Shown one piece after another: positions 1 through 64,000 of a stretch of 64,000 nt of DNA (positions within the stretch are counted from its first letter, which is position 1; each line of letters begins with the position of its first letter). Below the pieces are notes generated by a model. It was given only the letters and a program-made list of their open reading frames with translations. It was not told the origin of the DNA and did not search any database. The stretch covers positions 124,001 through 188,000 of the forward strand of contig NZ_BJUV01000001.1 of assembly GCF_007988805.1 (NCBI RefSeq). The letters run 5' to 3'. The DNA is from Frigoribacterium faeni. Lineage in GTDB: Bacteria > Actinomycetota > Actinomycetes > Actinomycetales > Microbacteriaceae. Position numbers and translations under genes: made by a program.

Positions 1-1
1 C

Positions 2-568
2 GTGTCGATCGTGCACTGGCCGGCCGACACGACCCAGGTCGGCGCCGACCTGATCGAGCTGCTGCCGCTCTGGGGCGCCACCGTCACGCTCGACGGCGAC
101 ACCCTGACCGTCGACGGCGGACCGGGGCTGATCGGCGGGGGCTCGCTGCCCGGCGTCGACGTCGACCTGTCGCGCGGGGGCGAGCTCGCCCCGGCCCTGG
201 TCGCCCTCGCGGCCCTCGCGTCCGGGCCGAGCACGATCACCGGCATCGGTCATCTCCGCGGCCACGAGACGGACCGGCTCGCCGCCCTCGCGTCCGAGAT
301 CAACGCTCTCGGAGGAGCGGTGACCGAACTCGACGACGGCCTGCGCATCGAGCCGGCCCCGCTGCACGCCGGCCAGTGGCGCACCTACGAGGACCACCGC
401 ATGGCGACCGCCGCGGCGATCATCGGACTCGCCGTGGAGGGCGTGGAGCTCGACGACGTCCGCGTCGTCGCGAAGACGCTGCCGCAGTTCGTCGAGCTGT
501 GGGACGACATGCTCGGCCGGGCCGTCCATCGGAGCCCCGCCGACATCGACCTGCTCGGCTTCCTCTAG
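2..568 (+). CDS. aroA: 3-phosphoshikimate 1-carboxyvinyltransferase (EPSP synthase), C-terminal part
   Basis: This is the 3' end of aroA; the gene begins before the window. The enzyme joins shikimate-3-phosphate and phosphoenolpyruvate in the shikimate pathway for aromatic amino acids. The 188 visible residues hold family landmarks: an [10 protein letters not shown] segment (about residues 80-89), an EDHRMA segment (about 130-135) and the closing VVAKTLPQF (about 157-165). The usual length is about 430-450 aa, so a little under half is seen. It is followed after about 31 bases by rsgA, which is the normal order in Actinobacteria. Identity is secure; the upstream boundary is not visible. Confidence 0.96.
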
Positions 569-599
569 GCGCCGGGATGATCACGACGAGCGGACGACG

Positions 600-1733
600 A
601 TGAGCTGGTGGAGCGACGGCGACGACGCCGACGACGACGACGGCGACTACGCCCAGTACGACGAGAGCTCGGTGCGCGTGCGCCCCAACCCCAAGGGGAA
701 CAAGCCGCGCACGAAGCAGCGCCCGGCCTACGCGAACGCCGAGGAGGGCGTCGTCTGGACGGTCGACCGCGGCCGCTACGGCGTGCTCATGGACGCCGGC
801 ACGCCGGACGAGCGCGAGATCACCACGGCGCGTGCCCGCGAACTCGGCAAGAAGAGCGTCGTCACGGGCGACCGGGTCGACGTGGTCGGCGACACGAGCG
901 GCTCCGAGGGGTCGCTCGCCCGCATCGTGCGGGTGCGCGAGCGGTCGACCCTGCTGCGCCGCAGCGCCGACGACAGCGACGCCGTCGAGCGGGTGATCGT
1001 GGCCAACGCCGACCAGATGCTGATCGTCGTCGCGGCGGCCGACCCCGAGCCCCGCCCGCGCCTGGTCGACCGGTACATGGTGGCGGCCTTCGACGCGGGG
1101 GTCGAGCCGATCCTCTGCATCACCAAGACCGACCTGGCCGACCCCGCCCCGTTTGCGGCGCACTTCGCGTGCCTGGACCTGCGGATCGTGACCAGCACCT
1201 CCACGTCGTTCGACGAGGTCGCGCCGGGCGGCGAGCCCTCCCCCGCCCTCGACGAGCTGCGGCGCATCCTCGACGGCCACGTGACGGTCACGGTCGGCCA
1301 CTCGGGCGTCGGGAAGTCGACGCTGGTGAACGCCCTGACCGGCTCGCAGCGCGAGGTCGGCGTGGTCAACGCCGTGACCGGTCGGGGCCGGCACACTTCC
1401 TCGTCGACGGTGTCGTTCAAGGTGCCGACCGGCGGATGGATCGTCGACACCCCGGGAGTGCGGTCGTTCGGGCTCGGGCACGTGGACCCCGAGAACATCC
1501 TGAAGTCGTTCGCGGCGCACGCCATACCGGCCGAGGGCGAGCCGGTCGACGGGATCCCGCTGGCCGAAGCCCACGACTGGGAGATCGTCGACCGCGTCGC
1601 GGCCGGCGAGCTCGGCGAGACCGGGCGACAGCGCCTCGAGTCGCTGCAGTCGCTGCTGGCGTCGAAGGGCGGCGTGAGCGGTCGCGATCAGGCGGCGGCG
1701 GCGGACGACGCCCGCGACGACGAGCGCGGCTGA
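600..1733 (+). CDS. rsgA: Ribosome small-subunit-dependent GTPase A, lacking the zinc knuckle
   Basis: RsgA is a circularly permuted GTPase that checks and helps mature the 30S ribosomal subunit. Seen in order: an OB-fold N-terminal half, the G4 motif TKTD (near residue 180), the P-loop GHSGVGKST (near 233-241) and the G3 motif DTPG (near 284). In most RsgA proteins a Cys/His zinc knuckle follows; here the tail after DTPG contains no cysteine, and the whole protein has only two cysteines, both in the GTPase core. The very acidic Asp-rich N-terminus (residues 4-17) is also notable. It lies between aroA and hisN. The family assignment is firm; loss of the zinc site is read directly from the sequence. 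Confidence 0.94.
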   Translation: MSWWSDGDDADDDDGDYAQYDESSVRVRPNPKGNKPRTKQRPAYANAEEGVVWTVDRGRYGVLMDAGTPDEREITTARARELGKKSVVTGDRVDVVGDTSGSEGSLARIVRVRERSTLLRRSADDSDAVERVIVANADQMLIVVAAADPEPRPRLVDRYMVAAFDAGVEPILCITKTDLADPAPFAAHFACLDLRIVTSTSTSFDEVAPGGEPSPALDELRRILDGHVTVTVGHSGVGKSTLVNALTGSQREVGVVNAVTGRGRHTSSSTVSFKVPTGGWIVDTPGVRSFGLGHVDPENILKSFAAHAIPAEGEPVDGIPLAEAHDWEIVDRVAAGELGETGRQRLESLQSLLASKGGVSGRDQAAAADDARDDERG

Positions 1734-1773
1734 GACGCACCGACCGGCAGGGCGGGCTGGGTACGCTGGCAGG

Positions 1774-2634
1774 GTGACCGCTGCCGCCGACCCGACCCGC
1801 GCCTCCTCGTCCGCTCCGACCGGCGACGCACCCGCCGCGCCCGGCGCCACCCCGCCCTGGGCGGACGACCTGGCCCTGGCCCTCGAGCTCGCGGACCTCG
1901 CCGACGCGATCAGCACCGAGCGGTACCGGTCGGCCGATCTGCACGTCTCGCTGAAGCCCGACCGGACGCACGTCACGGACGCCGACCAGGCCGTCGAGCG
2001 GGCCATCCGCGATCGCGTGGCCGAGGCGCGACCCGACGACACCTTCTACGGCGAGGAGTACGGCCACGACGCCCCCTCGCACCGCCAGTGGGTGGTCGAC
2101 CCGATCGACGGCACGGCGAACTTCCTGCGCGGGGTGCCCGTCTGGGCGTCGCTGATCTCGCTGGTCGTCGACGGCGTGCCCGTGGTCGGCGTGGTCAGCG
2201 CCCCCGTGCTCGGACGCCGCTGGTGGGCCACGCAGGGCGGCGGCGCGTTCTCGTCCGAGCACGAGGGGCCCCTGCGGGTCTCGGGCGTCCGCGACCTGGC
2301 CGACGCGTCGATCAGCTTCAACGGGCTCGACTACTGGATCGACGCCGGGCGTCTGCCCCAGCTGCTCGACCTGACGGCGAAGGTCTGGCGCACCCGCGCC
2401 TACGGCGACTTCTGGTCGTACATGCTCGTCGCCGAGGGCGGCGTCGACATGGCGGGCGAGTTCGATCTGCAGCCCTACGACATGGCGGCGGTCGCGGTCG
2501 TCGTCGAGGAGGCCGGAGGGCGGTTCAGCAGCGCGGACGGCGAGCCGGGGCCCTGGCACGGCAGCGCGATGGCCACCAACGGTCTGCTGCACGAGGCCGT
2601 CCTCGGGATCGTCGCCGCGCCTCCTGCGGGCTGA
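1774..2634 (+). CDS. hisN: Histidinol-phosphatase, inositol-monophosphatase family
   Basis: A 286-aa member of the Mg-dependent inositol monophosphatase superfamily. In Actinobacteria the gene next to rsgA is usually hisN, which removes phosphate from L-histidinol phosphate in histidine biosynthesis. Metal-site motifs are present: GEEYG (about residues 91-95), the WVVDPIDGT block (about 107-115) and the late EFDLQPYD segment (about 229-236). The start is a GTG. The N-terminal 35 residues are Ala/Pro-rich and not conserved. An inositol-1-phosphatase activity cannot be excluded from sequence; genomic context favours HisN. Confidence 0.86.
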   Translation: MTAAADPTRASSSAPTGDAPAAPGATPPWADDLALALELADLADAISTERYRSADLHVSLKPDRTHVTDADQAVERAIRDRVAEARPDDTFYGEEYGHDAPSHRQWVVDPIDGTANFLRGVPVWASLISLVVDGVPVVGVVSAPVLGRRWWATQGGGAFSSEHEGPLRVSGVRDLADASISFNGLDYWIDAGRLPQLLDLTAKVWRTRAYGDFWSYMLVAEGGVDMAGEFDLQPYDMAAVAVVVEEAGGRFSSADGEPGPWHGSAMATNGLLHEAVLGIVAAPPAG

Positions 2635-2848
2635 GACATCGCCCCCGCACGCCAGGATCATCCTCGAGGAGGAGGGCGCTCCGCCTTCCGCTTATGTCGC
2701 CGCAACACCCCGACCGCTTGACTGGTCGCACGACGACGCCCGCCCCATCCGGGGCCGAGACACTCGATGTGCGCGTCGGAGAGCCGGTCGCCCCCCCTGT
2801 CGGCGGGCGGCCGGCCCTCGCCGACCGACACCACTCGAAGGGCCACTC

Positions 2849-2986
2849 ATGATCGTCACTCCCGCCACCGTCGTCGAGACCTCCAGCGCCTCCTGGGCCT
2901 CGATCGACCCGGCAGCGGTCTCGCTGCCGGCCACCCGCCAGGTCGACCTCACGTCGTACGTCGTGGCGGCTCAGTCGGTCGTGTAG
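2849..2986 (+). CDS. Possible 45-aa peptide of unknown function
   Basis: A short ATG reading frame with a fair ribosome site (GAAGGG, about 7 bases before the start) that ends 16 bases inside the 3' end of the convergent exporter gene. It has no recognisable domain. It may be a real small protein, the remnant of a longer gene cut when the neighbouring exporter was acquired, or chance. The rest of the 2635-2970 gap shows only a GC-rich sequence and a possible -35-like TTGACT near 2717. Confidence 0.22.
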   Translation: MIVTPATVVETSSASWASIDPAAVSLPATRQVDLTSYVVAAQSVV

Positions 2987-4479
2987 CTCGCGACCCGACC
3001 GGTCTTCCGGGCGCGCAGGTCGAGCAGGCCCAGCACGAGGGCCACGACGATCAGCGCGATGACGACGAAGAAGCCGTTGCGGTACGCCTCGTGGTAGACG
3101 TCGAGGTCGGCGGCCGCGGCGCCTCCCGCCCCGGCGATGACCGAGTAGAACGTCGAGACGGCGGCGGCCGTCCCGATCGCCGTGCCGGCCCGCTGGCCCA
3201 CCTGCCCCATCGACCCGGCGACGCCGCCCATCTCGACCGGGACCTCGGCCAGGGTCAGCGTCTGGTTGGGCGAGATGACGAACCCGCCGCCGGTGCCCGC
3301 GATCAGCATGCCCACGCCCATCGCGTAGGGCGTGAGGTCACGCGGCGTGAGCACCGCGGCCAGCAGCAGCGCGACGAACCCGACGGCGACCAGGACCAGG
3401 CCGAGCACCACGAGGCTGCGCCCGTACCGGTCGACCAGGCGTCCTCCGTAGAACGCCGCGACGGCGCTCGTCAGGGCGAACGGGATCGTGACCATGCCGG
3501 CGTACACCGGCTCGAGGCCCAGCCCCTGCTGCAGGTAGAGGGTCGTCAGGAGGAACGTGGCGGGGAGAGCGCAGAAGTACACCGTCGCGATCAGGGTGCC
3601 GTTGCGGTACGACGCCAGCGAGAACAGGCTGAAGTGCACGACGGGCGACTTGCCCCGGGCCTTGTAGCGCTGCTCCCACCAGACGAACGCGGAGCCGAAC
3701 GCCACGAAGCCGATCAGGAACAGCCAGCGCAGCGGATCGTCGCCCTGTCCGGTCGTCAGCACGAACGGCAGCATGAGGGTGAAGATCGTGAGGCCCAGCA
3801 GCACGATGCCGAACAGGTCGAGCTCGTTGTGGCCGCTGGGTGCGGTCGTGGCCTTCGGCAGCAGCTTCACGGCGAAGACGATCGCGACGAGGCCGAGCGG
3901 GATGTTCATCCAGAACAGCAGGCGCCAGCCGTCCTCCGGGCCTCCGACGGCGATCAGCAGACCGCCCAGGGTCGGGCCGAACGCGGTGCTGACCCCGATG
4001 ATCGCACCGAAGAAGCCGAAGGCACGGCCGCGTTCCCTTCCCTGGAAGAGCTGCTGGATGAGGCCCAGCACCTGCGGCATCTGGATGCCCGCCGCGACCC
4101 CCTGCAGGATGCGGGCGGCGACGAGCAGCTCGATCGACGGGGCCAGGGCGCAGAGCAGGCTCGCGACCGTGAACGCGCTGAGCCCGATGACGAACATGAG
4201 GCGTCGCGACTTGAGGTCGCCGAGTCGACCCGAGGGGACGAGCGAGAGGCCGAAGGCCAGGGCGTACCCGGCGACGATCAGCTGCAGCGCGGTCGGACCG
4301 GCGCCGAGGGACGCTTCGATGCTCGGCAGACCGACGTTGACCTTCGACAGGTCGAGGATCGTCAGCGCGGCGACCCCGACGCACACGGCGAACGCCTGCC
4401 ACTTCTGGCGTTCGGCGTCCGGCCCCGGGGTGGACGGATCGGGCTGGGCGGAGGCAGGGGTCTCGGGTGTCTTCGTCAT
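2971..4479 (-). CDS. MFS transporter, DHA2 (EmrB/QacA-like) family
   Basis: A 502-aa proton-driven drug/metabolite exporter of the cytoplasmic membrane. After a hydrophilic Pro/Thr-rich N-terminus the sequence alternates hydrophobic helices consistent with the 14-segment DHA2 layout; the loop-2/3 signature appears as GRLGDLKSRR. The chosen ATG (MTKTPETP) begins just before the first helix region; longer in-frame readings upstream run through an intergenic hairpin and are rejected. It is transcribed leftward, downstream of fdhA but separated by a strong hairpin. The substrate is unknown. Confidence 0.88.
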   Translation of the reverse strand: MTKTPETPASAQPDPSTPGPDAERQKWQAFAVCVGVAALTILDLSKVNVGLPSIEASLGAGPTALQLIVAGYALAFGLSLVPSGRLGDLKSRRLMFVIGLSAFTVASLLCALAPSIELLVAARILQGVAAGIQMPQVLGLIQQLFQGRERGRAFGFFGAIIGVSTAFGPTLGGLLIAVGGPEDGWRLLFWMNIPLGLVAIVFAVKLLPKATTAPSGHNELDLFGIVLLGLTIFTLMLPFVLTTGQGDDPLRWLFLIGFVAFGSAFVWWEQRYKARGKSPVVHFSLFSLASYRNGTLIATVYFCALPATFLLTTLYLQQGLGLEPVYAGMVTIPFALTSAVAAFYGGRLVDRYGRSLVVLGLVLVAVGFVALLLAAVLTPRDLTPYAMGVGMLIAGTGGGFVISPNQTLTLAEVPVEMGGVAGSMGQVGQRAGTAIGTAAAVSTFYSVIAGAGGAAAADLDVYHEAYRNGFFVVIALIVVALVLGLLDLRARKTGRVASYTTD

Positions 4480-4514
4480 GGGATCGTTCCGTCTTACACC
4501 CGACCCGCTCGACG

Positions 4515-4558
4515 CGACCCGCGCCTCCTCGGTGTCGGAGCCGAGGAGGCGCGGGTCG
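4515..4558. terminator. 18-bp hairpin between fdhA and the exporter
   Basis: A perfect 18-bp stem (4515-4532 with 4541-4558) and an 8-base loop lies just past the fdhA stop. There is no U tract. Both arms contain the CGCGCCTCC / GGAGGCGCG motif that recurs in the host DNA. Confidence 0.75.
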
Positions 4559-4568
4559 TCGTGGACGG

Positions 4569-5789
4569 CTACGACGCCGTGATGTAGTCGTTCGGGTTCA
4601 GCACGTACTTCGTGGCGGCGCCCTTGTCGAACTCCGCGTAGCCACGGGGCGCGTCGGCGAGGCTGATCGCCTGGGCGTGCACGTTCTTCGCGATGGAGGT
4701 GCGGTCGTTCAGGATCGCCGACATCAGCTGCCGGTTGTACTTCATCACCGGGCACTGCCCCGTGGTGAACGACAGCGACTTGGCCCAGCCCGTGCCGAGG
4801 CTCAGCGACAGCGAGCCCTTCTGGGCCGCTTCGTCGACCCCGCCCGGGTCACCCGTGACGTACAGCCCGGGGATGCCCAGGGCGCCGCCGGCCGCGGTGA
4901 TGTCCATGAGCGAGTTGAGCACGGTGGCCGGCGCCTCGTCGCCCGACCCGCCGCCGTGGCCCTTGGCCTCGAAGCCGACCGCGTCGATGCCGCAGTCCAC
5001 GAGCGGCTCGCCCAGGATCTGGTCGATCTGGTCGGCCGGGTCGCCCTTCGTCAGGTCGACGGTCTCGCAGCCGAAGCTGCGGGCCTGGGCGAGACGATCG
5101 GCGTTCATGTCGCCGACGATCACGACGCCCGCGCCGAGCAGCAGCGCTCCGGTCGCGGCGGCGAGGCCGACCGGACCCGCGCCGGCGACGTAGACGGTCG
5201 AGCCGACCTCGACCCCGGCGGTGACGGCGCCGTGGAACCCGGTCGGGAAGATGTCCGAGAGCATCGCCAGATCGAGGATCTTCTCCATCGCCTGGTCCTT
5301 GTCGGGGAACCGCAGCAGGTTCCAGTCGGCATAGGGCACGAGCACGTACTCGGCCTGGCCGCCCACCCAGCCGCCCATGTCGACGTAGCCGTAGGCGCTG
5401 CCGGGCCGGTCGGGGTTGACGTTGAGGCAGATGCCGGTCTTCCGCTCCTTGCAGTTCCGACAGCGGCCGCACGAGATGTTGAACGGCACCGAGACCAGGT
5501 CGCCGACCTTGATGAACTCGACGTCGGGGCCCACCTCGACCACTTCGCCGGTGATCTCGTGTCCGAGCACGAGATTCGTCGGGGCGGTGGTGCGCCCTCG
5601 GACCATGTGCTGGTCCGAACCGCAGATGTTGGTGGCGACGGTCCGCAGGATCGCGCCGTGGTTGACCTTCCGTCCGACGTTGGCCGGGTTGACGCCCGGG
5701 CCGTCCTTGAGCACGAAGGTGGGGTACTCGGTCTCGATGACCTCGACCTCGCCGGGTCCCTTGTACGCGACCGCATGATTCGTTGCCAT
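4569..5789 (-). CDS. fdhA: Glutathione-independent formaldehyde dehydrogenase (zinc alcohol dehydrogenase family)
   Basis: A 406-aa medium-chain dehydrogenase that oxidises formaldehyde with NAD. It shows the catalytic zinc region (NICGSDQHM, then GHEITGEV), the four-cysteine structural zinc loop CGRCRNCKERKTGIC (about residues 97-111) and the Rossmann motif VAGAGPVG (about 177-184). Length and the extended internal loop match the glutathione-independent FdhA group rather than class III alcohol dehydrogenases. The start ATG is preceded by GAGGAGG at good spacing. It probably detoxifies formaldehyde; it is a single gene with its own terminator. Confidence 0.9.
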   Translation of the reverse strand: MATNHAVAYKGPGEVEVIETEYPTFVLKDGPGVNPANVGRKVNHGAILRTVATNICGSDQHMVRGRTTAPTNLVLGHEITGEVVEVGPDVEFIKVGDLVSVPFNISCGRCRNCKERKTGICLNVNPDRPGSAYGYVDMGGWVGGQAEYVLVPYADWNLLRFPDKDQAMEKILDLAMLSDIFPTGFHGAVTAGVEVGSTVYVAGAGPVGLAAATGALLLGAGVVIVGDMNADRLAQARSFGCETVDLTKGDPADQIDQILGEPLVDCGIDAVGFEAKGHGGGSGDEAPATVLNSLMDITAAGGALGIPGLYVTGDPGGVDEAAQKGSLSLSLGTGWAKSLSFTTGQCPVMKYNRQLMSAILNDRTSIAKNVHAQAISLADAPRGYAEFDKGAATKYVLNPNDYITAS

Positions 5790-5949
5790 GGTGATCCTCC
5801 TCGACCACTCGAGGGGCACGTCGTCGTGCCCTCGGGTCGAGGCTAGGGCGCGTCCGTCGCGTCGCGGCGGAATCTCAGCGACCCCTCAGACGCCGCGGCG
5901 CCGCATCCGGCGTGGCGCCGCGTCCCTGTCATCAGCACGGCGCGACGCG

Positions 5950-6073
5950 GCTGAAAAATACTCACGTGAAACGGGGTATCTGGTATTCTGCACTCATACT
6001 CACAGACGGCGGACGAAAGACGACCGCTCGATCCGACCCGACGCCGTAGGCGCATTCGAGAGACAGGACACCC
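5950..6073 (+). promoter_or_regulatory. AT-rich promoter region upstream of the nucleotide-sugar dehydratase
   Basis: The fdhA to dehydratase gap (5790-6073) is ordinary GC-rich DNA except for 5950-6000, which is clearly AT-richer and holds possible -10 sequences (GGTATT, TATTCT) near 5975-5987. It would drive the rightward genes. The exact transcription start is not determined. Confidence 0.4.
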
Positions 6074-6187
6074 GTGGAACTCCGCCACCGCATCCCCCGC
6101 CGCGCTCCGGGCCGGCGGGACATCCTCGCCACGGAGCGCCGCATCCCGAGCACGACCGGTTCGCACGAGGGCGGGGTCGCGGCGTGA
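6074..6187 (+). CDS. Possible 37-aa leader peptide overlapping the dehydratase start
   Basis: A GTG frame, preceded by AGACAGGA, codes a very basic Arg-rich peptide whose TGA overlaps the GTG start of the next gene in the sequence GTGA. Such overlap suggests translational coupling. No domain is recognised. It could equally be an untranslated leader; codon use does not decide. Confidence 0.35.
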   Translation: MELRHRIPRRAPGRRDILATERRIPSTTGSHEGGVAA

Positions 6188-8001
6188 TCGATCGGCTGCT
6201 GTCGACCGCGGTTCGCCACGCCGGACTGCAGATGGGGCTCGACGCCGCCTCGTGGGTCCTGGCGATCGCCTTCTCCGTGTCGTTGCGCCACGACTTCTCG
6301 TACGGACAGGTCTCCTGGCCTCCGGTGTTCGCGGTCGCCGCGGTGACGGTCGCGGTGAGCGGGTCCGTCGGCTACGCGACGCGTCTCTACCGTCGCCGCT
6401 TCGTGCCGGGCAGCTTCTCGGAGATCCAGGCGATCGCCGTCGCGGTCGCGCTGACCGGCGTCGTCGTCGGTCTGCCCGTCCTGGCCGTCGGCACGGAGAT
6501 CTCCGTGGCTCGGAGCACCATGCTCATCGCGGCGCCCGTCGCCTTCGTGCTGATGGGTGCAGGGCGCTCGGCGGCCCGGTTGTCGGCCGAGACACGACAC
6601 CGGCCCGGCGACGACGCCCAGCGCACGTTGATCTTCGGCGCGGGCCGCCTGGCCGACCACCTCGTCCGACGCATGCTGACGGATCCGGACTCGCCGTACC
6701 TCCCGGTCGGCCTGATCGACGACGACCGCACCCGAGCCGGACTGCACCTGTACGGCGTCCCCGTCCTCGGCTCCCGGGCCGACCTCGTCGACGCGTCGAG
6801 ACGGAGCGGAGCCGAGGCGGTCATCGTCGGGATCGCCGGGGCGGACGCGGCGCTGCTCCAGGAGATCACCGACCTCGCCGCCGAGGCCGGGCTGCGCGTC
6901 ATGGTCCTGCCGTCGCTCGACGAGATCCTCGAGGGCCGGTCACGCCTCCGTGATGTCCGGGACATCGCGATCGAGGACATCATCGGGCGCCGCCCGGTCG
7001 ACACGCAGGTCGAGTCCGTCGCCGGCTACCTGACCGGGAGACGCGTGCTGGTCACCGGAGCCGGCGGGTCGATCGGCAGCGAGCTGTGCCGCCAGATCGC
7101 GTCCTTCGACCCGGCCGAGCTCATCATGCTCGACCGCGACGAGACCGGACTCCAGGCCTCGCAGCTGGCGATCTCGGGCAACAGTCTGCTCGACTCGCGC
7201 GAGGTCGTGCTGGCGGACATCAGGGAGCCCGACGCGCTGCGGGCGATCTTCGACGACCGCCGGCCGGAGGTGGTGTTCCACGCCGCGGCGCTGAAGCACC
7301 TGCCGATGCTCGAGCAGTACCCCGACGAGGCGTGGAAGACCAACGTGCTGGGTACGCAGAACGTCCTGGACGCGAGCAAGGCGGTCGGGGTCACGACCTT
7401 CGTGAACATATCGACCGACAAGGCGGCGAACCCCACCAGCATGCTCGGGCACTCGAAGCGCCTCGCCGAGCGGCTGACGGCGGCGGCGGCGGCCGAGACG
7501 GGAGAGCGCTACCTGTCCGTCCGCTTCGGCAACGTCCTGGGCAGCCGCGGGTCGATGCTGCCGGTCTTCACCTCGATGATCGAGGCCGGCGGCCCCCTGA
7601 CGATCACGCACCCCGACGTCACCCGGTTCTTCATGACGATCACCGAGGCGTGCCACCTGGTCGTCCAGGCCGGGGGGATCGGCGCACCCGCCGAGGTGCT
7701 GGTGCTCGACATGGGTGAGCCCGTGCGCATCCTCGACATCGCCGAACGCATGATCGCGATGTCCGGTCGCGACATCGAGATCGTCTTCACGGGCCTGCGC
7801 CGCGGCGAGAAGCTGCATGAGGAGCTCATCGGCGACGGCGAGAGCGACGACCGGCCCGTGCACCCGAAGATCTCGCACACGTCCGTCCCCGCCCTCTGCC
7901 CGTCGGAACTGCACGGCGTCCACGTCCCGGCCGGGATGCGGACGGCGGAGCTCGCGATTCCCGAGTTCGGACGCCGCGAGACGACGAACGCCCCCGCCTG
8001 A
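6184..8001 (+). CDS. Membrane-anchored nucleotide-sugar 4,6-dehydratase/epimerase (CapD/WbpM-like)
   Basis: A 605-aa protein with several N-terminal membrane helices (about residues 18-130), a first nucleotide-binding domain (IFGAGRLADHLVRR, about 151-164) and a second, catalytic Rossmann domain starting GAGGSIGSE (about 293-301). The motif STDKAANP follows in the active-site region. This matches PglF/WbpM/CapD proteins that make 4-keto-6-deoxy UDP-sugars for surface polysaccharides or glycoproteins. It stands alone, not in a glycan cluster. The GTG start is chosen because it precedes the first helix and overlaps the upstream small frame. Confidence 0.87.
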   Translation: MIDRLLSTAVRHAGLQMGLDAASWVLAIAFSVSLRHDFSYGQVSWPPVFAVAAVTVAVSGSVGYATRLYRRRFVPGSFSEIQAIAVAVALTGVVVGLPVLAVGTEISVARSTMLIAAPVAFVLMGAGRSAARLSAETRHRPGDDAQRTLIFGAGRLADHLVRRMLTDPDSPYLPVGLIDDDRTRAGLHLYGVPVLGSRADLVDASRRSGAEAVIVGIAGADAALLQEITDLAAEAGLRVMVLPSLDEILEGRSRLRDVRDIAIEDIIGRRPVDTQVESVAGYLTGRRVLVTGAGGSIGSELCRQIASFDPAELIMLDRDETGLQASQLAISGNSLLDSREVVLADIREPDALRAIFDDRRPEVVFHAAALKHLPMLEQYPDEAWKTNVLGTQNVLDASKAVGVTTFVNISTDKAANPTSMLGHSKRLAERLTAAAAAETGERYLSVRFGNVLGSRGSMLPVFTSMIEAGGPLTITHPDVTRFFMTITEACHLVVQAGGIGAPAEVLVLDMGEPVRILDIAERMIAMSGRDIEIVFTGLRRGEKLHEELIGDGESDDRPVHPKISHTSVPALCPSELHGVHVPAGMRTAELAIPEFGRRETTNAPA

Positions 8002-8018
8002 TCAGACGGGGGCGTTCG
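7985..8018. terminator. Hairpin spanning the dehydratase stop codon
   Basis: A 12-bp perfect stem (7985-7996 with 8007-8018); the stop codon TGA lies at its apex, so transcription ends almost at the last codon. It can also act for the leftward tmRNA transcript. Confidence 0.75.
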
Positions 8019-8046
8019 CGAGGCGACGGAGTGTGACGACGGCCGG

Positions 8047-8422
8047 TGGTGGAGATGGGGGGAATTGAACCCCCGTCCATCGCTGAGATTGCACGCATTC
8101 TACGGGCGTAGCCAGATGAGACGTTCTGCTCGGCCCCGACCTTTGCTACTGGCTTCTAGGTCGACGGGCCCAGCCCGAGTGCGAGTCCCGCGTGACCCCC
8201 AGGCGTAGTCACGCAGCGAGCCCTCTTGATGACGTCAGGGACTGGTTAGAAGGCGGTCACCAGACTGACGGACTTATTGGCTCTACTGCTTACGCAGCGA
8301 GAGCGAAGTCAGTGCGCTTGTTATTGGCACTTATTGTTTTCCAGAGATCGTTTACGAGATAACCCTGGATCCTCGGCCCGCTTCTCGTTCGCACACAGGC
8401 GATGTCGAAACCGATCATCCCC
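8047..8422 (-). ncRNA. ssrA: tmRNA (transfer-messenger RNA)
   Basis: The tmRNA rescues stalled ribosomes. Its 5' end GGGGATG pairs with the 3' CATCTCC before an encoded CCA (8047-8049), with one G-U pair. The T arm with TTCAATT is intact. The tag reading frame lies at 8290-8328 on the minus strand: resume codon GCC, peptide ANNKRTDFALAA, stop TAA. It is a one-piece tmRNA. It lies directly downstream of smpB, its protein partner, in the common actinobacterial order. Confidence 0.97.
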
Positions 8423-8546
8423 CTGAGGGGCCGTTGTCACACTCTGTTTATTTACCAACGCGCCAGTCGGCGCGATCCCTCATTGTACGTCGCCGCTGGC
8501 CGCGACGCCACCTCGGCTCGGGCCGTCCGACGCGACGGCGCCGCGC

Positions 8547-9023
8547 TCACTCGCCGAGGTGCTTGCGGGCCGACATCGCGGCCTGCGCCTCGCGCGTCGC
8601 CGTCCGCTCGCGGAGGGTCTGCCGCTTGTCGTACTCGCGCTTGCCCTTGGCGACGGCGATCTCGACCTTGGCCCGACCGTCGCTGAAGTAGATCTTGAGA
8701 GGGACGATCGTGAAACCGCCCTCCTTCGTCTTCTGCCCGATCTTCACGATCTCCTGCTTGTGCAGCAGGAGCTTGCGCTTGCGACGGGGCGCGTGATTGT
8801 TCCAGGTGCCCTCGGTGTACTCGGGGATGTGCACCGCGTCGAGCCAGGCCTCCCCCGCGTCGACGAACGCGTAGCCGTCGACCAGCGACGCCCGCCCCTG
8901 ACGGAGCGACTTGACCTCGGTGCCGCTCAGCACGATCCCCGCCTCGTACGTGCTCTCGATGGTGTAATCGTGGCGCGCCCGACGGTTGGTGGCCACGACC
9001 TTCTCGCCGCGCTCTTTGGCCAC
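8547..9023 (-). CDS. smpB: SsrA-binding protein
   Basis: A 158-aa SmpB, which binds tmRNA and delivers it to stalled ribosomes. Family motifs: [12 protein letters not shown] near the start, [10 protein letters not shown] (about residues 35-44) and the basic tail beginning [11 protein letters not shown]. The length is normal. It follows ftsX with a hairpin between and precedes ssrA. Confidence 0.97.
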
Positions 9024-9097
9024 GGTGTGCCTCCTGGTCGTTCGTTCGATGACTGCCCGAAGCGAGCAGCCTGTCAGTATACCTGCGGACGGGACGG

Positions 9098-9138
9098 CAG
9101 GAGGCGCGGTGCCCGTCGGACCGGCACCGCGCCTCCTG
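9098..9138. terminator. 16-bp hairpin between ftsX and smpB
   Basis: A perfect 16-bp stem (9098-9113 with 9123-9138) and a 9-base loop; again built from the GGAGGCGCG motif and its complement. There is no U tract. Confidence 0.7.
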
Positions 9139-9171
9139 AGGGCACCGACGTCGCCGCGCCGTGCCCCGAGG

Positions 9172-10086
9172 TCACACCTTGAGGTAGCGCCTGATCGCGA
9201 CGTTGGCCGACAGGGCCGCCAGCACGATCCCGACGAGGATCACCAGCGGGACGACGATGGCCGTGTCGCGCAGACCGACGAACGGCGTGCCGACGAAGTT
9301 CACCGCGAGATAGCCCTTCACGAAGAAGTTGACGATCGCGATGATCGCGCCGCCGGCCAACAGCGATCCGATGAGCGCGGCGATCACGCCCTCGAGGATG
9401 AACGGCGTCTGGATGAACCTGTTCGACGCGCCGACGAGTCGCATGATGCCGAGCTCGCGCCGCCGACTGAACGCGCTGAGCCGGATGGTCGTGGCGATCA
9501 GCAGCACCGCGGCGATGAGCATCAACGACGCGATGCCGATGGCCGTGTAGCTGGCGGCGTTCAGCACCGAGAAGATCGGGTCGAGGTAGCCGCGCTGATC
9601 GACGACGCTCTCGACGCCGGCCAGGCTCGACAGGCTCTCGGTCAGCACGTCCGACTGAGTCGGGTCCTTGAGGTTCACCCAGAAGGTCTCGTTGAGGTAC
9701 GACGGCTGGACGAAGCCCGTGGCGGGGCTGTCGGCGAACTGCGTCGTGAAGCGGTCGTACGCCTCCTGCTGGGTCTCGAAGTACGACCGGTCGACGAACG
9801 GCTGCAGCACCTCGGAGTCGAGCTGATCCTGCACCGCGTCGATCTGATCCTGGGTGGCCTTCGCTCCGGTGCAGTTGCCCGTGGTGTCGGTGTCGGTGCA
9901 GAGGTAGACGGCGACCTGGGCCTTGTCGTACCAGTAGCCCTTCATCTGGTTGATCTGCATCTGCAGCAGGGCCGCGGTGCCGACGAACGTCAACGAGATG
10001 AACGTGACGAGGACGACCGAGACGACCATCGACGCGTTGCGCCGCAGGCCGCTGCCGACCTCGCTGAGAACGAGTCCGAGCCTCAT
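9172..10086 (-). CDS. ftsX: Cell-division ABC transporter permease
   Basis: A 304-aa FtsX: cytoplasmic N-terminus, one helix (about residues 20-42), a large extracellular loop, then three more helices at the C-terminal half. With FtsE it forms a complex that activates peptidoglycan hydrolases (RipC/PcsB type) at the septum. Its start codon overlaps the ftsE stop (ATGA), so the two are translationally coupled. Confidence 0.96.
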
Positions 10087-10826
10087 TCGTCCGCCCCTCT
10101 CAGGCTGAGGTCCTCGACCCCGATGGCTTGGATGGGCACCGCCTGGGTCTGGTAGCCGCCGCGGCGCTCGTCGCGCAGGATGTTGCCGGCGCTGAGCTCG
10201 ATGACCCGGCGCTGCATCTGGTCGACGATGCCGGCGTCGTGGGTGGCCATGATCACCGTCGTGCCTCCGGCGTTGATGCGTTCGAGCAGGGTCATGATGC
10301 CCGCGCTCGTCGACGGGTCGAGGTTCCCGGTGGGCTCGTCGGCCAGCAGAACCGCCGGCTTGTTGACGATCGCGCGCGCGATGGCGACGCGCTGCTGCTC
10401 GCCACCCGAGAGCTCGTGCGGCAGACGCTGCTGCTTGCCGACCAGGCCGACCATCTTGAGCACGTCGGGCACGGCCTCCTGGATGAAGCCCTTGCTCTTG
10501 CCGATCACCTGCAGGCTGAACGCGACGTTGTCGAAGACGTTCTTCTGAGGCAGCAGGCGGAAGTCCTGGAAGACCACCCCGATGTTGCGACGGAAGTACG
10601 GGACCTTCCGACTCGAGAGCGTGCCGAGGCGCTGGCCGAGCACGTGGATCTGCCCGGCCGACGGCTTCTCCTCCTTCAGCACGAGCCTCAGGAAGCTGGA
10701 CTTGCCGGAGCCGCTGGCCCCGACCAGGAACACGAACTCGCCCTTGAGGATCTCGAGGGTGACCGCATTCAGCGCCGGGCGGGGGTTGCCGGAGTAGACC
10801 TTGGTGACTTCATCAAACCGAATCAT
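10083..10826 (-). CDS. ftsE: Cell-division ATP-binding protein
   Basis: A 247-aa ABC ATPase: Walker [10 protein letters not shown] (about residues 36-44), signature LSGGEQQR (about 140-147) and Walker [13 protein letters not shown] (about 160-171). The start MIRFDEVTK is the standard FtsE N-terminus; a longer in-frame reading upstream is not supported. It is the partner of ftsX. Confidence 0.97.
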
Positions 10827-10950
10827 GACGGGGATCACCCTAAGCGCCATGACCGTCGATCCGGTCAACGACTCGCCTCGCCGACGGCCTATGAATCAGC
10901 TGAGCCCCTGGGGAGGGACGACGCCGACGGGCGGGCCGCCGGGCCGTCGA

Positions 10951-12057
10951 TCAGTCGTCGTCGCGCTTGCGCCAGCGGATGCCCGCCGAGATGAATCCGT
11001 CGAGGTCGCCGTCGAACACGTTCGAGGGGTTGTTGACCTCATGCTCGCTCCGGAGGTCCTTCACCATCTGGTACGGCGCCAGCACGTAACTGCGGATCTG
11101 GTCGCCCCAGCTGGCCGTGATCGTTCCGGCGAGCTCTTTCTTCTTGGCGTTCTCGGCCTCCTTCTGCAGCAGCAGGAGGCGGGACTGCAGGACGCGCATG
11201 GCGGCGGCGCGGTTCTGGATCTGGCTCTTCTCGTTCTGCATCGAGACGACGGTGCCGGTCGGGATGTGGGTGAGGCGGACGGCCGAGTCGGTCGTGTTGA
11301 CGCTCTGACCGCCGGGGCCCGACGACCGGAAGACGTCGACGCGGATGTCGTTCTCGGGGATGTCGATCGACTCGGTCTCCTCCATCAGGGGGATCACCTC
11401 GACGGCGGCGAAGCTCGTCTGGCGCTTGCCGGCCGCCCCGAACGGGCTCATCCGGACCAGGCGATGGGTTCCGGCCTCGACGCTGAGCGTGCCGAACGCG
11501 TACGGCGCGTCGATCTCGAAGGTCGCGCTCTTGATCCCGGCCTCTTCGGCGTAGCTGGTGTCCATGACGGTGGCGGACATGCCGTGCTTCTCGGCGTAGC
11601 GCAGGTACATGCGCAGCAGCATCTCGGCGAAGTCCGCCGCGTCGACGCCGCCGGCGCCGGCGCGGATCGTGATGACGGCCGGTCGCGGGTCGTACTCGCC
11701 GTCGAGCAGCGTCTGCACCTCGAGGGTGTCCATCATCTTCTGCAGCGCTTTGAGCTCCGCCTGCGCCTCGTCGGCGCTCTCCTGGTCGTCGCCGTCGTTG
11801 GCCATCTCGACGAGCACCTCGAGGTCGTCGAGACGCTGCTCGGTCGTCTCGAGCTTCTCGAGCTCGGACTGACGGTGGCTGAGGGCGCTGGTGACCTTCT
11901 GCGCGTTCTCGGTGTCGTCCCACAGATCGGGGGCGGAGGCCTGCTCGCTGAGGTCGGCGATCTCGGCGACGAGACGCTCTTGCCCGATCACCGCGCGGAT
12001 GTCCTCGAACGTGGCCCGGAGGGCGGCAATCTGCTCAGAGAAATCCAGTGCGATCAT
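10951..12057 (-). CDS. prfB: Peptide chain release factor 2
   Basis: A 368-aa RF2 that ends translation at UGA and UAA. It has the stop-codon recognition tripeptide SPF (in [11 protein letters not shown]) and the catalytic GGQ (in [10 protein letters not shown]). The frame is open from ATG, so the autoregulatory +1 frameshift of E. coli prfB is absent, as is usual in Actinobacteria. It heads the prfB-ftsE-ftsX-smpB-ssrA block. Confidence 0.97.
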
Positions 12058-12068
12058 GGTCCCCGAGC

Positions 12069-12674
12069 TTACCGGGCGCGGCCGACACCCGCGTCTCGCA
12101 GGGCCAGGTCGGCCAGTCGCCTGACCGTGTCGACGTCGCCGGCCCGCCAGGCGGCGACCGGATTCGGCGTCACGGCCGCGAGCTCGCGCGCGTCGAGCGT
12201 CGACAACGCCCGCAGGGCGAGCAGGTCGTCGCCACCGGGGCTGCGGAGCAGTGCCGACACCGAGGAGGCGCGGCGCACGAACACGATCCGTCGCCTCAGC
12301 CAGGTCAGCAGGATCACCACGACGGGCAGACCCGCGACGACGAGCCCGACCACGAGGGAGGCGGTGCCCACCGCCTCCTGCTGGTCCCGCCCCGCAGCCA
12401 CCAGCGTCGACGCCGCGTCGCTGGCACCGATGAAGGGACGCCCGGCGGCCTCGCCGACGAGCGGCAGACCCGCGATCGACTCGGCCGCGTCGCCCATCGA
12501 CTGCTGGAAGCCCAGCCCCGCGTCTTCGACCCGACGCCCCAGCTCGGCGAACGTGCGGACGAACGCCGCCGCCGCGAGACCCGCCACGACCGCCGCGACC
12601 AGGAACGCGAGCGCCACGACGTCGGAGGTGATCTGGCGCGCGCGGACCGCTGTCGACGCCGAATAGAGCTGCAT
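12069..12674 (-). CDS. Hypothetical two-helix membrane protein
   Basis: A 201-aa protein not assigned to a known family. It has a hydrophobic helix at about residues 20-44, a polar middle part of about 60 residues, a second helix at about 105-128, and a hydrophilic C-terminus. The layout (N-in, loop outside, C-in) is inferred. It ends 12 bases before prfB and is probably expressed with it. Confidence 0.72.
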
Positions 12675-12751
12675 CGCCCCAGTCTGCCCGCCCTGCCAGC
12701 ATCGATGTGGCCCGGCCAGGGCATCCGACGCCCTCCAGGGGTTCCGACGGG

Positions 12752-13660
12752 TCACCTCGACGCGTGGCAGGCGAGGTAGCGGCGGATTCGGGCCGTGAGG
12801 ACGGCCGCGGCTGCGCCGCGCAGATCATGGCGGCTGACCAGCACGACGCGCCAGCCCTCGTCCTCGAAACGCTCGCGGCGGGCCAGGTCGTACCGCCACG
12901 TCTCCAGATCGGTGCGATGGTGATCGCCCTGGTACTCGAGAGCGAGCCGGCACCACCCGTAGCTGAGATCGGGCTTGCCGAGATACGAGCCGTCCGCCGC
13001 GTACCTCTTGACGTTCACCTCGGGCTCGGGCAGCCCCGCCCTCACGATCAGCAAGCGCAGGTCCGTCTCCTGAGGCGAGTCGACCCCCGGCCGCACGAAG
13101 TCGAGCGCCTCCCTGAGCCGGCGGATGCCGGGGCGACCCCGCGCCGACGCCGCAGCCTGCAGGGTCGTGAGCGGCACTTCACGCGCGAACGCGTGACTCG
13201 ACCACGACCCGGCCAGTGCATCGCCGAGACGCACCAGGTCGTCCAGGCCGACGTCGTTCGCCGCTTGGACGAGCGCATCGACCGGGTCGGCCACCGGGAG
13301 ACCGTCGGCGTCGTGGAGCGCGGCCGGGACGAGGCGGTGGCCGACGACGCCGGCCCGACGACGCTGCCGGGATCGAGTCGTGCCGACGTGCAGAGGCGCG
13401 GGCTCGGACCGGCGGGGCGTCGGCAGCCCTGCGAGCGCGAGCGCCGTCTCGTGGGCGAAGTACTCGTCGGGGCGAAGCAGGGGCGCGAACTCGCGACACC
13501 GGCCGACCAGCCCCTTCGCCGTCGACGGCGACCAGACGCCGTGGAAGGGAGAGCGGAGATCGCGGGCACGGAGGCGCTCGGGCGCGACCCCGTGCGACCG
13601 CGCCGTCGCCGTCGAGAACGGGCCCTGGGCCAGTGACGGAGGCAGAGGACGTGGGTGCAT
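12752..13660 (-). CDS. Hypothetical protein with a C-terminal endonuclease-like (DUF559/Vsr-type) domain
   Basis: A 302-aa protein. The N-terminus ([19 protein letters not shown]) resembles the winged-helix segment found in AbiEi-type proteins of Actinobacteria; the C-terminus [13 protein letters not shown] ... VVLVSRHDL fits the PD-(D/E)XK-like fold of DUF559. Such proteins are very common in Actinobacteria and their function is unknown. No partner toxin gene is adjacent. Confidence 0.78.
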
Positions 13661-13858
13661 GAGGCCATGCTCGCTCCCGCCGCGCGGCGTCTAGCCGGGG
13701 CGGTCCACCGCTGTGCACGACCCGAGCACCAAGCCCCCTGTAGAGGAAGCACCGCGCGCCACATCCAGGTGACGCGAACCGGGCACTCCGAGCCGCCCAC
13801 GGCCCGCTCCGCGTCACCTCGATGGAGCGGGCGGCGCGGCGCGCCGCGGCGCGCGGCG

Positions 13859-15025
13859 CTAGCGGGCGCCGAGGGCGGGGGCGCGGTCGGCGTAGCCGGC
13901 CCGGCCGGCGCGCGCCACCGCGTCGGGCAGCGCCGCGAGCAGCGCGTCGACGTCCGCCACGGTCGACGTGTGCCCGACCGTCATCCGGAGGGCGCCGCGC
14001 GCCGCGTCCGCGGACAGGCCCATCGCGAGCAGCACGTGCGAGGGCTCGGGGATGCCCGCCTGGCACGCCGACCCCGTCGACACGCTCACCCCGGCGGCGT
14101 CGAGCAGGAACAGCAGGGAGTCCCCCTCGCAGCCCTCGAACGTGACGTGCGCGTTGCCCGGCAGCCGGTCGACGGGGTCGCCTCGCAGCACCGCACCGGG
14201 CACCGACGCGAGCACCCCGGAGATCAGCCGGTCGCGCAGCGGCTCGTAGGCGCCGTGCGGCTGCTCGGCCGCGACGGCGAACGCGACGGCGGCCGGGGCG
14301 TCCTGCGTGCCCGAGCGCACCTGCCGCTGCTGCCCTCCCCCGTGGATGAGGGGGACGACCGTCGCCGTCCGCGACAGCACGAGCGCGCCGATGCCGATCG
14401 GCCCGCCGATCTTGTGCGCGCTGACGCTCAGGGCCGCGAGCCCCGACGCCGCGAAGTCGATCGGCACCTGGCCGTAGGCGGCCACCGCGTCGGAGTGCAC
14501 CGGCACCCCGTGCGCCGCGGCGAGCGCCACGACCTCGTCGACCGGCTGCATCGTGCCGACCTCGTTGTTGGCCCAGAGCAGGCTGACCAGCGCGACGTCG
14601 TCGTGCTCGTCGAGGGCGTCGGCGAGCGCGTCGACCCGGACGCGGCCGAGCTCGTCGAGGGGGATCCAGGTGACGACGGCGCCCTCGGAGCGCTCGAGCC
14701 ACTCGACGGCGTCGACGGTCGCGTGGTGCTCGCCGGCGGGGACGAGGAGGCGCGGGCGGGGCCGGTCGGACTGCCTCGCCCACCACAGGCCCTTGATGGC
14801 GAGATTGACCGACTCGGTGCCGCCCGAGGTGAAGACCACCTCGATCGGTTCGCAGCCGAGGGTCGCGGCCACGCGTTCGCGGGCCTCCTCGAGCACCCGC
14901 TTGGCGTTCTGGCCGGCGGAGTGGATCGACGAGGGGTTGCCGACGGTGCCGAGCGCCTCGGCGTAGGCGGCGATGGCCAGCGGGTGCATCGGCGTGGTGG
15001 CGGCGTGGTCGAGGTAGACGCTCAT
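13859..15025 (-). CDS. Cysteine desulfurase (IscS/NifS family)
   Basis: A 388-aa PLP enzyme that moves sulfur from cysteine to a catalytic cysteine for iron-sulfur clusters or tRNA thiolation. The PLP lysine lies in SAHKIGGP (about residues 197-204), and the catalytic loop Cys in STGSACQAG (about 321-329). The start MSVYLDHAATTP is standard and is preceded by GAGGAG. In this family the gene often lies beside the tRNA 2-thiouridylase gene; that neighbour is not present here, where glgX diverges. Confidence 0.94.
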   Translation of the reverse strand: MSVYLDHAATTPMHPLAIAAYAEALGTVGNPSSIHSAGQNAKRVLEEARERVAATLGCEPIEVVFTSGGTESVNLAIKGLWWARQSDRPRPRLLVPAGEHHATVDAVEWLERSEGAVVTWIPLDELGRVRVDALADALDEHDDVALVSLLWANNEVGTMQPVDEVVALAAAHGVPVHSDAVAAYGQVPIDFAASGLAALSVSAHKIGGPIGIGALVLSRTATVVPLIHGGGQQRQVRSGTQDAPAAVAFAVAAEQPHGAYEPLRDRLISGVLASVPGAVLRGDPVDRLPGNAHVTFEGCEGDSLLFLLDAAGVSVSTGSACQAGIPEPSHVLLAMGLSADAARGALRMTVGHTSTVADVDALLAALPDAVARAGRAGYADRAPALGAR

Positions 15026-15114
15026 GTTCGACTCCTCAGAGGGGTGGGGGCGGGGCGCCTCGGTGACGATCGATGATTTCGGGGCCGACACGCGCCTCCT
15101 CTACTGTAAATGCC

Positions 15115-17142
15115 GTGACCGACCTCGACCCCCTGCGCGACCTCGGCCTGAGCCGAGGTCCGGACGGGCCGACCCTGCGGGTCTGGTCGTCCTCCGCCAC
15201 GCGCATCGACCTGGTCGTCGACGACGCCCCGCACGATCGCGTCGTGCCGATGGTCCGCGACGCCGACGACGTGTGGAGCGTCACCGACGGCGCGCTCACC
15301 CCCGGCCGGCGGTACTGGCTCCGCGCCGACGGCCCGCCGGGCGCCGGCGACGCCTTCGACCCGTCGCTCGAGCTGCTCGACCCGTATGCACGGGGCCTGG
15401 GTCGCACCGGGCGGGGCACCTGGCGGTCGGCGGTCGTCGACGAGACGTTCGACTGGGGCGGGGTCGCCAAACCGCGCACCCCGCTCGACCGCGTCGTCAT
15501 CTACGAGGCGCACGTCCGTGGGCTGACCCGTCTCGCCCCGTTCGTGCCCGAGGAGCTGCGCGGCAGCTACGCGGGACTCGCCGCCGAGTCCACGATCGCC
15601 TATCTCACGGGTCTCGGCGTCACGGCCGTGCAGCTGCTCCCGGTGCACCAGCACGTCGACGAGCAGCGACTGGTCGCCCAGGGCATCGAGAACTACTGGG
15701 GCTACAACACGCTGAGCTACTTCGCGCCGCACACCGCCTACGCGAGCCGCGACGCCCAGCTGGCCGGCGCCTCCGCCGTGCTGCGCGAGTTCAAGGGCAT
15801 GGTGCGACTGCTGCACGAGGCCGGCATCGAGGTCTATCTCGACGTCGTCTACAACCACACCGCCGAGGAGGGCGAGGTGGGAGGCCCGGTGACGAGCCTG
15901 CGCGGCCTCGACGGCTCCGGCTACTACCGGCACGACTCCGACGGCGAGCCGGTCGACGTGACCGGCTGCGGCAACTCGATCGACACGAGCACCCCGGCCG
16001 CGTCGCGGCTGGTGCTCGACTCGCTGCGGTACTGGGCGAACGAGGTCCAGATCGACGGGTTCCGGTTCGACCTGGCCGCGACCCTCGGCCGGGGATCGGA
16101 CCACGTCTTCGACCCCGAGCACCCGCTGCTGCAGGCGATCGTGGACGATCCGGAGCTGGACGGCGTGAAGATGATCGCCGAGCCGTGGGACGTCGGACTG
16201 GGCGGCTGGCAGACCGGCGCGTTCCCCGACGGATGGATCGAGTGGAACGACCGGTTCCGCAACCGGGCCCGCGACTTCTGGCTGACCGACGTGGCGGCCG
16301 CGCGGTCGCACGGCGCGCCTCCTTCGGGCCTCGGAGGCTTCGCCTCGAAGCTGAGCGGCTCGAGCAACATCTACGCCCATGAGCGCGGGCCTCTCGCCGG
16401 CGTGAACTTCGTCACCGCCCACGACGGCTTCACGCTGCTCGACCTCGTCTCGTACGACGCCAAGCACAACCTCAGCAACGGCGAGGGCAACCGCGACGGC
16501 AGCGACGACAACCGCTCGTTCAACCACGGCGTGGAGGGCGAGAGCGTCAACCCGTGGATCTCCGACGCCCGTCGCCGCTCGATGCGCAACCTGCTGGCCA
16601 CGCTCTTCGTGTCGGCGGGCATCCCGATGCTGACGGCGGGCGACGAGCGCGGACGCACCCAGCACGGCAACAACAACGCCTACTGCAACGACAGCGAGCT
16701 GACCTGGGTCGACTGGTCCGCCGAACCGTGGCAGGACGCCCTGCACGACGACGTCGCGACCCTGACCCGGCTCCGCGCCGAGAACCCGGCGCTGCGCCCC
16801 GTCCGCTTCGGCGTCGACGGCGCCTGCACGCTCAGCGCCAACGAGATGTCCTGGTACTCGGCGTCCGGCGACGAGATGCGGCCGGACGACTGGAACGACG
16901 TCGGCGTCCGGACCCTGCAGTACCTCGCGATCTCGACCCCCGAGCACGAGGCGCTGAACCGCGTCCTGGTGATCGTGCACGGCGCCGAGACGACCGCCTC
17001 GGTCGTCCTCCCGAGGCACGACGGCGTCTCGCGGTACGAGGCCCTGTGGTCGAGCGACGACCGCAGCCTGCCGACGGCGTCCACCCCCGGCGACGAGGTG
17101 CTGGTCTCGGGCCCGACCGTCGTGGTGCTGCGGGCGAGCTGA
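15115..17142 (+). CDS. glgX: Glycogen debranching enzyme, isoamylase type
   Basis: A 675-aa GH13 enzyme that cuts alpha-1,6 branches of glycogen. It has an N-terminal CBM48 and the GH13 catalytic regions: DVVYNHT, DGFRFDLA (nucleophile Asp), IAEPWDVG (acid Glu) and TAHDGF. GTG start MTDLDPLRD. It reads away from the cysteine desulfurase gene across an 89-base gap. Together with glgE and glgB it points to active alpha-glucan metabolism. Confidence 0.93.
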   Translation: MTDLDPLRDLGLSRGPDGPTLRVWSSSATRIDLVVDDAPHDRVVPMVRDADDVWSVTDGALTPGRRYWLRADGPPGAGDAFDPSLELLDPYARGLGRTGRGTWRSAVVDETFDWGGVAKPRTPLDRVVIYEAHVRGLTRLAPFVPEELRGSYAGLAAESTIAYLTGLGVTAVQLLPVHQHVDEQRLVAQGIENYWGYNTLSYFAPHTAYASRDAQLAGASAVLREFKGMVRLLHEAGIEVYLDVVYNHTAEEGEVGGPVTSLRGLDGSGYYRHDSDGEPVDVTGCGNSIDTSTPAASRLVLDSLRYWANEVQIDGFRFDLAATLGRGSDHVFDPEHPLLQAIVDDPELDGVKMIAEPWDVGLGGWQTGAFPDGWIEWNDRFRNRARDFWLTDVAAARSHGAPPSGLGGFASKLSGSSNIYAHERGPLAGVNFVTAHDGFTLLDLVSYDAKHNLSNGEGNRDGSDDNRSFNHGVEGESVNPWISDARRRSMRNLLATLFVSAGIPMLTAGDERGRTQHGNNNAYCNDSELTWVDWSAEPWQDALHDDVATLTRLRAENPALRPVRFGVDGACTLSANEMSWYSASGDEMRPDDWNDVGVRTLQYLAISTPEHEALNRVLVIVHGAETTASVVLPRHDGVSRYEALWSSDDRSLPTASTPGDEVLVSGPTVVVLRAS

Positions 17143-17153
17143 TCGGGTCCGCC

Positions 17154-17660
17154 ATGTCGAAGAGGAACCCCGCAGGAGGCGCGCACGGCCCCGGCACGCC
17201 GGCCACCGTCGCGTTGACGGCGGCCGGCGTGCCGTTCACCGGTCACACCTACGTGCATCACGACACGGCGACGAACTTCGGCGAGGAGGCCGCGGCCGCG
17301 CTCGGCCTGTCCGACGACCGGGTGTTCAAGACGCTCGTCGCCGACGCCGACGGCACCCTCGTGGTCGGCGTCGTGCCCGTCGGCGGTCGCCTCGACCTCA
17401 AGGCCCTGGCCTCCGCGGTCGGGGCGAAGAAGGCCTCGCTCGCCGACCCGGCCGTGGCGGAGCGGCGCACCGGCTACGTGGTCGGCGGCATCAGCCCTCT
17501 GGGGCAGAAGACGGCGGCGACCACCGTCATCGACGCGAGCGCCGCCTCCTTCTCGTCCGTCTTCGTCAGCGGCGGGAGGCGCGGGTTCGACATCGAGATC
17601 GCCCCCGACGACCTCGTGCGCGCCACCGGCGGTCGGTACGCGCCGATCGCCCGGGCCTGA
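17154..17660 (+). CDS. ybaK: YbaK/EbsC-family Cys-tRNA(Pro) deacylase
   Basis: A 168-aa trans-editing protein that hydrolyses mischarged Cys-tRNA(Pro). The family core is clear: GEEAAAALGL, VFKTLVADADG, the VPVGGRLDLKALA strand-helix with the catalytic Lys, and YVVGGISPLGQK. It starts 11 bases after glgX and is probably co-transcribed. Confidence 0.9.
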   Translation: MSKRNPAGGAHGPGTPATVALTAAGVPFTGHTYVHHDTATNFGEEAAAALGLSDDRVFKTLVADADGTLVVGVVPVGGRLDLKALASAVGAKKASLADPAVAERRTGYVVGGISPLGQKTAATTVIDASAASFSSVFVSGGRRGFDIEIAPDDLVRATGGRYAPIARA

Positions 17661-17661
17661 G

Positions 17662-17973
17662 GTGACCGTCGCCTGGGTCGCCGTCGCGCTCTCGCTCGTG
17701 CTCGGTCTGAACGTCGTCACGGCGGCCGTGTACGCCGCCGACAAGCGCGCCGCCCGGCGCGGCCGCCGACGCGTCCGGGAACGCACCCTGCTCGCGCTCG
17801 GGCTGGCGGGAGGGTGGCCGGGGGCTCTCGTCGCGCAGCGGACCCTGCGTCACAAGACGGCCAAGCGATCGTTCCGTCGCGCCTTCGCGGGCACGGTCGC
17901 GGCGAACGTCGCCCTCGTGGCCCTCGTCGCCGCCGTCGCCGTGACGGCCGCCGGAACGGGCCTCGCGCCCTGA
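17662..17973 (+). CDS. DUF1294 small membrane protein
   Basis: A 103-aa protein with a hydrophobic N-terminal helix (about residues 5-24), a basic loop with YAADKRAARRGRRRV and RTLRHKTAKRSF, a middle helix and a C-terminal helix. These fit DUF1294, whose function is unknown. Its GTG start follows the ybaK stop by one base. Confidence 0.8.
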   Translation: MTVAWVAVALSLVLGLNVVTAAVYAADKRAARRGRRRVRERTLLALGLAGGWPGALVAQRTLRHKTAKRSFRRAFAGTVAANVALVALVAAVAVTAAGTGLAP

Positions 17974-18130
17974 GCCGGGAGCGGGTCGGGCGGGCGACCG
18001 GACCGGTTCGGGCCGGGTCCGGGCGCACGCCGTCGCTCGTCGTGCTCGTCGATCCCGCGCCGACGCCCAGGGGTTGCGGGCACGGCCGGGATCAGGTGCG
18101 ATGACCGACTGAGGGCATCGCCGCTCGACG

Positions 18131-18250
18131 GGCGCCGGGCTCTCGGAGAGTGTCGCTCCGGGCGGGCAGGCCGCGTCGTCGTCCCGACTGTATCGGTCCC
18201 CCAAACGGCCGACAAGCGCCATGCGGGAGGCGGGCGTCCCCAGTACGGGG
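18131..18250 (-). promoter_or_regulatory. Promoter-like element, copy A (downstream end of the SipW-type operon)
   Basis: A near copy of the element at 22177-22297, in the same orientation. Shared blocks are GGCGCCGGGCTCTCGG, CGGGCGGGCAGGCCG, GGTCCCCCAAA and CAGTACGGGG at nearly identical spacing. Read leftward it carries a -35-like TTGTCG and a -10-like TACAGT (18187-18192 on the other strand) with about 17 bases between. No leftward gene starts below it, so it may drive a noncoding or antisense transcript or be a relic. Confidence 0.5.
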
Positions 18251-18256
18251 CACGCG

Positions 18257-18859
18257 TCAGGGTCGGCGGTCGGCGGGCTCGGCGCGTCGGCCCGGAGCCC
18301 GCTCCCGGCGCCGGTCGGCTCGTCGCTGGACGAGCCCGGTGGCGATCATGTAGCCGGCGTAGCCGAACAGCGCCACGGCGAGCAGCGGGACGATCCACGC
18401 CCTGGCCTGACCGTTGACGGCCTGGTTGACGAAGCCGAGCCAGGGCACGTTGTACCAGAGGGTGCCCCTCACCTGGACGGGCAGCACGGCGGCCTCGTCG
18501 GCGGCGTCGTTGTTGTCGCCCTTCGTGACGAACGACGTCGTGCCGTCGGTCGACGAGACGATCTCGATCACGCGGTGGCTGATCACCTCGGGTCGGCCCG
18601 ACTCGATCTGGTAGGTCACGACGTCGCCGACGCGGATGTCCTCCGTGCTCGTCGGTCGCACGACGAGGAGCGTCCCCGGCGGGAGACTCGGCTCCATCGA
18701 GCTCGTCAGCACGGTCAGAGGGGTCGACCCCGTCGCCCTGGGCACGATGACCAGGACGACGGCGAGGGCCGCCACGAGCAGCAGCAGCCCGACGCTGAGA
18801 CCCAGGCCGAGGGCGTGCAGCAGTCCCCGCTCCCGGCGTGCGACGCGACGCCCGCTCAC
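18257..18859 (-). CDS. Signal peptidase I, SipW/archaeal type
   Basis: A 200-aa membrane protease (family S26B). Helix 1 spans about residues 15-40; the catalytic Ser lies in SSMEPSL (about 53-59) and the partner residue is His in ISHRVIE (about 93-99), not the Lys of normal bacterial signal peptidases, which is the SipW/ER-type signature. A second helix is near the C-terminus (about 158-178). Its start overlaps the upstream gene stop by four bases. It should process the special signal sequences of the proteins coded upstream. Confidence 0.92.
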   Translation of the reverse strand: MSGRRVARRERGLLHALGLGLSVGLLLLVAALAVVLVIVPRATGSTPLTVLTSSMEPSLPPGTLLVVRPTSTEDIRVGDVVTYQIESGRPEVISHRVIEIVSSTDGTTSFVTKGDNNDAADEAAVLPVQVRGTLWYNVPWLGFVNQAVNGQARAWIVPLLAVALFGYAGYMIATGLVQRRADRRRERAPGRRAEPADRRP

Positions 18860-19878
18860 GGACGGGCCGCCCGGGCGAGGGGCGGGCGGTCATGCTCGTC
18901 GGCCTCTGCGTCGGAACGGCGCCGTCGCCCGAGGGCGACGTAGACGCCGCCGAGCAGGGCGACCGCTCCGACGACGGCCGGCAGCCACTCGTCCGGCAGC
19001 GGGACGCTGACGAATCGGCCGGTCCCGTCGGACGGCAGCCCGGAGCCGAGCCCCGTCGCACCGGCTCCGGCGGTGTCCGACGCGGTCCCCGCCGTCCTGC
19101 CGAGCAGCGCGCGGACGCCGGCCTCGAGCCCTGCGCCGGTGCCGGTGCCGGAGACGGGCGTCTCCTGCACCGACGTCCCGGCGGCCGGGACGGACCCGGC
19201 CGACTCCCCCGTAACCCCGCCGTCCGCGCCGTCTCCGGTCGATCCGGACCCCGCCGGGTCGCCGCCCACGACCACGCCGCCGCCCGTGCCGCAGGCGTCG
19301 GCGTCCTCGCCTCCGCCCAGACCGGTCAGGGTGACCAGGACGGTGACGCCGATCGACTGCTCGGCGGTTCCGGTGGCGGCCGACTCGGCGAGCCGGATCG
19401 TCACGGTGATGGGCGCCTCCTCGCCGGCGGGGAGCGACATGGCCGGCAGGAGGGCGGTGCAGGCGGGTGACGCGAGCGTGACCGGCTCGGGCGACGCGGA
19501 GTCGCCGCCGGGAACGGCCGCGGTGCGGGCCGCGGCGCCCGTCGACGCGCTGGCCGTGACCGCCACCTCGCGGGCGAAGGCGTCCGACGACGCCGTGACG
19601 TCGACCAGCCGTGCGCCGAGCATCGCGGGCTCGGCGGTCGTGTTCTTGACCCAGAACGTGCCCGACGTGCGTCCGCCGGGCACCAGGGGCAGCCCGTCGG
19701 CGAACAGACCGGAATCGAGTCGCGCCTGCCAGAGGAGGCCGTCCGCGCTCACCATCATCCGGGGCTCGTCGGACGACTCGGCCGCGGCGGGCCCGGAGGC
19801 CGCCCCGGGGCCCGCGACCGTCAGGAGCACCGTCGACGCCGCGAGCAGGACGAGGCCGGCCCGTCGGGCGAGAGTCAC
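18856..19878 (-). CDS. Secreted, C-terminally membrane-anchored protein of the SipW-type operon
   Basis: A 340-aa protein with an N-terminal signal sequence (LARRAGLVLLAAS...), an extracellular region with beta-sandwich character (GTFWVKNTTAEPA, VTVTIRLAE), a Gly/Thr-rich linker (about residues 200-290), a C-terminal helix (about 300-320) and a basic RRRR stop-transfer tail. There is no LPXTG motif. The GTG start overlaps the previous gene's TGA (GTGA); another GTG lies six bases upstream. It may tether the fibre or matrix proteins coded upstream to the membrane, an inference from layout. Confidence 0.82.
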   Translation of the reverse strand: MTLARRAGLVLLAASTVLLTVAGPGAASGPAAAESSDEPRMMVSADGLLWQARLDSGLFADGLPLVPGGRTSGTFWVKNTTAEPAMLGARLVDVTASSDAFAREVAVTASASTGAAARTAAVPGGDSASPEPVTLASPACTALLPAMSLPAGEEAPITVTIRLAESAATGTAEQSIGVTVLVTLTGLGGGEDADACGTGGGVVVGGDPAGSGSTGDGADGGVTGESAGSVPAAGTSVQETPVSGTGTGAGLEAGVRALLGRTAGTASDTAGAGATGLGSGLPSDGTGRFVSVPLPDEWLPAVVGAVALLGGVYVALGRRRRSDAEADEHDRPPLARAARP

Positions 19879-20789
19879 GAGCACTGGATGTTCCTCATGC
19901 CGTTGGGGTCGTAGCCGGCCACCACGACTCCGGTGGCGGCGACGTCGCCCGCCTTGCCGTCGACCACGACCCGGATGTCGACGGTGATGGGTCCGTCGCC
20001 GTAGGGGTTCTTCGGCAGGGTGTCGCGGGTGAAGGCGAACTCGGGGTAGTGACCGGTCTCGGTCGCGGTGCCCACCCGGGTCGATCCGACGAACGAGCCG
20101 TACGACGTCGAGAGGTCGCGATCCGACGGGTCGAAGGTGAGCCGCGCGTAGTAGATGTCGGTCGTCGAGCAGGTGGCCGTCCGCCGCGGCGCGACCGTGT
20201 TGTTCTGCACGAAGGACCGGCTCTGCACCGACGCGCTCCACGACCCGGCGGCGAGCGACACCGAGAGCGTCGGGACGACCTGCCCCTTCGGCGACGTGGT
20301 CGACGTGGACGACCGGATGCACCAGGCCGTCGACGCGGCGGCGGCGAGGGACCCCGTCAGCCGAGGAGGCGCGGACCAGGTCCCCGAGACCGAGCCCGAC
20401 CCGACCGAGGCGGACGCCGTGCACGCCGAGGAGGCCGTCGAGCCGCGGGGCACCGGCCAGGCGACGACCGTGATGGACGAGGCCAGATCGGCGGAGCTGC
20501 CGGAGCCGAGGGCTCCCGTCGTGGAGTAGGTCGCGTCGACGGACCCGGTGTTCGTGAACGACCACGAACCGGTGATCGCCGGGACCGACGTCGTGTAATC
20601 GCGACCGAGCGACGCCGGGTCGGTCGCCGTGAGGGCGACGGTGCCGGTCTTGACCGTCGTCGAGACGGGAGCGCTCGTCGTCCAGAGCGCGGCCGCGGCG
20701 CCGCCGGCGGCGAGCGTCGCGCCGACGACGACGCCCGCCACGAGCGAGAGGGCGAGGCCATGACGGCCTCGCGGGCGCCGAGGGACCAT
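19875..20789 (-). CDS. Secreted protein with SipW-type signal sequence
   Basis: A 304-aa protein. The N-terminus RRPRGRHGLALSLVAGVV ... AALWTTSAPVS matches the pattern of TasA/CalY-like signal sequences cut by SipW: basic start, long hydrophobic core, then an aromatic/Trp-containing cleavage region. The mature part is Ser/Thr/Val-rich with paired cysteines and predicted beta strands. Its ATG shares one base with the stop of the upstream gene. It has no specific family assignment. Confidence 0.8.
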   Translation of the reverse strand: MVPRRPRGRHGLALSLVAGVVVGATLAAGGAAAALWTTSAPVSTTVKTGTVALTATDPASLGRDYTTSVPAITGSWSFTNTGSVDATYSTTGALGSGSSADLASSITVVAWPVPRGSTASSACTASASVGSGSVSGTWSAPPRLTGSLAAAASTAWCIRSSTSTTSPKGQVVPTLSVSLAAGSWSASVQSRSFVQNNTVAPRRTATCSTTDIYYARLTFDPSDRDLSTSYGSFVGSTRVGTATETGHYPEFAFTRDTLPKNPYGDGPITVDIRVVVDGKAGDVAATGVVVAGYDPNGMRNIQCS

Positions 20790-21391
20790 CACGGGGCCAC
20801 CTGCGTTCCGGACAGCACGAACGACACGGGTGCGGTCCTTCCCTGGAGGGACGAGGGGGCATCGGAGTCGAGGGTCAGGACGAGGCAGCCGGTGACCGAC
20901 TGCCCCGCGGCGAGGGTCGTCCAGGAGGCGCCGGTGTCGAGCGTCGCCGGGCGGGCCTTCGTCCCCGTCGTCGACGCGGTGCACGAACCGCCGCTCGCCA
21001 GGACCGCCGTCGTCGCCGTCAGCTCGTTGAGCACGGCGACGTCGGAGCTCTTCGGCGTCGTGCCGGCGAGACGGAGCCCGAGCGCGACCGTCCCGGTGTT
21101 CTTGGCGACGAACGTCCCGGAGACCGCCCGGCCCGGCCCGAGGGCCGTGACGTCGAGGGCGGAGACGGAGCTGATCGTGAGGCCCGCGGAGCCCGACGTG
21201 ATGACCGAGGCGGGTGCTGTGGCCGAGGACCCCAGCAGCGCGTAGGTGCCTCCCGCCGTGGCGACGACGCCCAGCAGGGCGGCGGCCAGCAGCCCGGTGG
21301 CCGACAGGAGGGAGCCTCCCGCCCGCCCGCTCCGGGGTCGGCGGGTCGGCTCGGCGCGATGCCGCCCTGCGGTCGGGTTCCGACGGCTCAT
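20789..21391 (-). CDS. TasA/CalY-like secreted protein (200 aa)
   Basis: An Arg-rich N-terminus, a hydrophobic core (LLSATGLLAAALLGVVATA) and GGTYALLGSSA form a SipW-type signal sequence. The mature part is about 150 residues, Ala/Thr/Ser-rich, with the pattern SGTFVAKNTGTVALGLRLAG seen in TasA-like beta-sandwich proteins. Two cysteines (CTAS, CLVL) could form a disulfide. It is the second gene of the operon. Confidence 0.82.
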   Translation of the reverse strand: MSRRNPTAGRHRAEPTRRPRSGRAGGSLLSATGLLAAALLGVVATAGGTYALLGSSATAPASVITSGSAGLTISSVSALDVTALGPGRAVSGTFVAKNTGTVALGLRLAGTTPKSSDVAVLNELTATTAVLASGGSCTASTTGTKARPATLDTGASWTTLAAGQSVTGCLVLTLDSDAPSSLQGRTAPVSFVLSGTQVAP

Positions 21392-21474
21392 CACCCCGGC
21401 TCCTGTCGTGGTCGTGGCCGTCGACGCGGCCGATTCCGGGACGACGCGGTCGCGGCGTCCCGGGTGGGACGGGA

Positions 21475-22050
21475 TCAGGCGATGGCGCGCTGCTTGAGCG
21501 TGAAGCTCAGCTTGCTGAGGTCGAGCGTTCCGTTCATCGTCGACGTGCCGTCGGCGGCCTGGGGGAACTCGACGACGAACGTCACGACCGCGGTCGTGCT
21601 GCCGGCGGCGACGGGGCGGACGACGAAGCTCTTCGCGTTCGCGGAGTCGGCGGTGACGCCGGCCGGCAGCGAGGTCGACCCGGCGGCGCTCGAGATGCCC
21701 ATCCCGGTGACGACGACGCTCTTGAGCGAGCCGGTGATGGAGGCGTCGGAGTAGGTGAGGTCGGCGACGAGGTCGTTGCCCGTGGCGTCGATCCTCATCG
21801 GCTGCGAGAAGCGGAGCTTGTTGCCGGGGACGATCTTGAACTGCGACACGTCGGAGATGGCGGCGTTGCGGCCGTTCGTGATGTCGGTCCACGAGCCGGC
21901 CGCGGTGGTCGAGAGCGCCAGGGTGCCGGACGTCACGCTCGCGGCGGCGACCTCCGTGTTGGCGTTCCAGAGGGCGAAGGTGCCCGCTCCGCCGAGGAGG
22001 AGGGCGATGCCGGCTGCAGCGGCGACGGAGCCTTTGACGAGCTTGTTCAT
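21475..22050 (-). CDS. Alternate-type signal peptide protein, TasA-like matrix/fibre candidate (191 aa)
   Basis: The first gene of the operon. The signal sequence NKLVKGSVAAAAGIALLLGG then TFALWNANTEV is the typical alternate type. The mature protein lacks cysteine and is rich in Thr/Ser/Val strands, like TasA, which forms biofilm fibres in Bacillus. It lies 84 bases before the next gene. The first-gene position and small, regular composition suggest it is the most abundant product. Confidence 0.85.
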   Translation of the reverse strand: MNKLVKGSVAAAAGIALLLGGAGTFALWNANTEVAAASVTSGTLALSTTAAGSWTDITNGRNAAISDVSQFKIVPGNKLRFSQPMRIDATGNDLVADLTYSDASITGSLKSVVVTGMGISSAAGSTSLPAGVTADSANAKSFVVRPVAAGSTTAVVTFVVEFPQAADGTSTMNGTLDLSKLSFTLKQRAIA

Positions 22051-22176
22051 GACGAGTCCAATCCGCGCCGTTCATGGCGCGACGAGCACCGCCTGCGCGT
22101 CGAGTCGGGAGGACGCGCAGGTCGATGGAGTTCGGGTGGAGTCCTCGGTCCGTGTCGGCCGGGGCGAGGTGTCGCA

Positions 22177-22297
22177 GGCGCCGGGCTCTCGGGATTCGGG
22201 TTCCGGGCGGGCAGGCCGTGCTGACGTCTTCGACAGTACAGGTCCCCCAAAGTGCTGACACGGAAAATCATGCAGACGTACGGACCCAGTACGGGGG
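22177..22297 (-). promoter_or_regulatory. Promoter and operator of the SipW-type operon, element copy B
   Basis: Read leftward: a partial palindrome CCCAGTACGGGG (22285-22296), then a -35-like GTGTCA, 17 bases, and a -10-like TACTGT (22233-22238 on the other strand), followed by a roughly 175-base leader to the ATG at 22050. The same arrangement recurs at 18131-18250. The palindrome would sit about 60 bases above the start, a usual place for an activator. The remaining gap to glgE (22298-22433) holds nothing else that stands out. Confidence 0.55.
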
Positions 22298-22433
22298 TCA
22301 AAACGGACCAGCTGGTCTGTCCCCACCGGTGCGGACGCGATCCTGTACCCCGATCGGCCCGTCGAGCCCGCGTCCGGGGGACGACGACACGCGTCGGGGA
22401 CGACCGGGACGGATACCGGGTAGCGTCGGCCAC

Positions 22434-24434
22434 GTGGCGACAGCATACGAACCCAGAGTCGGGCGGATCCCCGTCACGACGCTCACCCCGACCACCCCCG
22501 ACCGGGTGTTCCCCACCAAGGCGTTCTCCGGAGAGGTCGTGCCGTTCGGCGCGACGGTCTTCCGCGAGGGGCACGACCTGATCGGAGCCGACCTCCTCCT
22601 GGTCGATCCGGCCGGCGTCGAGACCCGGCACCCCCTGGTCGCGGGCATACCCGGCACCGACCGCTGGACGACCGAGGTGCAGCTCGAGACCGAGGGCGAC
22701 TGGACCTGGCAGGTCGAGGCCTACACCGACGACTGGGCGACCTGGCTGCACACGGCCGAGATCAAGGTCCCCGCCGAGCTCGACGTCGACGTGACCTTCG
22801 CTCTCGGCAGCGAGCTGCTGACGGCGGCGATCGACGACTATCCCGAGACCGCCCTGGTGCGCGACGCCGCCTCGGCGCTGGGCAACACCTCCTTGTCGGC
22901 AGGGGCGCGCCTCCGCGTGGCCACGGATCCCCGTCTCGCCGCCGTCTTCGCGAACAAGCCGCTGGCCAGCCTCCGCACCCGGAGCGAGCCGGAGGACCTC
23001 CGGGTCGAACGCAGCCGGGCCGGGCTCGGCAGCTGGTACGAGTTCTTCCCCCGGAGCGAGGGCGCCAGGAAGCAGGCCGACGGCAGCTGGCGGAGCGGCA
23101 CCTTCCGCACGGCGGCGCGGCGTCTCCCCGCCGTCAGCCGGATGGGCTTCGACGTGGTCTACATCCCGCCGGTGCACCCCATCGGCACGACGTTCCGCAA
23201 GGGGCCGAACAACACCCTGACCGCCGGCCCGAACGACCCCGGCTCGCCCTACGCGATCGGCTCGCCCGACGGCGGGCACGACGCCATCCACCCCGAGCTC
23301 GGCACGGTCGCCGACTTCCGCTGGTTCGTCGAGACGGCGAAGAACAGCGGCCTCGAGCTCGCGCTCGACCTCGCCCTGCAGTGCTCCCCCGACCACCCCT
23401 GGGTCGCCGAGCACCCCGAGTGGTTCACGACCCTCCCCGACGGCTCGATCGCCTACGCGGAGAACCCGCCGAAGAAGTACCAGGACATCTACCCCCTGAA
23501 CTTCGACAACGACTACGACGGCCTGAGCCGTGAGATCCTCCGGATCGTCCGATACTGGATCGACCTCGGGGTCACGATCTTCCGCGTCGACAACCCGCAC
23601 ACGAAGCCCGTCCGCTTCTGGGAGTGGCTGCTGCACGAGATCCGCGAGACCAACCCCGAGGTGGTGTTCCTGTCGGAGGCGTTCACGAAGCCCGCCATGA
23701 TGCAGGCGCTCGCCCAGGTCGGTTTCCACCAGTCGTACACGTACTTCACCTGGCGCAACGAGAAGTGGGAGCTCGAGGAGTACCTCGACGAGCTGTCCAA
23801 GGAGACCAGCGCCTGGCTGCGCCCCAACCTCTTCGTCAACACCCACGACATCCTCACCCCGTACCTGCAGTTCGGCGGGACCCCGGCCTACAAGATCAGG
23901 GCCGCCATCGCCGCCACCGCGTCGCCGACCTGGGGCGTCTACTCGGGCTACGAGCTGATCGAGGACGTCGCCCGCCCCGGCAGCGAAGAGAACATCGACA
24001 ACGAGAAGTACGAGTACAAGCCCCGCGACTGGGCCGCCGCCGAGGCGGCGGGCGCGTCGATCGCGCCGTACCTGACGCAGCTGAACCGCATCCGGGCCTC
24101 GCACCCGGCGCTCCGCCAGCTCCGCAACCTCGAGATCCACTCGAGCGACGACGAGGCCGTCCTCGTCTACTCGAAGTACCTGTCGCGGGCGCACACCCGC
24201 AGCGGCCGGGCCGACGCGATCATCGTCGTCGCCAACGTCGATCCCCACTCCGCCCGCGAGACCACCGTCCACCTCGACGTGACGAAGTTCGGCCTGACAC
24301 CGGGAGGCACGTTCACGGTCCGGGACCTCGTCACCGGACAGTCCTGGACCTGGGGCGACGACAACTACGTCCGCCTCGACGCGTTCGTCGAACCCGTGCA
24401 CATCCTCACCGTCGACCTGAACCGCGCCCCGTAG
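22434..24434 (+). CDS. glgE: Alpha-1,4-glucan:maltose-1-phosphate maltosyltransferase
   Basis: A 666-aa GH13_3 enzyme that extends alpha-glucan with maltose-1-phosphate. The N-terminus (PTKAFSGEVVPFGATVFREG) is diagnostic of GlgE. Catalytic regions: DLALQCSPDHPW, FRVDNPHTKP (nucleophile Asp) and FLSEAFTKP (acid Glu). The GTG start gives a normal length; the in-frame extension upstream crosses a promoter region. It is followed after 11 bases by glgB. Confidence 0.95.
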   Translation: MATAYEPRVGRIPVTTLTPTTPDRVFPTKAFSGEVVPFGATVFREGHDLIGADLLLVDPAGVETRHPLVAGIPGTDRWTTEVQLETEGDWTWQVEAYTDDWATWLHTAEIKVPAELDVDVTFALGSELLTAAIDDYPETALVRDAASALGNTSLSAGARLRVATDPRLAAVFANKPLASLRTRSEPEDLRVERSRAGLGSWYEFFPRSEGARKQADGSWRSGTFRTAARRLPAVSRMGFDVVYIPPVHPIGTTFRKGPNNTLTAGPNDPGSPYAIGSPDGGHDAIHPELGTVADFRWFVETAKNSGLELALDLALQCSPDHPWVAEHPEWFTTLPDGSIAYAENPPKKYQDIYPLNFDNDYDGLSREILRIVRYWIDLGVTIFRVDNPHTKPVRFWEWLLHEIRETNPEVVFLSEAFTKPAMMQALAQVGFHQSYTYFTWRNEKWELEEYLDELSKETSAWLRPNLFVNTHDILTPYLQFGGTPAYKIRAAIAATASPTWGVYSGYELIEDVARPGSEENIDNEKYEYKPRDWAAAEAAGASIAPYLTQLNRIRASHPALRQLRNLEIHSSDDEAVLVYSKYLSRAHTRSGRADAIIVVANVDPHSARETTVHLDVTKFGLTPGGTFTVRDLVTGQSWTWGDDNYVRLDAFVEPVHILTVDLNRAP

Positions 24435-24445
24435 GAGCCACCGAG

Positions 24446-26677
24446 ATGACCTCCCCCCTCACGCCCCATCCCCGCGAAGACCCGACCCCGGCCGACGTGC
24501 CGGTCTCGGCGGCCGACGCCGCGCGCACCGCTCCCCCGCTCGACGACGCCGAGGTGGCGGCCGCCGCCGAGGGCCGCCACGGGCACCCGCACGCGATCCT
24601 CGGAGAGCACACCCGCGACGGGGTGACCGTCGTGCGCGTCGTCCGACCGCTGGCCGCGTCCGTCACGGTCACCGGCGCCTCCTCGGAGGTCGTCGTCCTG
24701 GAGCACGTGGCTCACGGCCTCTGGCAGGGCGTCGCCGACGCCCCGCTCGGCGACTACGAGATCGAGGCGACCTACGACGGAGGCGCTCCCTGGGTCGCCG
24801 CCGACCCCTATCGGTTCCCGCCCACCGTCACCGAGTTCGACCTCTACCTCTTCGGCGAGGGGCGCCACGAGGAGCTCTGGACCGTGCTCGGCTCGCACGT
24901 GCGCCGGCACGACGGCGTGCTCGGCACGTCGTTCGCCGTCTGGGCTCCGCACGCCCACGCCGTACGGGTCGTCGGCGATCTGAACGGCTGGTACGGCGCT
25001 CTCCACGCGATGCGACGTCTCGACGGGAACGGCGTCTGGGAGCTGTTCGTCCCGGGGCTGACCGAGGGCCGGTACAAGTACGAGATCCTCACGCCCGACG
25101 GCGCCTGGGTCGAACGGGCCGACCCGATGGCCCGTCGCTCGGAGGTGCCGCCGGCCACCGCCTCCGTGATCACCTCGTCCGGGCACGACTGGTCCGACGC
25201 GGCCTGGATGGACCAGCGCGCCGCGACCGACCAGCACGCCGGCCCCATGAGCGTCTACGAGCTCCACGTGGGCTCGTGGCGGCCGGGGCTCGGCTACCGC
25301 GAGCTGGCCGACCCCCTGGTGGACTACGTCACCGCCCTCGGCTTCACGCACGTCGAGTTCATGCCCCTGTCGCAGCACCCGTTCGGCGGGTCGTGGGGCT
25401 ACCAGGTGACGGGCTATTACGCGCCGCAGAGCACCTACGGCTCGCCCGACGATCTCCGCTACCTGATCGACCGGCTGCACCAGGCGGGCGTCGGCGTCAT
25501 CATGGACTGGGTTCCCGGGCACTTCCCCAAGGACGAGTGGGCCCTGGGGAACTTCGACGGCCGCGCCGTCTACGAGCACTCCGACCCTCGCCGCGGCGAG
25601 CAGCCCGACTGGGGCACGCTGGTGTTCAACTTCGGCGACTCCCAGGTCCGCAACTTCCTCGTCGCGAACGCGCTCTACTGGCTCGAGGAGTTCCACATCG
25701 ACGGCCTCCGCGTCGACGCCGTCGCCTCGATGCTCTACCTCGACTACAGCCGGAACGACGGCGAGTGGCTGCCCAACCAGTTCGGCGGGCGCGAGAACCT
25801 CGAGGCGATCTCGTTCCTCCAGGAGGCCAACGCCACCGCCTACAAGCGCCACCCCGGCATCGTGATGATCGCGGAGGAGAGCACCAGCTGGCCCGGCGTC
25901 TCGCGGCCCACGGGCGAGGGCGGCCTCGGTTTCGGGCTCAAGTGGAACATGGGGTGGATGCACGACACCCTCGACTACGTCGAGAAGGACCCGCTCTACC
26001 GCTCGTACCACCACGGCGAGATCACCTTCTCGTTCCACTACGCGTTCAGCGAGAACTTCATGCTGCCGATCAGTCACGACGAGGTCGTGTACGGCAAGGG
26101 CTCGCTGATCGAGAAGATGCCGGGCGACGAGTGGCAGAAGCGCGCGAACCTCCGCGCCTACCTCGCGTACATGTGGGGGCATCCCGGCAAGCAGCTGCTG
26201 TTCATGGGGTCCGAGTACGGGCAGCCCACCGAGTGGAGCCAGGAGAACGGCCTCGACTGGTCGGTGCTCGACCGCCCGGAGCACCAGCAGATCTTCGACC
26301 TGGTCAGCCGCCTGAACGCCGTGTACCGGTCGGAGAAGGCGCTCTGGGCGCACGACTTCGACACCGAGGGATTCGAGTGGATCGACGGCGGCGCCGCTCA
26401 GCAGAGCGTCGTGGCCTTCATGCGGAAGTCGGGCGACGGCGAGAGCGTCGCCGTCCTGGCCAACTGGTCGGGTCAGCCCGTCCAGATGCGCTTCGGGTTC
26501 CCCGAGGCCGGGACCTGGACCGAGATCCTCAACACGGACGCCACCGAGTTCGGCGGCTCCGGTGTCGGCAACTTCGGCGCGGTCGTCGCCGCGGACAGCC
26601 CCTGGGCCGGACGGCCGGCCTCGGCCGACGTGCTCCTGCCCCCGTTGGGCGTGATCTTCCTGAAGCTGCGCCGCTGA
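24446..26677 (+). CDS. glgB: 1,4-alpha-glucan branching enzyme
   Basis: A 743-aa GH13_9 enzyme that makes alpha-1,6 branches. It shows the GlgB N-terminal domain (GRHGHPHAILGEH), CBM48, the GSWGYQVTGYYAP block, DGLRVDAVASMLY (nucleophile Asp), MIAEESTSWP (acid Glu) and ISHDEVVYGKGS. A ribosome site GTAGGAG lies before the ATG. GlgE-GlgB pairing is typical of the actinobacterial maltose-1-phosphate pathway; treS and a maltokinase gene are not in the window. Confidence 0.96.
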   Translation: MTSPLTPHPREDPTPADVPVSAADAARTAPPLDDAEVAAAAEGRHGHPHAILGEHTRDGVTVVRVVRPLAASVTVTGASSEVVVLEHVAHGLWQGVADAPLGDYEIEATYDGGAPWVAADPYRFPPTVTEFDLYLFGEGRHEELWTVLGSHVRRHDGVLGTSFAVWAPHAHAVRVVGDLNGWYGALHAMRRLDGNGVWELFVPGLTEGRYKYEILTPDGAWVERADPMARRSEVPPATASVITSSGHDWSDAAWMDQRAATDQHAGPMSVYELHVGSWRPGLGYRELADPLVDYVTALGFTHVEFMPLSQHPFGGSWGYQVTGYYAPQSTYGSPDDLRYLIDRLHQAGVGVIMDWVPGHFPKDEWALGNFDGRAVYEHSDPRRGEQPDWGTLVFNFGDSQVRNFLVANALYWLEEFHIDGLRVDAVASMLYLDYSRNDGEWLPNQFGGRENLEAISFLQEANATAYKRHPGIVMIAEESTSWPGVSRPTGEGGLGFGLKWNMGWMHDTLDYVEKDPLYRSYHHGEITFSFHYAFSENFMLPISHDEVVYGKGSLIEKMPGDEWQKRANLRAYLAYMWGHPGKQLLFMGSEYGQPTEWSQENGLDWSVLDRPEHQQIFDLVSRLNAVYRSEKALWAHDFDTEGFEWIDGGAAQQSVVAFMRKSGDGESVAVLANWSGQPVQMRFGFPEAGTWTEILNTDATEFGGSGVGNFGAVVAADSPWAGRPASADVLLPPLGVIFLKLRR

Positions 26678-26702
26678 GGCCGACCGAGCCCCGGCTCGAC
26701 GC

Positions 26703-26740
26703 GAACGACGCCCCCGTCCGATCGGACGGGGGCGTCGTTC
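26703..26740. terminator. Bidirectional terminator between glgB and cnoX
   Basis: A 38-base palindrome with 17 or more paired bases and a four-base GATC loop lies between the convergent glgB and cnoX genes. It can end transcription from both sides. Confidence 0.85.
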
Positions 26741-26758
26741 ATGGTGCTGGTGCGGGCG

Positions 26759-27760
26759 TCAGTACAGGAGCATCGTGAGACGACGGCGCGCCGCCCCGAC
26801 CCGCGGGTCGTCCACGCCGACGATCTCGAAGTACTCCAGGAGGCGCGCCCGGGCCGCGTCGCGACCCGCGGCGTCCTGGGTCGGGAAGACCGTCAGCACC
26901 CGATCGAAGGCGTCCTCGACGTGTCCGCCGCTCACGTCGAGGTCGGCCACGGCCAGCTGAGCCTCCAGATCCGACGGGTCGGCGGCCGCGGCCTCGCGCA
27001 CCTCGGCGAGCGTCACTCCCTGCAGACGCGCGATCAGCGACACCTGGGCCAGACCCGCGACCGCGAGCTGGTCTCGGGGGTCCTGCGCGATGGCCGTCCG
27101 GTAGGCCGTGATGGCCGCGTCGTAGTCGCCCCGGTCGATCGCGTCGTAGGCGTCCTGGTGGTGCGGCGGCAGCGGCTCGGGCTCGGGCTCGGGTTCGGGC
27201 GTCTCGCCGTCGACGCCGGGCGCCCCGTCGACCACGGCCGTGCCGGTCACGCCGTTCTGGGCCGCGAGCTCGAGGACCTGCTCGAACGCGTCGCGCACCT
27301 GGGCCTCGGGTAGAGCGCCGACGAAGAGCTGGACCGGTCGCCCGCCGATCACGGCGGCGACCGCGGGGATCGACTGCGCCTGGAAGGCCTGGGTCAGCTG
27401 CGGGTTCGCGTCGACGTCGACCTTCGCGAGGAGCAGCCGCCCGCCGTATTCGGTGACCAGCTTGTCGAGCACCGGCGAGAGCTGCTTGCAGGGCCCGCAC
27501 CACTCCGCCCAGAGGTCCACGATGACCGGGACCGTGTTGCTGATCTCGAGGAACTGCGCGAACGACTCGTCGGTCGCGTCGAGCACGAGACCCGGGACCG
27601 CCACCGATCCCGGAGCCGCGCCCGCAGGACCGCCCGCCACCGCGCCTCCCTGCTGTCCGGCACCGGCCGGGTCGACCGGTCCGGCACCCGGACGCTGGAC
27701 GAGCGAGGAGAGGTCGACGGCTCCGCGGAGTCCGGCGGGGAGAGGAGGGACGTTGGTCAT
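26759..27760 (-). CDS. Thioredoxin-TPR co-chaperone, CnoX/YbbN type
   Basis: A 333-aa protein: a Gly/Ala/Pro-rich N-terminal region (about 1-55), a thioredoxin fold with WAEWCGPCKQL (about 84-94), an acidic Pro-Glu linker (about 175-185) and C-terminal helical TPR repeats (about 190-320). YbbN/CnoX proteins hold unfolded substrates under oxidative stress; unlike E. coli CnoX the CxxC pair is intact here. It overlaps the upstream membrane-protein gene by four bases. Confidence 0.88.
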   Translation of the reverse strand: MTNVPPLPAGLRGAVDLSSLVQRPGAGPVDPAGAGQQGGAVAGGPAGAAPGSVAVPGLVLDATDESFAQFLEISNTVPVIVDLWAEWCGPCKQLSPVLDKLVTEYGGRLLLAKVDVDANPQLTQAFQAQSIPAVAAVIGGRPVQLFVGALPEAQVRDAFEQVLELAAQNGVTGTAVVDGAPGVDGETPEPEPEPEPLPPHHQDAYDAIDRGDYDAAITAYRTAIAQDPRDQLAVAGLAQVSLIARLQGVTLAEVREAAAADPSDLEAQLAVADLDVSGGHVEDAFDRVLTVFPTQDAAGRDAARARLLEYFEIVGVDDPRVGAARRRLTMLLY

Positions 27761-29547
27761 GGCAGCTCCTTCGCGCTGATGAGGGCCTGGCTGAATCCGA
27801 GCAGGACGATCTTCTGATCGCTGCCCACGGCGGGGACGGAGAAGAGCAGCTCGACGCCGTAGGTGGCCTCGATGCCCTTCGTCGTCTTGTCGAGGCCGGT
27901 CAGGTTCTTGACCGCGCCCTCGGGGTTCACCTCGGCGCCCTCGGCGGTCGGCTTCACCGTCTCGACCTCGTTCAGGCCGACGGAGACGATCGCGCCGGCG
28001 TCGTTGGTCGCGAAGGCCACGGCGGAGTCGTCGTCGGGACTCGACGAGAACTCGATCGAGGCCGTCTCGGGGAGCGCCTCGCGCTTGGCGTCCTTGTAGG
28101 GCTTGCCGATCTTGTCGCGCAGCGTGTCGCCTTCGGACTCGAAGAGCGACGCGTACTCGCTGTCGTCGCCGTTCCGCAGGATGTCGCCGTAGGCCGTGGC
28201 CAGCTGGTCGGGCTGCAGGGTGAGGAGCTTCACGTCGGGCGACAGGCGGGCCGCGCCGATCGTGGCGGGGGCGACCGTGGGAGGCGTGGCTCCCGCCTCG
28301 AGACTGGTCAGGTACTCGACCTGGTAGTTGTCGCGGGCGCTCTCCTGCACGAGGGTCATCGCGATCGGCGCCACCGCGTCGTCATCGGACTGGACGATCA
28401 CGAAGACGCTGCGCGGCCATGTGTCGGCCTGCTGCGGCAACGTGAGGGTGACAGCGCCCTCGGGGACGGCGATCGGCTCGGCGGCCCCCGAGTCCTTCGA
28501 GCGGAGGGTGTAGTTGGCCTCGCGCTGGGCGAGCGCCGGTCCCGTGAAGCGCGTCGCCGCGAGCTCGGGGTCGAGGGTGCCGTCGGCCTGCGCCGCGGTC
28601 GTCGAGATGCGTTGCACGATGCGCTCGGCCTGGGCCACCGTCACCACCGGGGGCTGCAGGTCGTCCTGCTCGTCGCCGACGGGATCGGTCGAGGTCGGCG
28701 TCGGCGTGGCGGAGACGCCCGAGCCGTTGCCGCCTACGGCGCTCGGCCAGTAGTCGGCCGTGCACCCGGAGAGGGCGAGCGCGCCGACGAGCACGACGGG
28801 CACGACGGCCACCGAACGACGGATCCCCCGGCGGCCGCCCTCGGCGGCGGACGACGTCGAGTCGCCGGCGCCGAGCGCCTTGCGACGCGACCGCCTCGTC
28901 AGACGGGGCGGCTTGCCCTGGCCGGAGGTCCGGCGCGGGCCGCGGGTGCGACGGTGGTGCGCGATCGCCCAGATGTAGAGCAGCACGCCGATGAGGAGCA
29001 CGAGGAGCCCTCCGGCGATGAGGGGTCCGGCTGTGGGCGTCGAGGTCGAGAGCGGCCAGGTCACCCGGACGGTGTCGGGCGCCGGCGCGGTGCCGTCGGA
29101 GACGACGATGAGCGAGACGTCATCCGGTGCGTCGAGTGAGAAGGTGGGGGCGGCGCCGGTGTACTCGGCGTTCCAGAGGTCGGAGTCGGCGGGGCTCGGG
29201 ACGTCCGCCCCGTCGCCGTCGACCAGGGTGCTCACGAGCTCCCCGGTCGACTCGTCGAAGTCCACCTCGTTGTAGGCGGAGTCGCCCACCCAGCCGAGGA
29301 CGTCGGACGTGCGCCCGTAGGCGGCGAAGACGGAGTCCGACTCCGAGCCGGAGATGCTGATGGTCTGTCGACCGTCGTGCCCGTGCAGGGCCTCCGACGG
29401 GACGACTGTGATCCGTGCCTCCGAATCGGAGGTCGACACGGTCGAGGACACGCTCGGCGGGGGCGCGAAGACGGTCCGCTGGGCGAAGCCCAGGGCCACC
29501 ATGAGCGCCGCCAGGACGACGACGATCACTGCGACGATGAAACGCAC
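27757..29547 (-). CDS. Hypothetical membrane/surface protein with internal lipobox-like segment
   Basis: A 596-aa protein of unknown function. It has an N-terminal helix (residues 3-25), an extracellular part of about 170 residues, a second helix (about 183-205), a basic cytoplasmic stretch, a third helix ending in VLVGALALSGCTADYW (about 262-277, lipobox-like), and a large C-terminal extracellular region. The GTG start is chosen for its strong GGAGGGAG ribosome site; a start 24 bases upstream is possible. It could be a fusion of a sortase-like membrane half and a lipoprotein half. It is coupled to cnoX by a four-base overlap. Confidence 0.75.
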   Translation of the reverse strand: MRFIVAVIVVVLAALMVALGFAQRTVFAPPPSVSSTVSTSDSEARITVVPSEALHGHDGRQTISISGSESDSVFAAYGRTSDVLGWVGDSAYNEVDFDESTGELVSTLVDGDGADVPSPADSDLWNAEYTGAAPTFSLDAPDDVSLIVVSDGTAPAPDTVRVTWPLSTSTPTAGPLIAGGLLVLLIGVLLYIWAIAHHRRTRGPRRTSGQGKPPRLTRRSRRKALGAGDSTSSAAEGGRRGIRRSVAVVPVVLVGALALSGCTADYWPSAVGGNGSGVSATPTPTSTDPVGDEQDDLQPPVVTVAQAERIVQRISTTAAQADGTLDPELAATRFTGPALAQREANYTLRSKDSGAAEPIAVPEGAVTLTLPQQADTWPRSVFVIVQSDDDAVAPIAMTLVQESARDNYQVEYLTSLEAGATPPTVAPATIGAARLSPDVKLLTLQPDQLATAYGDILRNGDDSEYASLFESEGDTLRDKIGKPYKDAKREALPETASIEFSSSPDDDSAVAFATNDAGAIVSVGLNEVETVKPTAEGAEVNPEGAVKNLTGLDKTTKGIEATYGVELLFSVPAVGSDQKIVLLGFSQALISAKELP

Positions 29548-29639
29548 GTTTCTCTCCCTCCGTGCCACCATCCCGGTCGGGTCGCGACGAACCGCTCGGG
29601 ACGGTCACGCCAGCGCGGGCCCTGGCCGGATGGCCGGGC

Positions 29640-29760
29640 GCGGCAGCAGAATTTAAGACGGCTCAGCGTATCCGACGAGCCTGTGAGGCGCCTAACCGGC
29701 CGGTGCAGCCCCCCGTCCGGGGTGGCGACCGGCCTCGCTGCCGCTAAAATCGACGCGTCC
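29640..29760. promoter_or_regulatory. Divergent promoter region
   Basis: Two -10-like hexamers face away from each other: TTAAAT on the minus strand (29651-29656) for the membrane-protein gene and TAAAAT (29745-29750) on the plus strand for the coiled-coil gene. No clear -35 elements are seen. Confidence 0.4.
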
Positions 29761-29804
29761 GGGCCGTGAGACTTCGCGCCCGCCGCCGAGCTTGAGGAGA
29801 CACC

Positions 29805-31655
29805 GTGGCCGCTGACGAAGCAGAATTCGGAACGGAACTCCGGGGCTACCGCAAAGAAGAGGTCGACCGCGCGCTGAACGACCTGCGCCGCGAGCTCATC
29901 AAGTCCAATGCCGACCGCGCCGAGGTCGCGTCCGAGCTGGGCCGCATGCAGGTTCGCCTCGACGACCTGCAGTCCGAGCTCGACGAGGCGGGCACCCCGA
30001 CCTACTCCGGCCTCGGCAGCAAGCTCGAGCAGACCCTGCGGCTCGCCGAGCAGCAGGCGACCCGGCTCGTCAGCCAGGCCGACATCGACGCGGAGGAGCT
30101 GCGCCGCTCGTCCGGCGCCGAGGCCGAACGGCTCGTCTCCGACGCCACCGAGCGCGCCGACGCCCTGCTGAACGACGCCAGGGGCCGCGCCTCGGCTCAG
30201 ATCGACGAGTCGCGCGCGGAGGCCGATCGCATGGTCGCGCGCGCCCGCAACGAGGTCCGATCGCTCCTCCAGGAGGCCCAGCGCGACTCCTCGGCGATGC
30301 GCGGCGCCGCCGCGACCGAGGCGGCCGAGAACGTCTCGACGGCACGCCACGAGGCGGCGGCGCTCCGCGCCGACGTCGAGCGCGACGTGGCCGAGCAGCG
30401 CGCGGTCGTCGGCCGCGAGGTGGCCGAGGCACGCGACGGGGCCGCCGAGCTGGCTCGGACCACCGAGGAGACCCGCGCCCTGTTCGTCAGCGACAGCGAG
30501 CGGCAGCGAGCCGATCTCGAGCGCGAGGGAGACACCCTCCGCGCCGAGCTGGCGCGACTCGACGAGACGACCCGGGCCGAGCTCGACCTCGAGGTGACCA
30601 CCCGTCGCGCGGACCTCGATCGCGAGATCGCGGCCGCCCGCGCCGACCTCGACGACGACGTCGAGAACCGTCGCGCCGAGCTCGACCGCGACATCGCCGA
30701 ACAACGCGCCGAGCTGGCTCGCCACGTCGCCGAGACCCGCGCCGAGCTCGCCCGTGAGCAGGACGCCCGACGCGACGACCTGGCCCGCGAGGTCGACTCG
30801 ACCCGCGCCTCCCTGGCCGCCGAGGCCCTCGAGGTCCGGGCCGGCCTCGAGCTCGAGATCGAGACGGCCCGCGCCCAGCTCGACCGGGACGCCCGCGCCG
30901 TGCGCGACGAGCTCGAGCTGGCGCGCACGACCACGCGCGACGAGATCGAGCGCACGACCGTCGAGACGCGCGAGCGCCTGGCCCGCGACGTCGAGCAGCA
31001 GGGCGACCGCCTCGCCCGCGAAGCCGACGAGCACCGGGCTCTGGTCGAGGCCGAGACGGCGAACGCCCGGGCCGACCTCGACGCCGAGGTCGCCGAGAGC
31101 CAGGCCCGACTCGTCGACGACGAAGGGGCCCAGCGGGCACGGCTCGAGAACGAGGCCGCGACGGCGCGTGCCGAGCTGGCGGCCGAGCGCGACCGAGCCG
31201 AGACCGAGCTCGCCCGCGAGCTCGAGGACGCCCGGACCGCCCTCCGTCTCGAGATCACCACCCGCACGGACGACCTCGAGCGCGATCTCGTCGCCCGGCA
31301 TCAGGCCGCCGTCGCCGAGACGCAGAACTACCTCGACGACGCCCACGCCCAGCTCGACGAGGCGCGGCAGCGGGCGGTCGACGGCCGGCGCGAGGCGGAC
31401 GAGCTCGAGCGGTCGTCGCACGAGCACGCCCGTTCCGTCCGCGGAGAGGCCGACGCCACCGCTCACGAGGTGCTGACGAACGCCGAGGTCCGGGCTCGGG
31501 ACATCGTCTCCGAGGCCGAGGAACGCGCACGGGACCTCGTCGGCGACGCCGAGCAGAGGCTGTCCGAGCTGCGGGAGGAGCGCGACGCCGTCGCCTCGTA
31601 CCTCGAGAACCTCCGCGGCATGTTGAGCGAAGCCGCACGGGTTACGACAGAGTAG
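29805..31655 (+). CDS. Long coiled-coil protein with 24 hendecad repeats (FilP/Scy- or DivIVA-like)
   Basis: A 616-aa, almost wholly charged helical protein. Residues 1-30 (FGTELRGYRKEEVDRAL) resemble the DivIVA N-terminal membrane-binding region. Residues 235-498 are 24 consecutive 11-residue units of the form R-A-x-L-x-x-(E/D), for example RAELDRDIAEQ, without a single insertion. Residues 60-130 and 520-600 are further coiled coil. In Streptomyces, hendecad proteins FilP and Scy build polar cytoskeletal filaments with DivIVA; this is the likely role. The start is a GTG. Confidence 0.82.
   Translation: MAADEAEFGTELRGYRKEEVDRALNDLRRELIKSNADRAEVASELGRMQVRLDDLQSELDEAGTPTYSGLGSKLEQTLRLAEQQATRLVSQADIDAEELRRSSGAEAERLVSDATERADALLNDARGRASAQIDESRAEADRMVARARNEVRSLLQEAQRDSSAMRGAAATEAAENVSTARHEAAALRADVERDVAEQRAVVGREVAEARDGAAELARTTEETRALFVSDSERQRADLEREGDTLRAELARLDETTRAELDLEVTTRRADLDREIAAARADLDDDVENRRAELDRDIAEQRAELARHVAETRAELAREQDARRDDLAREVDSTRASLAAEALEVRAGLELEIETARAQLDRDARAVRDELELARTTTRDEIERTTVETRERLARDVEQQGDRLAREADEHRALVEAETANARADLDAEVAESQARLVDDEGAQRARLENEAATARAELAAERDRAETELARELEDARTALRLEITTRTDDLERDLVARHQAAVAETQNYLDDAHAQLDEARQRAVDGRREADELERSSHEHARSVRGEADATAHEVLTNAEVRARDIVSEAEERARDLVGDAEQRLSELREERDAVASYLENLRGMLSEAARVTTE
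30507..31298 (+). repeat. 24 tandem 33-base units coding 11-residue repeats
   Basis: In-frame repeat block within the coiled-coil gene. Units are diverged at DNA level but keep Arg at position 1 (20 of 24) and Leu or a similar residue at position 4 in every unit. Confidence 0.85.
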
Positions 31656-31711
31656 GCAGTCGGTGACGTCCCGGTGAACGACGCCATCACCGTCGACAGG
31701 AGTCCCCGCCA

Positions 31712-32770
31712 GTGAAGATCCACAACCCGTTCCGGCTGGGCCTGCTGGCAGGACTCGGCGTGCTGGTCGCCCTCGTGATCGGCGGGGCCGTCAGCGAGCT
31801 CTCGACGATCATCACCTACGTCGGGGCCGCGATCTTCATCTCGCTGGGCCTCGACCCCGTGGTGACCTGGCTCGAGAGACGACGCGTGCCGCGGTCGCTG
31901 GCCATCGTCATCGTGATGACGGCGGTGCTGGGTGCGGTCGTCGGCGTGGTCTTCGCCATCGTCCCGGTGATCGTGAGCCAGGCCACGGCCCTCATCACGA
32001 ACCTCGTCACCTATCTGCAGAGCGTCACGACGCAGCAGTTCGTCGACAACCTGCAGGAGCTCGTCCCGCAGAACGTCTTCGACGTGCAGCAGGGTCTCGA
32101 CTCGGTGGTGTCGTTCCTCAGCGACCCCGACAACGTCGTCACCATCGGCGGCGGGGTCCTGGCCGTGGGCGTCGCCATCGGCAACGGCCTCTTCGCCACC
32201 GTCATCGTGCTCATCCTGACCCTCTACTTCACGTCATCGATCACCGTGTTCAAGCGCGGCCTGTACCAGCTCGTGCCGGCCTCGAAGCGCCTCAGATTCG
32301 TCGGCATCGCCGAGCAGATCAGCGAGTCCGTCGGCCGCTACGTGATCGGACAGTTCACCCTCGCGGCGATCAACGGCATCCTCAGCTTCGTGTTCCTGAG
32401 CATCATCGGCGCCGAGCAGCCGGCGGTGTTCGCCTTCATCGCGTTCCTGGGCTCGATCATCCCGCTCGTCGGCACGATCAGCGGCTCGGCCGTCATCGTG
32501 CTGGCCCAGGTCGCGCTGCTGCCGCAGTCCCCCGCGACCTGGATCACGGCCGCGATCTGGTACCTCCTGTACATGCAGGTCGAGGCCTACCTGCTCAGCC
32601 CCCGCATCATGCGGCGCGCGGTCAAGGTGCCCGGCGTCATCGTCGTCATCGCCGCCCTGGTCGGCGGCACCCTCCTCGGCGTGCTCGGCGCGCTGATCGC
32701 CATCCCCGTCGCGGCGTCCGTGCTGCTAATCATCCGCGAGGTCGTCGTGCCTCGCCAGAACGAGCTCTGA
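31712..32770 (+). CDS. AI-2E family transporter (PerM-type permease)
   Basis: A 352-aa membrane protein with about eight helices, the family GLDPVVTWLERRRVPRSLAI segment after helix two and the C-terminal IPLVGTISGSAVIVLAQ / QVEAYLLSPRIMRRAV blocks. The family includes autoinducer-2 exporters and Na/H antiporters, so the substrate is open. It starts 56 bases after the coiled-coil gene and may be co-transcribed. Confidence 0.9.
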   Translation: MKIHNPFRLGLLAGLGVLVALVIGGAVSELSTIITYVGAAIFISLGLDPVVTWLERRRVPRSLAIVIVMTAVLGAVVGVVFAIVPVIVSQATALITNLVTYLQSVTTQQFVDNLQELVPQNVFDVQQGLDSVVSFLSDPDNVVTIGGGVLAVGVAIGNGLFATVIVLILTLYFTSSITVFKRGLYQLVPASKRLRFVGIAEQISESVGRYVIGQFTLAAINGILSFVFLSIIGAEQPAVFAFIAFLGSIIPLVGTISGSAVIVLAQVALLPQSPATWITAAIWYLLYMQVEAYLLSPRIMRRAVKVPGVIVVIAALVGGTLLGVLGALIAIPVAASVLLIIREVVVPRQNEL

Positions 32771-32857
32771 CGCGCATCCCGCGTGGCCCGGTCGGCTCGG
32801 TGTCGCGAGGCTGAGCCTCCGCCCCCGGGCTCGCAGCTCGGGGGTGGAGCTCCGACC

Positions 32858-33589
32858 TCAGGGCCAGCTGCTCGGCAGAGGCAGAGCAGCAGGGGCCGCT
32901 CGCCGGACGATCTCGGTCAGGACCCGGGACGTCTGCTTCTCGCCGACCCAGAGGTGCTTGCCCCCCTCGACGTCAACGACCTCGACACGCGGCACCGCGC
33001 CGAACCGGCGACGGGCCTCGTAGGGCCGGAGGTAGTCGTCGAACTCCGGCACGACGGCGACGATCGGCGTCGACACCTCGTTCCAGGCCTCCAGCTCGGC
33101 GTCGCTCGTGCGGTGCAGCGGAGGCGACAGGAGCACGAGACCGGCGACCTCGACGTCGCGACCGTGCTTGAGCGCGACCTCGGTGCCGAACGACCATCCG
33201 ACCAGCCACGGCGTCGGCAGCCCCTCGTCGCGCACGAACGCGACGGCCGCCGCGAGGTCGGCGGCCTCGGCCACCCCGTCGCCGAATGCCCCGTCCGACC
33301 GGCCCCGCGGCGATGAGACCCCCCGGAAGTTGAACCGCAGCACCGCGAGATCGGCGAGAGCGGGGAGGCGCGCAGCGGCCTTCCGGATGACGTGGGAATC
33401 CATGAACCCCCCGGCCGTGGGGAGCGGGTGCAACGTCACGAGGGTGCCGACGGCGGGACGATCGAGAGGGACGGAGAGCTCGCCCACGAGGGTGAGGCCG
33501 TCGCCGGTGCGGAGCTCGACGTCGCGGCGCCGGGCGGGGAGTTCGACTCCTCCGCGGATCTCGACGGGGCGGTCGGGAGCGTCGGTCAC
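32858..33589 (-). CDS. Alpha/beta hydrolase, dienelactone-hydrolase-like
   Basis: A 243-aa hydrolase: LHPLPTAGG oxyanion-hole region, a nucleophile elbow GWSFGTE (about residues 131-137), acid near EFDDYLRP and catalytic His in GGKHLWVG. The short size fits small serine hydrolases of the KANL3/Tex30-like group common in bacteria. The GTG start overlaps the preceding gene's stop (GTGA). Confidence 0.83.
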   Translation of the reverse strand: MTDAPDRPVEIRGGVELPARRRDVELRTGDGLTLVGELSVPLDRPAVGTLVTLHPLPTAGGFMDSHVIRKAAARLPALADLAVLRFNFRGVSSPRGRSDGAFGDGVAEAADLAAAVAFVRDEGLPTPWLVGWSFGTEVALKHGRDVEVAGLVLLSPPLHRTSDAELEAWNEVSTPIVAVVPEFDDYLRPYEARRRFGAVPRVEVVDVEGGKHLWVGEKQTSRVLTEIVRRAAPAALPLPSSWP

Positions 33590-33885
33590 GAGATCCTCCA
33601 GCAGTGGGTGTGCCAATGACGGCGGGACGCGAGATCGTCCGCCTCTCCGAACAGGCCGTCGGCCCGCCACACCACGACGTGGGCGGTACCGGGCGCCACG
33701 ATCAGCGAGCAGCCCGGACAGACGTATTCCTTGACCGACGACGACGCGCCGATCGCCTGAACGGTGTAGCTGCGGCCGTGTCGGGTCTCGGTGGTCGCAC
33801 CGCCGCGGATCGCTCTCTCGATTCCACCGGACTCGTCGTCCTTCGGTCGGTCGCGGGGTCGGCGCGGTCGATTGCTGCGGGGCAT
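33586..33885 (-). CDS. Small actinobacterial protein with Cys/His cluster
   Basis: A 99-aa protein with a basic N-terminus (RSNRPRRPRDRP), then YVCPGC and near the end RRHWHTHCW. The two CxxC/HxxC-like elements could bind zinc. Homologues are widespread in Actinobacteria and often labelled only ATP/GTP-binding without support. The function is unknown; it is coupled to the hydrolase gene. A GTG nine bases upstream is an alternative start. Confidence 0.72.
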   Translation of the reverse strand: MPRSNRPRRPRDRPKDDESGGIERAIRGGATTETRHGRSYTVQAIGASSSVKEYVCPGCSLIVAPGTAHVVVWRADGLFGEADDLASRRHWHTHCWRIS

Positions 33886-33986
33886 GGGATCCACCGTATC
33901 GCGGTCGAGACGGACGACGACGCGGAACGACCGTCTCGACGGGTGAGCCTCGTCGGTCCGACCGGCCCGGGCTCGTGACGTGGGGC

Positions 33987-34787
33987 CTAGTACCAGTTGA
34001 CGGCCTGCGAGTGCGACCAGGCGCCGCAGGGCGAGCCGTAGACGCCCGAGATGTAGTTCAGCCCCCAGGTGATCTGGGTGGCGGGGTTGGTCTGCCAGTC
34101 GGCGCCGGCCGTGGCCATCTTGCTGCCCGGCAACGACTGCGGGATGCCGTAGGCGCCGCTCGAGCCGTTGGAGGCGTACACGTTCCAGCCGGACTCCTTG
34201 TTCCAGAGCGAGACGAGGCAGTCGTACTCGCCCGTGCCCCAGCCCCGAGCCGAGACCATGCCGGCGGCGATGGCCTTGGCACTGCCGGGATCGGGGACCC
34301 CGGCCGCAGGAGCGGCGGACACCGCGGGTGCGGCCGCCGAGCTCGACGACTCGTCGACGCTGGCCGTCTCGGCCGTGACGTCGGCGACGACGGGCTCGGG
34401 TTCCGGCTCGGGCGGCGGCGGCAGGGTCACGCCGTAGCCGTCGCGGTCGACGGTGACGGCGGACGCACCGGCCACGGAGTAGGACTGCCCGGGCGCCACG
34501 AGCACCGAGGCGCCGCCGACGACACGCGTGGTCGCCTCGGCACCCGAGAGGGGATTGACCAGAGAGGCCGACACGAAGGCGAACGAGGCGCAGAACCCGA
34601 GGAACGGGACGACGTAGCGACCTCTGCGCGCGCGCCCGGGGCCCGCGGGAGCCGGGGTGGGAGACACCAGGGTCGACGCCGCCACGACTCGGCGGGGAGC
34701 CGAGGGTCGTGAGACCAGCGCCGGATGCTCTCGTCGAGTGATTCCGGTCGTCGAAGTTGCCGCGTGCCTACCCATGAGTTCATTCAT
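33987..34787 (-). CDS. Secreted transglycosylase-like protein (aggregation-promoting-factor C-terminal domain)
   Basis: A 266-aa protein: a basic N-terminus, a membrane/signal helix (about residues 53-72), an extracellular region with a Pro/Glu spacer (PPPPEPEPEP), and a C-terminal lysozyme-like domain with the catalytic Glu in LWNKESGWN and GAYGIPQSLPGSKMA. Such proteins cut peptidoglycan during growth. Two in-frame ATGs (34787 and 34775) are possible. It is a single gene. The 34788-34904 gap shows no other gene. Confidence 0.85.
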   Translation of the reverse strand: MNELMGRHAATSTTGITRREHPALVSRPSAPRRVVAASTLVSPTPAPAGPGRARRGRYVVPFLGFCASFAFVSASLVNPLSGAEATTRVVGGASVLVAPGQSYSVAGASAVTVDRDGYGVTLPPPPEPEPEPVVADVTAETASVDESSSSAAAPAVSAAPAAGVPDPGSAKAIAAGMVSARGWGTGEYDCLVSLWNKESGWNVYASNGSSGAYGIPQSLPGSKMATAGADWQTNPATQITWGLNYISGVYGSPCGAWSHSQAVNWY

Positions 34788-34904
34788 GGTAACGGAAATG
34801 TCACGACCTGACCAGGTCCGCACCCCCGTGTGTCGGCCCGGCAGCTCGTTCCGGCAGCCGGTGGCCCGCGTCCGGCGGCCCCGGCGGCCCCGGCTGCGCC
34901 GGGG

Positions 34905-35477
34905 TCAGCGGACGGCGAGCATGACGTCGACGACGGCGTCGAGCACGACGTCCACCTGGGCCTCGCGGTATCCGCCCCGCTTGGGACGGAAGACCGACGC
35001 ACGGACGTCGTCGATGCTGAGGGCCCGTCCATCGCCGAAGTAGCCCTGGAGTCGACGGGCGAGGCGATCGACGTCGGCCGGGTGGTAGCCGACCGTGAGG
35101 AATCCGACCCGGTCGAAGCGGTGGCCCACCGGACGGTCGAGTCTCGCGACGATCTCCTCGGCGGTCGTCCGGGCGTCCGCGAGCCACGTCGCGTCGGCCG
35201 ATCCGGAGGCGGACTGCTCCTTCTCCCGGCTGGCGAAGGCGTCCTCGAGTCGTTCGAGAGCGGCGTCGACGTGAGCCGTCGAGTACCCGCCCTTCGCCAT
35301 CGTGAACGCCGTGCGCCGGATCCGCGTCGAATCGACGTCGGACGCGGTCCGCCCGCCGGAGGCGCCGCCGGAGTACGCGGCCCGCGCGGTGGCGAGGAAC
35401 GACTCGACCTCGTCGACGTCGTAGCCGAGCTGACCCTGCGGAGCAATCGGGAATGTCGTCTTCACGATGTCCATCAT
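34905..35477 (-). CDS. DivIVA-domain protein
   Basis: A 190-aa protein with repeated DivIVA-type segments: GYDVDEVESFL (about residues 18-28), KGGYSTAHVDAALERL (about 62-77), VGYHPADVDRLARRL and KRGGYREAQVDVVLDAV. Each resembles the DivIVA GYxxxxVDxxL unit, so the protein consists of four such units without a long coil. Its role is unknown, probably linked to envelope growth. The start is one of two adjacent ATGs. Confidence 0.75.
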   Translation of the reverse strand: MMDIVKTTFPIAPQGQLGYDVDEVESFLATARAAYSGGASGGRTASDVDSTRIRRTAFTMAKGGYSTAHVDAALERLEDAFASREKEQSASGSADATWLADARTTAEEIVARLDRPVGHRFDRVGFLTVGYHPADVDRLARRLQGYFGDGRALSIDDVRASVFRPKRGGYREAQVDVVLDAVVDVMLAVR

Positions 35478-35536
35478 GCCGCACGGGGACCTCGCGTCCG
35501 CCTGGACGCCCCGCCGCCCCTCGACCGGCGACGCCC

Positions 35537-36535
35537 CTAGGTGACGATGAGGAACAGCGCGTAGGCGGCCGCGGCCGAGGGCAGCGTGCTGTCGAGCCGA
35601 TCGAGGAATCCGCCGTGACCCGGCAACCAGGTGGAGATGTCCTTGATGCCGAGATCGCGTTTGATGAGCGACTCGGAGAGATCGCCGATCGTCGCGGTGA
35701 CGATGATCACCCCGCCGAGGACGAAGCCGAACCACCAGGCCTCGCCGAGCATCAGCCACGAGGTCAGGATCGCCGCGATGAAGCTCGCCGCGACGGAACC
35801 GGCGAAGCCCTCCCAGGTCTTCTTGGGGCTGATCCGCGGCGCCATCGGGTGCTTGCCGAAGTTCAGGCCGGTGGCGTACGCCCCCGTGTCGACCGCGATC
35901 ACGATGATGAGGGTCGCGAGCGTCCAGTTGGCCCCGTTCGGCTGAGCCGCCATGAGGGCCATGAAGCTGCCGAGGAACGCGCAGTAGATCAGGACGAAGG
36001 CCCCTGCGCCGATGTCGCGGAGGACCGAGGAGGCGCTGGTCCGGTGAGAGGGGCGCGCCAGCTCGACGAGTCTCCACACCGACACCACCACGACGCCGCC
36101 CAGCAGAGCGAGCCACTGCCCCTGCGCCCCGTAGAGGAACGCCGCCGGGACGATGGCCACTCCGGCCAGGACGCTCGGCAGCCGCGGGACGTCGCGGCCG
36201 GCGAACCGCAGGGCGCTGGCCAGCTCGAAGCAGAGCGATCCGATCAGCGCCGCAGCGACGATCATGAAGAACGCCGGCTCGAAGATCAGACTCACCAGCA
36301 CGGCGGCGCCGAGTCCGACGCCGACGGCGATGGCCGCCGGCAGGTTCCGGCCCGTCCGGGCGGTGAGCTTCTCGTTGCGCGCACCCAGCGCGGCCTTGCG
36401 GTTCCGCAGCTGGTTCTCGAGGTCGTGGCGGGCGGCCTGCGCCCGCGCGTCGAAGTCGGCGCGACGGCTGCCGAGGGTTGTCTTGGGGGTCGGCGCCGAT
36501 TCGTCGGGACGGGGGCCGTCGGGAGCGTCGCTCAT
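35537..36535 (-). CDS. cdsA: Phosphatidate cytidylyltransferase
   Basis: A 332-aa membrane enzyme making CDP-diacylglycerol. It has an about 60-residue charged N-terminal extension, then about eight helices, the metal-site region SPKKTWEGFAGS (about residues 230-241) and the family signature in KRDLGIKDISTWLPGHGG (about 290-307). It lies directly after frr with no gap. Confidence 0.95.
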   Translation of the reverse strand: MSDAPDGPRPDESAPTPKTTLGSRRADFDARAQAARHDLENQLRNRKAALGARNEKLTARTGRNLPAAIAVGVGLGAAVLVSLIFEPAFFMIVAAALIGSLCFELASALRFAGRDVPRLPSVLAGVAIVPAAFLYGAQGQWLALLGGVVVVSVWRLVELARPSHRTSASSVLRDIGAGAFVLIYCAFLGSFMALMAAQPNGANWTLATLIIVIAVDTGAYATGLNFGKHPMAPRISPKKTWEGFAGSVAASFIAAILTSWLMLGEAWWFGFVLGGVIIVTATIGDLSESLIKRDLGIKDISTWLPGHGGFLDRLDSTLPSAAAAYALFLIVT

Positions 36536-37093
36536 CTAGACCTCGAGCAGCTCGGCTTCCTTCTTCTTCAAGGCGTCGTCGATCGAGTCGATGAAGCTCT
36601 TGGTGAGGCTCTCGAGGTCCTTCTCGGCACGAGCCACCTCGTCGTCGCCGACCTCGGACTTGAGAGCGTCGAGGTCGTCCTTGGACTTGCGACGGATGTT
36701 GCGGATCTGGACCTTGGCGTCCTCGCCCTTGCTCCGGACGATCTTCACGAACTCCTTGCGGCGCTCCTGCGTCAGCTCGGGGATCGTCACGCGCACCAGG
36801 GTGCCGTCGTTGGTCGGGCTGGCGCCGAGGTTCGGGAACGTCGCGATGGCCTTCTCGATCTCCTTGAGAGCCGTCTTGTCGTACGGGGTGACGATCATCG
36901 TGCGAGCCTCGGGCACCTGCAGCGACGCCAGCTGCGCGAGCGGGGTCGGCGTGCCGTAGTAGTCGACGGGGATCTTCTGGAAGAGCGCCGGATTGATGCG
37001 CCCCGTCCGGACCTGACCGAAGTCGGTCTTGGCGGACTCCAGGGCCCGCTCCATCTTCTCGCGCGTCTCGTTCTGTACGTCGGTGATCGCCAC
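36536..37093 (-). CDS. frr: Ribosome recycling factor
   Basis: A 185-aa RRF: the start [16 protein letters not shown]-like helix, the conserved [10 protein letters not shown] and [10 protein letters not shown] segments and [12 protein letters not shown]. Normal length. It acts with EF-G to split post-termination ribosomes and lies between pyrH and cdsA as in most Actinobacteria. Confidence 0.97.
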
Positions 37094-37126
37094 AATGCTC
37101 CCTTGATTCGTTGTCGAGCTTAGTCG

Positions 37127-37846
37127 TCAGTTGCTGACGAGGGTTCCGATGCGCTCGCCACGGATGGCGCGGGCGATGTTGCCCTCGCCCTCCATGCCGA
37201 ACACGTGCATGGGCATGCCGTTGTCCATGCAGAGGCTGAACGCGGTCGAGTCGACCACCTTGAGTCCCTTGACCAGGGCCTCCTGGTAGGTCAGGACGTC
37301 GAGCTTCACCGCCGACGGGTCGTGGCGCGGGTCGGCCGAGTACACGCCGTCGACGCCGTTCTTGGCCACGAGCACCTCGTCGGCGCCGATCTCGAGGGCG
37401 CGTTGCGCCGAGACGGTGTCGGTCGAGAAGTAGGGAAGTCCGGCCCCGGCGCCGAAGATGACGACGCGTCCCTTCTCGAGGTGGCGCTCGGCGCGACGCG
37501 GGATGTAGGGCTCGGCGACCTGGGTCATCGAGATGGCGGACTGGACGCGGGTCGCCGCGCCCGCCTGCTCGAGGAAGTCCTGCAGCGCGAGGGCGTTCAT
37601 GACGGTTCCGAGCATGCCCATGTAGTCGGCCCGACCCCGGTCCATGCCGCGCTGGCTCAGCTCGGCGCCTCGGAAGAAGTTGCCGCCGCCGACCACGACG
37701 GCGATCTCGACGTCCTTGGCCGCCGTGGCGATCTCGCGGGCGATGGCTCCGACGACGTCGGGGTTCACACCCAGCTGGCCGCCGCCGAAGGCCTCGCCGG
37801 AGAGCTTGAGGAGCACCCGTCGGCGTCCGGTGGTCTCTGATGTCAT
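37127..37846 (-). CDS. pyrH: UMP kinase
   Basis: A 239-aa hexameric UMP kinase of pyrimidine synthesis: [30 protein letters not shown] and the [15 protein letters not shown] region. It is 33 bases upstream of frr. Confidence 0.97.
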
Positions 37847-37956
37847 CTGGATTCTCCCTCGTTCGTGGCCGTAGCCAGGTTAGCGAGTCGGCGCGCGGCG
37901 CCGCTCCTCACCGGTGTCGTCGACCGCACCGCATCGTGATGGGTGCGGGCGCGAAA

Positions 37957-37992
37957 ATGGGGCCTGAGACGTCACGCTGTCTCAGACCCCAT
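37957..37992 (-). terminator. Rho-independent terminator after tsf
   Basis: A 14-position stem (37957-37970 with 37979-37992, one mismatch) followed on the minus strand by TTTTCGC. It ends the rpsB-tsf transcript before pyrH. Confidence 0.88.
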
Positions 37993-38003
37993 CTCGATGC
38001 TGG

Positions 38004-38831
38004 CTAGGCGCCGACCTTGACCCGGGCGAAGCCCGAGATCTCGATGCCGGCCTGCTCGACGACCTTGGCGACGGACAGCTTGTTGTCCTTCGCGTAGGCC
38101 TGGTCGAGAAGCGCGATCTCCTTGAAGAAGCCGGTCAGACGACCTTCGATGATCTTCGGGAGCGCGGCCTCGGGCTTGCCCTCGTTCTTCGCGGTCTCCT
38201 CGACGATGGCACGCTCTTTCGCGACCTGGTCGGCGGGGACCTCGTCGCGCGAGAGGTACGTCGGAGCGGCGAAGGCGATGTGCTGCGCGATGGACCGCGC
38301 GGTCTCCTCGTCGGAACCGGTGTAGCCCACGACGACGCCGACCTGCGGGGGCAGGTCCTTCGAGGTCTTGTGCAGGTAGATCGCGAAGGCCTCGCCGTCG
38401 ACGCGGCTGACCGAGCGCAGCTCGACCTTCTCGCCCATGAGGGCGGCCTCGTCGTTGACGAACGCCTCGACGGTCTGACCGCCGATGGCGGCGGCGTTGC
38501 CCTCGGCGGCGTCCTTCGCGCCGGCCGCGGCGACGGCCTCGAGGACCGAGTCGGCCAGAGCGATGAACTTGTCGTTCTTCGCGACGAAGTCGGTCTCGCT
38601 GGCGAGCTCGATGATGGTCGCGTAGCCCGACGACGCCTTGGCGGCGACGAGACCGGCGGTGGTCTGACGGCCCTCGCGCTTGGCGACGCCCTTCAGTCCC
38701 TTGACGCGGAGGATCTCGACGGCCTTCTCGATGTCGCCGTCGGCTTCGACGAGGGCGTTCTTGCTGTCCATCATGCCCGCACCGAGGCGGTCACGGAGGG
38801 TCTTCACGTCAGCGGCGGTGAAGTTTGCCAT
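38004..38831 (-). CDS. tsf: Elongation factor Ts
   Basis: A 275-aa EF-Ts: the UBA-like start MANFTAADVKTLRDRLGAGMMDSKNAL, the core TDFVAKND and the final FARVKVGA. It recharges EF-Tu with GTP. It follows rpsB after 40 bases with a good ribosome site (GAAAGGAAG). Confidence 0.98.
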   Translation of the reverse strand: MANFTAADVKTLRDRLGAGMMDSKNALVEADGDIEKAVEILRVKGLKGVAKREGRQTTAGLVAAKASSGYATIIELASETDFVAKNDKFIALADSVLEAVAAAGAKDAAEGNAAAIGGQTVEAFVNDEAALMGEKVELRSVSRVDGEAFAIYLHKTSKDLPPQVGVVVGYTGSDEETARSIAQHIAFAAPTYLSRDEVPADQVAKERAIVEETAKNEGKPEAALPKIIEGRLTGFFKEIALLDQAYAKDNKLSVAKVVEQAGIEISGFARVKVGA

Positions 38832-38871
38832 GTCTGACTTCCTTTCGTGGAGTCGGAGTGGAAGGAGGGGA

Positions 38872-39819
38872 TTACTTCGAGTCGGCGGCGGCGTCGGCGT
38901 CGGCCGGCTCCGCAGCGGTCTCGTCGGTCGCCTCGGCGACGGGCTCGGCGACCGGCTCACCCAGGGGCTTCTCGGCGACCTGAGCGTCGGCGTCGTTCTC
39001 CTCGGTGGGGAGCGACTCGGCGGCGGGTGCCTCGGCGGCGGCGTCCGCGGCCTTGGCCTCGCCCTGCGCGAGCAGCTCGGCCTCCCACTCGGCGAGGGGC
39101 TCGACGGGCTGGTCGGCGTCCTCGGGCTTCTGGTGACGCTGCACCAGACCCTCGGCGGCGGCGTCGGCGACGATGCGCGTCAGCAGGCCGACGGAGCGGA
39201 TGGCGTCGTCGTTGCCGGGGATCGGGAAGTTGATCTCGTCGGGGTCGCAGTTCGTGTCGAGGATGCCGATGACCGGGATGCCCAGCTTCTTGGCCTCGTC
39301 GATGGCGAGGTGCTCTTTCTTGGTGTCGACGATCCAGAGCGCCGACGGCGTCTTCGTCAGGTTGCGGATACCACCGAGCGTCTTGTGCAGCTTGTCGAGC
39401 TCGCGCTTCTTGATCAGGAGCTCTTTCTTCGTGAAGCCCTGAGTGGTGTCGTCGAAGTCGATGTCTTCGAGCTCCTTCATGCGGGCGAGGCGCTTCGAGA
39501 CCGTCTGGAAGTTGGTCAGGAGGCCGCCGAGCCAACGCTGGTTGACGAAGGGCTGGCCGACGCGGTTGGCCTGCTCGGCGATGGAGCCCTGAGCCTGCTT
39601 CTTGGTGCCGACGAAGAGGATGGTGCCGCCGTGGGCGACCGTCTCCTTGACGAAGTCGTAGGCCTTGTCGATGTAGCCCAGCGACTGCTGGAGGTCGATG
39701 ATGTGGATGCCGGAGCGCTCGGCGAGGATGAATCGCTTCACCTTCGGGTTCCAGCGACGGGTCTGGTGTCCGAAGTGGACGCCGCTGTCGAGCAGCTGGC
39801 GGATGGTGACGACGGCCAT
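38872..39819 (-). CDS. rpsB: 30S ribosomal protein S2
   Basis: A 315-aa S2 with the N-terminal [19 protein letters not shown], the central [10 protein letters not shown] and the [11 protein letters not shown] segment. The C-terminal 75 residues are an acidic Ala/Glu-rich extension common in Actinobacteria. The ribosome site is AGGAGAACGACC. Confidence 0.98.
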
Positions 39820-40035
39820 GGTCGTTCTCCTGTTTCTGGGCGCACGCGTCGGTGCGCCGGATTGTCGGTTTTCTGGACGACCGGTCGGTCGCCGCTGCCT
39901 GGTACCCGGGCGCACGTCCGCCGAGCGCACCGTGAGATGCGATCGGACCGAGTGGATGTGGAGGCCGTGAGCGACCGGAGCCGGACGGACCGGCTCGCGA
40001 TCGGTGAGTCCGGGGACTCACGGGGCACGCGAAGT

Positions 40036-40085
40036 CAGCCTGCTGAGCAGGCTGCATCGATCATGTTAGCACCCCGGGAGGCGGT
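40036..40085 (-). promoter_or_regulatory. rpsB promoter with leader hairpin
   Basis: On the minus strand a -10-like TAACAT (40063-40068) is followed by an 8-bp hairpin (40036-40043 with 40047-40054) at the expected transcript start, leaving a leader of about 235 bases to rpsB. The rest of 39820-40035 shows no gene. A regulatory leader for S2 is possible but not demonstrated. Confidence 0.4.
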
Positions 40086-40116
40086 GGTCGCCGCCCCGGA
40101 GGACGGCGACCACCGC
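40081..40116 (-). terminator. Terminator after the BCCT transporter gene
   Basis: A 13-bp perfect stem (40081-40093 with 40104-40116) directly after the transporter stop codon. Confidence 0.75.
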
Positions 40117-40121
40117 GGATC

Positions 40122-41864
40122 TCACCGACCGGATCGCCTGCCCAGGCCGAGCAGACGCCGCTTGGTGGGGCGCGCCTCCTCGAGGCCGAAGTGGTCGCCG
40201 ATGCTGTCGCGGAACTGACGACGCTGCGCCCGGAGGAACCGCTTGTGCTCCGAGTCGAAGGCACGGAACGTCGCCACGCAGATGCCGATCATGACGACGC
40301 TGAACGGCAGCGCCGTGATGATGGCCGCCGTCTTCAGCGCGTCGAGCCCGCCCGTGACGAGCAGGGCGATCGCGACGAGGGCCGTGACGCAGGCCCAGAA
40401 GATGCGGACCCAGGTCTTGGGCTCCGTGTCGCCGCCGGTCGAGATCATGCCGAGGACGAGGGAGCCCGAGTCGGACGACGTGATGAAGAACAGACCGATC
40501 AGCAGGATGGCGCCGAAGACCGCGATCGAACCGCCGGGCAGACCCTGCAGCATCTCGAACAGGGCTCCCTCGGTGTCGACCGACCCGTCGGCGCCCACCA
40601 GGGCGCCGTCGCCGAACACCTGCCGGTAGAGCGCCGCCCCGCCCATGACGCTGAACCAGAGGAAGGTGAGCAGAGTCGGGACGACCAGGACGCCGACGAC
40701 GAACTCGCGGACGGTCCGCCCCTTCGAGATGCGGGCGATGAAGATGCCGACGAACGGCGCCCACGACATCCACCAGCCCCAGTAGAAGGTCGTCCACGAG
40801 CCCTGCCAGGCCTCGCCCTCGGCACCCGAGAAGGCGCTGACAGTGAAGGTCAGACCGACGACGTTCTGGAGGTAGGCGCCGAGCGACTGCACGAAGTCGC
40901 GCAGCAGGAAGAGGGTCGGTCCGCTGACGAGGACGAAGACGAGCAGGAGCGCGGCGAGCACGATGTTGATGTTCGAGAGCCACTTCATGCCCTTGGTGAC
41001 ACCGCTGACCAGGGAGAAGATCGTGACGCCCGTGATGGCGGCGATGAGGACGATCTGCACGACGATGGTCGGGTCGGCCAGCCCCGCGGCCGAGAGGCCG
41101 GCCGAGATCTGCAGCACGCCGAGGCCGAGCGACGTCGCGACCCCGAACAGGGTGCCGACGACCGACACGACGTCGATGACGTTGCCCCAGCCGCCCTTGA
41201 CGCGGTCGCCGAGCAGGGGCTCCAGGGCCCAGCGGATCGACACGGGACGTCCGCGACGGTGGATCGCGTAGGCCATGCCGAGGCCGACCACGATGTAGAT
41301 CGCCCACGCGTGCACGCCCCAGTGGAGGTACGTCTGGCTGAGGGCCTGCCCGGCCAGCTCGTTGTCGTTCCCGGTGACGCCGGGACGCGGGCTCGCGTAG
41401 TGGCTGAGCGGTTCGGCGACCCCGTAGAAGACGAGGCCGATCCCCATGCCGGCGGCGAAGAGCATCGAGAGCCATGACACGCGGGAGAACTCGGGTTCGT
41501 CGTCGTCCTTGCCGAGGCGGATGTCGCCGTAGCGGCTGACCCCCATCCAGAGGGCGAAGACGACGAACGCGGCGGCCAGCAGCACGTAGTACCAGCCGAA
41601 GGCCCCGACGATGCCGCTCTGGACCGAGCTGAAGAGCCCCTCGGCGACCGAGGGGAACGCCATCGCGAACGCGACGAAGGCGAGGATGACGGCCGCGGCG
41701 GGCCAGAAGACCCACGGGGCGAACGCGCGCGTGCGGGGTGGCGCGACCACCGCCTCCTCGGTGCCGGCCCCGCCGGTGTCTCCGCCGGCCGGGGCCTCGG
41801 AGGTCGTGGTGGTGGTGGTCTCGTCGGCAGGCTCGAACGGGGTCGAGTCGTCGGCGTGGCTCAT
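40122..41864 (-). CDS. BCCT-family transporter (betaine/choline/carnitine)
   Basis: A 580-aa, 12-helix, Na- or H-coupled importer of quaternary ammonium compatible solutes. The family signature lies in the GWWMSWAPFVGIFIARISKG region (about residues 355-374) and a Gly-rich GMGIGL in helix 3 (about 124-129). The N-terminus is acidic, the C-terminus basic (KRRLLGLGRRSGR), as expected for osmosensing BetP-like carriers. It follows the sugar porter gene but is separated by a terminator. Confidence 0.93.
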   Translation of the reverse strand: MSHADDSTPFEPADETTTTTTSEAPAGGDTGGAGTEEAVVAPPRTRAFAPWVFWPAAAVILAFVAFAMAFPSVAEGLFSSVQSGIVGAFGWYYVLLAAAFVVFALWMGVSRYGDIRLGKDDDEPEFSRVSWLSMLFAAGMGIGLVFYGVAEPLSHYASPRPGVTGNDNELAGQALSQTYLHWGVHAWAIYIVVGLGMAYAIHRRGRPVSIRWALEPLLGDRVKGGWGNVIDVVSVVGTLFGVATSLGLGVLQISAGLSAAGLADPTIVVQIVLIAAITGVTIFSLVSGVTKGMKWLSNINIVLAALLLVFVLVSGPTLFLLRDFVQSLGAYLQNVVGLTFTVSAFSGAEGEAWQGSWTTFYWGWWMSWAPFVGIFIARISKGRTVREFVVGVLVVPTLLTFLWFSVMGGAALYRQVFGDGALVGADGSVDTEGALFEMLQGLPGGSIAVFGAILLIGLFFITSSDSGSLVLGMISTGGDTEPKTWVRIFWACVTALVAIALLVTGGLDALKTAAIITALPFSVVMIGICVATFRAFDSEHKRFLRAQRRQFRDSIGDHFGLEEARPTKRRLLGLGRRSGR

Positions 41865-41885
41865 CGGGAAGTCCTTTCACACGGC

Positions 41886-41918
41886 GAACGCCCCGGCCGG
41901 TACGCGGTCGGGGCGTTC
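41886..41918 (-). terminator. Terminator after the sugar porter gene
   Basis: A 9-bp GC-rich stem (41886-41894 with 41910-41918) just past the sugar porter stop. Confidence 0.7.
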
Positions 41919-41935
41919 ATCGATCATGCCAGCGA

Positions 41936-43396
41936 TCAGGCGCGGGCGTTCTTGGCGGAGACGGATCCGTCGGTGGCCGAGACGCCCATCTCCTCGAGGG
42001 AGCGCCCCTTCGTCTCGGGGATCTTCGCGAAGACGAAGAAGAACGAGACGAGGGCGAAGAACGCGAAGATGCCGTACGACAGGGTCAGGCTGAGGGCCGC
42101 GAGGCTCGGGAACGACACCGTGACGATGAAGTTCGCGATCCAGTTCGCCATGCTGCCGACGCCGAGCGCGGTGGCGCGGATGCTGTTCGGGAACATCTCG
42201 CCGAGCAGCACCCACATCAGCGGGCCCCAGGTGGCGCCGAACGAGACGACGAAGAGGTTCGCCGCGACGAGCGCGACCGGACCCCAGGCTCCAGGCAGCG
42301 ACGGGTCGCCGCTCGCCGACGTGGTGGCCTGGCTGAAGGCGAGGGCCGTCACCGCGAGGCTGACGAACATGCCGACGGAGCCGGTCAGCAGCAGGGGGCG
42401 ACGGCCGACCTTGTCGACGAGTCCGATCGCGATGAAGGTGACCGCGACGTTGACGATGGCCGTGATCGTCGAGATCAGGAAGCTGTCCTCCTCCTGGAAG
42501 CCGACGGCCTGCCAGAGGGTGGTCGAGTAGTAGAAGATGACGTTGATGCCGACGAACTGCTGCAGCACGGCGAGGATGATGCCGACCCAGACGATGGGCT
42601 GGAGCCCGAAGCGGTTGCCGCGGATGGAGGACTTCTTGTCGAGCTCGGCTTCGGTCTTGATGGAGTCCGTGATCTCCTTCAGGCTCGTGTCGACCGTCTC
42701 GGTCGGCACGATGCTCTCGAGCACGGCCCGCGCCTCGCCCTCTCGCCCTTCGCCCGCGAGGTACCGGGGCGATTCGGGGAGGCGCCAGGCCAGGATGCCG
42801 TAGACGACCGAGGGCACGATGCCGACGAGGAACATCCAGCGCCAGGCGGCCAGGCCGAACACCGACGGCTCGGAGGCGCCGCCTGCGGTCACGGCGAAGA
42901 GCTGGTCGGACAGCAGCGCGGCGAAGATGCCGAGGGTGATCGCGAGCTGCTGGAACGACGCGAGACGCCCGCGGATGGCCTTCGGCGAGACCTCGCTGAT
43001 GTAGGCGGGGGCGATCACCGAGGCGATGCCGATGCCGAGACCGCCGATGACGCGCCAGAGGACGAGGTCCCAGACGGCGAAGGCCGCGGCGGCGCCGATC
43101 GAGCTGATCAGGAAGAGCGCGGCCCCGATCAGCATGACCTTGATCCGGCCCATCTTGTCGGCGAGACGGCCTGCGACGTACGCGCCGATGGCGCAGCCGA
43201 TGAGGGCCGACGCGACGGCGAAGCCGGAGGCGAACTCCGTGAGGCCGAACTCGTCGGTGATGGACGACACCGCGCCGTTGATGACGGACGAGTCGAAGCC
43301 GAAGAGGAAGCCTCCGACGGCCGCCGCGATCGCGAGACCCGTCACCCGCCTGTTCAGCTTCTTGGCCTCTGGTGATGCTTGCGCCGAGTTCGACAC
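41936..43396 (-). CDS. Sugar porter, MFS SP family
   Basis: A 486-aa, 12-helix sugar:proton symporter. Diagnostic motifs: GFLFGFDSSVINGA (helix 1), GRLADKMGRIK (loop 2/3), PESPRYL (about residues 215-221), GRRPLL (loop 8/9) and PETKGRSLEEM at the end. GTG start with AAGGAGAA seven bases before. The substrate is probably a hexose, pentose or inositol. Confidence 0.94.
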   Translation of the reverse strand: MSNSAQASPEAKKLNRRVTGLAIAAAVGGFLFGFDSSVINGAVSSITDEFGLTEFASGFAVASALIGCAIGAYVAGRLADKMGRIKVMLIGAALFLISSIGAAAAFAVWDLVLWRVIGGLGIGIASVIAPAYISEVSPKAIRGRLASFQQLAITLGIFAALLSDQLFAVTAGGASEPSVFGLAAWRWMFLVGIVPSVVYGILAWRLPESPRYLAGEGREGEARAVLESIVPTETVDTSLKEITDSIKTEAELDKKSSIRGNRFGLQPIVWVGIILAVLQQFVGINVIFYYSTTLWQAVGFQEEDSFLISTITAIVNVAVTFIAIGLVDKVGRRPLLLTGSVGMFVSLAVTALAFSQATTSASGDPSLPGAWGPVALVAANLFVVSFGATWGPLMWVLLGEMFPNSIRATALGVGSMANWIANFIVTVSFPSLAALSLTLSYGIFAFFALVSFFFVFAKIPETKGRSLEEMGVSATDGSVSAKNARA

Positions 43397-43525
43397 GGTT
43401 CTCCTTCTTGCTCCGAGGAGAGGGGCCTGGCCTCGTCTCCCCCACAACGTCGTGCACCCGATGGTCGTGCACCCGTGAACGATACGCCTCGGCGAACCGG
43501 GGTGCACACTCGGCAGAATCGCGGC

Positions 43526-44164
43526 ATGACACCCGCACGAGATCCGTCCTCGCGGCAGGCCGCGGCGACGGCGCGCCGGACCGTCGAGGCGGTCGTGGTC
43601 GCCGTCGTGCTCGCCGTCGTGCTCGTGGCGGGCGGGGTCGTCGCGGCCGGGGCCTCGCCGGACGAGGCGGCCCCGGAATCGGCCCCGGTCGGAGGTCGAA
43701 CCCCGGCCCCGTCGTCCGCGGCGGCGACCCGGGCCCTCGCGCCGCGCACGCCCTGGTCGTGGCCCGTGGCCGAGCCGCACCCGGTCGTCCGTCCCTTCGT
43801 CGCCCCCGAGCAGCCGTGGTCCCCCGGCCACCGGGGCATCGACGTCGGGGCCGCCCCCGGCTCGATCGTCACCGCGCCCGACGACGGCGTCGTCCGGTTC
43901 GCGGGCACGGTCGTCGACCGCCCCGTGCTGTCGATCACCCACGCCGACGGTCTGGTCAGCAGCCTGGAACCCGTGACCGCCGCCGTCTCGGCGGGCGACC
44001 CGGTCGCTCGCGGAGAGACGGTGGGCGTCGTCGTCGCCGGACACTCCCCCGACGTCGACGCCGTGCACCTCGGGGCCCGGCTCGACGGCGAGTACGTCTC
44101 GCCTCTGCTCTACCTCGGCGGCGGCCGACCGTCCGTGCTGCTGCCGACGCGCCCCCTCGGCTGA
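43526..44164 (+). CDS. M23-family peptidase, secreted
   Basis: A 212-aa protein: an N-terminal helix (about residues 20-43), an Ala/Pro linker and a LytM domain with the zinc residues of HRGIDVGAAPGS (about 104-115). The second site reads VHLGARLDG, the form found in actinobacterial M23 proteins next to xerC and rpsB rather than a strict HxH. It may be an activator rather than an active enzyme. Convergent with xerC. Confidence 0.82.
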   Translation: MTPARDPSSRQAAATARRTVEAVVVAVVLAVVLVAGGVVAAGASPDEAAPESAPVGGRTPAPSSAAATRALAPRTPWSWPVAEPHPVVRPFVAPEQPWSPGHRGIDVGAAPGSIVTAPDDGVVRFAGTVVDRPVLSITHADGLVSSLEPVTAAVSAGDPVARGETVGVVVAGHSPDVDAVHLGARLDGEYVSPLLYLGGGRPSVLLPTRPLG

Positions 44165-44180
44165 CACCGACGGGGCCGGC

Positions 44181-45092
44181 TCAGGCGCGGGGGTGCGCCG
44201 TCCGGTAGCTCTCGCGCAACCGCTCGGTCGACACGTGCGTGTAGATCTGCGTCGTGCCGAGGCTGGCGTGGCCGAGCATCTCCTGCACGGCCCGCAGGTC
44301 GGCCCCTCCGTCGAGCAGATGCGTCGCGGCGGTGTGGCGCAGGGCGTGCGGCCCCGCGGGGCCCGTCCCGGGGAGGTCGCCGAGGAGGCGCGCGACGAGC
44401 CGATGGACCGCCCGCGTCCCGAGACGGTCGCCTCCGCCGCCCACGAAGAAGGCCGTCGTGCCGGACCCGTCGCCCGCGGCCACGAGCGTCGGGCGGGATC
44501 GGTCGAGGTATCGCCCGAGGGCCTCGGCCGCCGGCACGCCGAAGGGCACCACGCGCTGCTTCGCCCCCTTCCCGGTCACCCGCACCGTCAGCCGACCGAG
44601 GTCGACGTCGGTCACGTCCGCGCCGACGAGCTCGGAGACGCGCAGGCCCGAGCCGTAGAGGAGCTCCACGACCGCGAGGTCGCGCCGCGCCCCCGGGTCG
44701 TCGGTCTCGGCGCGGACCTCGAGGGAGTGCAGGAGCGTCTCGATCTGCGGTTCGGTCAGGACCCGGGGCAAGCGGCTCTCGGCCTTGGGAGCCCGGAGGC
44801 GGACGCCCACGTCGGTCGGTGTCCGGCCGGTCTCCTCCGACCAGCGGGTGAAGGCGCGGGCGCTGGCCGACCGACGGGCGAGGGTGGCCCGGGCCAGGCC
44901 CGATCGCGTCGCACGGTAGAGCCACTCGCGGAGCAGATCGAGGTCGAGATCGCCGAGGACGGGCTCACGACCGGTGCGGACCCGGGCGAAGTCGACGAGA
45001 TCGGCGAGATCCGAGCGGTACGACCGGATGGTGTGCTCGCTGAGGCCGCGACCGTGTCGCAGGTGCTCCACGAAGGAGTCGACGTCGATCAT
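44181..45092 (-). CDS. xerC: Tyrosine recombinase XerC
   Basis: A 303-aa site-specific recombinase that resolves chromosome dimers. It has the N-terminal SAM-like domain and catalytic residues: Arg in GSGLRVSEL, Lys in TGKGAKQR, the HxxR of HALRHTAA, the late His in LGHASLGTTQ and the nucleophile Tyr in IYTHV. Its place beside dprA and the M23 gene is the standard host order, so it is not the phage integrase. Confidence 0.94.
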   Translation of the reverse strand: MIDVDSFVEHLRHGRGLSEHTIRSYRSDLADLVDFARVRTGREPVLGDLDLDLLREWLYRATRSGLARATLARRSASARAFTRWSEETGRTPTDVGVRLRAPKAESRLPRVLTEPQIETLLHSLEVRAETDDPGARRDLAVVELLYGSGLRVSELVGADVTDVDLGRLTVRVTGKGAKQRVVPFGVPAAEALGRYLDRSRPTLVAAGDGSGTTAFFVGGGGDRLGTRAVHRLVARLLGDLPGTGPAGPHALRHTAATHLLDGGADLRAVQEMLGHASLGTTQIYTHVSTERLRESYRTAHPRA

Positions 45093-45105
45093 GCCGCCAG
45101 AGTAG

Positions 45106-45717
45106 TCACGACGCGGAGGGACGCACGGTCTCCGACGCCGAGTGGTCGCGGATGCGTCTCGCGGGCACGCCCGCGTAGACGCCGTGCGACGAGAGCCTGC
45201 CGGTCACGACGGCGCCGGCCGCCACGACGACGTCGTCCTCGATGACGGCGCCCGGGAGGATCACCGCTCGAGCTCCCACCCAGACCCGCTCGCCGATCGT
45301 GACGGGCCGACCCGACGCACGGGAGTCCCAGGCGCCGGTCGGCGACAGCTCGTGGTGACTCGTGACGATCATGACCTCCATGCCCAGTGCGCTGTCGCTC
45401 CCGATGGAGACGGGGGCGACGGCCTCGACGAAGACGCCGCGGTTCATGTAGACGCTCGTGCCGATGGTGAGATCGCCCGGCCGGCCCACGAGGCGGAAAC
45501 CGCCGCCCGGCCCCGAGCCCGCGCGCGCCCCCGCCGCACGCAGCAGCAGCCGCCGCGCGGTGCGGGGCACGAGCACCGATCCGAGGAGGCGCGAGAACAC
45601 GATGTGCTCGACGGCCGACGTCGCGTCCTCACGGAGGTCGCGGGCGAACCGGCGACCGGGAGACGGTCGGCGCGGGGCGGCCGGCCCGGTGTCGGTGTCG
45701 GTGTCGGGCAGGGTCAT
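45106..45717 (-). CDS. Hexapeptide-repeat acyltransferase
   Basis: A 203-aa left-handed beta-helix protein similar to maltose/galactoside acetyltransferases: IGTSVYMNRGVFVE, VMIVTSHHEL and IGERVWVGARAVILPGAVI, VVAAGAVVTGRL. The acceptor is unknown, possibly a surface sugar. A GTG 24 bases upstream is an alternative start. It lies between xerC and the dprA remnant. Confidence 0.82.
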   Translation of the reverse strand: MTLPDTDTDTGPAAPRRPSPGRRFARDLREDATSAVEHIVFSRLLGSVLVPRTARRLLLRAAGARAGSGPGGGFRLVGRPGDLTIGTSVYMNRGVFVEAVAPVSIGSDSALGMEVMIVTSHHELSPTGAWDSRASGRPVTIGERVWVGARAVILPGAVIEDDVVVAAGAVVTGRLSSHGVYAGVPARRIRDHSASETVRPSAS

Positions 45718-45884
45718 GGCGGTCCTGTCGGGATCGGTCACGGGTCCCGCCCGGCCGCGCAGCGGCCCGGCACCCGCGTCGTGCGACGCTCGCGAGACGG
45801 TCGTCCCGCTCCGAGACGCTAGGCCCTCGTCGGCCTCCCCCGCTACGGCGCAACGACCCCGTCACCCCGCGTCCCACCTCGCTC

Positions 45885-46350
45885 TCACCCCCGGCCCGTC
45901 GCCGCCCGCATGCGCCGCCAGCCGTCCGCCGACCGGGCGACGAGCCCGAGCTGCTCCAGCTCGCCGAGGACCTCGCGGGCGCGACCCGTCGACAACCCGC
46001 TCGCCGCCGAGACCTCGTCCGTGCTCCGGTCGACACGCACGCTGAGCGCATCGCGAACCCGGACCAGGTTGGGGTGCTCGCGAGCGGAGGCCTCGTCGGC
46101 GTCCTCCGGGAACCGCCCCGGCAGGAGTCCCACGACGTCGTCCACCGACGTCACGCAGACACCGAGCCCCGACCGGATCACCGCATGGCAGCCCGCCGAC
46201 GACGGCGAGGTGACCGGCCCGGGCACGACGCCGACCGGTCGCCCCAGCACCTGCGCGTGCGCCGCGGTGTTGAGCGCACCGGATCTCCGCCCCGCCTCGA
46301 CGACGACCGTCGCGGCCGTCAGCGCCGCGATGACGCGGTTGCGCTGCCAG
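45885..46350 (-). pseudogene. dprA: dprA 3' part, split by prophage integration
   Basis: DprA loads RecA on incoming single-stranded DNA during transformation. Only the C-terminal part is present: QRNRVIAALTAATVVVEAG, RSGALNTAAHA, GRPVGVVPGPVT and a C-terminal winged-helix domain (about residues 100-157). Normal DprA proteins have a long Rossmann region before this point (typically ending ...WRFLQRNR). Here the codons before QRNR come from phage DNA, giving MTFWQRNR. The 5' part should lie beyond the right end of the window. The remnant cannot be functional by itself. Confidence 0.88.
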
Positions 46351-46374
46351 AAAGTCAAGTTATATGCACGCTAG
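46336..46374. other. Left prophage attachment junction (attL)
   Basis: The change from dprA codons to the AT-rich phage sequence falls within this stretch, at the conserved FLQRNR codons of dprA. The crossover cannot be placed to the base without the right junction or an empty site. Confidence 0.7.
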
Positions 46375-46682
46375 GCAGGCGGCGTCTCCCCCTTCGCGAC
46401 CTGCTCGCGGAGGGCTGCGTTCTCCTGGTGGAGAGACTGATTGTCTTCACGGAGTGCGGAGAGCGTCCCGTTTGTCTGCGACTTGATTGTGTCGATCTTT
46501 TCGCCCTGCTTGCCCAGCGCGTAGAACGTTCCTACGGCGGTGACCGCGAGTCCAAGGATCGTAACTATAAGAGAGGTAAAGGTTGCAGTCGCGTCGGGGC
46601 GGTGGATCGCTAGGACCACTGACCCGATAAGTCCTACAGCGGCCAGGCCGATGAAGGCAATGAAGGCGGCGGTCTTGTTCAT
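46371..46682 (-). CDS. Holin-like membrane protein
   Basis: A 103-aa protein with two helices (about residues 4-26 and 35-57) and a charged coiled-coil C-terminus. Its place right after the endolysin gene and its topology suggest a holin, which times lysis by opening the membrane. No sequence family is recognised. Last phage gene before the attachment site. Confidence 0.7.
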   Translation of the reverse strand: MNKTAAFIAFIGLAAVGLIGSVVLAIHRPDATATFTSLIVTILGLAVTAVGTFYALGKQGEKIDTIKSQTNGTLSALREDNQSLHQENAALREQVAKGETPPA

Positions 46683-46687
46683 GGTGC

Positions 46688-47350
46688 TTACTTTCTGTTC
46701 TTGATGGTGTCGAGGTCGTCAGGCTGGGTTGCCCAGTCGATGCGCGCGAATTCGAGTGCGGTGACGGTGACCTCGGTGATACGGACCGTTGGGGCACGCT
46801 TGAGCACACCAAGGGTCATATTCATTTCGCTGGTGTCCTTGAACTTTTGGTTGAATCCCGACCCAAAGATGCCCCGTTCCTGGGGTGCTTTGAGTAACAG
46901 AATGTCGATCATGTCTTCCTCCTCGGGAAGGGTTGGTGCGGGTAGGGGTTGGGCCGTGGCGGGGTCACAGACGCCGTGCCATAGCTCGTTTTTGATGGGA
47001 AAACTGAAGCCGTAGATCGGCCCGAGACGGTGAAGGGCAAGTTGCACGGGTGTGCCTGCGTAGCCCGCGCCGGAGCCGAAGTCGATGGCGTTCCCCCACT
47101 GGTGGTCGGAGGGTCGGTCGGGTGAGTACGCGGGGTTGAAGCCGGGCTTGCCCTGATTCACGAATAGGTAGTTCTGTCGCGCCCACGTGCGGGTGCCCTC
47201 GGTGTAGGTGAGGGTCGTGATGCCCGCCGCGACTACGGCAGGGTCGGCCAGCACGGCGGCGGTGAGCGCAGCGAGGTACGGCGCGACCGTTGCGTTGATC
47301 GTCTGCCCGTTACCGATTGAGACCTGCGGGCCTGCATAGTCGGTAGCCAT
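46688..47350 (-). CDS. Endolysin, M15/VanY-type peptidase
   Basis: A 220-aa lysis enzyme. The N-terminal 135 residues hold the M15 zinc-peptidase motifs: SDHQWGNAIDFG (about residues 81-92; His and Asp ligands) and ELWHGV (about 123-128; base Glu/His pair). The C-terminal 70 residues are an uncharacterised segment, perhaps for wall binding. Its ATG shares one base with the upstream stop (TAATG). Confidence 0.87.
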   Translation of the reverse strand: MATDYAGPQVSIGNGQTINATVAPYLAALTAAVLADPAVVAAGITTLTYTEGTRTWARQNYLFVNQGKPGFNPAYSPDRPSDHQWGNAIDFGSGAGYAGTPVQLALHRLGPIYGFSFPIKNELWHGVCDPATAQPLPAPTLPEEEDMIDILLLKAPQERGIFGSGFNQKFKDTSEMNMTLGVLKRAPTVRITEVTVTALEFARIDWATQPDDLDTIKNRK

Positions 47351-47760
47351 TAGCCGACCGCGACCCACGTGAATTGCACAGTGTTGCCGGTGAAGGCCTG
47401 CCCATTGCGCCCGTCATCATGCCTGTACACGCGGAAGGCGAAGTTCGTGCGCGAGATCGACCCGTTGACGACGACGGCGGTCAAGTGTTCCGGGATCGTT
47501 GATCCGGTCACGACGCTGACGGTCACCCCTTTCGGTATGACCCCGAGCCCGTGCGCGACCGAGATCGTCCCCGAGCCGTCCGTCTGCGCAGACGAGAGTC
47601 CGGCGTTGACAATGTTGCGGTTCTCGACACGTGTCGTCCGGGCCATGACGGCGGCGATCTCGTCACCGCGCCTGTTGTCGTTCTCGTAACCAAGTCTGAT
47701 GTCTTGGTTGCTTGTGTACGTTGCGAGCCCTGCGGCTGCTGCTGCGTCTCCGATTGCCAT
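47350..47760 (-). CDS. Small tail-region protein, probable fibre or tip component
   Basis: A 136-aa protein. The N-terminus is Ala-rich and helical, followed by a beta-rich part with GSGTISVAHGLGVIPKGVTV and VQFTWVAVG, a layout common in minor tail proteins of actinophages. Good ribosome site (AAGGAA). The function is inferred from position between the tail tip and endolysin genes. Confidence 0.65.
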   Translation of the reverse strand: MAIGDAAAAAGLATYTSNQDIRLGYENDNRRGDEIAAVMARTTRVENRNIVNAGLSSAQTDGSGTISVAHGLGVIPKGVTVSVVTGSTIPEHLTAVVVNGSISRTNFAFRVYRHDDGRNGQAFTGNTVQFTWVAVG

Positions 47761-47770
47761 TTTGTGTTCC

Positions 47771-49525
47771 TTAACTAGTTGTGTAGGTGGCCCACGTTGT
47801 GCCCGTGGGAAGGGAGGTCCAGGTCTTCTGGGCGGGCTGCTGATTCCAGGCATTGACCGGCGTGTTTACGAGCCCCTTCGTCGTGACCGTCATTTCTGCG
47901 GTGCTTAGGTCCCATGTGACGGCGGTGACGTAACCGGTCCGGGTCACGTCCGGCGCGCTCGTAATCGAGACCTCGCGGCCCGGCATTAGGTCGAAATCTT
48001 CGGCAGCGGTTACCTCTTGCATCACGCGCTTCGCACGGAGGCGGACTAGGAGGTATGCGGCTGCGGTCTTGCCCGGGTAGCCGGTGCTGGTCCGCTCGAT
48101 GGGGTAGACAGACTGCGGATTGGTCGGCCCCGCGTAGTCGGTCCGCTTGCGGTCGATGCCGTTGCGGTCCCGCCACGTATACGTGATCAGCACGCCGTCC
48201 GCGAAGAGAGGCGTGCCGTCTGGCTGTGTGGCGGTGCGGCTCCGTAGCTCATTGGCCGAATACAGGTTCGCCCCGTAATCAAAGTGCACAACGTCGGAGC
48301 GGTCTCTGTAATCGTTATTCGTGAGGATGAACGTGCCGTCGAGATCACAGAAGAGACGCTGATTGGCCGCGTCGAGGATGCCCTTAAGGAAGTCGTACGC
48401 TGACTGTCCAGGGCTCCACGTCAACGACTCAGGCGGACGCTCCGTGACCGGTACGCGGGTGGACGTTGACGCGTTGGCGTCCCCGTCCCACTTGTAGGCG
48501 TACGCGCTCGTATTAGTAGTGTTCCCGTCGAAGTACGGGATGAGTGAGACGTTGTTGGTGTCAAGCCCATTGCCCGCAACGAGGAGAATTGCGTCCCAAT
48601 ACACAACGTCATTCGCCCGGCCAGAGCCGTTATATAGACGTACCTCGACGTTGCTCGCGGTAGCCGGAACGGTGAACGTCGTGCGTACACGTCCGTTGGT
48701 GAATCGTGCGGACGGCCCCGCGTCGGACTGTGCGATGACGCGGCCTGTGCCGTTGACGGTGGCAACAATGACGATGCGGCGGGCGCGACTGTTGATCATG
48801 CCGCCCGGGGTCTCCCCCATGCGGAACGTGGCCGAGATGCTGTACTGCTGGCCCGCCGACATGCCCGGCTGCGTGGCCGTGTACGTGTCATTAGTTGATC
48901 CTGTCGGATTGATTCGACCTGAGAAGGTGCCCGTCGCCGCCCACGAATCGGAGCGCTCAATTGCGGCGTTCCCTGCCGTCCACCCTGCGGCGTTCGCGAT
49001 TTCAAAACTGGGGTTTTCGATCAGGTTCGTCATCTCGGAGTACGTGATAAACGGTGTGTCAAGGGCGTCATACGATGCCGTGAAGCTCGGTCCCAGGACA
49101 CGGTTCAGCACGTTGTAGACGATGCTTCGCAGGCTCGACTGCTGGCCCCATGCCGCCAAGTCTTCGGTTGTCGAGGGGAGCTTGTAATCCTGCAAATACT
49201 GCTCCGCGGACATAAGGCTGAGAGAGACGGTTCCCTCTGCATCGTTGACTTCAGTTCCGACCAGGGCCAAGCGGAAGAGAGACGTGCCGTTCCACACCGC
49301 AAGGGCGCTGTCATCCGCGGCAAGCTCAAGCTCAACGGACACCCGAGTTGCAGGGTCGAGCAACGCCATCACGGCAGCGGATGGTTTCGCGATAACGATC
49401 TGCGCGCGACCGAACGGAGCCCAATCCTCGTCAGCCGACAGCGAGCCGGAGAGGAGCCGGAAGGTGGCGAGGGTTTGCAGGCTCGAGTTTTTCAGGCGCG
49501 CCATGCGTACGGGTCGGCGGATCAT
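47771..49525 (-). CDS. Minor tail/tail-tip protein with carbohydrate-binding-like module
   Basis: A 584-aa tail-tip protein, similar in layout to Gp37/Tal-type proteins of actinobacteriophages (family assignment by layout, not certain). Residues about 145-350 form a beta-sandwich module with NPSFE, SRARRIVI, EVRLYNGSG and PYFDGNT, the pattern of carbohydrate-binding modules; the flanking parts form the baseplate domain. It may bind wall sugars of the host. Start overlaps the previous gene (ATGA); a second ATG lies 21 bases in. Confidence 0.8.
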   Translation of the reverse strand: MIRRPVRMARLKNSSLQTLATFRLLSGSLSADEDWAPFGRAQIVIAKPSAAVMALLDPATRVSVELELAADDSALAVWNGTSLFRLALVGTEVNDAEGTVSLSLMSAEQYLQDYKLPSTTEDLAAWGQQSSLRSIVYNVLNRVLGPSFTASYDALDTPFITYSEMTNLIENPSFEIANAAGWTAGNAAIERSDSWAATGTFSGRINPTGSTNDTYTATQPGMSAGQQYSISATFRMGETPGGMINSRARRIVIVATVNGTGRVIAQSDAGPSARFTNGRVRTTFTVPATASNVEVRLYNGSGRANDVVYWDAILLVAGNGLDTNNVSLIPYFDGNTTNTSAYAYKWDGDANASTSTRVPVTERPPESLTWSPGQSAYDFLKGILDAANQRLFCDLDGTFILTNNDYRDRSDVVHFDYGANLYSANELRSRTATQPDGTPLFADGVLITYTWRDRNGIDRKRTDYAGPTNPQSVYPIERTSTGYPGKTAAAYLLVRLRAKRVMQEVTAAEDFDLMPGREVSITSAPDVTRTGYVTAVTWDLSTAEMTVTTKGLVNTPVNAWNQQPAQKTWTSLPTGTTWATYTTS

Positions 49526-50445
49526 ACGATCACCTCGCGGAAGGCGACGCTGACAAGCCAGAAGACGCGCCCCTCAACGTTGAGCTCACGGGTGATGGAG
49601 CCGTCCGGCACGTAGGCCATACCAATGGTGGTCAGGTGGTCGTCACGGAACTTCAGGACGCCGGTGCCCGAGTGCATTAGCTCGCACTCGTAGGCGTCAG
49701 CCTCGGTCAAGAATTTGTAGGTCAGCGTCCCGGTGCGGAGTCCGGCAGGCGAGAGGGCCGCGTCCTGACCGCCGCCGAGCACGTCGTGGAAGACGTTCTT
49801 GGACTCGCGGTTGGACTCGTAGCCGACAACCTGAATGGGATTTGAGGCTGCGGTGCGGGCGTCACTCGACCCGTCGAAGTACGTCTGATCGTTCTGCGCC
49901 TCGGTGATGAGCACGGAGTCCCAGCGGATTACGTCTGCGGCAAGCTCCGAGCCGTTGTAGAGCCTGATAAGAGGTGCGTTCGCACCGACCGTGAAAGTGA
50001 CGGCAAGGCGGCGGGTATCTCCCGCAATATTCAATGCGGCGGCGCTTTGCAGAGCAGCATTTTCGACGGCGTTATATACGACTACGCGGCGCGCACGTGC
50101 GTCCAAGGCCGTGCTCGTCTGCGCTGCGGGGACCTGGATATCGGCGCTGACCGTGTACGTAGTGCCCTGTGCAAGGCCATCGAAGGTGACTGTGAGGAAC
50201 GAGTCCCGGGATGCGGAGCCGTCCGGTGTAAGACCAACGGACGCGCCGCCCGAGGTGGACCACTCGGTCACGCGCGTCTGCGTCACGCGGTTGCCCGTAT
50301 TACTTCCGGCCTCAACTTGGGGTCGGGATGCGTAGTTTGTGCGCGCAACGACGCCACGGGTTACCTCTTGCGAGGTCGTGGCGTTAGCGGTGCCGGTCCA
50401 GCGGTATGCGCTGACAATTTCGGTACTTGTAATTTGGCTGCTCAC
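49522..50445 (-). CDS. Distal-tail-like protein with a second carbohydrate-binding-like module
   Basis: A 307-aa tail protein. Residues 25-200 repeat the landmarks of the module in the next gene (LDARARRVVV, LIRLYNGSE, TYFDGSS). The C-terminal 100 residues (LTYKFLTEADAYECELMHSG ... VFWLVSVAFREV) resemble distal-tail proteins. The N-terminus (SAYRWTGTANATTSQ) looks like the end of another copy of the same module. Confidence 0.75.
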   Translation of the reverse strand: MSSQITSTEIVSAYRWTGTANATTSQEVTRGVVARTNYASRPQVEAGSNTGNRVTQTRVTEWSTSGGASVGLTPDGSASRDSFLTVTFDGLAQGTTYTVSADIQVPAAQTSTALDARARRVVVYNAVENAALQSAAALNIAGDTRRLAVTFTVGANAPLIRLYNGSELAADVIRWDSVLITEAQNDQTYFDGSSDARTAASNPIQVVGYESNRESKNVFHDVLGGGQDAALSPAGLRTGTLTYKFLTEADAYECELMHSGTGVLKFRDDHLTTIGMAYVPDGSITRELNVEGRVFWLVSVAFREVIV

Positions 50446-52754
50446 GGCACGCCTACTCCCTGGCGTGTGCCGAATTGAGATGAAAATGTGGACTGGGTGC
50501 GGGCGGTGACGTCCGCGGCGAAGCTCTGACCGTCGAGGGCCCGCTGCACGTCGCGCGGATCGACAACGAGGCGGACCCGAGCGGTGAGCGCTGCGGTGTC
50601 AAGCTCGGACTGCGCCTGCGAGGCGAATGAGCCCGAAGCGGTCGGCGTGATGGCGGGTGTGTCGGTGACGAGATTGGTCAGGGCACGCATCGATGCGCGG
50701 ACCGGTGCTAGCTCTGCGAGACCACCGGCGAAACCCTTCACCGCGAACACGGCGAGTTCCTTCATGCGGCGCGACGGCGAAGCGATACCCAGCGTGGATT
50801 TCACGTTGCTGAGCAATGACCGACCGATGTCGGCAGCGATGGACCCGATGCGTCCGAAGCTCCCCCGCACACCGGCGACAAGACCTGAGACGATCTGCCC
50901 GCCCGCGGACACGAGGAGGCTCCCCAGGTTGCCGACTGCGGAACGGACCTGACCGGGAAGCTGACGGAAGAATGCGACGGCAGCGCTCAAGCCGGTGCGG
51001 ATGCCAGCACCGAGGTTCCGGACACCCGCGACGATTGACGACCAGATGCCCGAGAAGAATCCGACCAGGGCGGAAGCGCCAGCGCGGAGACCCGCTACAG
51101 CCGTTTGGAAGACCGCTTTGATTCGGCCCCAGACGCTCGACCAGAGGTCACCGAGAGAACGGACGGCACCGCTGAAGTTGCCACTGAAGAGGGCGCTGAT
51201 CGCCCGGACGGCAATAGTCAACGCACCAGCGATGACCTTGACCACAAAGGTAATGACTTGGATGAGGACGTTCAGGACGGGGACCAGGGCGGAGACGATG
51301 ACACCGACAAGACCCAGGATCGGGGTCAAAATGACGGTAAAGAGTTCTATCAGCGGTGTGAGGACCGCTGCGGCAAGCTGGATCAGCGGTGCGATCAGGG
51401 TTAGGACGGCGGCGACCAGGGGCAGGATGGCACCCGTGATCAGCGGCATGATCGCCGTTAGCAGCGTCGAGATGACCGTTGCAACGAGGGTGATGATGGG
51501 CGCGAGGGCGACCAGGATCGTCGTCAGGACAGGCCCCAGAGCACTCACAAGCTGGCCGATGATCGGGGCCAGCGTCATGAGGATGGTGACGAGGGCTCCA
51601 CCGATGGTCCCGGCTACCTCTGCAATGACCGGGGCAAGGGTGACGAGCACCCCGGCGAGGGCGCCGACAAGCTGGATCACAACGGGCATCACGGCGGCCA
51701 CGACGGTCCCTAGGACAGTCCCGAGGCTCGTAGCAAGCTGCACAACGGTCGGCAGAAGTGCAACGAATGCACCGCCGAGGGCCGCACCTAGAGCAGCGAA
51801 CGTCGGAGCAACGGTTGAGGCGTTAGTGCGCAAGTAGTTGAAGACCTGGGCCAGAGGGGACACAGCGGTAGCGATACCTAGGAATTGCTTCACCACGTCT
51901 GCTGCGGGGAACGTCCCAGAAATCAGAGTCGAGATGACGCCGTTGAGGCCAGAGACGAACGAGGCGAACCCCTCGGAGTCGTTCAGGCGGACCAGGAAGT
52001 CATTGACGAGGGTCAGTGCACCCTTGATGGAGGGCATCAGGCCGGAGGCCAGGGACTCGGTGACGGTGCCGAATTCGTTGCCGATCTTGGCGACGAGACC
52101 GGACGTGGTGGAGCCGAACGCGGCAGCGGACCCGCCGAACTCTTTGTTGACTTCGGCCAGGATGATGCCCTGCGCACCCGCCATGTCACCCGCGGCCTGC
52201 ATGGCAGCGACCTGCTGCTTCTGCTGATCGGTGAACGTGACACCTTGCTTGGTGAGCTTGCTGAGACCTGCCGTGGGGTCGTTCAGCGCCTTACCAAGAG
52301 TCATCGACGCAGACTTCACGTCAGTGCCCATGGCAACGGAGAGGTCTAGGGCTGACTTGGTGGCCGCATCGAAGGTCGTGCCCTTGATGTTCGTGAACGT
52401 GAGGAGCATGTTCTGCCCCTCTTGGATCGACTCGGCCTCAACGCCTGTCAGTCGTTCAAGTGCGCCGTTAAGCGTGTTGATTTGCTCAACGGAGCGCCCC
52501 GCAGCACCGCCCGTTGACTTCACAACGGCCTCGGTCTGCGCGTTCAGGCGCTCAATGCGGGCGAGGCTCTTAACGGCCTCAACCCCGAGGGCACCGATGC
52601 CGATAGCGGCAGCGCCGAGGGCTGCGGCGGCACCGAGGGCACCGAGCTTTGCAACCTTGCCGAGCTTGCCGAATCCGTTGGACACGTCGGAGAGACCCGC
52701 GGTTGCCTTTTTGGTGTCGGCAAGCACGCTGACGATGACGGTCTGTCCAGCCAT
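50442..52754 (-). CDS. Tail tape measure protein
   Basis: A 770-aa protein that sets tail length. Alpha-helical N-terminal part (LSDVSNGFGKLGKVAKLGALG...), a long hydrophobic middle with regular Pro-Ile/Val-Ile repeats (about residues 310-510), then LWSSVWGRIKAVFQTAVAGL repeats and a C-terminal SPSRRMKELAVFAVKGFAGGL segment typical of actinophage tape measures. At this size a tail of roughly 110-120 nm would be expected. Confidence 0.93.
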   Translation of the reverse strand: MAGQTVIVSVLADTKKATAGLSDVSNGFGKLGKVAKLGALGAAAALGAAAIGIGALGVEAVKSLARIERLNAQTEAVVKSTGGAAGRSVEQINTLNGALERLTGVEAESIQEGQNMLLTFTNIKGTTFDAATKSALDLSVAMGTDVKSASMTLGKALNDPTAGLSKLTKQGVTFTDQQKQQVAAMQAAGDMAGAQGIILAEVNKEFGGSAAAFGSTTSGLVAKIGNEFGTVTESLASGLMPSIKGALTLVNDFLVRLNDSEGFASFVSGLNGVISTLISGTFPAADVVKQFLGIATAVSPLAQVFNYLRTNASTVAPTFAALGAALGGAFVALLPTVVQLATSLGTVLGTVVAAVMPVVIQLVGALAGVLVTLAPVIAEVAGTIGGALVTILMTLAPIIGQLVSALGPVLTTILVALAPIITLVATVISTLLTAIMPLITGAILPLVAAVLTLIAPLIQLAAAVLTPLIELFTVILTPILGLVGVIVSALVPVLNVLIQVITFVVKVIAGALTIAVRAISALFSGNFSGAVRSLGDLWSSVWGRIKAVFQTAVAGLRAGASALVGFFSGIWSSIVAGVRNLGAGIRTGLSAAVAFFRQLPGQVRSAVGNLGSLLVSAGGQIVSGLVAGVRGSFGRIGSIAADIGRSLLSNVKSTLGIASPSRRMKELAVFAVKGFAGGLAELAPVRASMRALTNLVTDTPAITPTASGSFASQAQSELDTAALTARVRLVVDPRDVQRALDGQSFAADVTARTQSTFSSQFGTRQGVGVP

Positions 52755-52827
52755 TTTGTGCTACTTTCAACGTGGAATAGTGTGGGCCCCGGCAGAGAAC
52801 GGAAACTCTGCCGAGGCGGCATAGGGG

Positions 52828-53210
52828 TTACTTGCGTTTGTTTGCCTCGCGAATGATCGCGTCCCGCTGGCGAACGGTCAGGGCGTGGTATTCGGAGGGC
52901 GCGACGCCCAGATGCACGACGAACTTCGCGAGATCGTCGGCCCTCCGCTGGACTAGTTTTTTACTTCGGGGTCCTCGTCATCACCGAGGCCGATGATCGC
53001 GTTAGCGGCGGTAAGGGTTAGCTGCGCGGCGTCCACGGTTGTGTACTCGGGGCTCCCCGTGCGGCGCTTGACGATTACGACTAGGGCCATGAGAAGGTCG
53101 CCCTTTGGTGCGTCGTCATCCCCGATGCTCCCTAAGGAGAGACCGGTGGTCTTCTCTAGGAATGCCACCTCGCCGAGGGTGAGGGATTCGAAATCAAACT
53201 TGCTAGACAT
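52828..53210 (-). CDS. Tail assembly chaperone, frameshifted long product (G-T type)
   Basis: Reading starts at 53210 and shifts -1 at the slippery heptamer A AAA AAC (52962-52956) just before the stop of the short form; it continues from base 52956 for 42 codons (LVQRRADDLAKFVVHLGVAP...) to TAA at 52828-52830, giving 127 aa. The tail of the extension (RQRDAIIREANKRK) is typical of actinophage GT proteins. Both forms bind the tape measure during tail assembly. Confidence 0.88.
52953..53210 (-). CDS. Tail assembly chaperone, short product (G type)
   Basis: An 85-aa acidic protein (start MSSKFDFESLTLGEVAFLEK, end EDPEVKN) directly before the frameshift extension and the tape measure gene. It is the major, unshifted product. 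Confidence 0.88.
   Translation of the reverse strand: MSSKFDFESLTLGEVAFLEKTTGLSLGSIGDDDAPKGDLLMALVVIVKRRTGSPEYTTVDAAQLTLTAANAIIGLGDDEDPEVKN
52956..52962 (-). promoter_or_regulatory. Programmed -1 frameshift site A AAA AAC
   Basis: Perfect X XXY YYZ heptamer in the zero frame GTA AAA AAC TAG, with the stop codon immediately behind, which gives a stalling context. Confidence 0.85.
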
Positions 53211-53224
53211 TGCTTTTCCGTTTC

Positions 53225-53602
53225 TTATTGAAGATCGTTGCGGCGAAGGATTTCGCCTATACCCTGATCCAGGGTTGAGATCGCATTACCCTTTTGAGCT
53301 TCTGCTGCCTCGTTGAGGAATCGTGTTCCGGGGATGTTGCGGGCGGGCCACCCGTAGTTCTGCACGCCCGCGTATTTGGCTTTCACTCCCCCCGCTCGGA
53401 CTACAGCCTTTGTTGCGCCGCGTCCTGCACGGATACTTCCTGCGAGGGCTCCCGATTTGACGGGAGGTTGTGCTGCGTTGACAATCAAGGTGCCTATTTC
53501 GTGCATGAGGTCTTTCATGTCCTGCATATCGGCACCGCTCTGGCGGAGGGCGCGAATTGTTTTATTCAGGCCCTCCACCTTGACGGTCACCGGCGCGGCC
53601 AT
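53225..53602 (-). CDS. HK97 gp10-like head-tail/tail component
   Basis: A 125-aa protein: TVKVEGLNKTIRALRQSGAD near the start, APPVKSGALAGSIR-type segment (QPPVKSGALAGSIRAG) and Gly-Trp-rich end (YGWPARNIPGTRFL). This is the pattern of HK97 gp10 family proteins. Start chosen at MAAPVTVKVEG. It lies between the major tail and chaperone genes. Confidence 0.82.
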   Translation of the reverse strand: MAAPVTVKVEGLNKTIRALRQSGADMQDMKDLMHEIGTLIVNAAQPPVKSGALAGSIRAGRGATKAVVRAGGVKAKYAGVQNYGWPARNIPGTRFLNEAAEAQKGNAISTLDQGIGEILRRNDLQ

Positions 53603-53604
53603 TC

Positions 53605-54021
53605 TTAGCTGACCAATGTTGTTACTTCGCCGACAACTTTCCACTCAAAATCAGCAGTCCAGTCATCCCCGCTTACCTGGGCGTCTCCACCGAGATCGGG
53701 GCGGTTACCGATACGGACCGTGCCGGTAAAAATGGGCTTATCTGCGGTTGCAGTCGTATTTAGTCCGGGTGCAAACTTGAACGCGATCTCCTTACCAGAG
53801 TTTGCCCAGGCATAGCGCCAGAAGCTTGAACTGGTAAGGGACTGGATCATCGTTCCGGCGATTGAGGCCTGCTGAGTTGTGCCCTTGGAGGCGTCCTCGA
53901 AGGTCACCGTGCCGGAATCTGAATCGGTGTGAAGTATGCGGACATTAGTTGCGTCGGCGGCAAAGTCAGTTGTGCCAACTGTGAATACGAGGCCGGAGCC
54001 TTTTAGCCGTGTGCTAGGCAT
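53605..54021 (-). CDS. Major tail protein
   Basis: A 138-aa beta-rich protein (GTVRIGNRPDLGGDAQVSGD, DDWTADFEWKVVGE) in the usual position before the chaperone genes. Small for a major tail protein but with the expected strand pattern. Assignment by position and composition. Confidence 0.75.
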   Translation of the reverse strand: MPSTRLKGSGLVFTVGTTDFAADATNVRILHTDSDSGTVTFEDASKGTTQQASIAGTMIQSLTSSSFWRYAWANSGKEIAFKFAPGLNTTATADKPIFTGTVRIGNRPDLGGDAQVSGDDWTADFEWKVVGEVTTLVS

Positions 54022-54030
54022 TTTGATTCC

Positions 54031-54411
54031 TTAGAGATCGATGGTGAAAGAGATTTGGATGGTTTGAGACAGGTACGCGATGCCGTTGAGCGTGATGCTT
54101 TGAGGCTGATCGGCCCCGTTGACGGAGATGCCCGCGGACATGAGAGCGGTGATAGCGGAGGAGATGTTGTCGTCTACTTCCTGCGTGACCTTTTCGTTGC
54201 CTCCACGGGCCGATACGTACGTGACTTCAAGGTTCAAAGTCGCCGTGGCGAAGGTCTGGCCTGAAGAGAGGTACGGGCTATTCGGGGTGACAAGATAGGC
54301 GGGGAGCACAGTGCGCTCGGGAATGTACGTGTATGCCGCTCCGTCGTCCCCAATGAGGTCTGCGAGGATGACGCGCACAAATTCACGCTCTGCGGCGAGG
54401 TCGAGACTCAT
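54031..54411 (-). CDS. Tail terminator/completion-like protein
   Basis: A 126-aa protein (REFVRVILADLIGDDG, LEVTYVSARGGNEKVTQEVDD). Position between the connector and major tail protein genes suggests a tail terminator. No direct family motif is recognised. Its start overlaps the previous gene by four bases. Confidence 0.65.
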   Translation of the reverse strand: MSLDLAAEREFVRVILADLIGDDGAAYTYIPERTVLPAYLVTPNSPYLSSGQTFATATLNLEVTYVSARGGNEKVTQEVDDNISSAITALMSAGISVNGADQPQSITLNGIAYLSQTIQISFTIDL

Positions 54412-54713
54412 GCGAACCCCAATCCGACAAAGGGCTGAAGCAACGGGTAGACGCTCACCAGGGGGTCGCGGTTCACTCGCATGGGTGCCCCGTCCGCTGT
54501 CGCGAACTGGCTGATCCCCATGGGTGCGGACTTGCGCTGGAAGACCTCGGAAGCGGCGACGAGATACGAGTAATCGCGCACCCCAACGGGGACCACGGCA
54601 CTGCCGACATACTGATCTACTAAAGCGACACCTGTTGTCAGGGCGCGCTCTAGATCAGCGTCGTCGCGGGCCGTGATCCCGACGTAGCTCCGAAGGTCAT
54701 CCAACGTGATCAT
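54408..54713 (-). CDS. Head-tail connector (gp6-like)
   Basis: A 101-aa protein with start MITLDDLRSYVGITARDDADL and a helical core (ALTTGVALVDQYVG), the pattern of HK97 gp6-type adaptor proteins. Directly follows the capsid gene. Confidence 0.78.
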   Translation of the reverse strand: MITLDDLRSYVGITARDDADLERALTTGVALVDQYVGSAVVPVGVRDYSYLVAASEVFQRKSAPMGISQFATADGAPMRVNRDPLVSVYPLLQPFVGLGFA

Positions 54714-54715
54714 GC

Positions 54716-56230
54716 TTACGCAGCCTTCAAAGGCACGATGCCATTAGGAAGCTCGTTAGCGATAGCTGTGTAGCTGTAGACGCTGAAGTCCTTGGAAAGG
54801 TTGATGATGTTATCGTCCTGCAAGCGGACAAGAGGGCTGCGGAATTCGCGGAGCGCATTCGTGTTGATGAACGCGTTCTTGTTTGCAGGGAGCTTGGGGT
54901 CAAGCACGATACGAACACCAGCAATGTCGCCGGTTAGAGACTTAACAGATACGGCACCAACGTTGTTTGTACCGGCACCCGTGATAAGGAAGACGGGGCG
55001 TCCATCACTGCCTTGCAGAGCGATGAGCTTCTTGAAGGTCGCGGTGTCAACAACGAGGGCGTCAAGGGAGAGGCCATTGTCGGAGTAAATACCCGATGCG
55101 TCAACGATTGCGTTGATCCAATCAACATAGGTCGCGGATGCACCAGGAGCAGTAACAGTGTTGTTGTTAGTGGTCGAGGTTGCTACAGCCTTAACGTATT
55201 CAGTGCGGAATAGCGTGTTGAGGGCCTTTCCGGCGGCGATTGCCTGAGCGTTGAGGCTGGCGTTCAGGATGTTGAGGCTGCTGCGCTCAATCTCCTGGCG
55301 GGAAAGCTGCGTGTAGCCACCGATGGTCTTTACGGGTGCGAACTTGGTTTCTAGCTGCACCTTGCCGAAGACGAGATCGTCGCCCTCGTTGGCCTGTACG
55401 GCAACAACAGAGGAGTCGCTCTTCAATTGCCCGTACTCAACGTTTAGTCCTTCAGAAGGGAGAGTGCCGCTGGCGAAGAGGGCACGGAGTGGTGCCGCCT
55501 CTTCGATCAGGCGAGTGAGGTCTCCGACCCATGCGTCCTTAACTACAGAGTCAGCAGTGGTGCCACCTGTATAAGCGCGTGTGGTCTCAGCGTCACCCTT
55601 GGCGATAGCCTTAAGAACCTCACCAGCGGAGCGGTTGTCGGTCGTAAATGCAGGCTCACCCTGCTCGGATAGTCGAGAGTTTGTGACCTCTAGACGGCGG
55701 TCTAGGGCCTCAATAGAAGTGCGGAGTTCTGCAACTTCTGCAGTTGCGTCGGTGCTTTCTGACACGGGAATTTCCTTATTGGTTGGGGTGGCCTCACGGG
55801 CCTCGGTGATGGTTGCGCCGGAATAGGCGGGGAATGTAACGGCGGAGACCTCGCGGAGGTCTACGCGGGTGCGGACGATGAGTCCGTCGTCTTCGGTGCG
55901 CTGCTCAACGGGAATGAAGCCGACCGAGAAGCGGTCAACTACGCCGTCTTTGAGAAGCGCGCGGGCGTCGCGGCCCTGAGTGGTGTCGCTGATCTGGGCA
56001 CGAATAAATAGGCCGTCCTCGCGATCCTCAGAGGCGATGACCTTCCCGATGACCTCGCGGTGTTGCCAGAACAACTTCACGTCGGTCGCGTCGATGGAGC
56101 CGCGTTCGAACATCTCTTCGAACCGTCCACCGATGGTGGCGCGCTCGTTCCAGGGGACGGCGATGCCCTCAACGACGCCGGAGTCGGCGTCGGCTCGTAG
56201 CTCTACGGAGCGGGTTTCAATGGCGGTCAT
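54716..56230 (-). CDS. Fused prohead protease-major capsid protein (HK97 fold)
   Basis: A 504-aa fusion. Residues 1-150 are an HK97 (U35) protease: EGIAVPWNE, His in FWQHREVIG and Ser in VDRFSVGFIP. A linker and scaffold-like coil follow (AEVAELRTSIEALDRRLEV, about 165-185), then the capsid domain from about residue 220 (TRLIEEAAPLRALFASGTLP; IGGYTQLSRQEIERSS). Self-cleavage should release the capsid protein. Single-frame coding was read without a stop. Confidence 0.9.
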   Translation of the reverse strand: MTAIETRSVELRADADSGVVEGIAVPWNERATIGGRFEEMFERGSIDATDVKLFWQHREVIGKVIASEDREDGLFIRAQISDTTQGRDARALLKDGVVDRFSVGFIPVEQRTEDDGLIVRTRVDLREVSAVTFPAYSGATITEAREATPTNKEIPVSESTDATAEVAELRTSIEALDRRLEVTNSRLSEQGEPAFTTDNRSAGEVLKAIAKGDAETTRAYTGGTTADSVVKDAWVGDLTRLIEEAAPLRALFASGTLPSEGLNVEYGQLKSDSSVVAVQANEGDDLVFGKVQLETKFAPVKTIGGYTQLSRQEIERSSLNILNASLNAQAIAAGKALNTLFRTEYVKAVATSTTNNNTVTAPGASATYVDWINAIVDASGIYSDNGLSLDALVVDTATFKKLIALQGSDGRPVFLITGAGTNNVGAVSVKSLTGDIAGVRIVLDPKLPANKNAFINTNALREFRSPLVRLQDDNIINLSKDFSVYSYTAIANELPNGIVPLKAA

Positions 56231-57399
56231 TCGGTTACCTCAGGGGTCTCGGGAGTGGGAGCCGGCGATGCGGACTTGAGGTCGTCGCCGCCCGCTAGAG
56301 GCGCTAGGCCTTCGATGGCGCGGACCTCGTTGACGGTCACGAATCCGGCTCCGAGCGCTACGGCGTGGGCGGCATAGCGGGTCGTGGTGTCGGCGCGGAG
56401 TAGGCCCTCAAAGTTCCCGCGGACGACGCCGAGGCCGGGGACGAGAGTGGACAGAGCGTCCTCAATCTCGGAGACATAGGCGGTGAGAGAGAAGCGGGCG
56501 AATTCGGTCCACGCCTGGGAGACGTTGCTGTAGGTCTGCGAGGTGCCCTGCACGTCAGCTAGGAGGAGTGCTGCGGGGATGCCGAAGATGCGGGCGATGC
56601 CGGTCGTGGAGAAGCGCTGGGCTTCAATCCATTGGGCGTCCTCGGGGCTTAGGAAGATCGGGTTGTAGTTGAGCCCGTTGCCGAGTACGCGAACCCCGTA
56701 GCCGTTGTTTTCCCAGCGGGCTTTGGCCTCTTCGGCGGACTCGGGAGTGAGGCTCTGGTCGGACTTGAGGATGCCGGTAGGTGTGTCGGTGTCGCGGAAC
56801 CAATTTGCTGCGTAGTCTCGCGTGTCTATCGCACCACGAAGCTCGGACTGGGCGGCCTGAATGGGACCGAGACCGAGCGCTTGCCCGGGGATGCGGGTCA
56901 GGCGAAGGTGACGGACGCGCTCAGGACGCAAGTAATCGGAACCGGTGCGGTACCCCTTGACGGTCCCTGCGCTGTCTACATCAACCTGCGTGGCCTGCGG
57001 GTCGAGCACGGTGACGTTGAGAACCTTGCCCGAGGCGTCGCGGTCAACGCGCCAGAAAGCATTACCCGTGAGCGCCATGCTGGTAACGGTTGTTTCCACA
57101 AAGCTGCGCTGTGACATATCGGCGGAAGGCTGACGGATGAACGTAGGCGAGTTGGCAACAAGGCGGTCGCCGCGGTACACGTCAAGGGAGACCTGCTTGG
57201 CCGCGGTGCTGATGAGCGCTACGGCCCGGTAGACAGTCCCGAGCGTCACGGCCTGTTCGGTCGTCACGCCGGTAGCGCTGGGCGCGCGCGAAGGAATGCG
57301 GTGCGCGAGACGGTTGTCGGCGGACGTGGAATCGGGCGGAGTCACCGTGCTGTCAGCACGGGACTCGACGCCCCAAAACCAGTCACCGAAACGGCTCAA
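56227..57399 (-). CDS. Portal protein (HK97 family)
   Basis: A 390-aa portal: SRFGDWFWGVESR start, VTTEQAVTLGTVYRAVALIS (about residues 43-62), FRDTDTPTGILKSDQ and the FGIPAALLLADVQGTSQTYS segment. It forms the DNA entry ring. Its last codons overlap the capsid fusion gene by four bases. Confidence 0.93.
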   Translation of the reverse strand: MSRFGDWFWGVESRADSTVTPPDSTSADNRLAHRIPSRAPSATGVTTEQAVTLGTVYRAVALISTAAKQVSLDVYRGDRLVANSPTFIRQPSADMSQRSFVETTVTSMALTGNAFWRVDRDASGKVLNVTVLDPQATQVDVDSAGTVKGYRTGSDYLRPERVRHLRLTRIPGQALGLGPIQAAQSELRGAIDTRDYAANWFRDTDTPTGILKSDQSLTPESAEEAKARWENNGYGVRVLGNGLNYNPIFLSPEDAQWIEAQRFSTTGIARIFGIPAALLLADVQGTSQTYSNVSQAWTEFARFSLTAYVSEIEDALSTLVPGLGVVRGNFEGLLRADTTTRYAAHAVALGAGFVTVNEVRAIEGLAPLAGGDDLKSASPAPTPETPEVTE

Positions 57400-57410
57400 C
57401 GTTTTTCCCT

Positions 57411-57437
57411 ACATTCGAATGTTTATACTTAACATTC
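57411..57437. promoter_or_regulatory. Operator-like palindromes in the promoter of the structural genes
   Basis: A perfect 12-base palindrome (57411-57422, ACATTCGAATGT) overlaps a perfect 7-7-7 inverted repeat (GAATGTT, 7 bases, AACATTC; 57417-57437), so three half-sites lie in 27 bases. The surrounding 57400-57467 gap is AT-rich with a -10-like TATAAA on the minus strand, directly before the portal start. Confidence 0.6.
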
Positions 57438-57467
57438 TACCTGATATATAGGGTGGTGAGTTGAGGG

Positions 57468-58877
57468 TCAGAACAATTGGAGTCCCATATCGACGTTATT
57501 CTCCGCAACATAGACGGCATTGACGGTCGCTATTACGGAATCAATATCCATAAGTGTTGGCCCTTTAATGAGCCGATAGTCATCTCCACGCGCTTTGGTC
57601 GCCGTGCGGGGTATCTGCATCGTCAGCAGAAGGTCTCCCCCATGCCGTATTTCCTTATGTGCAACCTTCGAATAGAACAAGGAAGCCCCGGAATACACGT
57701 CCCCGACGTTGATAAACCGGACAGGCATACCGCGTCCCTTGAGGCGGAGCCCAAGTTCCCTGAGATTGAATGAGTCAACTACGAAAGTTGCGACACCTTT
57801 CGCGTACAGGGCGATGCACAAGCGCTCTAGCTGATCGATGGTGGGGTTGCGGGGCCACGCGACCAACTCGGTGAAAAGTGTTCCGTCTTCGCGCTTGATG
57901 GCGGCGGCGAAGGTCGCGGCGGACCAGTCGTTGGTGCGGTCGATGCTGATGACGGGTCGACCCTTGGGGAACGCCTCTGTGCTGGCGCACTGCGTCCACA
58001 TCCCGAGGTCCATCCAGCCGGAGTTTCCGGAGATGAAACGGTTGAGGTAGTAGCGGATGGCCTCGCTCTTCGGCAGTCCTCGCACGTCAGACATGACCGC
58101 CTCAACGTCCTTGTATCCGCCCTGAACGGCCGGATTTGCGGCGGTGATGTATTGGGCCAGGGTCTCGTCATCGTCCGGCACACGGGCCTCAGGGGCGTCG
58201 TAGATCACCGCGTAGAAGCGATCAAGCTCCCCCGCAAAGCTCTTCTCGGCATTGACGTAGAGACGCTGCAGTAGCTCCGACTCGTCATCACCTGCGGTCG
58301 TGGCACCGAAGACGAGCGTGTTCCGGCGTCCACCCGTACCAGCTACCAGGGCATCCCAGACTTCAGGCTTGAGAAGGTGAAGCTCGTCGCACACCGCGCC
58401 CGAGACAGGGATGCCCTGGAGGCTCGCACTTGATGACGCCTTTAACTCGTAGCGTCCACCCGCTACAGCACGGATACCGCGTGTCTCGGTGAGCTTTTTG
58501 AATCGACTGGCAAGCGCGGGGTTGGACTGAATGACCGAAAGGGTCCTGTCATAAATCAGCGCCGCTTGCTCGCGACTGCGGGCCACGCCGACCACATACG
58601 CCCCGCGGAGATCGCGGAGCAAAAGATATAAACCGAATGCTGCGGTGAGTTCACTTTTACCAGCCTGGCGGCCCACGCTAAGGAACGCCTGGCGGTGTCG
58701 TAGCTGACCGGCGCGCTTGTGGCCCTCAGGGTATTGCTCGGTCGCGCCTCGCAAGATATCGACCTGCCACTGAGCGAGCGAGTACCCGGTACCCGATTTC
58801 CAGGCACGCTGAATCACCGGCAAATAGGCATCGATATCGGCGGTGAATTCCGGGGACAGGGGTGGGGTACTTCGCAT
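57468..58877 (-). CDS. Terminase large subunit
   Basis: A 469-aa packaging motor: ATPase with Walker A GRQAGKSE (about residues 69-76) and Walker B VCDELHLL (about 163-170), then an RNase-H-like nuclease half (ISIDRTNDWSAA, about 300-311). Length fits phages packaging from cos ends. It starts five bases after the small subunit. Confidence 0.94.
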   Translation of the reverse strand: MRSTPPLSPEFTADIDAYLPVIQRAWKSGTGYSLAQWQVDILRGATEQYPEGHKRAGQLRHRQAFLSVGRQAGKSELTAAFGLYLLLRDLRGAYVVGVARSREQAALIYDRTLSVIQSNPALASRFKKLTETRGIRAVAGGRYELKASSSASLQGIPVSGAVCDELHLLKPEVWDALVAGTGGRRNTLVFGATTAGDDESELLQRLYVNAEKSFAGELDRFYAVIYDAPEARVPDDDETLAQYITAANPAVQGGYKDVEAVMSDVRGLPKSEAIRYYLNRFISGNSGWMDLGMWTQCASTEAFPKGRPVISIDRTNDWSAATFAAAIKREDGTLFTELVAWPRNPTIDQLERLCIALYAKGVATFVVDSFNLRELGLRLKGRGMPVRFINVGDVYSGASLFYSKVAHKEIRHGGDLLLTMQIPRTATKARGDDYRLIKGPTLMDIDSVIATVNAVYVAENNVDMGLQLF

Positions 58878-58882
58878 GGCGC

Positions 58883-59146
58883 TTACCGCTTTTCGAGAGC
58901 GGCAAGCTCAGCCTCTAGAGGGTCGATGGTGACCGGGTTTGCCATCGCGTCCACACGCTTTACAAGGTTCCGATATACCAGTCCGAATTGGCTCTGAAGT
59001 GCGCCTTGGCTCGGATCGTCGTCTAGCTCCTTCGCCAGACTGCGGAGTTGCACGAGTGCCGGGGTGTCGGTCGCGGTTAGCTCGGGATGAGCGGCAATGA
59101 ATTTGCGTACCGCGCCCATATAAGTGGTCGGTAGTCGGTCGGACAT
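58883..59146 (-). CDS. Terminase small subunit
   Basis: An 87-aa helical protein (MSDRLPTTYMGAVRKFIAAH ... PTVDPLEAELAAL-type end) directly before the large subunit gene. Assignment is mainly by position and size. Confidence 0.75.
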   Translation of the reverse strand: MSDRLPTTYMGAVRKFIAAHPELTATDTPALVQLRSLAKELDDDPSQGALQSQFGLVYRNLVKRVDAMANPVTIDPLEAELAALEKR

Positions 59147-59230
59147 TTCAAATCTTTCAGAGTTGGTTTGTGAAAAGAAGAGGTTGAGGCGGGGTGATCT
59201 GGGTGCCCTCAGAAAAGCCCCCGGGTCGGA

Positions 59231-59494
59231 TCAGAGCCGATCAAGCCATTTCGGGTTGAATCCCGACATGCGAACGAGTTCTTGTGCTCCTTTTGAGGAG
59301 TTGTCAGACCGGCATGATGCAATGAGATTGGTCAGCTCATCTGTGCCGCCATTGGCCTTAGCTATTAGGTGATCGACCGTTGCGTCTGCACCCTCAAGGT
59401 GCTTGCCACACCACGCGCACTGCCAGTTATCGCGTGCCAATACCTGCGCCCTCAGCCGATCCCACTCAGGCCCGTGTGAACTGTGCTGACTCAC
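59231..59494 (-). CDS. HNH endonuclease
   Basis: An 87-aa HNH nuclease: CAWCGKHLEGADATVDHLIAK (zinc Cys pair and catalytic His) and TNLIASCRSDNSSKG (about residues 53-67). Phage HNH proteins beside terminase take part in cos cleavage. A GTG start overlaps the upstream stop (GTGA). The frame is open further upstream, so an unshifted longer protein or a frameshift fusion is possible. Confidence 0.83.
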   Translation of the reverse strand: MSQHSSHGPEWDRLRAQVLARDNWQCAWCGKHLEGADATVDHLIAKANGGTDELTNLIASCRSDNSSKGAQELVRMSGFNPKWLDRL

Positions 59495-59694
59495 GAAACA
59501 GCCCGCCTTCCACGTGCGTAAGCAGCGTGTGCGGCACGGCAGCACTGCTCCCTGCATCCCCTGCCATACCCGCCCTCGGTGCCGTGTGGGACGGGCGCTG
59601 AGGTGCTGGCCAGCCACACGCGGCGGTAGTGCGGCGTGCACAGCCCCTTGGCGTACAGGGGGCGTTCACACCCCTCTTCCTGGCATATCTTCAT
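59491..59694 (-). CDS. Small zinc-finger-like protein ahead of the HNH gene
   Basis: A 67-aa protein MKICQEEGCERPLYAKGLC.PHY with paired Cys and a Cys-x-x-His, then a Cys-rich stretch CREQCC. Related DNA-binding heads are found fused to HNH nucleases, so this may be the N-terminal domain of a gene now split or read by frameshift. Translationally coupled to the HNH gene. Confidence 0.65.
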   Translation of the reverse strand: MKICQEEGCERPLYAKGLCTPHYRRVWLASTSAPVPHGTEGGYGRGCREQCCRAAHAAYARGRRAVS

Positions 59695-59748
59695 GTATCT
59701 ATTATCTCATGCTATATATCACATGAGTGCGGCCAAGGGAGATTAGTC

Positions 59749-59770
59749 CGACTTCCTATATGGGAAGTCG
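59749..59770. promoter_or_regulatory. Palindromic operator candidate
   Basis: Two perfect 8-base arms, CGACTTCC (59749-59756) and GGAAGTCG (59763-59770), 6 bases apart. It lies in the divergent control region 59695-60099, which holds no gene. Confidence 0.5.
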
Positions 59771-59849
59771 TGCTTATCTGAGTGTTGCTGATTTCCCCTA
59801 AACAAACTTGGAACAGTTTGAATTGAGTATGTATCCCACCAACCCACGG

Positions 59850-59877
59850 TTGACAAGGAGAAAGTTGTTAGTACTCT
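59850..59877 (+). promoter_or_regulatory. Consensus promoter for the primase transcript
   Basis: Perfect -35 TTGACA (59850-59855), 16 bases, then -10-like TACTCT (59872-59877). Predicted start about 59884-59886, upstream of the leader RNA structure. Confidence 0.65.
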
Positions 59878-59884
59878 TCAATCA

Positions 59885-60000
59885 AAGTGTTCAAGCCGTG
59901 CAATCATAGATATATGGCACGCTCGACACCTGCCATTCATATAGACCACCCCGCCCTCCCTTATGCGTGTCGAGCCGCATAACGTTGAGGGCGGGGCTTT
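59885..60000 (+). ncRNA. Predicted structured leader RNA with kissing loops
   Basis: Hairpin 1: ATGGCA / TGCCAT (59914-59919 with 59931-59936), 11-base loop. Hairpin 2: 59949-59958 pairs with 59987-59996 and 59961-59967 with 59976-59982, apical loop TGTCGAGC (59968-59975). This loop is perfectly complementary to GCTCGACA (59921-59928) in loop 1. CTTTCCG follows, so hairpin 2 may end transcription. The remaining 60001-60099 stretch leads to the primase ATG without further visible structure. Confidence 0.5.
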
Positions 60001-60099
60001 CCGTTAGGAATGAAATGCAACCGATCACATGGAGTGAAGCGCACTCGATGCTCACTCAGATTCTTGAACTAACCACCTCAATGACAGAGAGCAACGACA

Positions 60100-61638
60100 A
60101 TGACTGACCTAGTCGGGCAGGGTGAGCCTGCTGAAGTAGATTTTGACAAAGTGGCCGCGTTCTACACGGCATTTCAAATGCAAGACTCGCTTCTTGCCGA
60201 ATTGCTTGCTGAAGGAAGCATCGCGGGCGCTAATTGGAGCGAGGCGATTGCTGACCCCATGACGACGTACCTCGCATGGACTCGTGATCGCGGGTGGCTC
60301 CACTGGGAAGGGAAGGTATGGGTCTCCATCCCCGACCCCTCCGCTACCGAACTCGTGCGCCGGGAACTCAAGCTGCTCTTCGGCATGCTCTGCTCGCGAC
60401 CCGATGTGGACGCCCACCATGTGAAGACTCAGTACGCCCAACTGCTCACCGAGTCCAAGGCCAAAAAGGTCACGTTCTTCCTCAAGGGGCTACTCACTAG
60501 GCAGCCCGATTGGTTCGACCGTGAGCCGGATCTGATCAACTGCCAAAACGGAGTGCTGGATCTCCGGACCGGAAGCCTGCATCCACACGCCGCTCGGTGG
60601 TACATGACCAAAATCACGGATGCGGAGTATCACCCCCGCGCCAAGCACGCCGACTGGAACCGCGCGCTTCAGGCGATGCCAACTGATATTCACGACTACA
60701 TGCAGGCCCGCTATGGACAGGCCATCACCGGATATCCCACAGATGACGACGTACTTCTCGTCCAAACGGGCGGAGGGCAGAACGGAAAATCGACCATCGT
60801 CAACGCCATCGTGTCGGCCCTGGGCGGGTACGGCGGGTTCGTGCCGGAGAAGGTCTTGCTGGCCAACCCAGGTGAGCACCCGACAGAACTCATGACGCTG
60901 CGCGGCACCCGCATGGCCGTAATCGAGGAGACCCCAGAGGGTCATCGCCTCCCTACGAAGAGGCTCAAGGACCTCGTTGGAACCCCGGTCATGACTGCGC
61001 GCGCGATGCGTCAGGACTTCGTGTCGTGGAGCACCACGCACACCCTGTTCCTCAACACGAATTACGTTCCCCAAGTAGCTGAGACAGACCACGGCACCTG
61101 GCGTCGTCTACAACTCGTCAAGTTCCCATACAAGTTCGTAGACCCCAACGATCCACTCATGGCCCCCAACGAGAAACACGGTGACCCCGGCCTACGAGAT
61201 CGCATCCGCTACAACAAGGATCGCCAGCTTGAGGCCGTGCTGGCCTGGGTGGTCGAGGGCGCGATGAATTACTACACGAACGGCAAGCGCCAGTTCTCGG
61301 TACCCCTCAGCATTCAGTCCGACACGCAAGCTTGGCGCGAAGAGGCGGACCTGATCTTGGCGTACAGCAAGGAGCGCCTCACGTTCGAACCGTCCTCGTC
61401 TGTTGCGACGACCGAACTCTACGAAGACTTCTCGACGTGGCTGAAGGACTCAGGACGTTCGACTTGGAACGATCAGACGTTCGCCTCGCGGTTTGGCGGT
61501 CACGATCTCGCGGATCGAAACCACGTGACGAAGGTTCGAACGTCTTCACACGCTAGCATCGTGCGTCGAATCGGTGGTGGCTTCGCTCCACCGCTCCCCA
61601 CCAAGGTCAACGTCTGGAAAGGCGTTTCGTTTAACTAG
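60100..61638 (+). CDS. Phage primase/helicase, D5/P4 family
   Basis: A 512-aa replication protein. The D5-type N-terminal region (LINCQNGVLDLRTGSLHPH, about residues 146-164) is followed by an SF3 helicase: Walker A GGGQNGKSTI (about 225-234), Walker B MAVIEET (about 271-277), the sensor region TLFLNTNYVPQV and an end segment resembling the D5 C-terminal domain. The primase-polymerase domain found in longer members is missing, so the protein is likely a helicase or has a shortened N-terminus. It is the only rightward gene of the visible phage part. Confidence 0.9.
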   Translation: MTDLVGQGEPAEVDFDKVAAFYTAFQMQDSLLAELLAEGSIAGANWSEAIADPMTTYLAWTRDRGWLHWEGKVWVSIPDPSATELVRRELKLLFGMLCSRPDVDAHHVKTQYAQLLTESKAKKVTFFLKGLLTRQPDWFDREPDLINCQNGVLDLRTGSLHPHAARWYMTKITDAEYHPRAKHADWNRALQAMPTDIHDYMQARYGQAITGYPTDDDVLLVQTGGGQNGKSTIVNAIVSALGGYGGFVPEKVLLANPGEHPTELMTLRGTRMAVIEETPEGHRLPTKRLKDLVGTPVMTARAMRQDFVSWSTTHTLFLNTNYVPQVAETDHGTWRRLQLVKFPYKFVDPNDPLMAPNEKHGDPGLRDRIRYNKDRQLEAVLAWVVEGAMNYYTNGKRQFSVPLSIQSDTQAWREEADLILAYSKERLTFEPSSSVATTELYEDFSTWLKDSGRSTWNDQTFASRFGGHDLADRNHVTKVRTSSHASIVRRIGGGFAPPLPTKVNVWKGVSFN

Positions 61639-61639
61639 G

Positions 61640-61726
61640 TGGACAGGGGTGGACAGGGGTTCATTGTTCGTCTCCTAGTAATCATCTCTAGAGAACAAAC
61701 CAAGTACCCCTGTCCACCCCTGTCCA
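61640..61726. terminator. Long bidirectional terminator built from tandem 10-mers
   Basis: Perfect 21-bp inverted repeat (61640-61660 with 61706-61726). Each arm is two direct copies of the 10-mer GGACAGGGGT or its complement. The loop itself contains TTGTTC / GAACAA pairing. It lies between the convergent primase and 248-aa genes. Confidence 0.7.
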
Positions 61727-61734
61727 GTCGAATC

Positions 61735-62481
61735 TCACAAAATTACGTCTCCCCGGGTCCTAGACCGATGATAAGTAAAGACCGCTGGCATCACCGTGCT
61801 AGTAAGCTCCCGGTCAAATATGCCCGTAATGCGCCATGATCCTTCTTGATCCGGAACCGGCTCAACGATGGAGCCCGAATTTTTGATGGTGTACACCGCA
61901 TCAACGTCCGAATCATTTGGTCCGCGATAGCTCAGCACGAACTGTCCTGCTGTTGGAGTGCCCTCACCGTCTTTGTCTTGATACTTATGTGCACCAATCC
62001 AGTGAGACAACGCATACTCGATCTTGTACTCACCCTTGGTCACTTGGTTCGGCTCTACGATGAGAACGTGCACTCGGTGTAAACCCCCTACACGGAACCC
62101 GCTGCTGGCCTTGAGTTCAATCGGCACTTGGCCGTCGTTGCGGATTTCAACGTCGACCAACACTCGCAAGCGGATTGACTCGTCACGTGGCAACCGAAAA
62201 ATCGTGTTGTCTTCAACAGTCGTCTCTTTCAAATTTGGACCCGGCATCGTCACGTCGGTCATCACGTACCGAGACGCTGAGATGATCAGTTGCGGCGCCC
62301 GCGCGTCAAGGCGAGCGATCTGAGCCTCTCGCAGCGTGTCTTGAGCTACAGCAACCGCCGCTTCAGCGGACTGAGCGGACCGTTTCGTGTAGACAGCCTG
62401 AAACGCCACCACGACGGCGGAGGCAGTCGTACCGATGGCGGCACCGATGGTTGCGACCACCGACCATTCGTTGAGTTCCAT
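61735..62481 (-). CDS. Phage protein of unknown function with N-terminal helix
   Basis: A 248-aa protein not recognised. It has one membrane helix (about residues 8-30), a short coiled coil (AAVAVAQDTLREAQIARL) and a beta-rich C-terminal domain (LRVLVDVEIRNDGQVPIELKASSG). Single-helix proteins like this may be superinfection-exclusion or envelope proteins; nothing in the sequence decides. Its place between integrase and replication genes is a typical moron position. Confidence 0.72.
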   Translation of the reverse strand: MELNEWSVVATIGAAIGTTASAVVVAFQAVYTKRSAQSAEAAVAVAQDTLREAQIARLDARAPQLIISASRYVMTDVTMPGPNLKETTVEDNTIFRLPRDESIRLRVLVDVEIRNDGQVPIELKASSGFRVGGLHRVHVLIVEPNQVTKGEYKIEYALSHWIGAHKYQDKDGEGTPTAGQFVLSYRGPNDSDVDAVYTIKNSGSIVEPVPDQEGSWRITGIFDRELTSTVMPAVFTYHRSRTRGDVIL

Positions 62482-62544
62482 TCATGTAGTTTGGCAGATC
62501 ACAGCACATCGTCCATGTCAGACGCCACGGCCAGGAAACGAACA

Positions 62545-62571
62545 ACGGCCCTGCCGATGAGGCAGGGCCGT
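62545..62571. terminator. Terminator after the 61-aa gene
   Basis: Perfect 11-bp GC-rich stem (62545-62555 with 62561-62571), 5-base loop, followed on the plus strand by a T-rich stretch. Confidence 0.85.
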
Positions 62572-62582
62572 CGTTTCGTTCG

Positions 62583-62768
62583 TTACGTCAACAGATCGAA
62601 CAGGTCAGTGACGTTCACAACCAAGTACGTGACCGCCACAACAAATTTCGTCATGGCGGATACGATCATGTTGATTGCACGCGCGACGCTGTTGAAATGT
62701 GCCGCACGTTCGTCAATTTTGTCCTTGACTGCGCTAGACTGGGGCATGCCCCGATGTTGAGTACTCAT
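62583..62768 (-). CDS. Small phage membrane protein
   Basis: A 61-aa protein with a polar N-terminus and one hydrophobic helix (about residues 32-54, INMIVSAMTKFVVAVTYLVV). A strong ribosome site (AAAGGAACG) precedes its ATG and its own terminator follows, so it is probably real and well expressed. Function unknown. Confidence 0.7.
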   Translation of the reverse strand: MSTQHRGMPQSSAVKDKIDERAAHFNSVARAINMIVSAMTKFVVAVTYLVVNVTDLFDLLT

Positions 62769-62836
62769 GACGTTCCTTTCGTTGGGTGCCGCCGCGGTGT
62801 GAGACTCGAAAACTCACCGTGACAACAGAATTGATG

Positions 62837-62871
62837 CAGCCCCGTAGCTCCTGCCAGAGCTAACGGGGCTG
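62837..62871 (-). terminator. Terminator downstream of the integrase gene
   Basis: A 14-bp stem (62837-62850 with 62857-62871, one bulged A). It would end the leftward integrase transcript. The rest of 62769-63093 holds no supported gene. Confidence 0.78.
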
Positions 62872-63093
62872 TGTCTTGCGACATAGCCCTAACGGGCATT
62901 GTCGATTCTACATCTGGCTAGAGGCGTTCGTGGGGAAACTGCTCCCGGGAGACAAATCGGCCGACTTTCTTTCTCTCTTGTCCCCGCCTTCTACGCTCAT
63001 ACGGTGTCACAGAGTGGTTTTTGTACCCCGAATTTCTTTCTCTTCTATCTGAAGACCTTCGGCGTGTCGCACTGCCTTCGACTCTTCCTGGGG

Positions 63094-64000
63094 CTAGCTC
63101 AGGGGCTCGACAACAAGCCTTTCCACATCTCGGCTCGGACTCTTCGGATACTTGCGGGCCGAATGGATCGTGATACGGAAGCTCGTACGGAGGATTTCCC
63201 TCTGCCTCTCGATACCGAGCGACGCCCAAAACTCTGGCCATCCGGCCTCGTCTCCGTTGTCCGCTTGAGCCTCAGCCCACATCCGTTTCACCTCGGCGGC
63301 AAGGTCAGCGGAAGCTAGCTGTCCCCGCTCGCGAGCAATCGACTCCCCCACTTCCAACGAGAGCGCGTCGATCTCGGACAACTCGCGTCGGATGCGAGCC
63401 ATGTCGATGCCGGGCATCATGGCCAGTTCGGTGACTTGCGTACGTCGTGTAGATAGTTCTGCGGACTCGGACAGAAGCTTGCGGATCGTGTTCGACTCGT
63501 GAGCGGTGTCATGCGGCGTGCCTTGCGTAAGGAAGCGCCATCCGATCTCCTCAATGACGATGCTGTCCGCCACGTCTTTTCGGATGAAGACGTGGTTGCC
63601 GTTCGTGTTGCCACAGCGGTAGCCGCGCATCATTACGAGTGGTCCACCGCATTCACCACAGATTGCAATGTTGGACAGCAGGTGTTTGGCGACATTGCCC
63701 GGACTCGTGCGGCGGCTCGGATCAGCGAGAATCGCGCGTGCGGCCTCGGCATCCTCACGAGATACGAGTGGCGTGATGGCCGTCCCCTCAGTCACAACAC
63801 CCTGATGCTGCACCTGCCCGCCGTACGCCACCACGTTGATGAGGTCCCGCACACGGCGCGGTTCCCACCGGACCACCTTCGAGTTGGCCCGGGGCACCCC
63901 CTCGGCGTTCAGTTCCTTCGCGAGGCCGTAGACCGTGCCTCCGGACAGTATGTGCGCGAATGCCCGCCGTACGATGACGGCCTCTTCTTCGCGGGGCGTC
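63094..64000 (-). CDS. Large serine integrase, C-terminal part
   Basis: The gene begins beyond the window; the reading frame is open to the last base. Visible parts: the end of the recombinase domain (EEEAVIVRRAFAHILSGGTV, GLAKELNAEGVPRANS), the zinc ribbon with CGECGGPLV and RGYRCGNTNG, and a coiled-coil region (about 63300-63480 in DNA) before the C-terminus. The missing N-terminal part holds the catalytic serine. Large serine integrases cut at short attP/attB sites without a long core; this one should have acted at dprA. Confidence 0.92.
   Translation of the reverse strand, partial: TPREEEAVIVRRAFAHILSGGTVYGLAKELNAEGVPRANSKVVRWEPRRVRDLINVVAYGGQVQHQGVVTEGTAITPLVSREDAEAARAILADPSRRTSPGNVAKHLLSNIAICGECGGPLVMMRGYRCGNTNGNHVFIRKDVADSIVIEEIGWRFLTQGTPHDTAHESNTIRKLLSESAELSTRRTQVTELAMMPGIDMARIRRELSEIDALSLEVGESIARERGQLASADLAAEVKRMWAEAQADNGDEAGWPEFWASLGIERQREILRTSFRITIHSARKYPKSPSRDVERLVVEPLS

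Follow-up and report, generated by a model that had tools for sequence, protein, structure and literature searches.

The rep genes of plasmids pT181 and pIP501 are controlled by leader attenuation, in which an antisense RNA acts on production of the replication protein through kissing loops. The pRNA of phage phi29 is a single RNA with two mutually complementary loops and assembles into multimers. In P4, the CI RNA keeps the replication genes off, because transcription ends prematurely within a leader that carries complementary segments (PMC4825925). The same source presents IsrK of the prophage Gifsy-1 as a short terminated RNA that arises, together with a read-through mRNA, from one prophage promoter (PMC4825925).

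Positions 59910-59996 of the window (the whole 64-kb stretch of Frigoribacterium faeni DNA analysed here) contain two tandem hairpins whose loops are mutually complementary over nine bases. An earlier sequence-only reading had reported a perfect loop match of eight bases; the complementary hairpin loops are indeed where it placed them, but the match covers nine. The parts of the leader and the genes that follow it are these:

59899 to 59904, forward strand: -10-like hexamer TGCAAT, ending 5 nt before hairpin 1 when the five leaders described below are set on hairpin 1

59910 to 59942, forward strand: hairpin 1, with arms ATATATGGCA (59910-59919) and TGCCATTCATAT (59931-59942; the 3' arm reads TGCCAT-TC-ATAT), from the sequence, the fold from 59907 and the covariation of helix 1 in alignment A14

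59921 to 59929, forward strand: L1, the kissing sequence of loop 1, GCTCGACAC, the 9-nt complement of L2

59949 to 59996, forward strand: hairpin 2, terminator-like, with lower stem CCCCGCCCTC (59949-59958) and GAGGGCGGGG (59987-59996), from sequence, fold and covariation

59967 to 59975, forward strand: L2, the kissing sequence of the hairpin 2 apical loop, GTGTCGAGC, from the sequence, the exact-word search and the kissing covariation

59997 to 60009, forward strand: CTTTCCGTTAGGA, a short U-tract (CTTT) followed by the Shine-Dalgarno-like GTTAGGA

60015 to 60107, forward strand: 30-aa ORF that overlaps the primase start by 8 nt

60100 to 61638, forward strand: D5_N primase/helicase, the replication gene 3' of the leader (Pfam D5_N 1.4e-18; PHROG DNA primase 2e-68)

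The lower stem of hairpin 2 has ten pairs and is G+C-rich, and the upper stem has seven pairs (TTATGCG, 59961-59967, with CGCATAA, 59976-59982) closed by the loop TGTCGAGC. Between the two stems lie a C-G pair (59959/59984), a C.C mismatch (59960/59983) and a UU bulge (59985-59986). The 10-bp GC-rich base followed by CTTT and the primase about 100 bases downstream, both of which the sequence-only reading had described, agree with the sequence and with the D5_N gene that starts at 60100. The 30-aa ORF may encode a leader peptide or be a small gene that is coupled.

The window shares with P4 CI the complementary segments in a leader 5' of a replication gene. However, the processed CI RNA of P4 pairs with the outside sequences seqA and seqC, whereas the partners here are two adjacent hairpin loops, one of them in a terminator-like hairpin; no exact 9-mer that could represent an outside target of the seqA/seqC kind was found in window positions 44501-64000. 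In pT181 and pIP501, the partner is a countertranscript from the opposite strand, whereas here it lies on the same strand and in the same RNA; a consensus scan of 59600-60250, which misses the leader's own promoter as well, detected no opposite-strand promoter. The two complementary loops recall the phi29 pRNA, but the window RNA consists of tandem hairpins without a three-way junction, leads to a replication gene and has no apparent packaging link. IsrK differs in its action, which turns on translation from the read-through mRNA and leads on to an antiterminator; in the part of the source available, a loop-loop kiss with its terminator is not described (PMC4825925). In outline, the element may work like P4/IsrK leader control, a likeness that we do not take as membership.

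Two hairpins with complementary loops ahead of a replication operon were found at five loci, namely the window and four further mini-phage or prophage loci (L004, L107, L109 and L157); the second hairpin is terminator-like in these four as well, and the loop words differ among all five. L004 contains the nearest relative of the window primase (61% identical) and showed, on reading upstream, the same layout with the loop words AATCTCAC and GTGAGATT. L109 encodes the protein nearest to the replication protein of L107 (62%), and the element is present there as well. L004 and L109 were fetched by their replication proteins, independently of the kiss, and L107 (a prophage of genome G024) and L157 were found by the kiss scanner. 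The downstream gene is a RepA-type ATPase in L107 and L109, and in L157 an 88-aa ORF is followed by a D5-type helicase; the Shine-Dalgarno-like GTTAGGA is common to the window, L107 and L109. Hairpin 2 contains a bulge or internal loop with extra bases on the 3' side in four of the five loci, and has no bulge in L157, which was detected by the scanner alone.

Downstream of the L004 primase, a 60-aa Hfq/Sm-like protein is encoded (L004:4684-4863, forward strand), whose match to Pfam Hfq_1 (4.8e-4) is below the cut-off. The best of five structure models reached pLDDT 79 and pTM 0.54, and the other four had pLDDT 40-45; the best Foldseek matches of the protein were Hfq, at E 2.8e-3, with none below 0.001. 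The presence of this protein behind the L004 primase is suggestive, but among the loci searched the L004 contig alone yielded one of this kind.

Covariation was analysed in alignment A14, which contains the window, L004, L107 and L109 and was fitted to the structure. In these four alignable loci, the kissing register begins with GUG at the 5' end of L2 and CAC at the 3' end of L1. All 33 kissing cells are Watson-Crick pairs; six of the nine columns changed on both sides and three are invariant. Double changes were found in 18 of 27 stem pairs, and 93.5% of 107 stem cells are paired, compared with a shuffle mean of 63.0% and at most 47.0% in slid versions; these covariation figures are strong but not independent, because the alignment was structure-fitted and comprises four sequences. 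Loops that change without compensation in homologous phages, which the sequence-only reading had regarded as telling against it, were not what we found: the loop changes are compensated.

The cognate kissing energies are -15.1 kcal/mol for the window, -8.6 for L004, -11.4 for L107, -14.7 for L109 and -10.1 for L157. For every L1, the L2 of the same locus is the strongest partner, and of the 120 possible assignments across the five loci the cognate one has the most favourable total energy. Orthogonality is incomplete, since at about -9 kcal/mol the L107 L2 also binds two foreign L1 words, those of the window and L109.

A scan for the whole architecture (a kiss of at least 8 and a hairpin 2 of at least 15 pairs) returned a single site on both strands of the 64-kb window, which is the leader itself, and the same architecture appeared in 0 of 2000 dinucleotide shuffles of the 260-nt window leader. 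A stricter scanner misses the window element, whose C.C mismatch and UU bulge are above its limit, and a wider version was applied to the window. With the strict scanner, the whole architecture arose in 1, 0, 5 and 0 of 1500 shuffled leaders each for L004, L107, L109 and L157, the figures for L107 and L157 being biased and descriptive only because both loci were picked by the kiss search. An 8-nt complement of the apical loop within 75 nt upstream was reached by 42 of 20000 shuffles for the window and 192 of 20000 for L004. The longest complements in the same 75-nt span measure 7, 9 and 10 nt in L107, L109 and L157 and were reached by 168, 52 and 7 of 20000 shuffles, respectively, with the same bias for L107 and L157.

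The fold of 59880-60002 has a z-score of -4.07, and the stability of hairpin 2 is -33.6 kcal/mol in the window and -26.1 to -37.2 kcal/mol in the other four loci. A stable G+C-rich hairpin ahead of a replication gene, as an attenuator calls for, is thus present. In the stretches searched, the exact L1 and L2 words are confined to the element in the window (44501-64000), L004, L109 (searched as L201) and L157; the 7-base words of L107 occur at three further places within its 10 kb. For four of the five loci, the stretches searched thus offer no second target, and each loop would have the opposite loop as its partner, either within the same RNA or on a further copy.

The promoter that the sequence-only reading had called consensus lies 33-60 nt 5' of hairpin 1. 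Its TTGACA is perfect and stands at a spacing of 16 from TACTCT, which, however, agrees with TATAAT at 3 of 6 positions, and the consensus scan reports no promoter; it is probably not the right one. The same scan of 59600-60250 found neither a promoter nor a terminator on either strand, and it misses the leader's own promoter too. In the predicted fold of an RNA from 59880, part of loop 1 pairs with upstream bases and replaces hairpin 1, whereas hairpin 1 forms in an RNA from 59907. A start near 59910 therefore fits better, and we infer that transcription begins there. Counterparts of the -10-like TGCAAT are TACAAT in L004, ending 4 nt before hairpin 1, and GACAAT in L157, ending 5 nt before it; in L107 and L109, TGGAAT ends merely 1 nt upstream of hairpin 1 and is a poorer fit to a -10. 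The U-tracts are weak, with CTTT in the window, TTCTTATTTC in L004, TCTTCCC in L107, TTCTTCGG in L109 and no run in L157. The earlier proposal of a short leader or attenuator is strengthened by four further loci before replication operons, with compensatory change in stems and loops, although the promoter it named is probably wrong.

L157 has a second copy, L199; the two become identical about 47 nt before hairpin 1 and stay so through it. The two differ at 41 of the 102 preceding ungapped positions, a count that an indel may inflate, and at 0 of the next 308. Both copies contain the same imperfect palindrome AGTGAAGACTCCTCACT about 18-35 nt before hairpin 1, near the -35 region, which is a possible operator.

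Because MAFFT misaligns the hairpins, relatives of the element were searched for with covariance models, both built without the kiss: R1 from L004 alone, and R2 from L109, L107 and the window. R1 scored L109 at 29.5 and L107 at 19.1 bits, both among its top matches outside L004, and the window at 16.3 bits, the last barely above the best chance match (16.1 bits); antisense L004 scored 25.8 bits. R2 scored L004 at 60.1 bits (E 1.7e-10 in 89 kb), although L004 was not fully held out because the R2 alignment had been built with R1, the L004 model. In 94 other loci, R2 found nothing convincing, and the best match, at 23.3 bits, was taken as chance; nor did it give a convincing match in the 80 terminase-related viral loci among the matches listed. 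Across 398 genomes of the family and 385 of the order, strong R2 matches were obtained in G000 and G024 (L107) only, both sources of R2 and therefore matched by construction.

Weaker candidates were rejected. For five family matches of 20.8-23.0 bits, the scanner output was chance-like, and a match in L151 (21.1 bits) proved on reading to be an ordinary hairpin without the loop pair. For the L004 leader, DNA similarity in phages gave 14 records with 19-26-base matches, which were taken as chance; the window leader gave no homologue in the same type of search. Neither the scanner nor R2 detected a comparable element in 69 viral loci with deeper primase relatives (the window and L004 contigs included), or in four GenBank phages, six Streptomyces plasmids, G193 and G025. 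The genome contigs scanned contained no relative. The element was missing from five of six other terminase-bearing genomes, one of them covered over 4.4 kb only, and from 79 of 80 terminase-related viral loci among the matches listed, many of which are short. No Rfam 15 family matches the leader at its gathering score, and the only match in the window was tmRNA at 8047-8422. In the literature searched, with subscription journals largely outside it, we found no description of a paired-loop tandem-hairpin leader. The arrangement looks conserved and like a new RNA family outside Rfam.

The leader belongs to a prophage of about 18 kb that interrupts dprA, whose C-terminal part lies at 45885-46358 and whose N-terminal part was located by reading outside the window, in L203:976-2025. 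The gene order is integrase-like recombinase, a 248-aa protein, primase (forward strand), leader, HNH, small terminase, large terminase and portal, with HNH to portal on the reverse strand. The recombinase has a Zn_ribbon_recom match slightly below the cut-off, and the small terminase assignment, made by position, is likely. The 248-aa protein (61738-62481, reverse strand) has an N-terminal segment that appears membrane-like by eye and a weak match to an uncharacterised PHROG family. The HNH gene (59231-59694, reverse strand) consists of two overlapping frames and is similarly split in L091 (4148-4384 and 4381-4647). In this sister prophage (L091, 3840-4120, and L104; terminase 83%), a RepA-type ATPase replaces the primase and the leader interval holds repeated GTGTCTAA words. 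A search for the att core yielded a 14-base match that is not convincing. No repressor-like gene was found among the prophage proteins scanned, which represent part of the ORFs.

With the 17.5-kb Microbacterium cluster EE phages, the prophage shares a large terminase of about 45% identity. These Orlajensenviridae are described, in the part of the source available, as lytic and without integrase or repressor genes (PMC7302621). They resemble the prophage in their genomes of about 17.5 kb, related large terminase, HNH and a terminase-adjacent protein, but no comparable leader was recognised by the scanner or R2 in the cluster EE phage VitulaEligans. R2 matches in this phage (L103, 14887-14958 and 15675-15749, reverse strand) scored 23.1 and 22.0 bits (E 0.0075 and 0.013), and the scanner output there was chance-like.

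We read the leader, with a probability of roughly 60%, as a kissing-loop attenuator of phage replication, a reading that builds on structures that can form, stems that covary, loop changes that are compensated and a position before a replication gene. The start, the termination and the cis kiss we infer from the letters of the DNA. A promoter just 5' of 59910 would produce a leader RNA in which a loop-loop kiss of 9 bp links the hairpins. Hairpin 2 would act as a terminator-like element, and the ribosome-binding site for the replication operon would come after it. A fraction of transcripts would stop at hairpin 2 and give an RNA of about 90 nt, and read-through would yield the primase, or the RepA-type ATPase in two relatives. 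The kiss could form while the lower stem of hairpin 2 is still incomplete. It would then set how frequently the lower stem closes and hence the amount of replication protein, in either direction. By geometric reasoning, hairpin 1, the kiss and hairpin 2 stacked in line would span about 80-105 angstrom, farther than most of the spacers can reach; because of this, the bulge may be a hinge. Completion of the lower stem may strain the kiss, so that the two compete.

The short RNA may have effects in trans as well. In a rival explanation, which we consider unlikely, the terminated RNA is an immunity or copy-number RNA that binds the nascent or read-through leader of another phage copy, L2 to L1 or the reverse, in place of the cis kiss, and the loop word defines the immunity group. 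The largely orthogonal loop words are what an immunity or incompatibility determinant predicts, although drift alone may explain why they differ, and the L107 L2 crosses to the L1 of the window and L109 at about -9 kcal/mol. The scanned part of the prophage proteins included nothing repressor-like, and leader RNAs that act on their own transcripts have precedents in P4 and IsrK (PMC4825925). The Hfq-like protein after the L004 primase would suit a trans-acting RNA, but it occurs at one of five loci. Furthermore, both partners reside in one molecule, which should favour the kiss in cis. Equally doubtful is a self-sensing attenuator, in which the terminated leader RNA would be the regulator of itself, free leader RNAs would swap partners with nascent leaders, read-through would track phage copy number, the loop word would mark the immunity group and the RNA would hold lysogeny.

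That the hairpins serve the initiation of replication, as a primer, an R-loop or single-stranded DNA hairpins for the primase, and not gene control, seems to us improbable. The replication gene adjoins the leader, and the equivalent interval of L091 has GTGTCTAA repeats that appear iteron-like by eye. However, a Shine-Dalgarno-like sequence for the following ORF comes after hairpin 2 in the window, L107 and L109, and the replication proteins encoded downstream of the element are of two unlike kinds.

The inverted repeats could double as double-stranded DNA sites, and the imperfect palindrome near the -35 region of L157 and L199 is consistent with protein operators beside which RNA structure would be incidental. 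Yet the repeats fall in hairpin loops at five loci, the stems covary too, and the bulge or internal loop of hairpin 2, larger on the 3' side, recurs in four of five, which makes this DNA-level explanation very unlikely. Least probable of all is a packaging-type multimer with molecules linked hand in hand through L1 and L2 like phi29 pRNA: the RNA is short, has two complementary loops and lies near terminase genes, but it folds without a three-way junction, is opposite in strand to the packaging genes and leads the replication operon of a phage with an ordinary large terminase and a likely small terminase assigned by position.

If the kissing-loop attenuator reading is true, some of the smallest tailed phages would control their replication by a 90-nt RNA whose specificity resides in two words of 7-9 bases. 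The leader would represent a compact attenuator of natural origin, of which largely orthogonal variants already exist. It would also offer a testable answer to the silence of mini-prophages with no repressor among the proteins scanned, in which an RNA switch may contribute to whether or not the virus replicates.
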